NCBI GenBank assembly: GCA_903879915.1
Contig: CAIRNJ010000059.1
Location: 1 to 40,788, forward strand
Origin: an uncultured Elusimicrobia bacterium
Lineage (GTDB): Bacteria; Elusimicrobiota; Elusimicrobia; Elusimicrobiales; UBA9959
DNA length: 40,788 nucleotides
Direction: 5' to 3'
Made by a program: the position numbers and the translations under genes. Shown piece by piece: positions 1-40,788 of this stretch (positions are counted from its first letter, which is position 1; each line of letters begins with the position of its first letter). The notes under the pieces are model-generated. The model ran no database searches. It was given only the letters and a program-made list of their open reading frames with translations, and was not told the DNA's origin.

Positions 1-2
1 CC

Positions 3-743
3 ACCTACAGCGGCGTCTTCAACCACATACGCGACCTTTTCGCGGCCATGCCGGAGGCCAAGCGGCGCGGCTACGAGCCGGGCCGCTTCTCGTTCAACGT
101 AAAAGGCGGGCGCTGCGAGGCCTGCCAGGGCGACGGCACGCTCAAGATCCAGATGCAGTTCCTGCCCGACGTTTACGTGAAATGCGACGAATGCGGCGGC
201 AAGCGCTTCAACGATGACACGCTGCAGGTGCGCTACAGGGAAAAGAACATCGCCGATATCCTGGACCTGCCGGTGGAAGAGGCGAAAAAGCTGTTCGCCG
301 ACATCCCTAAGATCTCGAAGATACTGGGCACGCTGAGCGAAGTGGGGCTGGACTACCTCAAGCTCGGCCAGAGCGCCACCACCCTCTCCGGCGGCGAGGC
401 CCAGCGCCTGAAGCTGGCCGAACAGCTCGCGCGCCGCGCCACCGGCCGCACGCTGTACATCCTCGACGAGCCCACCACGGGCCTGCATTTCGCCGACGTG
501 GGCAAGCTCCTGAAAGTGCTGCACCGCCTGGCCGACGCCGGGAACACGGTGCTGGTGATAGAGCACAACCTGGACGTGATAGCGGCTTCCGACTGGCTTA
601 TCGAGCTGGGCCCGGAAGGCGGCAGCGCCGGGGGCCTGCTGACCTTCTCCGGCCCGGTGCGCGCGGCGCTCACGGCGAAAGGCTCTCATACCGCCGAATA
701 CCTGCGGCTGCACCTGGGGGCAGGGGCGCCGCGAAAAAAATGA
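3..743 (+). CDS. uvrA: UvrA, excinuclease ABC subunit A, C-terminal part (5' end outside window)
   Basis: UvrA is the damage-recognition ATPase of nucleotide excision repair; it works with UvrB and UvrC in the cytoplasm. The reading frame is already open at base 3 and enters with [14 protein letters not shown], so only the last ~246 residues are present. Visible are the zinc module (CEAC and CDEC, 20 residues between the two pairs), the ABC signature [12 protein letters not shown], the Walker B motif [11 protein letters not shown] and the H-loop VIEHN. The C-terminus is normal and the stop overlaps the next ATG by four bases (ATGA). No frameshift is visible. The neighbour is a glycosyltransferase, so the overlap reflects compact packing rather than shared function. 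Identification is secure. Confidence 0.97.
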
Positions 744-1933
744 CGAGACGCCGCATCCTGCTGGTCACTCCGCGTTTCCCCTATCCCTGCCTGAGCGGCG
801 GCGAGAAATGGGCCGCCGCGCTGGCCGGCGGCCTGGCCGCGGACCACGAGGTTTCGCTGTTCTCTTTCACCGCCCCCGGGGCGGAAGCCCACCAGACCGC
901 GCTGGCCCTGAGCCTGGAAGGCAGAACTTTCAAAAAGATCTTCCTGCTTCCCCGGCCCGAAGGCGGCGCCCGGGACGGGCTGCCCTCCCTGCCGGCCCTG
1001 TACTGGTCGGCCGCCGCCGCGGTGGGCCTGGCCGCAGCGGCCGCCGGGACCGGAGCGGAGCTGGTCCACATACTTTTTTCCGAGATGGCCTGCTACCAGG
1101 CCGCCCTGCCCGCCGCGCTGCCGGTGGTCTACACCGAGATCGACTCCAGCTACCTTTACCCGTGGAAGTATTACCTGCGCGAAACGGCCGGCTTTAAAGG
1201 TTTTTTCAAGACCGGAGAGTATTTCAGGTCACGGACCTACGCGCGCCGGCATTACCAGCGTTTCGCCGCCGCAACGTTCATTACCGCCGCCGACGGCCGC
1301 AACATCGCCCGCTATCTGGCCACCGGCCTGACGGCCGTAACACCAAACGCCGTGGCCCCGGAAGAGCTCGCGCGCCCGCCGGGGCACGCACCCCGGCCCG
1401 GCGAAATACTTTTCCTGGGCCATTACCCGCATTTCCCCAACGAGGACGCCGCGCTGCGCCTGGCGCGGAATATTTTCCCGCTGGTAAAAGCCGGAGTGCC
1501 GGCCGCCTTCCTGACGCTGGCCGGCTCCTCCCCCACGCCGCCCGTTTGCGCGCTGGCGGGGCTGGATATTTCGGTGCCCGGCACCGCCGCCGACATCCGC
1601 CCTTTCCTGTGGCGGGCGCAGGTGTTCGCCGCGCCGGTGCGCTACGGCCTGGGCACCAAGGGCAAGATCCTTGAAGCTTTCGCGGCCGGGCTGCCGGTGG
1701 TAGCCTCGCGCGAGGCCGCGGCCGGCGTGGAAGGCGCGCAGGAAGGCGTCCATCTGCTGACCGCCGCTTCGGACCGCGACTTCGCCGCCCGGACCGCGCT
1801 GCTGCTCAGGGACGCCGCCCTGCGCGCGCGCCTGGCCGCCGCGGCGCTGGAGCTGGTGAAGCGCGGGTATTCGTTCGAAAGCGTGATCACGACGGTCTCG
1901 GATATCTACGGGAAGGTACTGGATGCGCGCTGA
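740..1933 (+). CDS. Glycosyltransferase, GT4-type (GT-B fold)
   Basis: This 397-residue protein is a cytoplasmic retaining glycosyltransferase of the GT4 kind. It probably adds a sugar from a nucleotide-sugar donor to a lipid-linked or surface glycan. The N-terminal acceptor half opens with [21 protein letters not shown], a typical start with a glycine-rich loop. The C-terminal donor half contains [16 protein letters not shown], then [21 protein letters not shown], which is the E-x7-E-like donor-binding region of the family, then a helical tail ending KVLDAR. The ATG overlaps the uvrA stop (ATGA) and the end overlaps the following radical SAM gene by 11 bases. Donor and acceptor cannot be read from the sequence. 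The neighbouring polysaccharide-type ABC exporter points to an exported glycan or glycosylated product. Confidence 0.85.
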
Positions 1934-2804
1934 AGCCCTGCACATAGAACTGCTGCACGCCTGCCCGCTTAATTGCCTGGCCTGCGATCACCGCGGGCTT
2001 GGCCGGGCCCGTCTCGGCGCCCGGCTGTTGCGCCGCGTTTTTTCCGCTCCTGAATTCTCCGGCGTAAAGCTGGTCTCTTTTTCCGGCGGAGAGCCGCTGC
2101 TGCACCCGGAGCTGCCGGTTATAATAAAGCGCGCCGCCGCCGCGTTCCCCCGGGCCGCGCTGGTAGTGCTTACCGGCCTTTCCGGCGGGGCCCGCCTGAA
2201 GAAGTTCATGCTGGCGCTGCCCGCCCCGCTCGCCGGGCGGCTGCACCTGGGCTCCTCGCTGGACGGCCCCCCCCGCGTGCACGACAGAATGCGCGGCCGG
2301 GCCGGCGCTTTCGCCGCGCTGAAGGCTTCGCATGCCTGGCTGAAAAAGAATTTTCCCGGCCTGTCCACCGGCTTCACTTTCACGGCCACGTCGGAGAACG
2401 CGGCGCATTTTTACGGGGCCTGGCTCACGGCCCGCCGGCTGGGCGCCCCGCTGGCCCTGCAGTTCCTGGTCCCCAACGCCAATACGCCGGCGCTGGAGCT
2501 GACAGCCGCGGACCGCAAGGCCCTGGCCGCCGGGATAAAAGCCGTGCTGGCGGAAAGCCCCGGCGCCGCGGCCGGGAAAGGCGGCCTCGCGGCCGCGCTC
2601 CGATTCCTGCGCGGCCGGTCCGCCCCCGCCGCCTGCGGCGCCGGCACAACGTTCTTCATGCTTTCTCCGGAGGGCAGTTTCTACCTTTGCCCTTTCCACA
2701 AAAAGCTTACCTCGCCGCTGGCCGGCCTCGCCGGACTGCGCGCCCGGCTTAAAGGCCCCGCCCGCAAAACCTGCGGCCGCTGTTTCCTGCGCTGCGCGCT
2801 GTAA
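1923..2804 (+). CDS. Radical SAM protein with Cys-rich C-terminus (SPASM-like)
   Basis: This 293-residue radical SAM enzyme would cleave S-adenosylmethionine with a [4Fe-4S] cluster. The cluster ligands are C14, C18 and C21 (CPLNCLAC), and the SAM-contacting FSGGEPL follows at about residues 53-59. The C-terminal quarter has further cysteines (AACGAG, YLCPF and a final CGRCFLRC), consistent with an auxiliary-cluster SPASM or twitch-like region. Such proteins often modify peptides or sugars. The start lies inside the upstream glycosyltransferase gene and is preceded by a GGGAAGG Shine-Dalgarno-like stretch seven bases upstream, supporting translational coupling. It is one of three radical SAM genes in the first 10 kb. 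The substrate is unknown; membership of the family is secure, the SPASM label less so. Confidence 0.85.
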   Translation: MRAEALHIELLHACPLNCLACDHRGLGRARLGARLLRRVFSAPEFSGVKLVSFSGGEPLLHPELPVIIKRAAAAFPRAALVVLTGLSGGARLKKFMLALPAPLAGRLHLGSSLDGPPRVHDRMRGRAGAFAALKASHAWLKKNFPGLSTGFTFTATSENAAHFYGAWLTARRLGAPLALQFLVPNANTPALELTAADRKALAAGIKAVLAESPGAAAGKGGLAAALRFLRGRSAPAACGAGTTFFMLSPEGSFYLCPFHKKLTSPLAGLAGLRARLKGPARKTCGRCFLRCAL

Positions 2805-2811
2805 GCAGCTT

Positions 2812-2820
2812 TGATATAAT
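2812..2820 (+). promoter_or_regulatory. Extended -10 promoter element giving a leaderless transcript for the ABC permease gene
   Basis: TGA-TATAAT is a perfect extended -10 (TGn plus TATAAT at 2815-2820). Only six bases separate it from the ATG at 2827. Transcription normally starts about seven bases after the -10, so the RNA would begin at or next to the start codon, without room for a Shine-Dalgarno site. No good -35 hexamer is visible, as expected for an extended -10. It lies in a short 22-base AT-rich gap between two GC-rich genes, which makes chance less likely. Confidence 0.6.
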
Positions 2821-2826
2821 CAGAAC

Positions 2827-3579
2827 ATGAACAGATCGGCGGCAAAACTTTTCGCGCTGGCCCGGGTGGAATGGAACCTGCGCCAGCAGAGCACTTTCCT
2901 CGGCTTCCTCTGGACGCTGCTCAACCCGGCGCTGATGTTCGCGGTGCTGTACGGCCTGTTCGTGAAATGGCTGGGCCGCGCCCAGAGCGACTACGCCGTG
3001 TTCCTGCTCGTCGGCATAGTGGAATGGAACTTCTTCGCCTCGGCCACCTCCTACGCGCTGTCGAGCCTGCTGCGCCGCGGCCCCCTGCTGGGCAGTTTCC
3101 CCGTCGCGTTCGAAATACCGGTGCTGGGCTCGGTGCTCAGCGTGTATTTCTCCCACCTGCTGGAACTGGCCGCCCTCGCCGCGCTGCTGGCCTTCGTTCA
3201 CCACGGCCTGCCGGTGTCCTGGCTGTGGCTGCTACTGATAGACCTGGCCTACCTGGCGCTGGCCTCGGGCGTCAGCCTGGCGCTGGCCGGGCTGTTCGTG
3301 TTCTGCTCCGACCTCGAGCGCATCTGGAGCCTCCTGCTCACCGCGGGCTTTTTCCTGACCCCGGTGTTCTACCCGCTGGCCGTCATAGCCCCGGAAAAAA
3401 GCCGCCTGCTCGCGTTCAATCCCCTTACGGCGATACTGGAAAGCGCGCGGCTGGCCCTTTCCGGTTCGGCCCCGGCCGCCGGCACGGTGCTGTACGCCTT
3501 CCTGTGGGGCGCGGCCGCGCTGGCGGCCGGGCTGGCTTTCCTGCGCCTCAACCGCTCCGCCCTGCAGGACGCGCTATGA
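2827..3579 (+). CDS. ABC-2 type transporter permease, polysaccharide-export type
   Basis: This 250-residue inner-membrane protein resembles the permeases of O-antigen and teichoic-acid exporters (Wzm/TagG kind). The N-terminal amphipathic stretch ARVEWNLRQQSTFLGFLW leads into the first membrane helix, and the family's GIVEWNFFASATSY segment follows. About six hydrophobic segments are visible, ending in a helix before FLRLNRSALQDAL. Such permeases act as dimers with a separate ATPase and move lipid-linked glycans to the periplasmic side. The partner ATPase starts in the stop codon (ATGA overlap at 3576), so the two are cotranscribed and coupled. The transported substrate is unknown; adjacent GT4 and radical SAM genes suggest a modified glycan, lipid or peptide conjugate. 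Confidence 0.88.
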   Translation: MNRSAAKLFALARVEWNLRQQSTFLGFLWTLLNPALMFAVLYGLFVKWLGRAQSDYAVFLLVGIVEWNFFASATSYALSSLLRRGPLLGSFPVAFEIPVLGSVLSVYFSHLLELAALAALLAFVHHGLPVSWLWLLLIDLAYLALASGVSLALAGLFVFCSDLERIWSLLLTAGFFLTPVFYPLAVIAPEKSRLLAFNPLTAILESARLALSGSAPAAGTVLYAFLWGAAALAAGLAFLRLNRSALQDAL

Positions 3580-5168
3580 CCGGCCTGTCCGTGCTCGCCG
3601 TGACCAAAACCTACCGCGTGGAACTGCCGCGCGCCGACGCGCTTTCCTCCCTTATCCGCTTTTTCAGCGGCCGCTCCCCCACGCGGGCGTTCAACGCGCT
3701 GGAGGATATCTCCTTTTCCCTCGCGCCCGGCTCGGCGCTGGCCGTGTGCGGCCCCAACGGCTCGGGCAAGACCACGCTGCTGAAAGTGCTGGCCGGCATC
3801 GCCGCCCCCTCCGGGGGCTCCGTGACCTTCGCCGGAAAGAAAGTCTGCCTGCTGGGCTTCGCCTCCATCCTGCAGGACCGTCTCAGCGTGAGGGAGAACG
3901 CCCGGCTCTGCGCCGTTTTCTTCGAACTGCCGGGCTCCGCGGCGGAGAACGCCGAAAAGATAATGGAGGCCGGCGCTCTGTCCGACCTGTGCAACGCCCG
4001 GGCGGGCGAGCTGTCGGCCGGCATGCGGCTGCGCCTGCCTTTCATGGCGGCGCTGCTGTCGGGGGCAGACCTGTACCTTATCGACGAGGCTCTGGCCGTC
4101 GGGGACGCCGCTTTCCGCGCTAAATGCCTGGCCGGGCTGAACGCCCTCAGACAGCGCGGCGCCATCCTGGTGTTCGCCACGCACGACCAGGCCCTGGCGC
4201 GCGCCATGGCCGATACGGCGCTGATGCTCGAAGCGGGGCGCATGACCTTTCTGGGCCCGGTCGGCGGACTGCCGGCCCCGGCGCAGGCCGCCGCACCGGG
4301 CGAGGCCTTCCTGGCCGGCCTGAAGCGCTTCGCGCTGCTTTATGAGCAGCTGAAGGCCGCCGGGTTCAGGCTGAAGGAGTCGGCCCGCGCCACCGACGAA
4401 GAACTGCTGCTGGCGCACACGGCCTCCTGGCTGGCCCGGCTTAAAGCCAACGACCTTACCCCCGAAGAGGAGCGCAGCCGGGCCCTGCCTCATTCCAGGG
4501 ATATCCTGCCCCTGGCCTGGCGCATGGCCGGCGGCACCATAGCCGCCGCGCGCGCCGCGGCCGCCTCGGGCGGCCTGGGCGTCTACCCGCCCGGCGGCGG
4601 GCACCACGCTTTCCCCGGCGGGGGCGAAGGCTTCAGCCCCGTCAACGACATAGCCGTAGCCGCCAGGGTGCTGCTCAGGGACGGGGCCGTGAAGCGGCCG
4701 GCCGTCATAGACCTCGACGCGCATCAGGGCAACGGCACCGCTTTTATTTTCGCTGACGGCGCGGTAAAGACCTTCTCCGCCCACCGGGCCGACGGCTACC
4801 CGGCCCGCCGGGTGCGCTCCTCCATGGACGTGGACCTCCCGGCCGGAGCGGACGGCGCTGCCTACCTGGCCGCAGTGAAAAGAGGAGTGGAGGATTTTCT
4901 GGAGCTGGCGCAGCCGGACTTCGTCTTCGCCCTTTGCTCGGCGGACGCTTACGAGGGCGACGCGCTGGGCGGGCTGAAGGTCAGCGAGCAAGGGCTGCGG
5001 CAGCGGGATGAATTCCTGTTCAAAACACTGGCAGAGAAGAAACTGCCGGCCTGCCTGGTGCTCAGCGGGGCCTACAGCGCGCCCGAAGCGGCCGCGCGGA
5101 TAAATTTCAATACGATACAGGCCGCCGCCGCGGCCTTCGGCGCCGCCGGCGCGGAACTAAACGTTTAG
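3576..5168 (+). CDS. ABC transporter ATPase fused to a histone-deacetylase-like amidohydrolase domain
   Basis: One open frame encodes two complete-looking enzymes (530 residues). Residues 1-235 are an exporter ATPase: Walker A GPNGSGKT at 59-66, signature LSAGM at 146-150, Walker B LYLIDE ending at D170/E171, switch histidine H203. From about residue 245 to the end it matches bacterial class II-type histone deacetylase / acetylpolyamine amidohydrolase proteins: FALLYEQL, ATDEELLLAHTASWL, GGGHHAF, EGFSPVNDIAVAAR, DLDAHQGNGTAF, SAHR, ADAYEGDALGGLKVS. The expected catalytic set is present: H343/H344, zinc ligands D381, H383 and D457, and Y500. The first ~20 residues of a normal deacetylase are missing or replaced by a Pro/Ala-rich linker. 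In Wzt-type ATPases a C-terminal extension binds the exported glycan; here a deacetylase may take that place (inference). The gene overlaps the permease gene (ATGA) and converges on the next gene with a 4-base overlap. Confidence 0.88.
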   Translation: MTGLSVLAVTKTYRVELPRADALSSLIRFFSGRSPTRAFNALEDISFSLAPGSALAVCGPNGSGKTTLLKVLAGIAAPSGGSVTFAGKKVCLLGFASILQDRLSVRENARLCAVFFELPGSAAENAEKIMEAGALSDLCNARAGELSAGMRLRLPFMAALLSGADLYLIDEALAVGDAAFRAKCLAGLNALRQRGAILVFATHDQALARAMADTALMLEAGRMTFLGPVGGLPAPAQAAAPGEAFLAGLKRFALLYEQLKAAGFRLKESARATDEELLLAHTASWLARLKANDLTPEEERSRALPHSRDILPLAWRMAGGTIAAARAAAASGGLGVYPPGGGHHAFPGGGEGFSPVNDIAVAARVLLRDGAVKRPAVIDLDAHQGNGTAFIFADGAVKTFSAHRADGYPARRVRSSMDVDLPAGADGAAYLAAVKRGVEDFLELAQPDFVFALCSADAYEGDALGGLKVSEQGLRQRDEFLFKTLAEKKLPACLVLSGAYSAPEAAARINFNTIQAAAAAFGAAGAELNV

Positions 5169-5980
5169 AACATCAGGGCCAGGAAGAAAAGCTCCGCCAG
5201 CGCCAGCGCGTCGTAATAGCCCCTGGCGCGCTCCTTCAGCGCGCCCAGCGCGAAAGCCGTTATGGTCAGCTGCGCGGCCGCCGAAACATACAGCCCGGAG
5301 AACAGGTCGGAGGCGCCCGACGCCAGCGTGAGCGCGCTGATCGCGGCCAGCACCGGCGCGCGCCCGAGCGCGCCGGGGAGCGTGCGCACCCCGGCCCTGG
5401 CGTCGCCGCTCAGGTCGCGCACGTCGAAGAGCAGCGTAAGGCTCAGCACCATCAGCAGCAGCTTGTACGAGCCCGCCAGCAGCTGCGGCAGATAAGCCCA
5501 GGCCCCGGCGTCGCGCAGCAGCATGGGGCTCATTACCGAGACCAGGAACAGGTTCAGCGTGTTTATCAGGGGCTTGAGCAGCAGCGCCCTTTTCAGGCGC
5601 AGCAGCGGGTGGCTGTAGGCGAAAGCGACGGCCGCGCTGTAGAGCAGCACCGGCACGAGCGGCGGCCGCAGCAGCGCCAGGGCGCAGCAGACGAAGATGA
5701 ACGCGGCGGCCAGGCCCGGGCGCCAGGCCTTCCTGCAGGGGCCGGAGAACAGGTCCTCCTCGCCGTTGAAGCCGTCCTCGGCCCGGTCGTAAAGCTTGTT
5801 GAACAGGTAGCCCAGCTGCAGCAGCGCGGCGAACCCCAGGCCGCAGAGCAGCTCGGCGCGCGACACGCCCCCGTCCGTCCTGCGGCAGACGATAAAATAG
5901 ACCAGCAGGTAAAGCGCCACTATGTGCGTGCGCAGGGCCAGCGGCAGCGCCAGCCGCCTTTTCATGTCCGCGGTATTCAT
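5165..5980 (-). CDS. UbiA-superfamily prenyltransferase
   Basis: This is a 271-residue integral membrane prenyltransferase. The two aspartate-rich motifs of the UbiA family are both present: N61-x3-D65-x3-D69 (NKLYDRAED) and D186-x2-D189-x3-D193 (DVRDLSGD). They bind the Mg-diphosphate of an isoprenoid donor. About eight hydrophobic segments surround them. The acceptor could be an aromatic ring, a sugar phosphate or a porphyrin; the sequence does not decide, and no quinone or heme genes lie nearby. The gene is divergent from the nitrilase-like gene across a 22-base gap, and its stop TTA overlaps the opposing TAG of the ABC-deacetylase gene. An ATG 15 bases downstream is an alternative start. 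Confidence 0.85.
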   Translation of the reverse strand: MNTADMKRRLALPLALRTHIVALYLLVYFIVCRRTDGGVSRAELLCGLGFAALLQLGYLFNKLYDRAEDGFNGEEDLFSGPCRKAWRPGLAAAFIFVCCALALLRPPLVPVLLYSAAVAFAYSHPLLRLKRALLLKPLINTLNLFLVSVMSPMLLRDAGAWAYLPQLLAGSYKLLLMVLSLTLLFDVRDLSGDARAGVRTLPGALGRAPVLAAISALTLASGASDLFSGLYVSAAAQLTITAFALGALKERARGYYDALALAELFFLALMF

Positions 5981-5986
5981 TTGTTA

Positions 5987-5996
5987 TATAATTTTA
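5987..5996. promoter_or_regulatory. Overlapping divergent -10 elements between the prenyltransferase and nitrilase-like genes
   Basis: The 22-base divergent gap is AT-rich. On the plus strand TATAAT lies at 5987-5992, ten bases before the ATG at 6003. On the minus strand TAAAAT (5996 to 5991) lies ten bases before the ATG at 5980. Both would give RNAs with very short or no leaders. No convincing -35 hexamers are visible. Use of the two elements would be mutually exclusive because they physically overlap. Confidence 0.42.
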
Positions 5997-6002
5997 ACAG
6001 AT

Positions 6003-7154
6003 ATGCGGCCGACCGACGCTTTGAAAATAATAAAACAGCTGCTGCCCGGGGCTTTGCTGCTGGCGGCGCTGCTGCCGCTGCGGCCGCTGCCCGCGCGCGC
6101 CGCTCCCGCCCAGGCCAGGGTGGTAGGAATACAGATAGCGGTCTCCCCGCACATTTACCGCAGCCGCCGGGTTTTCGAGGCCCGCCTGGAGGAAGCCGTC
6201 TCGGCCGCCGTCAGGCAGTCGGGCAGGCGCCCGGGCGAGGAGCTGGTGCTGGTGCTGCCCGAGCATTTCGGCACTTTCCTTTCTTTTCTCGACGAGCTGG
6301 GCCCTATCTACTCGGCCCCCTCACGCCCGGTAGTGGCCGGCCTGCAGGTGCTGACCAGCCCGCGTTTCATGGCCTATCACCTGAAGAGCGCCTGGAAAGC
6401 GCGCAACCCCGGGATCCTGGCCACGTACTTCGTATTCCAGAACCTGCTGCGCTACAAGGCAGAAGGCCTGTGGAAGACGTATACCGAAGTATTCTCCGCC
6501 CTGGCCAGGCGCCATAAAGCCATCATAGTGGCCGGGTCAATCTGCGTCCCCCGCCCCGAGGACCTGGGCAGGCTGCTGGCGCCCATCTACGGCACCTCCG
6601 CCGTTTTCGGGCCCGACGGCTCCATCCTGGGCATAGCCCGGAAAGTCCACCCCGTCCTCGAGGAAACGATGTTCCTTACCCCCTCGCCCGCCGCCGACCT
6701 GAAGCCGATAAAGACTCCGGCGGGGCTGCTGGGCGTGCTGATCTGTTCGGATTCCTGGTTCGAAGACACCTACCTGAGCCTGCGCGGCGCCGGGTTCCTC
6801 GCCATTCCCAGCATCAGCGAAGGCGGCCACGCGGTCTTCTCGAAGGAACTAAAGGGGATAAAGAACAACCAGCTCGACGTGGCCGAGCCGCAGGGCGGCG
6901 GGCCCGGCAGCGTGATGAGCCAGCTGCTGGCCAGAGGGGCCGCGGGGCGCATTTTCCTCACCGGCGCCTCGGGGGCGGTGCAGCCGCTGCTCAGCGGCCG
7001 GATGTGGGACCTTGAATCGGGCGGGCCCGGCATAATCGTCAGGCGCACCGGAAAAAAAGTAGCGCTGGAATTCGTCGACAGCATCGAGGGCCGCGACACT
7101 TTCATGAACTTTCTCTGGCTTAAAAAAAATACCGGCGCCGGGGGTAAGTTATAG
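6003..7154 (+). CDS. Exported carbon-nitrogen hydrolase (nitrilase superfamily)
   Basis: A 383-residue nitrilase-fold protein. The Glu-Lys-Cys triad is visible: E87 in VLPEHFG, K214 in ARKVHPVLEE and C248 in GVLICSDSW. Residues 8-35 form a hydrophobic helix followed by ARAAPAQ, a likely signal peptide or membrane anchor, so the domain probably sits in the periplasm. That is unusual, since most nitrilases are cytoplasmic; apolipoprotein N-acyltransferase is the known periplasmic-facing member, but it has several more membrane helices. The reaction could be amide hydrolysis or acyl transfer to an amine. I place the start at 6003 because it follows a TATAAT and gives a clean signal sequence; the frame is open upstream to 5922 inside the divergent gene. 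The following radical SAM gene starts eight bases after the stop. Confidence 0.8.
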   Translation: MRPTDALKIIKQLLPGALLLAALLPLRPLPARAAPAQARVVGIQIAVSPHIYRSRRVFEARLEEAVSAAVRQSGRRPGEELVLVLPEHFGTFLSFLDELGPIYSAPSRPVVAGLQVLTSPRFMAYHLKSAWKARNPGILATYFVFQNLLRYKAEGLWKTYTEVFSALARRHKAIIVAGSICVPRPEDLGRLLAPIYGTSAVFGPDGSILGIARKVHPVLEETMFLTPSPAADLKPIKTPAGLLGVLICSDSWFEDTYLSLRGAGFLAIPSISEGGHAVFSKELKGIKNNQLDVAEPQGGGPGSVMSQLLARGAAGRIFLTGASGAVQPLLSGRMWDLESGGPGIIVRRTGKKVALEFVDSIEGRDTFMNFLWLKKNTGAGGKL

Positions 7155-7162
7155 AACGGCCC

Positions 7163-8620
7163 ATGGATATCCTCCTGCTGTCGCAGGACGAAACGCACCC
7201 CTTTTACGCCGGCGTCAACGCCTATTTCTCCGCGCCCGTGCTGGAAGCCGTCGGCCCCCGCGAGCTGCTGACCGCGCCGCCCCTGGGCATAACGCTGCTG
7301 GCCACGAGCCTCAACAGCCGGGGCTTCAAAGCCGTCCCGGTGCATAATTTTTTCACCATGGAAGAAAGCCGCCGGCGCCTTGTGGCCGGGCTCGAAGCGC
7401 GGCCTTTCGCGGTCTGCATCTCCACCACGCACACCTTCACTGAAAAGCTCATGGGCGAGATAACCGGCCTGGTCAGGCGCGTGTCGCCGGACAGCGCGCT
7501 GATAGTGGGCGGGCCCGGGGCGGAATGGAACGAGGCCCTGCGCCCCCCGGACGCGATAACGGTGTTCGGCCCGGGCGAGGACGCGCTGCCGCGCCTGCTC
7601 GCGGCGCTGCAGGCGGGCGGCGGCCTGGCCGGCGTGCCCAACCTCAGCTATCTGAAGGACGGCGTACGGCTGGAGACGGCGCGCGAGCACAGCTCACCCA
7701 TCGGCTCCGTGCCGGAGCCCGACTGGGGCCTCTACCCGTCGGCGCCTTCCAAAGTGCCGGTGCAGGGCTCGCGCGGCTGCGCCCGGGCCTGCGGCTTCTG
7801 CGCCTATGCCGGCCCGGCCGAGGCCAGGCCGCCGGCGGCCGTCCTGTCCGAGGTGCTCAACAACAGGCGCAAATGGGGCATCGATTTTTTCCGGTTCACG
7901 GATTCGGACTTCGCCGCGGACAGGGACAGGGCGCTGGAGCTCTGCCGCGGCCTGGAGCGCGAGTGCGGCTTCTCCTGGACGTGCTTCGCGCGCGCCGACA
8001 GCCTGCTCGACGCCGGCCTGTGCGCCGCCATGCGCCGCGCCGGCTGCCTGTGGGTATTCCTGGGCGTGGAATCCGGCTCCGACGCCATCCTGAAAGCCAT
8101 GAACAAAGGCTGCGGGACCGCCCTGATGCGCGAGGCCGTAAGAACGATAAAGGCGGCCGGCATCGGGACGCACGGCAATTTCGTGGTAGGCTACCCCGGC
8201 GAGACCGCCGCCACCGTGGCGGAAACGCTGGACTTCGCCCTGACCGCGGGCCTGGACACCGTTTACTATTCCCCCTTCCAGCTCCGCAGCCGCGCCATTC
8301 CCGCCTACCGCTCCCGCGCCGCTTACGGGCTCGAAGGACACGCCGGCGGGTGGCGGCACGCTACCATGACCTCGGCGGAGACCCTGCAGCATACGCTGGA
8401 GCTCATGCGCACGACCTGGCTCAGCCCCGGCGCGCCGCTGCTTACCAGCGAGGCGCTGTTCTCCCTGTTCTCGAAGGGCGAAGGCGAAGCCTTCCGGGCG
8501 AACGTCTCCGGCTTCTTTGCCGCCATCCGCGACTGGCACCGGGCGAAGTACGCCGAAGACAGGCCCGCCGCGGAGCTCGCCCTGGGCGCTATGCGCGCAT
8601 ATTTAAATGACAAGAACTGA
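7163..8620 (+). CDS. B12-binding-domain radical SAM protein
   Basis: A 485-residue protein with the layout of cobalamin-dependent radical SAM enzymes. The N-terminal Rossmann-like domain (about 1-150) contains MDILLLSQDE, LTAPPLGITLLATSL and the IVGGPGAEWN and VFGPGEDALP segments. The classical DxHxxG cobalamin histidine is not evident, so B12 may be held base-off or not at all. The radical SAM core follows with cluster cysteines C206, C210 and C213 (CARACGFC), then FRFTDSDF, FLGVESGSDAIL and NFVVGYPGET. Members methylate or rearrange unactivated carbons in peptides, lipids and antibiotics. The gene lies eight bases after the nitrilase-like gene and overlaps the next radical SAM gene by 14 bases, placing it in the same unit as the PqqD-like protein. 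Confidence 0.87.
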   Translation: MDILLLSQDETHPFYAGVNAYFSAPVLEAVGPRELLTAPPLGITLLATSLNSRGFKAVPVHNFFTMEESRRRLVAGLEARPFAVCISTTHTFTEKLMGEITGLVRRVSPDSALIVGGPGAEWNEALRPPDAITVFGPGEDALPRLLAALQAGGGLAGVPNLSYLKDGVRLETAREHSSPIGSVPEPDWGLYPSAPSKVPVQGSRGCARACGFCAYAGPAEARPPAAVLSEVLNNRRKWGIDFFRFTDSDFAADRDRALELCRGLERECGFSWTCFARADSLLDAGLCAAMRRAGCLWVFLGVESGSDAILKAMNKGCGTALMREAVRTIKAAGIGTHGNFVVGYPGETAATVAETLDFALTAGLDTVYYSPFQLRSRAIPAYRSRAAYGLEGHAGGWRHATMTSAETLQHTLELMRTTWLSPGAPLLTSEALFSLFSKGEGEAFRANVSGFFAAIRDWHRAKYAEDRPAAELALGAMRAYLNDKN

Positions 8621-9566
8621 ACGCGGCAACGCAGCGCAAATCCCGCCGCGCAACAGCGCGGGGCTGAAGGCTTTCAGGCAGCTGGCCCCGGACAACCGGC
8701 TGGCCCTGGCCGTCCTGAACAGGCGGCTCGCCGCGCTGCCCGCCGGCGTTCCGCACACGCTGATCCTGGGCCTTACGCGCCGCTGTCAGCTGCGCTGCGC
8801 CCATTGCCGCTACCTGCAGCCGCCTTACAACGGCCCGGTGCCCCCGGACATGAGCCCGGCCCTGGCGCGACGGGCCCTGCGCCTGGCCGCGGCGGCCGGC
8901 ATCCCGCGGATTATTTTTTTCGGCGGCGAACCCACGCTGTACGCCCGCCTGCCCGAACTGGTCAGGGAGGCGGCCGGGCTGGGGCTGTTCGCCGAAATGG
9001 ATACCAACGGCCTGCTGCTGCTGGACCCTCGGCTGCTGCGCAGGCTGCGCGCGGCGGGCCTGGCCGCCGTAAGGATAAGCCTGCATGCCGCCGGCCGGGC
9101 CGCTCACGACGCGCTGGCCGGGCCCGGCACCTTCGATAAAGCCGGCAAAGCCCTGAAAGCCGCGCGGCGCGCCGGCCTGCTGGTCTATCTTTCCTCCTGC
9201 GTCTTCTCCGGGTCCGGGGGCGGGCGGCTGCCCGGGCTGCTGCGCTTCGCCAAAGCTTCGGGGGCGCACGGCGTACGGCTGTTGCCCTATTCAGGCGCGC
9301 CCGGCGCCGCTTTTCATCCGGCCGCGCTTTTTACGAAAGTGAAAGCCGCCAGCCCGGACAGGTACGCCAGGACCTGCCTCTCCGGCGGCACCGGGGCCTG
9401 CGCGGCCGCCGCGCGGGAGATCCTGTACATAGACCAGCGGGGCGCGATAAAGAGCTGCCCGTATTCCGGGAGGACGCTGGGCAGCATAAAGACCGCGTCC
9501 CTGGCGCCCGTCCTGCGCCGGCGGCGTACGGGACGGGCGCTTTTCCCCTGCCGGCAGGCCGCCTGA
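8607..9566 (+). CDS. Radical SAM protein with SPASM-like C-terminus, next to PqqD-like gene
   Basis: A 319-residue radical SAM enzyme with cluster cysteines C60, C64 and C67 (CQLRCAHC) and the SAM-binding FFGGEPT at about 104-110. The C-terminus has cysteines in ARTCLSGG, TGACAAA, KSCPYSG and FPCRQ, interspersed with ILYIDQRGAIKSCP, the usual pattern of a SPASM/twitch auxiliary-cluster region. In PqqE, AlbA and similar maturases such an enzyme acts on a ribosomal peptide delivered by a PqqD-type recognition domain. Here a PqqD-like gene begins 17 bases after the stop, and a 34-residue peptide gene follows it. A peptide substrate is therefore likely but inferred. The ATG sits inside the preceding radical SAM gene. 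Confidence 0.85.
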   Translation: MTRTERGNAAQIPPRNSAGLKAFRQLAPDNRLALAVLNRRLAALPAGVPHTLILGLTRRCQLRCAHCRYLQPPYNGPVPPDMSPALARRALRLAAAAGIPRIIFFGGEPTLYARLPELVREAAGLGLFAEMDTNGLLLLDPRLLRRLRAAGLAAVRISLHAAGRAAHDALAGPGTFDKAGKALKAARRAGLLVYLSSCVFSGSGGGRLPGLLRFAKASGAHGVRLLPYSGAPGAAFHPAALFTKVKAASPDRYARTCLSGGTGACAAAAREILYIDQRGAIKSCPYSGRTLGSIKTASLAPVLRRRRTGRALFPCRQAA

Positions 9567-9568
9567 TG

Positions 9569-9577
9569 TGCTAAAAT
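9569..9577 (+). promoter_or_regulatory. Extended -10 promoter element before the PqqD-like gene
   Basis: TGC-TAAAAT is an extended -10 with the hexamer at 9572-9577. Six bases separate it from the ATG at 9584, the same spacing as at 2812-2820. It would let the PqqD-like, peptide, acyltransferase and kinase genes be expressed separately from the upstream radical SAM genes, as a leaderless RNA. The 17-base gap contains no Shine-Dalgarno sequence. Confidence 0.5.
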
Positions 9578-9583
9578 AACCTT

Positions 9584-9868
9584 ATGAAGGAAGAGAAAAA
9601 AAGCGCGTTGATAGCCCAGGCCGTAACGTGGCGCAAGACCGGAGAGGAAGCGGTGATCCTTAACCTGGAGACCTCCGAATATTATTCGGCCAACGAAACC
9701 GGCACCTTCATCTGGGAACAGCTCAGCGCCGGGAAAAAGCCGGGAAAGATAGCCGCGGCGCTGGCCGAAGAATACGGCATACCGCCGGCCCTGGCGGCGG
9801 AGGACACCGCGGCCTTCCTTAAAGACCTCACGCAGCTCAAGATACTTGCCCCTGAGGCGAAAAAATGA
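9584..9868 (+). CDS. PqqD-family protein (RiPP recognition element-like)
   Basis: A 94-residue protein of the PqqD fold, a small winged-helix domain that grips leader peptides of ribosomally made, modified peptides and hands them to the modifying enzyme. The family pattern is clear: AVILNLETSEYYSANETG, IWEQLSAGK, a central helix EIAAALAEEYG-like (here GKIAAALAEEYG), and the closing helix DTAAFLKDLTQLKIL. Length is typical for a free-standing PqqD. It sits directly after a radical SAM/SPASM-like gene, and its stop overlaps the ATG of a 34-residue peptide gene (ATGA). This order is what one expects of recognition element plus substrate. Some PqqD-fold proteins occur in loci with no proven peptide product, so the role is inferred from context. 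Confidence 0.88.
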   Translation: MKEEKKSALIAQAVTWRKTGEEAVILNLETSEYYSANETGTFIWEQLSAGKKPGKIAAALAEEYGIPPALAAEDTAAFLKDLTQLKILAPEAKK

Positions 9869-9969
9869 AACCGATAAAAAAAACTGCCCCGAAAGCGAAG
9901 AAGTACCAGAAACCCAGGGTGAAGTCGCATGGTAAGATAAGTGAAGTCGCTTCCGCCTTCAAGCCGTAG
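9865..9969 (+). CDS. 34-residue peptide, candidate RiPP precursor (leader-like)
   Basis: A short frame starts in the stop of the PqqD-like gene (ATGA) and ends at TAG 9967-9969. The peptide is basic in its first half (MKPIKKTAPKAKK) and continues Y14-x2-P17-x-V19-x3-G23-x5-A29, ending ASAFKP. Lasso-peptide leaders carry YxxPxLxxxGxxxxxT, which PqqD-type B1 proteins bind; the match here is in register, with Val for Leu and Ala for Thr. By that alignment only about four to five residues remain as a core, so either the core is tiny, the C-terminal part is itself the substrate, or the peptide acts as a carrier. No lasso cyclase is present in the window. The last 29 bases overlap the GTG-started acyltransferase gene. 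The existence of the gene is inferred from overlap, motif and context. Confidence 0.6.
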   Translation: MKPIKKTAPKAKKYQKPRVKSHGKISEVASAFKP

Positions 9970-10918
9970 AACGGCTTTCCTTTTTCCCGGTTCCGGCGCG
10001 CAGCACGTCGGAATGGGCCGCGCGCTGCGCAGCGCTTTCCCCGTAATAGAAGATCATCTCCGCCGGCTGGACAAGACGCTCGGCTACCCGCTCTCCGGCG
10101 CGATGGACGGGCCGCCGGCCCTCCTTTTCCCCCCCATGCATTCGCGCACGCCTACCATATTCATGGAAGTTACCATGGCACTTTCGCTCTCCGTCGCCCG
10201 CGCGCTGCAGCGCGCCGGCGCGGCGCCCGGCGCGCTGGCGGGGCGCAGCATGGGGGAATACAGCGCCGCCGCGTTCGCTGGGGTCTTTTCCGAGAAGGAC
10301 TGTTTCAGAATGGTCAGGACCGTCACGAGCAGGGGCCAGGAGGACTGCCAGGCGACCCCGAGCTCGCTGGTCACCGTTTACGGGCTGAGCAGGACGCAGC
10401 TGCGCGCGGTGGCCGCCGGCATGAAAAAAGCCGGGCATCTCTGCGACGTGGTGGCGTTCTACGACAAGCCCCGCCTGGGCGTGGCCGGCCTGCGGAATGC
10501 CAGCCTCCCGGAACTCAAGGCCAGGCTCGCCCCTTTCAGGCACAAGCTCTCCGTCTCGAAGGAAAGCGGGGCCTTTCACAGCACCCTTTTCGACCGGCTG
10601 GCCGCCCGGGCGCGGCGCTATTTCGGACAGATAGAATTTGCCGCCCCCGCCGTTCCGCTGTACCTGAACCTCGACGGCCGGCGCGAGGCCGGCCCCGCGG
10701 AAATAAAAAAGAAGCTCGCCTCGGCCCTGAACCGCCCGGTGCTCTGGCAGGAGACCATCCATAACATGCTGGCCGACGGCGTGCGCACGTTCGTGGAACT
10801 GGCGCCGGGAGCCATGCTCACCGAGTTCGTCTGCGCCCTGCCGCCCGACGCCGAGGTGCTGCGCACCGACACGCCGGAGAATTTCAAGCGCGCGCTGCGC
10901 AGGCTGGCCGCCGGATGA
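9941..10918 (+). CDS. Malonyl/acyl-CoA:carrier acyltransferase (FabD/PKS AT-like)
   Basis: A 325-residue stand-alone acyltransferase of the FabD / polyketide AT family. The opening motif FLFPGSGAQHVGMG replaces the usual FPGQGSQ. The nucleophile elbow GRSMGEYSA puts the serine at 103; TSRGQED supplies the conserved arginine at about 131; H213 in SGAFHSTLF completes the Ser-His pair. The C-terminal half has the NRPVLWQETIHNML and FVELAPGAMLTEF segments of the family. The GTG at 9941 is the only plausible start upstream of the first motif. No ketosynthase or carrier protein lies in the window, so this is unlikely to be a fatty-acid gene. It may load an acyl group for attachment to the local peptide or glycan (inference). 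Its stop overlaps the HprK-like gene (ATGA). Confidence 0.85.
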   Translation: MKSLPPSSRRTAFLFPGSGAQHVGMGRALRSAFPVIEDHLRRLDKTLGYPLSGAMDGPPALLFPPMHSRTPTIFMEVTMALSLSVARALQRAGAAPGALAGRSMGEYSAAAFAGVFSEKDCFRMVRTVTSRGQEDCQATPSSLVTVYGLSRTQLRAVAAGMKKAGHLCDVVAFYDKPRLGVAGLRNASLPELKARLAPFRHKLSVSKESGAFHSTLFDRLAARARRYFGQIEFAAPAVPLYLNLDGRREAGPAEIKKKLASALNRPVLWQETIHNMLADGVRTFVELAPGAMLTEFVCALPPDAEVLRTDTPENFKRALRRLAAG

Positions 10919-11922
10919 CCGCTCTGCATACCCGCCTGTTCGATCTCGCCGGCTGCGTGCTGCGGTTCGGCTGCGCCGACGAGGAACTGGCGGACCGGCT
11001 GGCGGCCGACCTCGCGGCCTTCCCGGCGGCGCCGGGCGCGGTACCGGAGATAACGATAACCGCCGTCCTGGCGGCCCCCGGCCGCGCCCGCCCCCCCGCC
11101 CTGCTGGGCACCGCGAAATGGAGCATCCTTTCAGCCCCCCCGGGCCGGCGGCTGGTCTGGTACCCCGAAGGCGCGCTGTGCGAATACGATTACCGCGCCC
11201 GCCGCGGGCAGGTGACCAGCGCCGACGCCGGCCTGCTCTGGGAACTTTCCTACCTGCTGCTGCTTTCCCGCGCCGGCGAGGCGCTGGACCTGCGGGGCCT
11301 GCACAGGCTGCACGCCGGGGCGCTGGGCTTCGGCGGCCGCGCGCTGCTGCTGTGCGGCGCGCAGCGCGCCGGCAAGACCACGCTGGGCCTGGAGCTGCTC
11401 AAGGACAAGGACTTCTCGCTGCTCTCCGACGATACGCCGCTGATTGCCGCGGACGGCACGGTGCACGGCTTTCCCGCCCGCATAGGTTTGGGCGGGGACA
11501 GCCCGCACCTGAAGAGCTTCGCGCGGCTGCGCGCCTTTACGCGCAGGCATTATCCGCCCAAGCAGCTGCTGGACATCCGCGGCTCCGGGCTGGAGCTTTC
11601 CCCCCCGCTGCCTCCGTCGTATATTTTCAGGCTTTACAGAGGCGTCCGCCCGGCGCTGCGCCGCCCCGCCGCCGGGGAAGCCGCCTGGGAACTTGCCAGG
11701 TCGCTGGTGGCGGGCTGGGGCGTGCCGCAGATGGCGGAATATTTCCTGCGCCTGTCCCCCGCGGACCTTTGCAGCAAGGCGCGGATACTGGCGGCGCGCG
11801 TAAAGGCCGCGCGCGCGCTGGCAGCAAAAACTCAGTTCTGGACCTTCGAAACGGGCCCGGACCACGCCGCCAACGCGGCGGCCCTCAAAGCTTTTCTTCG
11901 CAGCGGCAGCGCCCCGGCCTAG
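10915..11922 (+). CDS. HprK-like kinase (PqqD/lasso-locus type)
   Basis: A 335-residue protein whose second half resembles the catalytic domain of HPr kinase/phosphorylase. Landmarks are LHAGAL (H133), Walker A GAQRAGKTT at 148-156 with K154, and SLLSDDTPLI with D172/D173, in the order typical of HprK-related proteins. The N-terminal ~100 residues resemble the nonconserved N-terminal part of such proteins and lack the PTS-sensing HprK domain. HprK-like kinases in some lasso clusters phosphorylate the peptide C-terminus (family knowledge); here the PqqD-like gene and peptide lie just upstream. The start overlaps the acyltransferase stop, and the 3' end overlaps the convergent GT2 gene by 38 bases. 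True HPr regulation is unlikely because no PTS gene is near. Confidence 0.78.
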   Translation: MTALHTRLFDLAGCVLRFGCADEELADRLAADLAAFPAAPGAVPEITITAVLAAPGRARPPALLGTAKWSILSAPPGRRLVWYPEGALCEYDYRARRGQVTSADAGLLWELSYLLLLSRAGEALDLRGLHRLHAGALGFGGRALLLCGAQRAGKTTLGLELLKDKDFSLLSDDTPLIAADGTVHGFPARIGLGGDSPHLKSFARLRAFTRRHYPPKQLLDIRGSGLELSPPLPPSYIFRLYRGVRPALRRPAAGEAAWELARSLVAGWGVPQMAEYFLRLSPADLCSKARILAARVKAARALAAKTQFWTFETGPDHAANAAALKAFLRSGSAPA

Positions 11923-12910
11923 GCCGTCCCCGCAATTTTTCCAGCAGCCCCTCCAGCGCGCCGTACAGCCAGCCGGCCGCGTAGGCCGCGTGCAGCACGG
12001 GAAAAAGCAGGAACACGGCCGGCTTTACCGCCGGGCGCGCGCCGCACCGCGCCGCCGCGGCCAGCGAAACCGCGGCGTAGGCTGCGGCCGCCGCGCCCAG
12101 CAGGCTGGGTCGGCGCACGGCGGCCCAGGCGGCCAGGCTCAGCGCCGCCGGCGGCAGCAGCGTAAAAGCGGTGAGGGCGGCCGGGCGGAGCAGCGTTATC
12201 TGCGCCCGCCCGCGCCCGGAGTTAAAGACCTGCCCGGCGAAAGCGCGCAGCGCCCGCCGGCGGCGGTGCACCAGGTTCAGGTCCCCGCTCAGGAGCATGC
12301 GCGCCCCCGCGCCGGCCATGCGGCCGAGCAGCAGGTTCTCCTCCGCGCTGGTAAGGTGCCCTTCGAAAGCCAGGCCGTGCCGCCGCAGGAATTCACGGTC
12401 AAGCGTAAGGTTGCACAGGATGAATTTTTCCGGCCCGGCGGCGCGGGTGCCTTCGACCGGCGCGAAGCGCTCGGTGAACGGCCCGCCGCCCCACGGCGAG
12501 GCCAGCAGCGCGTAAACGGCCGCCTCGAAACCTCTGGCGCCGGGGGCCAGCTGCTGTCCGCCGCCGAACACGGCGCACTCCGGGTGCGCCCGTATCAGCG
12601 CGGCCAGGCGTTCGAAATACCCGGGCGGCAGCAGCGTGTCGTCGTCGAGAAAGCACAGCCGGCGGCCGCGCGCCAGGGCGGCCAGCGCGTTGCGCGCCTC
12701 GCCGCGGCACCTGCCCGGCAGCGCCACCGCGGTCACCGCCGGGCCGTAAGCCTCCAGCAGCGCCAGCGAGGCGGGGTCGGGGCCGTTCACCCCCACCAGG
12801 AACTCGGGCGGGCGCTGGCCGGCCGCCAGGGCGCTGTCGAGGAAGGCGCGCAGCAGCTCGGGCCGCCCGCGCGTGATCACTATCACGCTTATGCCGGTCT
12901 CAGCTGGCAT
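11885..12910 (-). CDS. Glycosyltransferase family 2 with C-terminal membrane helices
   Basis: A 341-residue GT-A type transferase. The N-terminus GISVIVITRGRPELLRAFLDS is the nucleotide-binding start of GT2 proteins, and LCFLDDDTLLPPGYF carries the metal-binding DxD. A later EENLLLGRM segment fits the usual acidic base region. From about residue 240 three hydrophobic segments (around AALTAFTLLPPAALSLAAW, LLGAAAAAYAAVSLAAA and PAVFLLFPVLHAAYAAGWL) anchor it in the inner membrane with the active site in the cytoplasm. Its ATG lies inside the 3' end of the upstream 1100-residue gene, an 11-base overlap, so the two are coupled. The 3' end overlaps the HprK-like gene on the other strand. Donor and acceptor are unknown. 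Confidence 0.85.
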   Translation of the reverse strand: MPAETGISVIVITRGRPELLRAFLDSALAAGQRPPEFLVGVNGPDPASLALLEAYGPAVTAVALPGRCRGEARNALAALARGRRLCFLDDDTLLPPGYFERLAALIRAHPECAVFGGGQQLAPGARGFEAAVYALLASPWGGGPFTERFAPVEGTRAAGPEKFILCNLTLDREFLRRHGLAFEGHLTSAEENLLLGRMAGAGARMLLSGDLNLVHRRRRALRAFAGQVFNSGRGRAQITLLRPAALTAFTLLPPAALSLAAWAAVRRPSLLGAAAAAYAAVSLAAAARCGARPAVKPAVFLLFPVLHAAYAAGWLYGALEGLLEKLRGRPRPGRCRCEEKL

Positions 12911-15900
12911 CGGCCAGTTCCCCCAGCGCGGCGGTCTGCCCGGCTATAAAACAATAATTGTCGGCCCCCGCGCCGCCGGCGCAGTAGGCGGCCCACGGCG
13001 GCACGGCGCCGCCCGGCGCCAGCGCCGCGCGCAGGCGCTCGGGGTCGGAAAAAGGCAGCGCCGTGTTCTTTTCCAGCAGCAGGCGCAGGCCCAGGGCCCG
13101 GGTGTAGAAATAATGCGGCGGCATTTCAGCCCAGAGGGAGCGCCAGGCGGCGCAGAAGTGCCGCGCCGCCAGTACGGCCGCCGCGCGCAGTTCCGGGGCC
13201 TGCGGCGCGGCGCCCCTGTGAACGAGGTTGTAGCAGTAAACCCCGCCGTCCTCCGGCCGGTAGCCGCCCGGGAGGCCGCCGGCGCGCAGGTCGAGGCTGA
13301 AAGCCGGGTTGTTAAGGTAAGGCAGGCGGCACAGCAGGGCGAAAGCGCTGCGGGTAAGCACCAGCGGCGACGCGCCCAGCGCCGGAGACGCCGCGCGCAG
13401 GCGGCCCAGCGCGGAGCAGGCGCGCAGGAACAAAGCCCGGTCCCCGGCGGCCTCGTCGGGCAGTACCAGGTACACGCGGTAAAGCGAGTCCAGCACCACG
13501 CCCGGCCGGCCCCCGCACTCTTCGCCCAGGCCGCGGCAGGCGGCGTCGAACGCGGGCCGGTTGAACCAGCCGGCGGCGGCCTCCGGGCCCGGTTCAAGGA
13601 GTATCTGTGCGTCCGCGCCGGCGGCGGCCTGGTGCAGGGCCTGGAAAGCCCCGTAGGCGGCCTCGCCGCGGCTCACGGCCATAAAATCCTCCAGCGGCAG
13701 GCCCAGCAGGCGCGCGTAAGCCCGGCGCGACGCGCGCTCCGGCGCCGGCGGAGCCAGGTAGCGTTTTATATCCACCAGGCTCTTAAGGCAGTTCCTGCGC
13801 GCGAAAGCCTCCGGCAGCCCGCCGGCCAGGAAATGCCGGGTAAGCAGCGTATAAGCGTAGAACGCCTCCGTAAGGTCGGCCGTGCCGGCGGCCGCGGGCG
13901 CGGGCTTCAGTTCAACGGCGGCGCCGTAAAGCAGGCGGGAGGCGGCGGAGAATTCCGCTCCTTTTACGCCCCAGCTGCCGAGGAAAGCCGCGAATTCCGG
14001 GGCCTGGGCCAGCAGCACCTCGCCGGTGAACGGGAAAAGCCTTTTCAGCAGGCGCAGCCGGCGGCGCAGCGCGCGGTACACTTCGTATTCCCCGCGCGGC
14101 GCGGCGGGCCGCAGCACGCAGGCGAGGTCCATGTCGCTCAGCCCCGCCACCCAGCCTTTGGCGGCCATCCCGCGGTACAGGTACAGCGCGCGCACTCCCG
14201 GCATGCCCAGCAGGCGGCTTGCGGCGGGCACGGCGGCCAGGTAAAAAAGGCGGTACAGCGCGGAAAAGCCGGGCAGGCGCGCGGTGGCCGCGGCGAACAG
14301 AAAAAGCCGGCCCGGCCTGGCGGGAGCGGCGGCGGCGGGCTTCAGCCAGGGGCGGCCCTCGTAGGAAACCTCCGCCGCCTCCAGCCGCCGCCAGTCGCCG
14401 CAGACGATGCCGGGGAACGGCGTGCCGGAGATCCTTACTTTGAGCAGGGAAGCCCGGCCGCCGTCCAGCAGCAGCGCCGACGGGCCGCCCTCGCAGGCCG
14501 AATCCGAGACCGAAACAACGGCCCCGCCCCGGACCGTCAGCGCCGGCGCCGCGCGGTGCGCGAAAGTGCAGCCGGCCAGTTTCCCGGCGCAGCCTTCAGA
14601 AAATGAAAACCCGGGGCCGGCGCCGCCGGAAACGCAGCCGGCGAGCTCGGCCCGGCCGCCGGAGAGAACGCCGGCTGCGCCTTGCTGCCCCTCGAAAACG
14701 CAGCCCTCCAGGCGCAGGGCGTTGCGCCCTTCGGCCTCCAGGCCGGAGGCGTTGCGCCGGAAAGCGCAGCCCGAGAACGCCGCCCGGGTGCGGCCGCTGA
14801 AAGCGGCGGCAGGCCCCGACTGCCCTTCGAACAGACAGTTCTTAAGGCGCAGCGAAGCGCTGCCCCCGGCGAACAGGCCCGCCGCGTTGCGGGCGAACAC
14901 GCAGGCCTCCGCCGACAGGAACGCGGCGCCGGAAAGCTCCGCGCCGCAGCCGGAATTTTTTTTCAGGCCGCAGTTCTTCAGGAACACCCTGGCCGCGCCG
15001 GCCGCCGAAACTCCGGCGGCGCAGCCTTCTATGGCCGTGCCGGACAGCCCGGCGAACGCGCGCCCGGAGGCCTCCACGGCCGGCCCGGCGCCGCCGGTGA
15101 AAGCGCCGCCGCACACCGCGGCCGCGGCGGCGTCCAGCACCCTGAGGCCGGGGCCGCCGGAGCCGGCAACCGCGCAGTTCAGCGCCGCCAGCCGGGCGCG
15201 GCCCGAGAGCTCGATGCCCAGGCGGCAGGCCCGGAATTCGCAGTTCCTGGCCTCCAGGCCCGCGTCGTCGCGGGCGCTCAGGGCGGTTGCCGCGGCTCCC
15301 TCCAGGCGGCAGCCGTCCAGCGCCGCCGCGCCGCCGGCCAGCGCGTGAATGCCGCCGAAAGAAGGGCCTTTAAAGACGACCGGGGCCTGGGCCCGGCCCC
15401 GGGCGGAAAACCTGCCGTAAACCAGCAGCTTGGCGCTGGCGCTGTCCAGTTCGCGCAGCGCGCCGTCGGCGCCGGAGCGCAGCACGGGGAAGAACCACGG
15501 CTCCCGCCTTTCGAAAGTGATGATCGTGCCCGGCAGCACGCTGACGGCCGCGCCGCGCTCGATGGTAAGATAATCGGCCACTATTATGCTGCCCGACCAG
15601 GTCTCGTCGGCGGTTATGCGGCCGCTCTTCACCTCCGCGGCCCCGGCGGGCGCGACCCCGGCGGGCGCGGCCCCGGCGGCGGGCCGCACGGCGGCGGCCA
15701 GCTTGCGTACGGCGGCGGGGTAAAGCCCGGCCTCCCAGCGCAGGTAAAGCGCGTTGAGCAGCGCCGCGAAAGAGCGCGGCAGGCAGACGGCGGCGGCGGC
15801 GAACAGGAAATAGGCGCAATGGACCGCCCAGGACAGCAGCTTGCCGGCGGCGAAGGACCAGGCCGCGGCCAGCGGCCAGGCCCGGCCCGGCGCGGCCGAC

Positions 15901-16202
15901 CAGGCGCGGCCGGCGCGCGAGACCCGGGTTATCCTGGCCACCGGCTGAAAAGCGGAAGGAGGCAGGTCGGGCAGGAAATTCGCGTCCCCCTTCGTCAGCA
16001 GCAGCCGGCGGCTCCCCGCCCGGGCATTGAGCAGCACGCGGTGGATCACGTAGCCGGCGGGCCGCCCGCCCGCCCATTTCACCAGCAGCGCCACCTCGCC
16101 CGCGCGCAACTCCCCGGCCTGGCAGGGCAGGGCCAGCGCCGAATCGCCCGGCTCGAGCAGGAAGCGCATGGAATGGCCGAGCACCGGGTAGGTCTTGGTC
16201 AA
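12900..16202 (-). CDS. S26 signal-peptidase-like / beta-helix / nucleotidyltransferase fusion protein
   Basis: A 1100-residue protein with an unusual domain order. Residues 1-95 resemble S24/S26 peptidases of the SipW/Sec11 kind: VLGHSM (S11), VIHRVL (H54 where bacterial leader peptidases have Lys) and TKGDANFLPD (D73). A hydrophobic stretch lies at about 124-143. Residues ~195-620 are a right-handed beta-helix of degenerate units such as LKNCLFEGQSG, SGCAFRRNASG and LEGCVFEGQQG. From about 670 a minimal nucleotidyltransferase motif appears (GLSDMD, 687-692), followed by a helical region to the C-terminus that I cannot assign. I chose TTG at 16202: it overlaps the upstream stop as TTGA, has AGAAGG just upstream, and starts right before the peptidase motif. 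Uncharacterised nucleotidyltransferases and S26 peptidases are known neighbours of PqqD/HprK loci. Activities are inferred. Confidence 0.75.
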   Translation of the reverse strand: MTKTYPVLGHSMRFLLEPGDSALALPCQAGELRAGEVALLVKWAGGRPAGYVIHRVLLNARAGSRRLLLTKGDANFLPDLPPSAFQPVARITRVSRAGRAWSAAPGRAWPLAAAWSFAAGKLLSWAVHCAYFLFAAAAVCLPRSFAALLNALYLRWEAGLYPAAVRKLAAAVRPAAGAAPAGVAPAGAAEVKSGRITADETWSGSIIVADYLTIERGAAVSVLPGTIITFERREPWFFPVLRSGADGALRELDSASAKLLVYGRFSARGRAQAPVVFKGPSFGGIHALAGGAAALDGCRLEGAAATALSARDDAGLEARNCEFRACRLGIELSGRARLAALNCAVAGSGGPGLRVLDAAAAAVCGGAFTGGAGPAVEASGRAFAGLSGTAIEGCAAGVSAAGAARVFLKNCGLKKNSGCGAELSGAAFLSAEACVFARNAAGLFAGGSASLRLKNCLFEGQSGPAAAFSGRTRAAFSGCAFRRNASGLEAEGRNALRLEGCVFEGQQGAAGVLSGGRAELAGCVSGGAGPGFSFSEGCAGKLAGCTFAHRAAPALTVRGGAVVSVSDSACEGGPSALLLDGGRASLLKVRISGTPFPGIVCGDWRRLEAAEVSYEGRPWLKPAAAAPARPGRLFLFAAATARLPGFSALYRLFYLAAVPAASRLLGMPGVRALYLYRGMAAKGWVAGLSDMDLACVLRPAAPRGEYEVYRALRRRLRLLKRLFPFTGEVLLAQAPEFAAFLGSWGVKGAEFSAASRLLYGAAVELKPAPAAAGTADLTEAFYAYTLLTRHFLAGGLPEAFARRNCLKSLVDIKRYLAPPAPERASRRAYARLLGLPLEDFMAVSRGEAAYGAFQALHQAAAGADAQILLEPGPEAAAGWFNRPAFDAACRGLGEECGGRPGVVLDSLYRVYLVLPDEAAGDRALFLRACSALGRLRAASPALGASPLVLTRSAFALLCRLPYLNNPAFSLDLRAGGLPGGYRPEDGGVYCYNLVHRGAAPQAPELRAAAVLAARHFCAAWRSLWAEMPPHYFYTRALGLRLLLEKNTALPFSDPERLRAALAPGGAVPPWAAYCAGGAGADNYCFIAGQTAALGELADAS

Positions 16203-17005
16203 CGGGCCTTCTTCAGCCTTCGCCCGTCGGTCTCCAGGTACGGGTCGAGCTCGTCGAGGAATTCCAGGGCCTTGCGGCACCACTTGTCCACGAACACTTC
16301 GCGGTTGCGCACCGCCCAGGAATGGAAATGCTCGTGCCCCTTGAAGCTGGAATGGTCGCGGTGCGCCACGAAAACGTCCTTGGCCACTTTCAGGGTCCAG
16401 CCGGCCTGCCGCAGGCGCAGCGAATAATCCAGGTCCTCGAAGCAGCCCACGCCGAAGCGCTCGTCCAGCAGCCCTATGCTTTCGTACGCGGCGCGCCGGA
16501 GCATGAAGCAGAAGCCTACCAGGCGGTGCACCTCGAAAGCCTCCGCGGGGAATTTCAGCGCCATGGCCTGGGCGAACAGCCGCAGGGAGGCTGGGTCCTT
16601 TTCCAGTTCGGGGGCCAGCACCACCCGCTGCACGCCCACCGTGCGGTTGGTCAGCGGGCCGCAGGCCCCCGCCCGGGCGTCGGCGTCCAGGCAGGCGGCC
16701 AGGCCCTGCAACCCGCCCTGGAAGAAAACGATGTCGCTGTTGACCACGGCCAGGTAGCGGCCGGCGGCCCTTTTCAGGCCCTGGTTGACGGCTTTGGCAA
16801 AGCCCAGGTTGGAGGCGTTGCGCAGCTTCACCGCGTTCTTCACCGACGCGAGATAACGGCGCGTCTCCGGGCCGGAAGCGTTGTCCACCAGGATGAGCTC
16901 GTACGCGCCGCGCGCCGTGGCCTCCAGCGAGGCCAGGCAGGCTTTCAACTCGGCGGGCGCGTTGTGCACGGGGATGATGACGCTTATCTGTTTTTCTTTT
17001 GCCAT
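16199..17005 (-). CDS. Glycosyltransferase family 2 (rhamnosyltransferase-like)
   Basis: A 268-residue GT-A transferase without membrane helices. ISVIIPVHNAPAELKACLAS opens the fold, YELILVDNASG and ASNLGFAKAVNQGLKRA follow, and VVNSDIVF supplies the DxD-like NSD. RRAAYESIGLLDERFGVGCFEDLDYSLRLRQAG is the acceptor-side segment with the ED pair typical of WbbL-like rhamnosyltransferases. I place the start at 17005 (MAKEKQIS) rather than an ATG 27 bases upstream, because a perfect extended -10 lies between them. It is the first gene of a three-gene minus-strand unit with the peptidase/beta-helix fusion and the second GT2, each pair overlapping. The sugar is not determined. Confidence 0.88.
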   Translation of the reverse strand: MAKEKQISVIIPVHNAPAELKACLASLEATARGAYELILVDNASGPETRRYLASVKNAVKLRNASNLGFAKAVNQGLKRAAGRYLAVVNSDIVFFQGGLQGLAACLDADARAGACGPLTNRTVGVQRVVLAPELEKDPASLRLFAQAMALKFPAEAFEVHRLVGFCFMLRRAAYESIGLLDERFGVGCFEDLDYSLRLRQAGWTLKVAKDVFVAHRDHSSFKGHEHFHSWAVRNREVFVDKWCRKALEFLDELDPYLETDGRRLKKAR

Positions 17006-17015
17006 GTCAGGATTT

Positions 17016-17024
17016 ATTATAACA
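17016..17024 (-). promoter_or_regulatory. Extended -10 promoter for the minus-strand GT2 / fusion-protein unit
   Basis: Read on the minus strand, TGT-TATAAT (17024 to 17016) is a perfect extended -10. The ATG at 17005 is ten bases downstream, so the predicted leader is only about four bases. The element lies in the AT-rich 77-base gap shared with the divergent GT-C gene. Confidence 0.55.
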
Positions 17025-17068
17025 TTTGCCAATTCCGCCGGGGCGGCGCCGAAGCGCGCCTAATTTAC

Positions 17069-17074
17069 TAGAAT
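17069..17074 (+). promoter_or_regulatory. -10-like element before the GT-C gene
   Basis: TAGAAT lies eight bases upstream of the ATG at 17083, in the divergent gap. No TGn and no clear -35 are present, so the call is weaker than for the other elements. Spacing again predicts a leader of zero to two bases. No Shine-Dalgarno site precedes this ATG. Confidence 0.35.
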
Positions 17075-17082
17075 TACTTTCA

Positions 17083-18672
17083 ATGCAGGAAACCGAAAAC
17101 CCCTGGAGGAGCGTTCTCTGCGCCGCGCTGGTCTTCTGCGCGGCGCTGGCGCTGTACACCCCGTTCCTCTCGGACCGCCTGCTGTGGGACGACGGCACGC
17201 TGATAGGTGAGAACGCTTTCCTGGCCGACTGCTCGAATCTCCCGGCGGCGCTCAGCCCGCTTAACCTTTTCAGGATACTGCCCGTGCCCATGGCGGCGCG
17301 CCCCCTGGTCAACGCCTCGCTGCTGGCCGACGCCTGCGCCGGCTCCGGGCCGGCAGCGATGAAGTTCACCAACCTGCTGCTGCACGGCTTCAGCGCCGCG
17401 GCGCTGTTCTTCCTGCTGCTGGCCCTGTCCGGCTCCGAAGCCGGGGCGCTGCTGGGCGCGTTGCTCTTCGCCGTGCATCCGGCGGCCGCGGAAGCCATCC
17501 ACGTCATAACTTTCCGCTCCCACCTGCTGGGCGCCTTCTTTTTTATCCCGGGACTTTCATTCGCGCTGTTCTTCAGCCGCAGGCCCTCGCCGGCGGCCGG
17601 CGCCGCGGCCGCGCTGTGCTACCTGCTGGCCCTGCTCAGCGTGGAAACCCCGGCGGTGCTGCCCCTGGCGGCGCTGCTGGCCGCGTACTTCGACTCGGGC
17701 CGCGCAGGGCTGAAGAAACTGCTGCCGCTGCTGGGCGTAATGGCGGCCGTGGCGCTGTTCTACCTGTGGTTCAGAACGCCGCGCGCCGGCTACGGCATAG
17801 CGGGCCTGGCCGCGCCCGGCATCCCGGGCCCGTCGCCGCTGTATCCGGTTGCGCTGCTGCCGGCCAACGGCCCCGCCGCCGGCGCCTATATGATGCCGCT
17901 GCCCTGGCGGGGAATATATACTTCTTTCGCGGCGAACGTGTTCACCATGTCCCGGATCACGCTGGAATACCTGGGGACCATGCTTGCCGGGCTGGGCCTT
18001 AACACCGACTACAGCCCGGCGGTGACCGGCTCTTTGCGGCGCGGGCTGGTGCCGCTGGCCGCCGTGCTGGCGGTGCTGGGCGGCGGCGTCAGGCTGTACA
18101 GGCGGCGGAACCTGGCCGGGCTGGGGCTGCTGCTGGCGCTGGCCGCGCTGCTGCCCGCCCTTAACTTCGTACCTGTCTACAACATAAAGGCCGCCCGCTA
18201 CCTGTACCTGCCGCTGGCGGGGCTGGCGGTGGCCGCGGCCGGGCTGCTCAAGGCCGCCCTGGCGAATAAAAAGATAAAGAACGCCGCGCTGGCCGCGGCT
18301 GTCCTGTGGGTTTCCGGGCTGGCAGCGGTTACCGCCAGCCGCAACCCTGAGTTCAGGAGCGACCTTACGCTGTTCTCCGCGGCGGTGCGGCGCGCCCCGG
18401 CCATGCCGCGCGCGCAGGCCAACCTTTCCCGGGCGCTGCTGCTGGCCGGCGACTGCGCCGGCGGCCTGGCTCACGCCGGGCTGGCGGCCGGGCTGGATAA
18501 AGGAAATCCCGTGCTGAGGCTGCGCCTGGCTTTCGCGCTGGATTATTGCGGCCGCCGGCCCGAGGCGCTGCGGGAAGCCGAAGGGACCTTGAAACAATTC
18601 CCCGGCGACGCTTTCGCGGTGCAGCTGGTAAAAGCGCTGCGCGCGGCCGGCCCGGCCCGCGCCGGGCGTTAA
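17083..18672 (+). CDS. GT-C type membrane glycosyltransferase with TPR tail (TMTC-like)
   Basis: A 529-residue polytopic membrane protein. After a first membrane helix (VLCAALVFCAALALYTPFL) comes SDRLLWDDGTLIGEN, where the acidic pair in the first periplasmic loop matches the catalytic loop of GT-C enzymes such as TMTC O-mannosyltransferases. About ten more hydrophobic segments follow, then a soluble tail of about 100 residues with TPR-like helices (AQANLSRALLLAGDCAGGLAHAGLAAG, LDYCGRRPEALREAEGTLKQFP). Such enzymes use polyprenyl-phosphate sugars on the outer face of the membrane to glycosylate proteins or lipids. The ATG at 17083 was chosen because the hydrophobic start follows it and a -10-like element precedes it. 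The gene converges with the peptidase gene across six bases. The substrate is unknown; pilins are an obvious candidate from context only. Confidence 0.75.
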   Translation: MQETENPWRSVLCAALVFCAALALYTPFLSDRLLWDDGTLIGENAFLADCSNLPAALSPLNLFRILPVPMAARPLVNASLLADACAGSGPAAMKFTNLLLHGFSAAALFFLLLALSGSEAGALLGALLFAVHPAAAEAIHVITFRSHLLGAFFFIPGLSFALFFSRRPSPAAGAAAALCYLLALLSVETPAVLPLAALLAAYFDSGRAGLKKLLPLLGVMAAVALFYLWFRTPRAGYGIAGLAAPGIPGPSPLYPVALLPANGPAAGAYMMPLPWRGIYTSFAANVFTMSRITLEYLGTMLAGLGLNTDYSPAVTGSLRRGLVPLAAVLAVLGGGVRLYRRRNLAGLGLLLALAALLPALNFVPVYNIKAARYLYLPLAGLAVAAAGLLKAALANKKIKNAALAAAVLWVSGLAAVTASRNPEFRSDLTLFSAAVRRAPAMPRAQANLSRALLLAGDCAGGLAHAGLAAGLDKGNPVLRLRLAFALDYCGRRPEALREAEGTLKQFPGDAFAVQLVKALRAAGPARAGR

Positions 18673-18678
18673 AAATAA

Positions 18679-19572
18679 TTATTTCTTTTTGCCGAATTCG
18701 GTGAAGCCGAAGGAGGTCAGCTTCGCGGGCTTGAAGGTGAGGGCCGCGGAAGACCCGCCCTGCCCGCCGGAGGCGCCGGCGTAATCGTTCAGCCAGGCCT
18801 CCCATTTGCGGGCAAAATCCGCGCTGCTGCTGATGCGGTAGCTTTTCCACAGGGCCGTCTCCGTAGTATCGCCGTTGCGCAGCGCTTCGCAGAAATTCTT
18901 GAACTGCAGGCGGGTGTTGGGCGCGTAAAGGTAGGACACCGTGCCGAAAGCCTGCAGGTACCAGTCCGAGATGCGCGAGTCCGCCCCCAGCGCGTCCAGC
19001 TTCGCCGTGAAGAACTGGTCCAGCGGGAAGCGGCGCGGCGGATCGAAATACGGCAGCGCCTGCCGCCACGGCCCCCCTTCCGGGAAAACGATATCCTCCA
19101 GGTAGACCGCCAGCCCCTCGTTGAGCCACTGGGGCGGGTACTTGAGCTTCTCGGCGAAATAGCCCTCGAAATACAGGTGCGCCAGCTCGTGGGCCAGCAC
19201 GGCCTTCAGCTTCACCGGGTCCCCCGGGTCGTAGACCACCACTATTTTTTTCGCGGGATAGGCCAGCCCCTTGGACCATTTCGGCGGCGCGAACTCGCCG
19301 CCGACGAACGACTCCTGCGACGAATAGATGTAGATCCTGGACTTTTCCGAGGCCATCCACGGGGCGAACATGGCCAGGTTCAGGCGCATGGTGGAGAACA
19401 TTTTCTCCAGTTCCAGGCTGATGGAATTGGGCGACCAGGCCGATTCGTGCAGCACTTCGAAATGGGGCGAGGATTTGATATGCCAGGCGGAGACGGCCGC
19501 CGCGGTGCCCAGCTCGGCGGCGCCGGCGGGACCGGCGGCCAGCAGCAGCAGGAGTAGAACGGGGGAGGTCAT
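18679..19572 (-). CDS. Secreted peptidase MA-like metalloprotease (gluzincin)
   Basis: A 297-residue exported zinc peptidase. The N-terminus MTSPVLLLLLLAAGPAGAAE is a signal peptide. The zinc motif is HELAH in LKAVLAHELAHLYFEGYF, and the third ligand glutamate lies in QWLNEGLAVYLE, the arrangement of the peptidase MA / gluzincin group. Upstream, SPHFEVLHESAW is the usual first strand of these proteins. It is the last gene of the minus-strand pilus block, 21 bases after the last pilin gene, so it is probably cotranscribed and could process pilus or surface proteins. That role is inference. Some family members have lost activity, but here the zinc residues are all present. Confidence 0.83.
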   Translation of the reverse strand: MTSPVLLLLLLAAGPAGAAELGTAAAVSAWHIKSSPHFEVLHESAWSPNSISLELEKMFSTMRLNLAMFAPWMASEKSRIYIYSSQESFVGGEFAPPKWSKGLAYPAKKIVVVYDPGDPVKLKAVLAHELAHLYFEGYFAEKLKYPPQWLNEGLAVYLEDIVFPEGGPWRQALPYFDPPRRFPLDQFFTAKLDALGADSRISDWYLQAFGTVSYLYAPNTRLQFKNFCEALRNGDTTETALWKSYRISSSADFARKWEAWLNDYAGASGGQGGSSAALTFKPAKLTSFGFTEFGKKK

Positions 19573-19593
19573 TTAATTAGGCTGTGCCGGCTG

Positions 19594-19914
19594 CTATTGT
19601 TCTTCGTCGTATGAGAGGCGGACGCGCTTGGTGCCGCCGCCGTCATAGTCCACGGGGACCATCGTCTTGCCGCCGCCGGCATCTACGGAGCCCGGGAGAG
19701 TCGGATTGACGGCGGTGTTCCAGGTAGAAAAAAGATACATGGCTCCGCCGAGGGAGGCGGTGCGGGCCTGGCTGCTGCGGGCGGTGCGCGTGGCGCCCAT
19801 GTAGCGGTTCAGCACCCAGCGCGTAACGCTTATGGAAATAAAGGCCAGGATCAGGCACATCACCAGTGTCTGGAGGAGTATGGCGCCGCGCCGACCGGGA
19901 CCTATGTTACGCAT
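19594..19914 (-). CDS. Minor pilin-like protein, PilX/GspK-type N-terminus
   Basis: A 106-residue protein with a pilin-like N-terminus, GPGRRG followed by the hydrophobic AILLQTLVMCLILAFISISV helix. After cleavage behind Gly the fifth residue would be Gln instead of the usual Glu; GspK-type tip pseudopilins also lack Glu5. The remainder is short and has no clear domain. I chose the ATG at 19914 because AGGTG lies five bases upstream; an in-frame ATG 45 bases further up would put extra residues before the prepilin motif. It follows three genuine prepilin genes in the same direction after a 59-base gap. It may be a tip or priming subunit. Function is inferred from position and N-terminus only. 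Confidence 0.65.
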   Translation of the reverse strand: MRNIGPGRRGAILLQTLVMCLILAFISISVTRWVLNRYMGATRTARSSQARTASLGGAMYLFSTWNTAVNPTLPGSVDAGGGKTMVPVDYDGGGTKRVRLSYDEEQ

Positions 19915-19973
19915 AAGGACACCTGCATATAGTCTAACAGAGAAAACCTGATTTATCAATGGCCGCCGCGGCG

Positions 19974-20681
19974 TCAGTTGCCGGGGCGGGAAATGGAGAA
20001 CGTGCTGTCCAGGCTGGTATCCACGTCGCGCTGGGTGGTGCTGAAATCGTACGCGTTGGTGCCCACGGTGCCGCGGCCGGCGGCCTGCCAGACTGAGTGG
20101 ATCTGGACGCGCACCGACAGCTTGTCGCCAACGGGGACGTCCTGGAGACTCCAGGACCGGGAGAAGACCGGCACCGCGGTGTTCAGGAACTGCGCCAGCT
20201 GCATCATGTTGTTCCCGTTCGACCCGCAGTTCACGTTGGGGATGACCGGCGCGGCGCAGGGGTTGCCCGGGCAGGCGCAGCTGCCGCCGAAAGTCCCGCT
20301 GTAATAAAAGAGCTTCGTGTTCCCGGACACGCTGGCGGTGCAGAAGATATACCAGCTGGGCGGGCTGTAATAGGTATTGTCGGGGTCGCGGTAGATGGGA
20401 TAGCAGCCGGTGAGGCTGTCCACGTTGGAAACCAGCTCCAGCCGGCTGCTGGTGCTGTTCTCGCCGGGAGAGTCTATCCGGGTGGCCTGGGCCATGGCGT
20501 TGCGGATGGCGCGCATCCCTATGGCGGCGTCCGACTTCACGGTGTTGCCGCGGTAATTCTGGAACACGTGGCGGTTGGCGGTGGAGTAGACCGTTATAAG
20601 CGAAACGGCTATAAAGCCGGAGATCATGGTGGCCACCACGAGTTCGGTCAGGGTAAACCCGGAGCGTTTTTTCATAATCAT
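19974..20681 (-). CDS. Minor type IV prepilin (PilW/GspJ-like)
   Basis: A 235-residue prepilin. MIMKKRSG is the leader, and FTLTELVVATMISGFIAVSLI begins the mature N-terminal helix with Glu5, recognised by prepilin peptidase. The long C-terminal domain contains several cysteines (YPIYRDPDNTYY region, CACPGNPCAAP) that may form disulfides. The size and place after a PilV-like gene suit PilW or GspJ. Start and upstream stop overlap as ATGA at 20678-20681, so the two minor pilins are coupled. It would assemble at the pilus tip or prime assembly on the inner-membrane platform. Confidence 0.85.
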   Translation of the reverse strand: MIMKKRSGFTLTELVVATMISGFIAVSLITVYSTANRHVFQNYRGNTVKSDAAIGMRAIRNAMAQATRIDSPGENSTSSRLELVSNVDSLTGCYPIYRDPDNTYYSPPSWYIFCTASVSGNTKLFYYSGTFGGSCACPGNPCAAPVIPNVNCGSNGNNMMQLAQFLNTAVPVFSRSWSLQDVPVGDKLSVRVQIHSVWQAAGRGTVGTNAYDFSTTQRDVDTSLDSTFSISRPGN

Positions 20682-21121
20682 TGAGGGAAGGTGATCGTGA
20701 ACGTCACCTGCTTGCAGGAGGTGTTCTCGGTGTTCAGGCCGAAACCGCAGTTCTGGTTCTGCACCCGGTAGGTAAGCGTGGGCAGGGCGTCGGCAGGCCC
20801 GCCCTTGAGCTGCGGCATTTTGTCCAGCAGGAACGAAACGTTGTGATTGCCCGACTGCAGCGCCCAGCCGGCGTTGCTGTCGCCCGCCCAGTGCCCGCCG
20901 GCGTTGGGCGAAAAACCGGCCTCATTGGGCACCGCGGTCACGAAGACCCTCAGCTGCTCCTGCGCCGCCTTGACGGCCATCGAGGCGGCTTCGCGTTTGT
21001 CCGAGCGCACGCCGCCCACCTGGCTGGACAGCACTACGGAAAAAACGGCGGTGGCCGTCATGGCCGCCACCATGGTGGCCACTACGACCTCTACAAGGGT
21101 CTGACCTTTTCGTTTAGCCAT
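20678..21121 (-). CDS. Minor type IV prepilin (PilV/GspI-like)
   Basis: A 147-residue prepilin with leader MAKRKG and mature helix QTLVEVVVATMVAAMTATAVF, in which Glu5 is kept but position 1 is Gln rather than the usual Phe. The globular part has a cysteine pair (NQNCGFG, NTSCKQ) near the C-terminus. Length and gene order (major pilin, this gene, PilW-like, PilX/GspK-like) match a GspI or PilV position. It lies 22 bases downstream of the major pilin gene. Confidence 0.85.
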   Translation of the reverse strand: MAKRKGQTLVEVVVATMVAAMTATAVFSVVLSSQVGGVRSDKREAASMAVKAAQEQLRVFVTAVPNEAGFSPNAGGHWAGDSNAGWALQSGNHNVSFLLDKMPQLKGGPADALPTLTYRVQNQNCGFGLNTENTSCKQVTFTITFPQ

Positions 21122-21143
21122 AGTTCCCCCGCCGCTACCGTGC

Positions 21144-21599
21144 TTACATGCCCGGGCACTTGGGCGTGTCGGTGGTCAGCTCGCTGCAGACGCCGGCATC
21201 GCTCACCCGGTAGCCCCAGTTGATATAGGTGCCGGATTTCCTGAGCGCGCAGGCCGCGGCGGTGCCGCCGCAGCAGGCGCCGCCGGCGCCGCCGTTGCAG
21301 GCGTAGTAATAATACGGCGTGCCGGTAGTGGCCGTGCCCCAGTCGTGGTCGGCCATGTATTTGTTCGCTATAAGAGGATGCGTGTTGCCGGTTATGATGC
21401 CGGCGGCCAGCACGCCGTTGTCTATCTTGTACATCCGGTTGGCGTTGCCTATCATCATCACCAGGCCCACCGCGTCGGTGGCCTTCGAAGTTTCCACCGT
21501 TTTCAGGTATTGCGGCACGGCGACGACGGCGAGAATGCCCACGATCAGCACCACCACCATCAGCTCTATCAGAGTGAAGCCGCTCTTTTTTTGGTCCAT
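21144..21599 (-). CDS. Type IV pilin / major pseudopilin (PilA/GspG-like)
   Basis: A 151-residue prepilin with a textbook N-terminus: MDQKKSG, then FTLIELMVVVLIVGILAVVAVPQYLK, with cleavage after Gly and Glu5. The C-terminal domain is rich in Gly, Ala and Cys (NGGAGGACCGGTAAACAL) and aromatic residues (TPYYYYACNG), which could give a disulfide-stabilised loop. The start is supported by GGAGGG five bases upstream, one of the strongest Shine-Dalgarno sites here, fitting a highly expressed subunit. It follows the platform gene pilC after 25 bases. Whether the fibre is a pilus or a type II secretion pseudopilus cannot be told from this protein alone. Confidence 0.9.
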   Translation of the reverse strand: MDQKKSGFTLIELMVVVLIVGILAVVAVPQYLKTVETSKATDAVGLVMMIGNANRMYKIDNGVLAAGIITGNTHPLIANKYMADHDWGTATTGTPYYYYACNGGAGGACCGGTAAACALRKSGTYINWGYRVSDAGVCSELTTDTPKCPGM

Positions 21600-21624
21600 A
21601 AAAGCCCTCCCCGGGCCGGCCGCG

Positions 21625-22845
21625 CTATTTCGCGCCGATCTGCGACAGCTGGAAGATGGGCATGAAGATGCTCATCACGATAACGCCGATGATGCCGCCG
21701 ATGCCGACCACCAGGATGGGGTCGATGATCGACGAGAACCGGCGGATGAACTGGTCTATCTGCTCCTGGTAATACTTGGAAAGCACCACGATGATGTCGG
21801 GCAGCTTGCCCGACTCCTCGCCCATCCACATCATCTCCGTCACCATCGGCGGGAAGATGCCGGTCTTCTTGAAGGATTCGGAAATGGAGCGGCCGCTGGC
21901 GATGTCGTTCTTCACCTTCTTGAGCGCCCCCTGGAAGATCAGGTTCTTCTTGAACGAGCCTTCCAGCACGGACACGGCGTTGAGGATGCTGACGCCCGAG
22001 CGGATCAGCGTGGCCATGGTGGTGAGCATGCGCTCGATCTGCATGCTGCGTATCAGGTCCCCCACGAAAGGGATGCTGAACTGCACGTGGTTCCAGGTGA
22101 GCCGTCCCGGCGGGGTGGCGATGTACGCCCTGAAGGCGAACACGGCGCCTATCGCTATCACCACCATGAACACGATGTAATGGGAGACGAAGGACGAGAA
22201 GTTCACGATGATCTGCGTGATGAACGGCAGCTTCAGGTTGAAGTCCCGGAAGATGTCGGCGAACACCGGCACGATGTACATGATGAAGTAGGCCAGCACG
22301 CCCACGGACATGAAAGCCAGCACGGCGGGATAGGCTATGGCCGTGATGATCTTGGATTTTATGCCTTCCTGCGCCTCGCTGTAGGCGGTGATCTGGCGCA
22401 GCACGGCCGGCAGCTGGCCGGAAACCTCGCCGGCCTGCACCAGCGACACCCAGATCTCGTCGAAGACCTTGGGGTGCTTCTCCAGCGCCTTGTGCAGCGC
22501 GCCGCCGGCGGAAACTTCCTTGGTGATGGTGCCGAGCACCGCGCCCAGCGCCTTGTTGTCGGCGTGCTCGCTGAGCAGGGACAGCGCCCGCACCAGCGGG
22601 ATGCCGCCGCCTATGAGAGTGGAGATCTGTTCGCCGAAGAACACCAGCTCGCGGCCGGAAATGGAGCCGCCGCCGCCTTTCATGCGCAGGATGCCCTTGG
22701 GCTTGGCGTCCTCGGACTGCAGCGAAAGGATGAAGAGGTTCTTGCTCTGCAGCTGCTGCGCCGCCTGGTCTTCGTCGTCCGCGGCCATGGCGCCGGTGGT
22801 AACGGTGCCCTGGGCGTCCTGAACTGTATAGATGTATCGTCCCAT
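21625..22845 (-). CDS. pilC: Type IV pilus inner-membrane platform protein PilC/GspF
   Basis: A 406-residue polytopic protein of the GspF family, the inner-membrane platform on which the assembly ATPase works. Two tandem T2SSF domains are visible: the first around ELVFFGEQISTLIGGGIPLVRALSLLSEH with GEVSGQLPAVL, the second around IERMLTTMATLIRSGVSILNAVSVLE with GEESGKLPDIIVVLSKYY. Three main hydrophobic helices separate and end them. The start ATG at 22845 gives the usual MGRYIYTVQDAQG opening and has CAGGG seven bases upstream; the longer frame to 22887 has no such support. It lies between pilB and the major pilin gene. Confidence 0.94.
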   Translation of the reverse strand: MGRYIYTVQDAQGTVTTGAMAADDEDQAAQQLQSKNLFILSLQSEDAKPKGILRMKGGGGSISGRELVFFGEQISTLIGGGIPLVRALSLLSEHADNKALGAVLGTITKEVSAGGALHKALEKHPKVFDEIWVSLVQAGEVSGQLPAVLRQITAYSEAQEGIKSKIITAIAYPAVLAFMSVGVLAYFIMYIVPVFADIFRDFNLKLPFITQIIVNFSSFVSHYIVFMVVIAIGAVFAFRAYIATPPGRLTWNHVQFSIPFVGDLIRSMQIERMLTTMATLIRSGVSILNAVSVLEGSFKKNLIFQGALKKVKNDIASGRSISESFKKTGIFPPMVTEMMWMGEESGKLPDIIVVLSKYYQEQIDQFIRRFSSIIDPILVVGIGGIIGVIVMSIFMPIFQLSQIGAK

Positions 22846-22906
22846 AGATGTACCCTGAAATCTACTACATTGCCGTCCTGCTGTCAATTACGGCCGGCCG
22901 CGGTCC

Positions 22907-24655
22907 TTACCGCTCCGTTACCGTCACCGAAAGCATGTCCTCCACCGAGGTGACGCCGGCCATCACCTTGCGCCAGCCGCTGGCCCGCAGGTTCCAGGCG
23001 CCGCTTTTCGCCGCCGACGCCGCCAGCGCCTGCACGTCCGCGTCCTTGTAGATTATGCGCTTCATCTCCTCGGTGTTGAAATACACCTCGTAGATGGCCT
23101 TGCGGCCTTTGTAGCCCATGTTGTTGCACTTGGGGCAGCCCTTGGGCTTGTAGAAGGAGAGCTTGGACGGGTCGGGCAGCGGGTTTATCATGCACTCCGT
23201 CAGGAACTGGTCCAGCTCGCCCGCCGGCGGCCGGTAGGGGGTTTTGCAGTCGGGGCACAGCTGGCGCACCAGGCGCTGGGCGGCCAGGCACAGCAGGGTG
23301 CTGGCCAGCAGGTATCTTTCTATGCCCATGTCCAGCAGGCGGGGCACGGCCTCCAGCGCGCTGTTGGTATGCAGCGTGGAGAGCACCAGGTGGCCCGTCA
23401 TGGCGGCTTTCAGGCACGCTTCGGCGGTCTCGTTATCGCGGACCTCGCCGACCAGTATGACGTCGGGGTCCTGGCGGAGGAACGAGCGCAGGCCGGAGGC
23501 GAAGGTAAGGCCTATCTGCGGCTTTATCTGCACCTGGCTGATGCCTTCCATCTTGATTTCGACGGGGTCCTCCAGCGTCATGATGTTTAGCTCGGGGGAT
23601 TTGATGGTGTTGAGCACCGCGTTAAGGGTGGTGGTCTTGCCGGAACCCGTGGGGCCGGTCAGGAAGATCAGCCCGTTGGGGGCCGCGGCCGCCTTCAGGA
23701 AGTCCTCCTTCTGGCGGGCCTCGAAGCCGATCAGCGAAACGTTAAGCTCCACCGAGCCGCGGTCCAGGATACGCATAACGAGCTTTTCGCCGAACACCGT
23801 GGGGCAGACGCTTACGCGGATCTCGATGACGCGGTTCTGGTACTTTATCGAGAAGCTGCCGTCCTGCGGCAGGCGCCGCTCGGAGATGTCGAGCTTCGAA
23901 AGGATCTTCACGCGGGAGATCATGGCGTCCACCAGCTCGTTGGGCGGGGCGCTGCGCTCGTACAGCACGCCGTCGATGCGCAGCCGCAGCGAAACCTTCT
24001 CGTCGAACTTTTCCAGGTGGATATCGCTGGTCCGCTCGGAGATGGCCTGCTTCATTATGGCGTTGACGAGCTTTATGGACTGCGCGCCCTTGGAGTCGCC
24101 TATTATCACCTTGTCCAGGTCCAGCTTGCCGTCGGCCGTTATTACGTCGGCCTCGGAGGAGTCCCCCCCCTTGGAAGAGTCCGCGCCGCCGTCGATGACC
24201 TTGTCTATCAGGCTGGTCTGGCTCTGGTAGAACGAGTCTATGACCTTCAGGATCTGCGCCTTGGTGGAAATGTACAGGTGCACTTCCATGCCGCTGACCA
24301 GCTTGATGTTATCAAGCATCATGATGTTGGTGGGGTCGGTGACGGCCGCGGCCAGCACGCCGTCCTCGATGAAAATGGGGATCACGGCGTGGTCGCGCGC
24401 GAATTTTTCCGGGATCACTTTTTCCAGCCCCTGGCCTTTCTCGGGGTTCAGGATCTGGTTCTCTTTGGAAGCGTAGGGGATGCCCAGCTGCTTGCCCAGC
24501 GCCTGCGCCACCTGCTCTTCGCTGGCGTAATGCAGCTTTATCAGGGCCTCGCCGATAAGGCAGCCCTGCTGCTGCTGGAATTTAAGGGCCTTGTTCAGTT
24601 TCTCTTCGTCGATCCAGCCGCTCTGGATCATTATTTCGCCGAGTTTTTTAGCCAT
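22907..24655 (-). CDS. pilB: Type IV pilus assembly ATPase PilB/GspE
   Basis: A 582-residue hexameric motor ATPase that drives pilin insertion from the cytoplasmic side. The N-terminal MshEN/GspE-N domain (LGEIMIQSGWIDEEKLNKAL, YASEEQVAQALGKQLGIPY) is followed by the catalytic core: RTSDIHLEKF, Walker A GPTGSGKTTTLNA, the Asp box and LEDPVEIKMEGISQ, Walker B region VILVGEVRDNETAE and the His box TGHLVLSTLHTNSA. The zinc module CPDC...CPKC near the C-terminus marks extension ATPases of the PilB/GspE kind rather than PilT. No PilT is in the window. The gene lies between the pilQ and pilC genes with gaps of 83 and 61 bases. Confidence 0.95.
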   Translation of the reverse strand: MAKKLGEIMIQSGWIDEEKLNKALKFQQQQGCLIGEALIKLHYASEEQVAQALGKQLGIPYASKENQILNPEKGQGLEKVIPEKFARDHAVIPIFIEDGVLAAAVTDPTNIMMLDNIKLVSGMEVHLYISTKAQILKVIDSFYQSQTSLIDKVIDGGADSSKGGDSSEADVITADGKLDLDKVIIGDSKGAQSIKLVNAIMKQAISERTSDIHLEKFDEKVSLRLRIDGVLYERSAPPNELVDAMISRVKILSKLDISERRLPQDGSFSIKYQNRVIEIRVSVCPTVFGEKLVMRILDRGSVELNVSLIGFEARQKEDFLKAAAAPNGLIFLTGPTGSGKTTTLNAVLNTIKSPELNIMTLEDPVEIKMEGISQVQIKPQIGLTFASGLRSFLRQDPDVILVGEVRDNETAEACLKAAMTGHLVLSTLHTNSALEAVPRLLDMGIERYLLASTLLCLAAQRLVRQLCPDCKTPYRPPAGELDQFLTECMINPLPDPSKLSFYKPKGCPKCNNMGYKGRKAIYEVYFNTEEMKRIIYKDADVQALAASAAKSGAWNLRASGWRKVMAGVTSVEDMLSVTVTER

Positions 24656-24669
24656 AAATGATCACACCC

Positions 24670-24695
24670 GGAACGCCGGGACCGCCCGGCGTCCC
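24670..24695 (-). other. GC-rich inverted repeat between pilQ and pilB
   Basis: An 8-base perfect inverted repeat (ACGCCGGG, four-base loop, CCCGGCGT; arms 24673-24680 and 24685-24692) is extended by two more GC pairs past one mismatch. It lies in the 83-base gap downstream of pilQ and just before pilB. No U-run follows it, so it is not a standard terminator. It may tune the pilQ/pilB ratio by RNA stability or attenuation, which is inference. Confidence 0.45.
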
Positions 24696-24738
24696 CGAAA
24701 GGATTAACTTCGCCCGCAAGCCTGCCCGCGCCGCCGCA

Positions 24739-26463
24739 TCAATCCACCAGGATCGTAGGGGTTACGAAGATCACGAGGTCGGTGTTGGTGCGCCGGGAAC
24801 TGACGCTGGTGAACAGCCAGCCTATTATCGGGATGTAGCCGAGCAGCGGCACCTTTTTCACGGACTTGGCCTCGGTGGAGGACAGCATGCCGCCGATGAC
24901 CACGGTCTGGCCGTTCTTCACGCGCACCATGGTGGAAGCGCCGCGGCTTATGGGGTCGTACACCGTCGAGCCCTGCGTAGTTACGGCCGAGGCCACGGTG
25001 TCGGTGTACGAAGGCTGCACGATAAGCGTGACATACCCCTCTTTATTCACCTGCGGGGTAACCTTGAAAAGGAGCCCCACCCGGCGGCGTTCGACGCTGG
25101 TGGAAGCGGAACCCGCCCCGCCCCCGGCCGAAGAAACGGTGCTCTGCACGCCCATGGCCGCGTCCCTGGCGATCTGTATGATCGCGGTCTTATTGTTCAT
25201 CGCCACTATCTTCGGCTTGCCGAGGTAGCGGGCCTCGCCTTTCGAGATCAGCGCGCGGAAGATGGCCTGCAGCTGGGCCAGGCTGAAAATGCCGTAATAA
25301 ACGCCTTTCGAGCTCTGCTGCCCGGTGGAGAAGATAGGGTCTATGCTCTTGCTGCTGCTGGTTCCGCCGGAGGAGCCGATATCGGTGGTGCTCGGGAAGA
25401 ACTGCTGCCACTGGTTGCCGGAAAAGAAACCGGGGCGCAGGCCGTAGTCCGTAAGACGCGCGGGCCCGGCGAAATACGCCATTTCGCCCTTGGATCCGCC
25501 CCATTCTATGCCCAGCTCGTTCATCCGGTCGGTGTTTATCTCCACGATCTGCGCCTCTATGAGTATCTGCGGCGCTTTCTTGTCCAGCTCGGCGATTATC
25601 TGCTCCACCTGCGGGAACACTTCCGGCACGTCGGTGATTATCAGGGTATTGGTGCGCGGGTCGGTGGCTATTTTCCCGTTCTTCTTGGAAAGGACGCTGC
25701 GCACTATGTTGATTATCGCTATGGGGCTGTCCTTCTCGGCCGCCCCGGGGCCCTGGGGGCCCTGCTGGTTGCCGCCCTGGGCGGAGGCATCGCCTTCCGT
25801 TCCTGTAAGGGAAGAGGACACGTCCTGCGAGGTTATCGCGCTGAGTTCCTCCTTGGTCGAGGCGATGGGAATGAGCGGGATGTAGTTAAGGGTATAGATC
25901 TTCGTTATCAGGTTAGGGGCCTCGGCGGAGCGTTTCTGCACCACGTAGGTATTGCTCTTGCCGATGCGCTGGTAGGTCAGGCCCTTCACCCTCAGCAGGA
26001 GTTCGAGCGCTTCGCGCACGGTGGTCTTGCGCAGGAAGACGGTGATGGTTTTCGCCTCCACTCCTTCCGTTATGATGAAGTTCACTTTGGACTGGGCGGA
26101 AACCACGTCCAGGAAAGTGGACAGCGGCGCCCCTTTAAGACGTATCGGGCCTATTTTCCGGTCCAGCGGGGAAGCGGATTCCACATCCTCGTACATCGTC
26201 GCCTCTTTAGGCGCTTCTCCGACGGCCCTTCCCTGCTCGATGGGAGCGCCGGGCGTCTGCCCCTGCGGCATGGTGGAAGGCGGAGCGGCTTCGTCGCCGC
26301 CCGAGGGCTGGTCCTCGAGGATCGGCCCGCCCTCGTCGCCCGACGGACCCTGCAGGTCCTGGGTGAACGATTTATCCGTGCCCTGGGCGAAAAGCTGCGA
26401 AACAGGGAAGAGCACCTGTTCCACGATCAGCGCGCACATCAGAAAAACCCTTAAAATATTCAT
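24739..26463 (-). CDS. pilQ: Outer-membrane secretin PilQ/GspD
   Basis: A 574-residue secretin that forms the outer-membrane ring through which the fibre or substrate passes. A signal peptide (MNILRVFLMCALIVEQVLFP) is followed by an acidic linker, an STN-type N0 domain (IRLKGAPLSTFLDVVSAQSKV), N1-like segments (ITKIYTLNYIPLIP; DPRTNTLIITDVPEVFPQVE) and the secretin domain (KPKIVAMNNKTAIIQIA, GLLFKVTPQVNKEGYVTL, NGQTVVIGGMLS, KVPLLGYIPIIGWLF). The last is the diagnostic secretin signature. The start at 26463 is set by AGGCGGAG just upstream. A long insertion rich in Ser and Gln lies between the N domains and the barrel. The gene lies after the PilP-like gene, as in classical pilMNOPQ loci. Confidence 0.94.
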   Translation of the reverse strand: MNILRVFLMCALIVEQVLFPVSQLFAQGTDKSFTQDLQGPSGDEGGPILEDQPSGGDEAAPPSTMPQGQTPGAPIEQGRAVGEAPKEATMYEDVESASPLDRKIGPIRLKGAPLSTFLDVVSAQSKVNFIITEGVEAKTITVFLRKTTVREALELLLRVKGLTYQRIGKSNTYVVQKRSAEAPNLITKIYTLNYIPLIPIASTKEELSAITSQDVSSSLTGTEGDASAQGGNQQGPQGPGAAEKDSPIAIINIVRSVLSKKNGKIATDPRTNTLIITDVPEVFPQVEQIIAELDKKAPQILIEAQIVEINTDRMNELGIEWGGSKGEMAYFAGPARLTDYGLRPGFFSGNQWQQFFPSTTDIGSSGGTSSSKSIDPIFSTGQQSSKGVYYGIFSLAQLQAIFRALISKGEARYLGKPKIVAMNNKTAIIQIARDAAMGVQSTVSSAGGGAGSASTSVERRRVGLLFKVTPQVNKEGYVTLIVQPSYTDTVASAVTTQGSTVYDPISRGASTMVRVKNGQTVVIGGMLSSTEAKSVKKVPLLGYIPIIGWLFTSVSSRRTNTDLVIFVTPTILVD

Positions 26464-26519
26464 AACTCCGCCTCCGTTACCTGTGACTATCGCGTTCAAC
26501 CGCCGCGCGCCGCCGCGGC

Positions 26520-27209
26520 CTATCTGAGCTTTATTGTAAATCTCTTGCCCTTATATTCGCCGATGATATAGTCCGTGCCTATCTTAACAAGTTTTCCGCC
26601 GTAAACGGTCTGGCCGGCCGTGTACATCTCGCCGTTGATTATCGCGGCGTTGCCCACTATGCCCTGCAGCCGTATCCTGGTCTCTATGCCGGCCTCTTTC
26701 GCGTGCCTGTTGCGGCTGAGCCGCGCCTGGCGCTCTTCCTCGGCGCGCCGCAGCTCGTCTTCCTTCATGTGCCGGTAATCATCCGGCGAAAGCATGGGGT
26801 TCCTGCTGAGCTTGGGATTGTAATAAGAGCCTTTTATCGTCTGCGTGGAAGCGGCCGTTACGGGCGCCGCTTGCGGCGCCGCGGCCGGGACCGGAATTCT
26901 CTGCTGGCCGGCGGGCGCTGCCGCCGGGGCGGGAACCGCCGCCTGTACCGGCTCCGCGGCCGGGGCCTGCGCTGCCGCCTGGACCGCGGGGCGGACCGGA
27001 GCAGCGGCCGCCGGGGACACCTGCGCCGCCGCCGCCTCGCCGGCATGCTGGTCGGCGGCCGAAAAAACGTCCTTGACCGAAGTTACGGTGACCGCCTCCG
27101 CGGCCGTCTGGGTCCTGTTCTTGGTCCACCAATTATAGAAAAGAAAAGACGGCACGGCCAGCACGGCCAGCATAAGAAGCCATCCCAGCAGGGCGTTCAG
27201 GCCTTTCAT
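26520..27209 (-). CDS. PilP-like pilus assembly protein
   Basis: A 229-residue protein with one N-terminal membrane helix (ALLGWLLMLAVLAVPSFLF), a long Ala/Pro/Gln-rich linker (roughly residues 60-120), a short charged coil (MKEDELRRAEEERQARLS) and a C-terminal beta domain (IRLQGIVGNAAIINGEMYTAGQTVYGGKL...YIIGEYKGKRFTIKL). The last resembles the HR domain of PilP/GspC, which contacts the secretin N0 domain. The membrane helix replaces the lipoprotein signal of classical PilP, so it could equally be called GspC-like. Its ATG overlaps the PilO stop (ATGA) and pilQ follows, supporting the role as link between inner-membrane complex and secretin. Confidence 0.75.
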   Translation of the reverse strand: MKGLNALLGWLLMLAVLAVPSFLFYNWWTKNRTQTAAEAVTVTSVKDVFSAADQHAGEAAAAQVSPAAAAPVRPAVQAAAQAPAAEPVQAAVPAPAAAPAGQQRIPVPAAAPQAAPVTAASTQTIKGSYYNPKLSRNPMLSPDDYRHMKEDELRRAEEERQARLSRNRHAKEAGIETRIRLQGIVGNAAIINGEMYTAGQTVYGGKLVKIGTDYIIGEYKGKRFTIKLR

Positions 27210-27850
27210 GGCGCCATCCCCCCCGCGGGCGCCGCCGCCGCCGCGCCGCTCAGGCCGGAAGCTATGTCGGGCTTGGCGAAAAGAGTGGAAAGCTTCATCG
27301 AGACCTTTACCCGGGAAGGGTTGTCGGCGTCGCGCTGCACGGTAAGCGATACTATCCGCAGGAAGATAGGGGAGTTCTCTATATCGGCCAGCCATTTCCC
27401 CAGCGTATCGTAAGTGGTGACAAGGTCCACCTTGCGGGAGGCCACTATGACCCCGCCGGCGTCCTCTTCCGTCTGGGCGCTTACCTGCTCGAAGGAAATG
27501 CCGTGCGCCTTGGCGGTGCGCATCAGCAGGTAATTCAGCCAGTCGTCCTTGTCCCTGAGCAGCGGCAGCTTGGCCTGGAACGCCATCAGGCGCTGCTTGG
27601 CGTCCTCGTAATCCCCCGCCCCCTGCGAAACCACGTCCGCGGACGCCACCTTCATGGACGCCATGCTTATCTTCCCGGACAACGGGCTGTAAACCGCCGC
27701 GTAAAGCACCAGCAGCACCGGCACGCAGATCAGCAGCGGCTTCTTGAAAGGCTCTATGCCCTTTTCCGCGTAGATGACCATCACATTGTCGGTGGCGTCG
27801 ACAAAAAAGCCTTTGGCCCTGGCAAAAAGTTGATTCAGGTCGGCGGCCAT
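27206..27850 (-). CDS. pilO: PilO-like inner-membrane alignment protein
   Basis: A 214-residue bitopic protein: short cytoplasmic N-terminus, one helix (PLLICVPVLLVLYAAVYSPL, about residues 38-57), a coil-like stretch (YEDAKQRLMAFQAKLPLLRDK) and a periplasmic ferredoxin-like domain including VDLVTTYDTLGKWLADIENSPIFLRIVSLTV, the common PilO pattern. It would pair with PilN in the alignment complex. The start is one base after the PilM-PilN stop and the end overlaps the PilP-like start, so the order PilMN-O-P-Q is preserved with tight coupling. The Ala/Gly/Pro-rich tail is variable. Confidence 0.82.
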   Translation of the reverse strand: MAADLNQLFARAKGFFVDATDNVMVIYAEKGIEPFKKPLLICVPVLLVLYAAVYSPLSGKISMASMKVASADVVSQGAGDYEDAKQRLMAFQAKLPLLRDKDDWLNYLLMRTAKAHGISFEQVSAQTEEDAGGVIVASRKVDLVTTYDTLGKWLADIENSPIFLRIVSLTVQRDADNPSRVKVSMKLSTLFAKPDIASGLSGAAAAAPAGGMAP

Positions 27851-27851
27851 A

Positions 27852-29411
27852 TTATTTACCCTTCCCGCGGCCGAGAATGCTGAACTTGCCCGTCCTCGAC
27901 TCCTTGTCCGACCGGTTCATGTTGCGCGAGTCCTCCACTATGATGTTCGGGGCCAGCGTGCCGAAGGGCGGCATGAAAGTTTTGAACTCCGGCGCGGTCT
28001 TGAGCACCTTGCAGAACGAGTCCACCAGGTTGGTCTTCCTTTCGCCGGTGAGGAAGGTCTCGCCGTTGAGCGTCAATTCCCTGCTGTCCTCCTGCCTGTC
28101 GGTAAGCTGCAGCGGGTTCGCCACGTTGACGTCGGTCAGCCAGAGGTCCCCGGGGATGCTGTCCGCCACGAAGGAAAGCCTGGGCGCGATAAGATCGGAA
28201 TTGGAGAACGCTTTCTGCAGCAGCTGGCCGTTGACCCGCGCGCTGTCTATCTTAAGGCGTATGCTGTCGGCGTTGCTGCCCACCAGCTCCGGCACGCCGC
28301 TTATCCGGGCCTGCAGGGCCGCCAGTTTCGAGTTCAGGCCCGCCAGGCGCACCTGGTTGATTATGGAAAGCAGCAGCAGGATGCCGCCCAGCGCGGCCGT
28401 AAGCGCCCACACGTAGTTCTGCGCTTCCTTCTCCAGCCTGGCGTTGGTGCTTATGCCGGAAATATCCAGCCGGGGTTTGAGCGCCGCCCGCTCGCGCAGG
28501 GCGGCCCCGATGGCGAACAGGGAGGCTATGGCAGGCTCCTTGACGGCGCAGGCCGCGTAGGGGTCCCAGATGGTCACGGGGATGTTCTCGGCTTCCTTCT
28601 CGGCGGCCGGCTTCCAGGCGTCGGCCCCTTCGCCGCTGAGGCAGATGCCCTGGTACTTGTTGCTGCCGCCCACGTAGCGGTCCACGAACTGCACCGCGCC
28701 TTTGATGTCCAGGCGCTTGCGCTCGCTCATGGTGCCGGAGGCGTCGCTTTCGGTCTCCCGGTACAGCACCGGGAACCCGCCGTGCGGGAACATCATGTAA
28801 GTGCTGTTGCCGGAAAAATGGATGTAGCCCTTGGACGCGTGGTCCTTGGGGTCGATGAACCCGAACAGGCGCTCCAGCGAGGCCGGGGCTATCTCCAGGC
28901 TGGCCAGCTCGAGCCCGGCGGCCTTAAGGGTATTAATAAGGAATTCCACGCTCTTGCGCTGCGTCAGCCCGAACAGCACGCCCAGCTTCTTGCCGTCGTC
29001 CAGCGGGGCCACGTCGAAATCGTAGCTTACCTCGTCGAACGAGACCGGGATGTATTTCTTGGATTCCAGCGGGATGGACTTGCTCCAGAATTTCCGCTCC
29101 ACGCAGGGCATCACGAAATAGCGCAGGATGCCGAACTGCGGCGCCAGCGAGACCACGGCCGACGAGGCGCCCCAGTGCACCTGTTTCATGGCCTGGTTGA
29201 ACGGCGCTATCCAGGAGGCCTTCTCGCTGAAGAATTCCGTGTTAAGGGAAAGAGGGCGGAGCATCCCCTCCTTCACCGCGAAGCCGGTGGGAAATTTTAC
29301 AAGATGCTCGGGATCGGGCCTGGAGTCCTTGCCCGTCTTTATCTGGGTAATGCAGATCTCCTTGGGGGAGATGAAGATACCCAGCGCGTTTTTCGACTCT
29401 GATTTTGCCAT
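27852..29411 (-). CDS. pilM: PilM-PilN fusion protein
   Basis: A 519-residue protein joining two pilus assembly components. The N-terminal ~330 residues have the actin-like layout of PilM (ALGIFISPKEICITQIKTGK; VLFGLTQRKSVEFLINTLKAAGLELASLEIAP; GAVQFVDRYVGG; SLFAIGAALRERA). A single membrane helix at about 350-370 (VWALTAALGGILLLLSIINQV) and the following periplasmic coil and domain (LKIDSARVNGQLLQKAF; SIPGDLWLTDVNV; LTLNGETFLTGERKTNLVDSF) match PilN. GspL of type II secretion has a similar two-in-one layout, so the machine may be a hybrid. AGGAAG just before the ATG sets the start. The gene is flanked by the OmpA-domain gene and pilO. Confidence 0.82.
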   Translation of the reverse strand: MAKSESKNALGIFISPKEICITQIKTGKDSRPDPEHLVKFPTGFAVKEGMLRPLSLNTEFFSEKASWIAPFNQAMKQVHWGASSAVVSLAPQFGILRYFVMPCVERKFWSKSIPLESKKYIPVSFDEVSYDFDVAPLDDGKKLGVLFGLTQRKSVEFLINTLKAAGLELASLEIAPASLERLFGFIDPKDHASKGYIHFSGNSTYMMFPHGGFPVLYRETESDASGTMSERKRLDIKGAVQFVDRYVGGSNKYQGICLSGEGADAWKPAAEKEAENIPVTIWDPYAACAVKEPAIASLFAIGAALRERAALKPRLDISGISTNARLEKEAQNYVWALTAALGGILLLLSIINQVRLAGLNSKLAALQARISGVPELVGSNADSIRLKIDSARVNGQLLQKAFSNSDLIAPRLSFVADSIPGDLWLTDVNVANPLQLTDRQEDSRELTLNGETFLTGERKTNLVDSFCKVLKTAPEFKTFMPPFGTLAPNIIVEDSRNMNRSDKESRTGKFSILGRGKGK

Positions 29412-29419
29412 AACTTCCT

Positions 29420-29445
29420 GGCCGCGGCGGCCTGCGCCCGCGGCC
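29420..29445 (-). other. GC inverted repeat before the PilM-PilN gene
   Basis: GGCCGCGG (29420-29427) and CCGCGGCC (29438-29445) form a perfect 8-base stem with a ten-base loop. They almost fill the 36-base gap between the OmpA-domain gene and the PilM-PilN gene and end just upstream of the AGGAAG ribosome-binding site. There is no U-tract. It could be a processing or attenuation hairpin; chance is possible because the local sequence is nearly all G and C. Confidence 0.35.
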
Positions 29446-29447
29446 CT

Positions 29448-31307
29448 CTACTCGTTGCCGGTCATCTGTATTTCCACCGTGCTCTTCGGCGTTTCCGAAA
29501 CGTGGGATTTGATGTCCATGCGGGTATGGTCTATTTTATATTTTTCCGTCAGGCGCGTGGCCACGTAATTAACCCGGTTCTCCGCGATGGTCTCCGCGTT
29601 CGCCTCGCCCGAATAGGCGTACCCGGTCAGCGCTATGTTGGCCATGGGGTAATAGCCCAGCGTCTCGGCCACCTGGGCCAGCTTCTTTTCGCTGTTGGCC
29701 GTGATGGTGGCGGTATTTTCCTTGAAATAGATCTTGTAGCTCACCCGCCCCGAAAGCTCTCCCTGGGCGTCGGCCGCGGGCGCCTTGGCGGTAGCGGCGG
29801 CGGGTTCGCCGCCGGCCTCGGCCGTGGCCTCTGCCTCGGCGGCGGCGGCCGCTTTGGCCTTCTTCGCCTTGACGGCCGCGCCCTGCGCTTTCTTGCCTTT
29901 TTTAAGCGCGGCGGCCTTGGCCTTCCTGGCGGCCGCGGCGGCCTTGGGGCCCAGCGCTTTCCCCGCCTTGGCGCCGGCCGCGGCCTTTTTGACCAGGCGC
30001 GTTTTCACGCCGGAGCCAGAGACGTCGTCCGTATCCGCTTCTTTCTTCGGGGCGGGGCGCGCCTCCGCGGCTTTCTCTTCCTGCGGGCTGGGGCGCACGG
30101 AAAGCAGGCGGCTCAGCGAGGTTTCCCTCCCCTCCACGTCCTTGGCGGTGACGGTGAACATATATTTGCCGGAGGGATAGGGGGCGCCGAAGAACTTGTT
30201 GCGGCCGTTCCAGTAGCTCTGGTTGTACTGCGCGCCGTGGCCCGAGATCTCCTGCAGCTGCAGCCGGCTGCCGTCCTTCTGTATCTGGAACACCTGGAAG
30301 GTCCAGGTAGGCTGCCCGATGGGCGATTCGAAAGCGGAGAACTCCACCACCGCCCCCTCGTTGTTGAACACGGAGATGGCGGTGGGATAGACGCCCAGCG
30401 ACACCTTGGGGCCCTTGGTCTGCACGTCCTCGAGGTCGTTGAGCTTGGGTTCCTTATCATAATCGAAAAGGATTATCATTCCGCTTATGTTGGTAAGCTC
30501 TTTGGGGAACTGCACCTCGGTGCCGGTCAGGTTCACGTCCAGCTTGGACTTGGACACGCCGCGCGCCTCCAGGTAGGAATTTATGGCCAGCGCCCGGCGG
30601 ATGTTCTTTATCTTCACGTCCCCGCCGGCGGCGCCCTCGGGCAGGATAAGGCAGTTGGTGCGGCCGACGGTGAAAATAAGGCCCGAGATGGCGGCCAGCA
30701 GCTTGTCGGCCCCGGGGCGGAAAGAGGTTTCCCCGGAAAAGAAATAATTCGTGTCCAGCGTGATGGCCCTGGGCATGGATTCGCCCATGTACACCTTCAC
30801 CGCGTCGGAGCGGCCCAGCTCCAGCAGCAGGTCCCGGCGCATCTGCGCTATCTTGGCCGTGATCTTCTCGCCTATGGCCTTTTTCTGGCGGTCCGAGTCG
30901 GCTTCGTCCTGGTCGTCCACGGCGTCGTCGCCCACCGGCTGGCTGCTCTTAAGGTCGGCGGCGCCCGGCCTGTCGGCGGCCTTGATGGTGTTCATCGTGC
31001 CTATCTCGGTTTCGGAGTCCTTGGCCGTATGCACGCCGGTGTTCATGCGCAGCGTGATCTTGGTTATGTACTCGTTGGCCAGCGCTTTCTCCGCCGGCGA
31101 GCCTTTCACCAGGATGTCCATGAAGCGGTCCATGGCCTCGGTGTTCTCGCCCTCGTGGTAAAGCCGTATGGCCTGCTCCATGGAGCGGCTGATCCCGCTT
31201 TTCTGCGCCTGGGCGCACACCTGCGCGGGACAGGCGAACGCCGCCGCCAGCGCGAAAAGGAGCGGCAGGCAGGCAGGCAGGACTTTCGGTCCTAAAAGTT
31301 TTTTCAT
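29448..31307 (-). CDS. OmpA-domain envelope protein with Ala/Lys-rich linker
   Basis: A 619-residue exported protein: signal peptide (MKKLLGPKVLPACLPLLFALAAAFACPA), a TPR-like helical start (MEQAIRLYHEGENTEAMDRFMDI), a middle part with a FlgD/Ig-like segment (YWNGRNKFFGAPYPSGKYMFTVTAKDVEGRE), a strikingly Ala/Lys-rich stretch (about residues 445-510) resembling histone H1 tails, and a C-terminal OmpA-like domain (IYFKENTATITANSEKKLAQVAETL...IALTGYAYSGEANAETIAENRVNYV) that should bind peptidoglycan. The start at 31307 has GGAG upstream; another ATG lies nine bases before. Its place directly before PilM-PilN suggests a cell-wall anchor for the pilus machine, much as FimV/TsaP act elsewhere (inference). 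I cannot name an exact family. Confidence 0.78.
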   Translation of the reverse strand: MKKLLGPKVLPACLPLLFALAAAFACPAQVCAQAQKSGISRSMEQAIRLYHEGENTEAMDRFMDILVKGSPAEKALANEYITKITLRMNTGVHTAKDSETEIGTMNTIKAADRPGAADLKSSQPVGDDAVDDQDEADSDRQKKAIGEKITAKIAQMRRDLLLELGRSDAVKVYMGESMPRAITLDTNYFFSGETSFRPGADKLLAAISGLIFTVGRTNCLILPEGAAGGDVKIKNIRRALAINSYLEARGVSKSKLDVNLTGTEVQFPKELTNISGMIILFDYDKEPKLNDLEDVQTKGPKVSLGVYPTAISVFNNEGAVVEFSAFESPIGQPTWTFQVFQIQKDGSRLQLQEISGHGAQYNQSYWNGRNKFFGAPYPSGKYMFTVTAKDVEGRETSLSRLLSVRPSPQEEKAAEARPAPKKEADTDDVSGSGVKTRLVKKAAAGAKAGKALGPKAAAAARKAKAAALKKGKKAQGAAVKAKKAKAAAAAEAEATAEAGGEPAAATAKAPAADAQGELSGRVSYKIYFKENTATITANSEKKLAQVAETLGYYPMANIALTGYAYSGEANAETIAENRVNYVATRLTEKYKIDHTRMDIKSHVSETPKSTVEIQMTGNE

Positions 31308-31412
31308 TGTCCGCATCTCCGCTGCTGCGCTTTTTAAACTTCGCAACTATATTAAACTCATTCCTGTTTGCCTAAATATTACAGGATTGTTACAAAACAG
31401 GGTCCGGCCCCC
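31308..31412 (-). promoter_or_regulatory. AT-rich intergenic region, probable promoter of the pilus operon
   Basis: This 105-base gap precedes the OmpA-domain gene and is the only clearly AT-rich gap inside the pilus block. On the minus strand TAATAT (31354 to 31349) with a poor TTTAGG about 16 bases upstream could be a promoter, giving a leader of about 35 bases with the GGAG site. A second TAATAT lies at 31381 to 31376. No terminator for the upstream gene is visible. Confidence 0.35.
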
Positions 31413-34022
31413 TCAGGGCAGCGCCTTCAGCCGCGCCGCCGCCGCCGCGTTGCCGGGCTCGTAATCCAGGTACCGGGCCCATTGCGCCCGCGCGGCCGGG
31501 AAGTTCCGCTCCTTCTCGTACACCACGGCCAGCCCGTAGCGCACGGCGTTGTCGGCGTCGTTGGCGCGCAGCACCGCCGCCAGGTCGGCGCGCGCGTCCG
31601 CCAGCCGGCCCGCCCTGAAATAATATTTCGCCCTCAGCGTGCGCGCCTTCAGGTTGCCGGGCTCGGCCGCCGCCAGCGCCTCGGCCGCCTGCAGCGCCGC
31701 CGGCCGGTAGCCCGGCGCGGTAAGCTCGCGCTCCAGCGCCAGGTACCGCCCCAGCCACGCCACGTCGGGGTCGCTGTTCAGCCCCAGGCGGCGCGCGGTG
31801 CCCATAAGGTTCTCCGCCAGCATCCTGTTCTCCGGCGCCGCGCGCACCCCGCGCGCGTACGCCCCCCGCGCGGCCGGGTAATCCTTGGCGAGCGTATAGA
31901 AATAGCCCAGCGTGTTCCACATGTTGCCGTCGTACGGGAAAGCTTTCACGGCCTCTTCGTAATCCGCGGCCGCGGCGCGCCCGCGGGCGTCGCGGTCGGG
32001 CAGCGAAACATACACCTCGGCCAGCGCCTGCCAGGTAAGCTGGCTGAGCGGGTTGATGAACGACGAGACCTGCAGGTAGTTGAGCGCCTCCAGCGGGCGG
32101 TTCAGGCGCTTGAGCACTATGGCCAGGTTGAAATAGATCTCGTCGTAGCCGGAGTTGGACCTCAGCGCCTCGAGGTAGCCCCAGGCCCCTTTCTCCAGGT
32201 CCCCCGAGCGCACGTAGGCGTTGCCCATCTCGTAGTTGCTGTTGACCTCGCGGGGATGGGCTTCCCAGGCGCGCCGGAGCTCGGCCGCCGCGCCCGCGAA
32301 ATTATTCATGCGCATGGCCTTGAAGCCGCTGAAATAGCGCAGCTCCCTGGTGAACTGGCGCTCCCAGTACCACGCCCCCCCCAGGCAGCAGACGATAAGC
32401 AGCCCGGCCGCGGCCGCCGCCGCGCGCGGCCGCCGCCACGCGGCGTACGCCGGGGCGCCCGCGCCGCGGGTCTTCAGGGCCAGCGCCCCGGCCACCCACC
32501 AGAAAGCCAGCGCCGGCACGGCGAAATGCAGGGAAACGTTGAGCATGTTGTCGGCGAGCATCCCGGCCAGCCCCGCCGCCAGCGCGGCGGCGTAACAGCC
32601 GGCGTCCGGCGGCGCCGCCCGGAAGAACCGGTAGAAGCCGTAGAACAGCGCGGCCAGCAGCCACAGGTAGACGCCCAGCCCCAGCAGCCCGGCCTGCGCC
32701 CACTGCTCCAGCAGCTCGTTGTGCGCGTTGTTGGCGTGCGTGCGCAGCGCGCGCATCTCGGGGAAATTGAAGATCAGCCGCCCCTGGTAGAACGGATAGA
32801 ACAGCTCGAACTGGCCCCAGCCCTTGCCCAGCAGCGGGTCTTCCAGCCCCATCTGCCAGGCGCTGGTCCAGATAAGCAGGCGCTGGTGGAACGAGGAGTA
32901 GATCTTCTCCGGGGCCGCCGCCAGCGAATAGGCCGACGGCGTGTCGAGCGCCCCGGACGCCTCGCCCACGCGGTCCAGCAGCCCGGAGCTGAACGGCTTG
33001 AGCGACGCGGAAGGCCAGAAGAGCAGCAGCACCAGCGCCGCCGCGGCGAAAGCGCGCGGGAATTTGCGGCCGGCCAGGGCTTTGCTGCGCTGAGCGAACC
33101 AGCCGAAGAAGCCCAGCGCCACCGCGGCCCCCAGCCAGGACGACCTGGTGAGGCTGGCCATGAGCATCCCCTCGTAGGAGAGGAACACCAGGCCGTAGTA
33201 CCAGCGCTTCGCCGCCGTTTCGGCCCTGAGGAAATACCAGGCGGCCAGCGGCAGCAGCAGCACCACGTACGACGAGATGAAGTTAGGGTTGCCGAAAGTG
33301 GACACCGAGCGGTTGCCGTAGGGGTTGATCAGCTTGGCCCACACGAACTCGACGTGGAAATACTCCAGCACGCCGTAAAGCGAGGCGATGGCGCCCACCG
33401 ACAGCGCCAGGTGCAGGATATCCTCCTGCCGGCAGCGCTTTATGAGCAGGTACACCGCGGCTATCCCCCCCGCCCACAGCAGCGACCCGTAGGGGTCCAG
33501 TATCCGCTGCAGCACCCCGTCGCCGGCGGCCGGCAGCTTAAGCCACGGGAAAAGGAACCACAGCCCGCCCCAGACCAGGATGAACGCAAGCCATTTCCCC
33601 GCCGGGACCTCGGCGTCGCGGCCGGAGGAGTACGGCATGCTGAACGCCAGGAAAAAAACGAAAGCGCAGTTCACCACGAAAAAAATGCCGGCGCGCAGGC
33701 CTTCCGAGATCATGGCCGGGTGATAGAATTTTGCGTGGCAGAACAGCGACCAGGCGAAGGACGCCGCGTATACCGCCAGCAGCGCGCCCAGGGGCCGGTT
33801 CAGCGCGGTGCGCGGCAGCAGCCAGGCCCCGCGCCTGAGCGAAGCCGCGCAAAACAGCGCGGCCGCGCCCAGCAGCGCCACGTTCAGCAGCGTTATCTGC
33901 AGGTAGTACGGGTTGCGCGTAAGGTCGGTGAAGAACAGCAGCGGGGACACAAAAAAAACGACCGTCAGCAGCAGCGCCAGCGGACCGCGGGCCACGGGAA
34001 AGTTGTTTTCTTGGTCCTGCAT
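31413..34022 (-). CDS. O-antigen ligase/polymerase-like membrane protein with TPR tail (second copy)
   Basis: An 869-residue protein with about a dozen membrane helices in the first ~500 residues, followed by TPR units to the end. The ligase-like part includes YGNRSVSTFGNPNFISSYVVLLLPLA, the conserved periplasmic-loop region LIWTSAWQMGLEDPLLGKGWGQFELFYP and the HNELLEQWAQAGLLGLGVYL motif of the Wzy/WaaL/PglL superfamily. The tail has repeated units such as NSNYEMGNAYVRSGDLEKGAWGYLEALR and DEIYFNLAIVLKRLNRPLEALNYLQ. Members transfer or polymerise lipid-linked glycans in the periplasm, including onto pilins (PglL/PilO type). The ATG follows the upstream TAA without a gap. It is a diverged tandem relative of the upstream gene. 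Confidence 0.83.
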   Translation of the reverse strand: MQDQENNFPVARGPLALLLTVVFFVSPLLFFTDLTRNPYYLQITLLNVALLGAAALFCAASLRRGAWLLPRTALNRPLGALLAVYAASFAWSLFCHAKFYHPAMISEGLRAGIFFVVNCAFVFFLAFSMPYSSGRDAEVPAGKWLAFILVWGGLWFLFPWLKLPAAGDGVLQRILDPYGSLLWAGGIAAVYLLIKRCRQEDILHLALSVGAIASLYGVLEYFHVEFVWAKLINPYGNRSVSTFGNPNFISSYVVLLLPLAAWYFLRAETAAKRWYYGLVFLSYEGMLMASLTRSSWLGAAVALGFFGWFAQRSKALAGRKFPRAFAAAALVLLLFWPSASLKPFSSGLLDRVGEASGALDTPSAYSLAAAPEKIYSSFHQRLLIWTSAWQMGLEDPLLGKGWGQFELFYPFYQGRLIFNFPEMRALRTHANNAHNELLEQWAQAGLLGLGVYLWLLAALFYGFYRFFRAAPPDAGCYAAALAAGLAGMLADNMLNVSLHFAVPALAFWWVAGALALKTRGAGAPAYAAWRRPRAAAAAAGLLIVCCLGGAWYWERQFTRELRYFSGFKAMRMNNFAGAAAELRRAWEAHPREVNSNYEMGNAYVRSGDLEKGAWGYLEALRSNSGYDEIYFNLAIVLKRLNRPLEALNYLQVSSFINPLSQLTWQALAEVYVSLPDRDARGRAAAADYEEAVKAFPYDGNMWNTLGYFYTLAKDYPAARGAYARGVRAAPENRMLAENLMGTARRLGLNSDPDVAWLGRYLALERELTAPGYRPAALQAAEALAAAEPGNLKARTLRAKYYFRAGRLADARADLAAVLRANDADNAVRYGLAVVYEKERNFPAARAQWARYLDYEPGNAAAAARLKALP

Positions 34023-36410
34023 TTATTTCTTGGGGAGCGCCCCGGCCGGCACCTGCAGCCGGGCGATGCCGAGGTTGCGCTGGGCGGGCGCGTAAGTAGG
34101 GTCTTTTTGCAGCGCCATCTGGTAGGCTTCCACGGCCTCGGGGAACTTGTGCAGATTGTACAGCACGTTGCCCATGTTGGAGTACGCTTCGGCGGTATCG
34201 TGCAGATGCCCTTTGACGAAGCATTTCCAGGCGTACAGATTGTGCTCGTACTCTTTTTTCGCGGCCGGCAGGTCGTGGCGCATGTAATCTATCTGCGCCT
34301 TGCGGTAATAGTTCAGGTCGTAGACCGGGTCTATCTCCTCGTAAAGCGCGAAGCGCGCCATGGCCTTGTCGAGATACTTGGCCGCCTCGTCGGCGCGGCC
34401 GTTCTTCACGAGGTAGTCGTACATCTTCATGTACATGATGCCCACCTGGTGGTGCATCTGCACGTAGTTGGGCGCCATCGAGCGCGCCTTCTCGTAGGCG
34501 GCTATGGCCCTGTCGTAATCCGTGCGCAGCTCGCCCGGCTTGTCGCCCCATTCAGGGTGATGCGACTTCGTCATGTCGAACCGGTCGTTAAAAACGTTGC
34601 CCGTGAAATAATAGGGCATGATGAAGAACTCGTTGAGCTTGTTCACCTTCTGGTAATAGCTGATGGCCTCTTCCCACTTGCCCTGCTTGGAGAAGAAAAT
34701 GGCCATGTTATGGTAAACGTCGCCCTTGAACCAGCCCCAGAAATAATAGAGCGGCAGCATGGTGACCAGCAGCACCAGCGGCGCCGCCACGGAAACGCCT
34801 TTGAACAGGATGCCGCCGAAGATATAGATGCCGCCGCCCACGCAGGCCAGCATCAGCGCCCAGGCGATGTTCCACTGCAGCACTTCGCCCTGTGAGGTGT
34901 ACAGGCTCACGGACCCCTGCAGTTCGGAGAACTGCCGGAGTATCAGGAAGCAGGTATACAGGATGCCCGCCATGGCGCCTATGCGCGCTATCCACATCAG
35001 CGCCTTGAACGTGGCGGACGGGGCCTTCTTCTCTTCGCCGGCGGCCGCCTCGTCTTTGTAATGCAGCTCCCACAGCGCCCGGCCGCGCGCCAGGTTCACT
35101 ACCACGCCCGGCAGCAGCCCGAGGAAAATGCCCGAAGAAACGAAACGCATGCTGACGTCGGTTAAATTGTGCGCGAGCATCCCCAGCAGCGCCGTAAGGT
35201 AGCCGAGAATGTCGTAGGCCACGGGCGGCGGCCGCGCGCCCTTCAGGTTGTCCGTCAGGGCCGACAGCGCGCGCAGGCCCACCACGGTTACGAAAATTAT
35301 CAGCCAGAAATAAAGCCCGCCGCCGATGATGCCGTTGTCCATCACCTGCTCGAGGTGCTCTTCTTCGGCGTGGTCGGTTTCGGTGTTATGCTTGCCTTCG
35401 ATATGGAAAATGACGGGCCGCCGGTACGCCGGGTAGATCACCTTAAAGCTGCCCACGCCTATGCCGGCCAGCGGGTGGGACTCTATCATTTCCCAGGTGG
35501 ACAGCCAGGTGGCCACGCGGAAACTGGCGGAATTCGGGCGCATGTAAGTAAAAACTATGATGGTGATGAACGCCGCCACGGGGATAATGGCTGAAATAAG
35601 CACGAACTTCACTTTGCTGATCTGCAGGCGTTCGCGCAGGAAGAAGTAGCCGTAGAACATGGCGAAGATGAAGAACGAGATGGCGAAACCCAGCCACGCG
35701 CCCTTGGTCTCGGTGGCGTACAGGCACAGCAGGTTAAGGAAGATGAGCGGCAGCAGCAGGACGGAGCGCTTCTTTAGGAACTGGGTGACCGCTATAGGCA
35801 GTATCAGCACCAGGAAGTTGCCGAAGAAGTTGGGGTTGCCGTAAGTGGAGAAAACGCGCTGCGCGAAAGCCCCCCGCCAGACGAAGGGATCGAGCCCCGG
35901 CCCCTGCTCCTTGGGGAACCAGCGCGTATCCAGGAACTGTATAAAGCCGTAAAGCACCGAGATATAAGCGGTGATGATCAGTATCTTCGTGAGGCGGTCG
36001 ATGGACTCGGTGGTGAATTCGCGGATGATTATCAGCGTTACCGACATGTAAAGCACGTACCGGACGAAGTCGTCCACGCTGGGGCCCCAGTAGGGCGCGT
36101 GGAAGAACGAAAATATCACGTAGAGCAGGTAGGCGAAGAAAGGCGCCAGCAGGATGAAGTCCTCGCGGCGGAAAGCCCGGCGGCCTTCGAGGATGAGCAG
36201 AGAGACCCACATGCCCAGCATGCTGACGCCGCCCATCTGCAGCAGCGTTATCTTTACCTGGGCGGAATCGTAGGTGCGCAGGTAGAAACTGTCGGAAACA
36301 AGAAGATAAAGAAGAGGCAGCCACCAGCAGATGGCCTTGCGGGCGAAACCGACGCCGGGCGCGAAGTTAACGTCCTCTAACTCGGGAGTATAATTTTTTT
36401 TCTTTGCCAT
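34023..36410 (-). CDS. O-antigen ligase/polymerase-like membrane protein with TPR tail (first copy)
   Basis: A 795-residue protein with the same design as its downstream neighbour: about twelve membrane helices with RVFSTYGNPNFFGNFLVLILPIA, then RVATWLSTWEMIESHPLAGIGVGSFKVIYP and DHAEEEHLEQVMDNGIIGGGLYFW in the catalytic-loop region, and a TPR tail (WEEAISYYQKVNKLNEFF, AIAAYEKARSMAPNYVQMHHQVGIMYMKMYDY, HDTAEAYSNMGNVLYNLHKFPEAVEAYQMAL). The middle carries extra helices between the ligase part and the repeats. It would act on undecaprenyl-linked glycans on the periplasmic face. The start is the ATG at 36410; a GTG two codons upstream is possible. It lies 66 bases downstream of the tRNA-Thr gene in the same direction. 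Confidence 0.83.
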   Translation of the reverse strand: MAKKKNYTPELEDVNFAPGVGFARKAICWWLPLLYLLVSDSFYLRTYDSAQVKITLLQMGGVSMLGMWVSLLILEGRRAFRREDFILLAPFFAYLLYVIFSFFHAPYWGPSVDDFVRYVLYMSVTLIIIREFTTESIDRLTKILIITAYISVLYGFIQFLDTRWFPKEQGPGLDPFVWRGAFAQRVFSTYGNPNFFGNFLVLILPIAVTQFLKKRSVLLLPLIFLNLLCLYATETKGAWLGFAISFFIFAMFYGYFFLRERLQISKVKFVLISAIIPVAAFITIIVFTYMRPNSASFRVATWLSTWEMIESHPLAGIGVGSFKVIYPAYRRPVIFHIEGKHNTETDHAEEEHLEQVMDNGIIGGGLYFWLIIFVTVVGLRALSALTDNLKGARPPPVAYDILGYLTALLGMLAHNLTDVSMRFVSSGIFLGLLPGVVVNLARGRALWELHYKDEAAAGEEKKAPSATFKALMWIARIGAMAGILYTCFLILRQFSELQGSVSLYTSQGEVLQWNIAWALMLACVGGGIYIFGGILFKGVSVAAPLVLLVTMLPLYYFWGWFKGDVYHNMAIFFSKQGKWEEAISYYQKVNKLNEFFIMPYYFTGNVFNDRFDMTKSHHPEWGDKPGELRTDYDRAIAAYEKARSMAPNYVQMHHQVGIMYMKMYDYLVKNGRADEAAKYLDKAMARFALYEEIDPVYDLNYYRKAQIDYMRHDLPAAKKEYEHNLYAWKCFVKGHLHDTAEAYSNMGNVLYNLHKFPEAVEAYQMALQKDPTYAPAQRNLGIARLQVPAGALPKK

Positions 36411-36476
36411 ACGCACGCGGCGGGCGGCCGGCCGCCACTACTATTCCGCCCAGAACCCCGCCACCAATAAATTATC

Positions 36477-36549
36477 AGCCGAGGATGGGACTTGAACCCA
36501 CAACCCTTCGCTTACGAAGCGAATGCTCTACCAGTTGAGCTACCTCGGC
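36477..36549 (-). tRNA. trnT: tRNA-Thr (anticodon CGU)
   Basis: Read on the minus strand, the 73-base gene folds as a full cloverleaf: acceptor GCCGAGG/CCTCGGC, D-arm GCTC...GAGC, anticodon stem TTCGC/GCGAA with loop TTCGTAA (anticodon CGT, reading ACG), T-arm GTGGG-TTCAAGT-CCCAT. The discriminator base is T, and the CCA end is not encoded. All stems pair, so the gene looks functional. It marks the boundary between the GC-rich block to its left and the AT-richer segment to its right; that segment adjoins its 5' side, not the 3' end usually used by integrases. Confidence 0.97.
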
Positions 36550-36574
36550 AATTGACTGCAATATATATTAGTAA

Positions 36575-36580
36575 ATTATA
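36575..36580 (-). promoter_or_regulatory. -10 element of the tRNA-Thr promoter
   Basis: On the minus strand TATAAT (36580 to 36575) lies 25 bases upstream of the tRNA 5' end, in AT-rich sequence. A convincing -35 hexamer is not visible at 16-18 bases spacing. Position and perfect consensus support a tRNA promoter that may also read into the following gene 34023-36410. Confidence 0.45.
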
Positions 36581-36628
36581 AAGAATTTCCAAAATGCATT
36601 CGTAAAAACGCGGCCCCAAAACCCTCTT

Positions 36629-36662
36629 GGTGTCCAATTTTGGTGGCTCTTTATTGGACACC
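36629..36662. repeat. 10-base perfect inverted repeat in the noncoding gap beside the tRNA
   Basis: GGTGTCCAAT (36629-36638) and ATTGGACACC (36653-36662) are exact inverted copies with a 14-base loop. They lie in the 162-base gap 36550-36711, which holds no gene. The stem lies downstream of the PorV-like gene stop on the minus strand but is not followed by a U-run, so it is at best a weak terminator. It could be the remains of a mobile-element end. Nothing else is visible in the gap. Confidence 0.5.
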
Positions 36663-36711
36663 GGGCCAAAACCGAACAAAACAAGATAGAACCATACACA
36701 ACAAAAGAATA

Positions 36712-38205
36712 TTACTCTGGTGTTGATGAGTTTTTGTCAGGCTGGACTGATTCTAGTGTGTCAATATCAGTATCAAGAAGTGTGTCTTTGGTCTCCAATT
36801 TATCAATAGCCTCCTTTATCCGGACTTTTGTTTCAGCATTATTTGAAAGCAACAGTGCCTTCTTGTAACTATTTATAGCTTTACTGTTATCGCCGCTCTG
36901 CTCGAAACAATACGCCAAACTTAGGCGAGAGTTAACTACTATTGTCTCCGGGAGATTTAATTTCGTTGCAGTCTGAATAGCGGCGAAATAGAACGCTTTT
37001 GCTTTTGGAATATTTTTTAGCTTCAAAGATATATGGCCCTGTTGTTCCAACGTATATATCCTACGTTTATCATTTTCTGGTAATGCCTTTAACGCTTCAG
37101 CATATGACACTGCCGCATTTTCATAATCTTTTTGAGAGATATAATCATCCGCAGCCTCCAGGTAATCCTGATATGTTTTCTGCACGTCGGGGACCGCAAC
37201 TGCAGTTCCTATTTCATCGTTGCTATGAAGCTCATGCTTGGGAACTTGCCCATTTGCCTCTAGATGTTTACGGTTAACCTCGCTTCCTAGTTTCATATTA
37301 AGTGAAAACCAATGTGTTACCCCCAAATCGCCATAGAGACTCCAAGCATAATCAACGGCTAAATCTCCGAAATCTATGCCAGCACCAGCATTTATCCCGG
37401 CCATATCACCTAATTTACTTGTGGAATAACGGCTATTATAACCCGCCCGAAGTGCCAATTCCATTTTTTTACTCAATACAAGTTTATATTCTGTTCCTAC
37501 GGCTATTGTAGGATTAGTCCCTTTTGGGGCAATCCCATCAACAGAAAACAACCACCTGGGAGTAAAAAGAACGGAAACGCCTAACCTGCCGGTCGTCGGC
37601 AAACTGCTTTCGTCATCAATAAACTTAAGGCCATTCCCAGCATTCAAAACGCTCAATCCCAACCCAATTTTTCTGGTCCTGACTTGCAATCCAATATCTC
37701 CTGCAAAAGTAGACGCCACATGTCTGATCCTGGATTTTATTTGTTTTGCTGTTAACCCAAAACCAAACGCGCCGAATTGTTTTGCGTAAGTTACGCTTAA
37801 AGCCATATCACTCGGTTTAATATATTCTCCGGTAGGCACACCGGTTTTATCCATCTCCGCAAGCTGGCCTACAGCCAAGTATTGTGCAGAGACGCCCAGA
37901 ACACCCAGTTTCCCGATGGGTGTTGCAATTACGCCGTAATCGTAAGATATATCCTGAAAATACAGGGCATGCATTAAACCTGCGCTAAATCTAGCAGTGT
38001 AGGCAAGTCCGGCCGGATTATAATAAACAGAAAAAGAATCATCACTTATTGAAGAATATGCTGAGCCCATGGCTATTGCGCGAGCACCAACCGGCAACTC
38101 CAGGAACTGTGCACCGGTAGTACCACGGGCATCCGCGGAAAAATCCGCAGCCCTGACAAAAGACAGGCAGGCAGTGCACAGAGCCAAGAAAAGTATCTTC
38201 CACAT
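36712..38205 (-). CDS. PorV/PorQ-family outer-membrane protein with TPR tail
   Basis: A 497-residue exported protein. A signal peptide (MWKILFLALCTACLSFVRA) is followed by the family's start, TTGAQFLELPVGARAIAMGSAYSSISDDSFSVYYNPAGLA, typical of PorV/PorQ (FadL-like) barrels to about residue 310. A soluble tail (about 335-470) has TPR-type repeats (YISQKDYENAAVSYAEALKALP; YCFEQSGDNSKAINSYKKALLL). In Bacteroidota PorV carries type IX secretion cargo from the translocon to the surface. The gene starts two bases after the stop of the lipase-like gene, whose C-terminus looks like a cargo signal; the pair suggests carrier and cargo (inference). Codons here are AT-rich, unlike those of genes left of the tRNA. 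Confidence 0.83.
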   Translation of the reverse strand: MWKILFLALCTACLSFVRAADFSADARGTTGAQFLELPVGARAIAMGSAYSSISDDSFSVYYNPAGLAYTARFSAGLMHALYFQDISYDYGVIATPIGKLGVLGVSAQYLAVGQLAEMDKTGVPTGEYIKPSDMALSVTYAKQFGAFGFGLTAKQIKSRIRHVASTFAGDIGLQVRTRKIGLGLSVLNAGNGLKFIDDESSLPTTGRLGVSVLFTPRWLFSVDGIAPKGTNPTIAVGTEYKLVLSKKMELALRAGYNSRYSTSKLGDMAGINAGAGIDFGDLAVDYAWSLYGDLGVTHWFSLNMKLGSEVNRKHLEANGQVPKHELHSNDEIGTAVAVPDVQKTYQDYLEAADDYISQKDYENAAVSYAEALKALPENDKRRIYTLEQQGHISLKLKNIPKAKAFYFAAIQTATKLNLPETIVVNSRLSLAYCFEQSGDNSKAINSYKKALLLSNNAETKVRIKEAIDKLETKDTLLDTDIDTLESVQPDKNSSTPE

Positions 38206-38207
38206 AA

Positions 38208-40718
38208 CTATCTCTCAATAGCCAATTTTTTTATCGACCGCCCGCCACCAGACCCTTTATTTTTAATCACAGCTATATATACACCACTAGCCACATTGCG
38301 CCCGACAGCATTCTTCCCGTCCCACGCTTTACACCCATTATCAGCGGCAGTGAAGGCAATTTCACGCACAAGATCCCCTGGAATGTTGTAAATCTGTATC
38401 GTACCTTCACTAGTCAAATTATCAAAGATTAGGCCGCTGCCGCAGCCTGCCACAGTTGCTGAACCAAATCTGCCATTACTATTTGGCTGCCATGGTATAG
38501 GGTAGACACGCGTATTATTTAACACAGGCTGAGCTTGAATAGTTGATGGTCCAGAAAGCGAGTATATTGATAAATGGGTTATTGAGAAAGTTATTGTATG
38601 GTTTGCTACATCCCGGAAAAGAGGCCCGTCAACCTCGGTCCATCTCCCATTATGCCAAGTATATGGACTTAACTCAGATACTTTTACTTCTGGAGATGTC
38701 CCATCAACTATCCCATCGTCATCATCGTCGTTATATGGGATTGTAATGCTTCCGGTCAGTTCGCTTTCATATGTTGAGGACCCATTGTAGATTACAAACT
38801 CGCGCATGGTATCCAAAGAGCCGCTATACTTGTTATTTAGCTCCGTATTAGCAAAAGCCATATCTGCAGGCGTGATTTCAACTGGTGCAGAAAGCGGATC
38901 TGTCGAAATATATAAAGTTGCTCCATAAACCGGCGCGCTGTCTAAATAGATTGAAGTTATCAGATCCGCTGCAAAATATCTTGCACCTGAAGTATTAACG
39001 GAACTAAGTGCAAAAGCTTTCGGCATTGAAGGCATCGAAACAGTGGAATAATTTACAGCCTGTGCTGAGAATCCGTCACGATTGACGCCATCAACCCGCA
39101 CATAATAGGTTACGCCCGGGACAAGTCCCTTAATCTCCACAGGGGTATCTCCCACAAAATCATATCCAACAATATTTGTAGCTAAAGCTGGAATAGTGGA
39201 GACAGCAACGCGATAAGAAGTATCGCCAGGATTCCCCGGGTTCTGCCAAGAGACGCGAATGCGAGTAAGAGCTGTAACGCCCACGCTTTCAATATCGGGC
39301 GGAAGTGCTATAGTTGAGCGCTCCGTCGGCAAGGATGCTGACAGAAGTCCAGAATTATCATAAACTAAAAGTTTTCGTTTATATGTAGTATTAACTGAAA
39401 GGCCGGGTTCAATCCAGGTTGTAGTCCCTGCTGGCAATATGTCAGAGATAATATTGCCAGATGAATCGGCGATTTTGTAGGTATCTGCATCGTCAACAAG
39501 ATCCCAGCGCCATGTAATAGCGGGAGAAAGATCTTGTGCGGCTAAAATATTTGCATGAGATGATCTAGTATTTAAATTTTGCAAGTTAGAGCCATAGCAA
39601 TTGCCCGATGCACAAAACTGCAAATTTGCCCAACCATCCAATATCACTCCGCTCTCCAAAACATCTTGAATCCATGAAAAAGAATTAATGGGAAGTTCAG
39701 CCATAACCGTGGTTCCGGCAGTATTAGACGACAAGCTTTTCCCAAGATAACATGCGTTTCGTAACAATGCAGAATGCGCACTGATAAATGTTCCATCACA
39801 AACGAAAGGCCCGATTCGTGTAATGGAATCCCCTCCCATAGTGAACCGAGCAGAATCTCCTGGGACAGCTATATCCCATTTCCAAGGCGCATAAAAAGCG
39901 TTTGCGATATAAAAAGTCTTTATTTTATAGAAAAACCCAGGCCCAGCTGTTACATCATCGATTGAATTAATAAAGCTGCCATTTTGTTGTAAGTCACTTT
40001 TAATCGCATAATCCAAATATCCTATCGCGGAATAAATCTGCTTATCGGAGATTCCCGTAAGATTTCCGCCTTGATGCGGAGTTTCAAACGTTAATAATTT
40101 AACCACACGACCGCCACATTTATAAGAACTGTTTAAAGGACAATTCTGTTTTTGCATATATGACCGCGCAACTAATCCACCGTTAGAGTGTGCCATTATA
40201 TAGATATTAGAACTTGCAGTTAATCCGAGTTCTTCAATGTATTCTCTAAGTTTGGACGCGATTTGATCATCATCTTCTGCGCCAAATGGAGTTAAACCAG
40301 TTGCTGTTTCATACCTAAATATATACGGTTTGAAGTTTTTAGATAGACCAGAATCATGGAGATATTTAATAAAACTATTGCTATCATTGTTCGCGCCGCC
40401 GAAAACTTGCGGGTAATCATCATCACCAAGATCTCCATCGGCATGAATTGCATTATAACACTGGTTATTGGGAAGACCTGCAACTGTGCAAATTCCATGA
40501 ATAAGAATAAGTGGGCGCCTAACACCCAAATCCTCTTTATCATCCTTATGGGAACATAAAAAAACCAATTTATCTCCAGATTTTTGATCTCCACAATAAT
40601 TATCTGGAGGGTTAGTGGGAGTCACTTCAATTTTTGATGGATTTTGACCTGGATACCATGAAATGCCGTTACTACTGTACTCCCAAGTATTGTAAAGTTG
40701 CAGGCAATTTTGACCCAC
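38208..40718 (-). CDS. Lipase-like alpha/beta hydrolase with fibronectin III and CTD-like domains, 5'-truncated
   Basis: An 836-residue frame. An alpha/beta-hydrolase domain lies near the N-terminus: LILIHG for the oxyanion hole, MAHSNGGLVARSYM with the nucleophile serine, TFETPHQGG; a downstream SAHSALL may hold the histidine. Two fibronectin-III-like modules follow (RWDLVDDADTYKIADSSG; IRVSWQNPGNPGDTSYRVAV...GLVPGVTYYVRVDGVNRDG). The end resembles FlgD-like/type IX sorting domains (VYPIPWQPNSNGRFG, IQIYNIPGDLVREI, AWDGKNAVGRNVASGVYIAVI, KKLAIER). The architecture demands export, yet no signal peptide is present. The only start is a GTG at 40718 inside a repeated motif, with an in-frame TAG 24 bases before it. 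I read this as loss of the true 5' end; the remnant may be untranslated. The C-terminal half is intact. Confidence 0.75.
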   Translation of the reverse strand: MGQNCLQLYNTWEYSSNGISWYPGQNPSKIEVTPTNPPDNYCGDQKSGDKLVFLCSHKDDKEDLGVRRPLILIHGICTVAGLPNNQCYNAIHADGDLGDDDYPQVFGGANNDSNSFIKYLHDSGLSKNFKPYIFRYETATGLTPFGAEDDDQIASKLREYIEELGLTASSNIYIMAHSNGGLVARSYMQKQNCPLNSSYKCGGRVVKLLTFETPHQGGNLTGISDKQIYSAIGYLDYAIKSDLQQNGSFINSIDDVTAGPGFFYKIKTFYIANAFYAPWKWDIAVPGDSARFTMGGDSITRIGPFVCDGTFISAHSALLRNACYLGKSLSSNTAGTTVMAELPINSFSWIQDVLESGVILDGWANLQFCASGNCYGSNLQNLNTRSSHANILAAQDLSPAITWRWDLVDDADTYKIADSSGNIISDILPAGTTTWIEPGLSVNTTYKRKLLVYDNSGLLSASLPTERSTIALPPDIESVGVTALTRIRVSWQNPGNPGDTSYRVAVSTIPALATNIVGYDFVGDTPVEIKGLVPGVTYYVRVDGVNRDGFSAQAVNYSTVSMPSMPKAFALSSVNTSGARYFAADLITSIYLDSAPVYGATLYISTDPLSAPVEITPADMAFANTELNNKYSGSLDTMREFVIYNGSSTYESELTGSITIPYNDDDDDGIVDGTSPEVKVSELSPYTWHNGRWTEVDGPLFRDVANHTITFSITHLSIYSLSGPSTIQAQPVLNNTRVYPIPWQPNSNGRFGSATVAGCGSGLIFDNLTSEGTIQIYNIPGDLVREIAFTAADNGCKAWDGKNAVGRNVASGVYIAVIKNKGSGGGRSIKKLAIER

Positions 40719-40788
40719 CAGTAGCAGCGAATTTTGACCCTCCTAAATCCAAAAGATACCCTGTTAGGAACAAGACAAATAGTTCCAG
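40703..40788. mobile_element. Possible insertion-sequence end (IS21-like terminal repeats)
   Basis: AATTTTGACCC occurs twice, at 40706-40716 and 40730-40740, 24 bases apart, flanked by CACC and TCC. On the minus strand this reads GGAGGGTCAAAATT...GGTGGGTCAAAATT. Multiple short terminal repeats of this look are typical for IS21-family ends. No transposase gene lies inside the window, so the element, if real, continues to the right. It abuts the broken start of the lipase-like gene. Confidence 0.35.

Follow-up and report, generated by a model that had tools for sequence, protein, structure and literature searches.

The window analyzed here, a stretch of 40,788 nucleotides from an uncultured Elusimicrobiota bacterium, contains an optional block of about 18 kb that forms one island, from position 740 to about 18670. 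Very probably its product is a tiny modified peptide, derived from a precursor of 34 residues. The locus is RiPP-like, since it combines a kinase of the HprK/PEPCK fold with an RRE of the type seen in lasso peptides and in linear polyphosphorylated peptides (LPP) and with a precursor that carries the corresponding motif, YxxPx[VIL]..HG. Its closest known kind is the LPP system of Bacillota (Popov 2026; PMC13381572). We regard it as fairly likely that the island encodes an RRE-guided, ribosomally made and modified peptide, produced by a pathway that resembles those of LPP and of phosphorylated lasso peptides and yields no lasso.

Extent of the island

Comparison with relatives showed that the island is either there or missing as a whole and sits between uvrA, the 3' end of which forms the left flank (3..743, plus strand; homologous frame L036 = UvrA, 1383.7 bits), and a peptidase-MA family gene on the right (18679..19572, minus strand; Pfam, 45.5 bits). 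The site is empty in 10 genomes of the same genus, in which uvrA lies directly beside the peptidase-MA gene. The first-pass annotation had placed a RiPP-type locus of six genes at 7163-11922. All six genes were confirmed at these coordinates; the range itself was too narrow for the full locus, as the functional unit extends from about 740 to 18670. In the relatives the genes for the radical SAM enzyme, the RRE, the peptide, the acyltransferase and the kinase stay together, so that neither of the outcomes named beforehand as speaking against such a locus, an unconserved peptide or separable neighbors, was found.

Precursor peptide and its predicted recognition

The 34-residue precursor (MKPIKKTAPKAKKYQKPRVKSHGKISEVASAFKP; 9865..9969, plus strand) matches no Pfam or NCBIfam family but is conserved in relatives: of the 17 related genomes with the acyltransferase, 16 contain its ORF, and the 17th is interrupted by contig ends. 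Fifteen genomes carry an identical C-terminus, SAFKP, and the sixteenth (G021) has two variant precursors with different tails. Since the ORF occurs at the same place in relatives and its pN/pS of 0.11 (15 genomes) indicates strong purifying selection, it does not represent a chance frame, and the leader-like peptide gene proposed earlier is real. The peptide and acyltransferase genes overlap by 29 nt; conservation as a mere side effect of this overlap was rejected, because G056 has the identical tail without any such overlap and is included in the purifying selection on the peptide.

The predicted RRE-binding motif of the leader, YQKPRVKSHGKI (9904..9939, plus strand; Y-x-x-P-x-V-x-x-H-G-x-I), is common to all HG-type peptides of the phylum, and its Y, P, V, H and I coincide in position with those of YxxPxVLxHQxI, the motif of LPP leaders (PMC13381572). 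Beyond this motif, the tails comprise only 6-12 residues. By analogy with LPP the leader is probably cut after Ala29, which would release the predicted core SAFKP (9952..9966, plus strand); the register is taken from the LPP leader numbering, and Ala is found at the same place in several relatives. The predicted cores have 2-8 residues, far below the 45 residues of the LPP core. The phosphate acceptor proposed here, Ser30, lacks conservation: it is Gly in G021 and missing from the peptides that end in EGD.

The gene directly upstream encodes a discrete RRE of the PqqD family (9584..9868, plus strand; Pfam PqqD, 68.8 bits), which bears out the earlier assignment of a PqqD-type protein accompanied by a conserved leader-type peptide. 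Its best profile match was the lasso RRE TbiB1 (1.5e-19), not LppB (9x8z, 5.9e-9); TfuB1 and PbaB1 (9x90) were matched as well. The invariant residues Asn37 and Asp74 of the RRE align with N33 and D70 of LppB, the residues that read YxxP.

Conserved enzymes

The kinase (10915..11922, plus strand) was assigned by fold comparison of an AlphaFold model (pLDDT 92.6), which gave a Z of 18.7 to PEPCK and of 12.7 to Coxiella HprK (rmsd 2.9 over 131 residues). The HprK-like label, weak in sequence (TIGR04352, 21 of 200 bits), is borne out by the HprK/PEPCK fold of the model. His130, His133, Lys154 and Asp173 are invariant, and Asp172 is present in 17 of 18 sequences. Among 341 genomes the kinase occurs in 55 and the nucleotidyltransferase (NTase) in 52, with both in 48 (Fisher 5e-46, and 1e-28 outside the family, uncorrected for phylogeny). 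In three genomes of other families (G211, G230 and G214) the genes for the RRE, the kinase and the NTase lie together with differing neighbors.

The core radical SAM protein (8607..9566, plus strand; Pfam, 75.8 bits) has the CxxxCxxC motif and further invariant cysteines (C60, C64, C67, C198, C257, C265 and C284) and shares 39-52% identity with 12 relatives. The acyltransferase (9941..10918, plus strand; Pfam Acyl_transf_1, 70.8 bits) has the FabD fold with invariant Ser103 and His213. A function as malonyltransferase (ACP S-malonyltransferase, FabD) was rejected, since the column of the malonate-binding Arg of FabD holds V, F, M, Y or T in all 15 sequences and the fabD model stayed below its cut-off (129.8 of 260.9 bits).

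Just beyond 7163-11922, and convergent to the precursor-kinase genes, lies a gene for a fusion protein (12900..16202, minus strand) that joins an archaeal-type (SEC11-like) signal-peptidase domain, a beta-helix (Beta_helix, 76 bits) and a nucleotidyltransferase-like domain. Its reading frame is unbroken in the window and in about twelve relatives. Pfam searches with the separated ends of this protein gave no match or weak single-member matches, and the end domains were characterized by profile searches against the PDB. The N-terminal SpI (S26, SEC11-type) peptidase domain (15720..16202, minus strand) matched SEC11 only (7p2q, E 1e-5), with GHSM, HR and KGDxN aligned, and its Ser11, His54, Asp73 and Asp79 are invariant. 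Foldseek matches of the domain were weak (best E 0.012), and VIA-align placed LexA-type S24 above signal peptidases (Z 10.4 versus 8.2 and 7.8); therefore, the fold supports the S24/S26 superfamily and the SEC11 assignment rests on the sequence. In G024/G046 a SEC11-type peptidase is present as a separate protein, and its gene adjoins that of the RRE. Judged by these sequence features the SpI domain is the probable leader protease, so that the earlier statement that no usual leader protease is present does not hold beyond the range to which it referred. The NTase-like domain (12903..14351, minus strand) was recognized by an SDxD motif, of which S72, D73 and D75 are invariant in 15 sequences, and by weak nucleotidyltransferase matches (1ylq, E 0.046; NTP_transf_2, E 0.12).

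Cassette and accessory genes

In the first-pass annotation the B12-binding radical SAM protein (7163..8620, plus strand; Pfam B12-binding 37 bits, Radical_SAM 71 bits) was counted among the six genes of the locus. A place in the core was rejected because the gene is not conserved at the site: an ortholog is found there only in the near-identical G047, and the other genomes have relatives of 27-36% identity elsewhere, or none. It is a swappable cassette gene that differs between relatives, and its best NCBIfam match, PhpK, is far below the cut-off. The cassette also comprises a carbon-nitrogen hydrolase (6003..7154, plus strand; Pfam, 45 bits), likewise with an ortholog at the site only in G047, and a UbiA prenyltransferase (5165..5980, minus strand; Pfam, 40 bits). 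The cassette varies between relatives and in some of them includes polyprenyl synthases.

The island begins with a group 1 glycosyltransferase (740..1933, plus strand; Pfam Glyco_trans_1_4, 64 bits), followed by a second radical SAM protein of 293 aa (1923..2804, plus strand; Pfam, 36.6 bits), the ABC-2 permease of an exporter (2827..3579, plus strand; Pfam, 46.7 bits) and the exporter ATPase fused with a histone-deacetylase-like domain (3576..5168, plus strand; ABC_tran 74 bits, Hist_deacetyl 144 bits), a fusion that is one frame here and is unchanged in length in relatives. A family 2 glycosyltransferase gene (11885..12910, minus strand; Pfam Glycos_transf_2, 47.5 bits) converges on the kinase gene and adjoins it in nearly all relatives, and a second one (16199..17005, minus strand; Pfam, 86 bits) is kept in the island-bearing relatives. 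The last gene of the island encodes a conserved protein of 529 aa (17083..18672, plus strand) that has no match in Pfam or NCBIfam; L025 and L030 likewise have a predicted plus-strand frame at this position, and the reverse-strand frames h17/h18 at 17007-18597 are probably not genes.

Comparison with known systems

LPP loci contain an RRE, an SpI peptidase, an HprK-like kinase and an NTP transferase but no lasso cyclase, and are embedded in capsule loci (PMC13381572). The view that no described system has the set of genes found here thus holds only for the radical SAM enzyme and the non-malonyl acyltransferase, which the island adds to those components. Both systems share a discrete RRE reading a YxxP-type leader (Y..P.V..H..I), an HprK-like kinase, surrounding glycosyltransferases, the lack of a lasso cyclase, which was not seen among the island proteins scanned, and, as far as its sequence indicates, an archaeal-type SpI peptidase with Ser/His/Asp, which in the island is a domain of the fusion protein. 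The NTP transferase of LPP may have a counterpart in the NTase-like domain, fused in the island with SpI and the beta-helix. In contrast to the MsbA-like exporter of LPP, that of the island is of the Wzm/Wzt type, with an ABC-2 permease and a separate ATPase, and the peptide tail of the island has 5 instead of 45 residues. The LPP leader motif, YxxPxVLxHQxIxFETxxS, has HQ where the island has HG, and its FETxxS part is missing here; the LPP core is phosphorylated at Ser3 (PMC13381572), whereas under the assumed register the island has Ser at core position 1 and Phe at position 3. Finally, the published description confines LPP to Bacillota (PMC13381572), whereas the host of the island belongs to Elusimicrobiota.

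Phosphorylated and glycosylated lasso peptides (paeninodin PadeK, pseudomycoidin PsmK/PsmN, BsfK; PMC9266682, PMC10368454) resemble the island in their B1-type RRE, YxxP leader, HprK-type kinase with His-Lys-Asp-Asp and nucleotidyltransferase. However, no B2 protease, cyclase or lasso-sized core was seen in the island, which has the radical SAM enzyme and the acyltransferase in addition. In 35 genomes, the source genome among them, no match to the lasso B2 leader protease (Transglut_core3, PF13471) exceeded the cut-off, so that a lasso peptide was rejected, and no asparagine-synthase-like lasso cyclase was seen among the island proteins scanned. The SynChlorMet cassette (NCBIfam TIGR04248-TIGR04251: ScmC, ScmD, ScmE, ScmF) likewise combines a PqqD protein with radical SAM enzymes, and its ScmC is a P-loop HprK-like protein. 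However, in the island the models for ScmD (19 of 100 bits), ScmF (47.5 of 400) and ScmE (34.5 of 400) stayed far under their cut-offs, and the ScmC model gave no match. Of the HPr-rel-A system, the PqqD model TIGR04353 (17 of 35 bits) was below the cut-off, as was the kinase model mentioned above. PQQ and mycofactocin are made from a short precursor with a PqqD protein and a radical SAM enzyme, and their C-terminal core, which has few residues, hardly varies. The island differs in its core residues and in its additional kinase, NTase and acyltransferase, and the PqqE, PqqD and mycofactocin models were far under cut-off. A literature search on Elusimicrobia RiPPs, SynChlorMet and the ALACGKC motif found nothing relevant.

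Proposed pathway and alternatives

In the pathway that we propose, the precursor would bind the RRE via YQKPRV..HGKI, as the observed motif and reading residues suggest. The RRE would then present the short C-terminus to the co-conserved radical SAM enzyme, HprK-fold kinase and, in this family, non-malonyl acyltransferase, each of which may attach or alter a group, either within the final ~9 residues or on what another of them has made. By comparison with LPP and pseudomycoidin, the NTase-like domain and the glycosyltransferases could build further on the phosphate or sugar moiety. Cleavage of the leader, in the LPP register probably after Ala29, would fall to the SEC11-type domain of the fusion protein, and the resulting SAFKP-based product may leave the cell through the Wzm/Wzt-type ABC exporter. 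UbiA, the carbon-nitrogen hydrolase and the B12 radical SAM protein would probably vary the decoration.

The tails of only 6-12 residues, and a C-terminus nearly invariant in the family, as opposed to the variable cores of bioactive RiPPs, would also fit a peptide that is never cut and serves as a carrier or scaffold, its C-terminus holding the growing molecule (PEARL-type or amino-group-carrier) and SpI releasing something else. We consider this rather unlikely, since the RRE is accompanied by a SEC11-type peptidase whose catalytic residues are intact, no ligase of PEARL-like kind was noticed among the island genes, and the different tails of the two G021 precursors recall multi-core RiPPs. 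The exporter type, the three glycosyltransferases, UbiA and the polyprenyl synthases of some cassettes would fit an ordinary surface-polysaccharide or glycolipid island with an acquired RRE-peptide pair, in which sugars or lipids would be the substrates of the kinase, NTase and glycosyltransferases and the peptide would be connected with them by location only. This is clearly improbable, given the other families in which the RRE, kinase and NTase have different neighbors, a kinase that resembles RiPP-tailoring kinases in fold and residues, and the precedent of LPP, which modifies its peptide from within capsule loci (PMC13381572). Several of the island's genes may serve a polysaccharide pathway that has nothing but the island in common with the peptide.

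That the B12 radical SAM enzyme methylates the peptide within the core pathway of a RiPP, as implied by the first-pass annotation, agrees with its gene adjoining that of the core radical SAM enzyme (14 nt overlap). It is nonetheless very improbable, since apart from G047 other cassettes take its place while the peptide C-terminus remains unchanged, and PhpK is matched so poorly. A degraded lasso-peptide locus is scarcely credible: the RRE and leader motif are lasso-like, but B2 and cyclase are lacking in the genomes and block searched, the core is too short and the genes are under selection.

Implications

Quite tentatively, the island may belong to a phylum-wide Elusimicrobiota class of RRE-guided peptides with a product part of about 2 to 8 residues that is near-constant per lineage. 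Its shared core would consist of the kinase, the nucleotidyltransferase and the SEC11-type protease, to which radical SAM, acyltransferase and isoprenoid cassettes would add tailoring that is specific to each lineage. Since the product part is so short and lineage-constant, the pathway would, on the same reading, make a defined small molecule, following the logic of PQQ and mycofactocin, or use a disposable scaffold; the tails speak more for a defined, small product than for an antimicrobial peptide of variable sequence. If the proposed pathway is right, LPP-like chemistry would extend beyond Bacillota and would have a branch of far greater variety in a phylum that is largely uncultured. The SpI-betahelix-NTase fusion would unite cleavage of the leader and tailoring of the phosphate within a single protein chain, so that the role of the LPP NTP transferase would become testable. 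About a dozen precursors sharing one motif provide direct material for reconstitution.

Island extent and variable cassette

An entire gene block separates uvrA from a peptidase-MA gene in the window and in the related genome G056, but the two adjoin directly in ten congeneric genomes, and from these filled and empty sites it follows that positions 740 to ~18670 are one island that is either present or absent. All six genes that the first-pass annotation had named, from the B12 radical SAM gene (7163..8620, +) to the kinase gene (10915..11922, +), were found in place, but its range was too narrow, the unit being larger. Genome G047 (95% kinase identity) carries the same genes as the window, and the nearest records with a name are Elusimicrobia MAGs, which places the host in the Elusimicrobiota. 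Centrally the island carries a cassette. In the window and G047 it consists of UbiA, CN-hydrolase and B12 radical SAM genes; in G048 it encodes three polyprenyl synthases along with a methyltransferase, a B12 radical SAM protein and an MfnB-type protein, and several other relatives are similarly laid out. Since the B12 radical SAM gene belongs to this cassette, whose content differs between relatives, it cannot be counted in the core set. The content of the G048 cassette suggests an isoprenoid or furan part in the product. This cassette (L030:289-7704) occupies the same island position; its MfnB-type protein scores as a 4HFCP synthase (238 bits), and a UbiA-like protein is encoded too.

At the island site of G046 only the kinase and the neighbouring glycosyltransferase are found, while a second locus (L118) holds its RRE, NTase and SpI genes, and the two loci presumably work together. 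The relic at the first site (L028, 4237-6915), whose frames are open, is flanked by pepMA and uvrA. In the window, an exporter ATPase, by which the product may be exported, is fused in one frame to a histone-deacetylase-like domain (3576-5168; same length in relatives), and the island gene at 17083-18672 (529 aa) is without a Pfam or NCBIfam match.

Precursor peptide and its proposed recognition

The small frame at 9865..9969 (+), proposed earlier as a leader-like peptide of 34 residues, proved to be a real, conserved gene: a peptide with the identical tail SAFKP is encoded in 15 genomes, and pN/pS over the last 21 codons is 0.11. Two variants in G021 have other tails. Overlap with the acyltransferase start, seen in most genomes, might alone slow peptide change; against this, G056 has the same tail although its two genes do not overlap. 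The acyltransferase probably starts at GTG 9941, as the next in-frame start, 10013, would drop conserved residues.

A profile of the RRE (9584..9868, +) from 15 relatives matched the solved lasso RREs TbiB1 (1.5e-19), TfuB1 (5e-11) and PbaB1 (2.1e-9) as well as LppB, the RRE of the linear polyphosphorylated peptides (LPP; 5.9e-9), and true PqqD only faintly. Its invariant Asn37 and Asp74 align, with the same spacing of 37, with LppB N33 and D70, the residues that bind Pro and Tyr in YxxP (PMC13381572), and the precursor would be bound by this RRE. Elsewhere in the phylum, peptides near RRE, kinase or NTase genes share the motif [YW]xxPx[ILV]xxHGx[IL], followed by tails of 6-12 residues (...SQTALARSY, ...SKTALAHSY, ...EADVAAFSALY, ...NSQIASFRTFY, ...SIVEGD, ...TTVAGIIVRE and, in G211, ...EPEIRAFQLLY). 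Three precursors from other genera (L113, L115, L129) end in KHGVLSIVEGD, with almost no core past the RRE motif.

A second compact system occurs in relatives (L123:7456-10075; similar in L117, L120, L121, L122, L124, L130, L133 and L134), with PqqD and peptide genes and often an HprK-like kinase, a small signal-peptidase-like protein and a PqqE-like SPASM radical SAM protein. Its peptide (..Y.KP..K.E.[VI]FETAALACGKC..GP..Q.ACK.L...S) belongs to no NCBIfam family, and the FETxAL motif resembles the LPP leader.

Candidate processing and modifying enzymes

The convergent gene (12900..16202, -) begins GHSM...HR...KGDxN, with Ser11, His54, Arg55, Asp73 and Asp79 invariant in 13 sequences. SEC11 signal peptidases were the sole PDB matches of this N-terminal domain (E 1e-5), and its model (pLDDT 86.5) has the S24/S26 fold; it is a probable leader protease. 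LPP leaders are cut by this peptidase type with RRE assistance (PMC13381572), and, if the LPP register applies, the cut would fall after Ala29 and release SAFKP. Beyond a right-handed beta-helix, the opposite end carries an invariant SDxD with weak nucleotidyltransferase matches; nucleotidyl or sugar transfer is a proposed step. A second family of the class shares the fusion (G214, G211, G200, G194, G202); G024 and G046 encode its halves as two proteins, one on each side of an RRE gene.

Sequence models of the kinase give little; its predicted structure is a full-length match to the PEPCK/HprK superfamily. His130/His133, Lys154 and Asp173 are present in 18 of 18 sequences and Asp172 in 17, and His-Lys-Asp-Asp residues have been reported to be essential in lasso kinases (PMC9266682). 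Phosphorylation of the peptide is predicted; the tail serine, a possible target, is not conserved in all peptides of the phylum. Among 341 genomes, the kinase (55) and the NTase-like domain (52) occur together in 48, in a test that ignores shared ancestry. The radical SAM motifs, like those of the protease and the kinase, are intact, and the genes are co-inherited. Outside the phylum, kinase relatives occur in a Bdellovibrionota MAG (L058), where the neighbour is a PqqD gene, and in an Altiarchaeota MAG (L061), where NTase-like, glycosyltransferase and ABC genes accompany the kinase gene.

Seventeen genomes, all from the window's family and all with the kinase, carry the acyltransferase subfamily (9941..10918, +), beyond which match strength drops sharply. 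Ser103 and His213 are kept and the peptide may be acylated, probably with a group other than malonyl, as the residue at the FabD malonate-binding position is non-basic. By identity to the window copy, the orthologs form two groups (65-72% and 42-51%) that do not track kinase identities, suggesting that islands have exchanged copies.

Place among known systems

As reconstructed, the island pathway works most like the LPP and phosphorylated lasso pathways. On a strict LPP list it shares three features, and its NTase has the invariant SDxD but weak matches; it lacks the exporter type, the full leader motif and Ser3, and is therefore not filed as an LPP member but regarded as a variant of this kind. 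A restriction to Bacillota was described for LPP (PMC13381572), and the general kind has been known since 2026; as far as the literature searched shows, novelty lies in the fusion protein, the additional enzymes, the shortness of the tails and the spread across the phylum. Membership in SynChlorMet, HPr-rel-A, lasso or FabD was rejected on the features tested.
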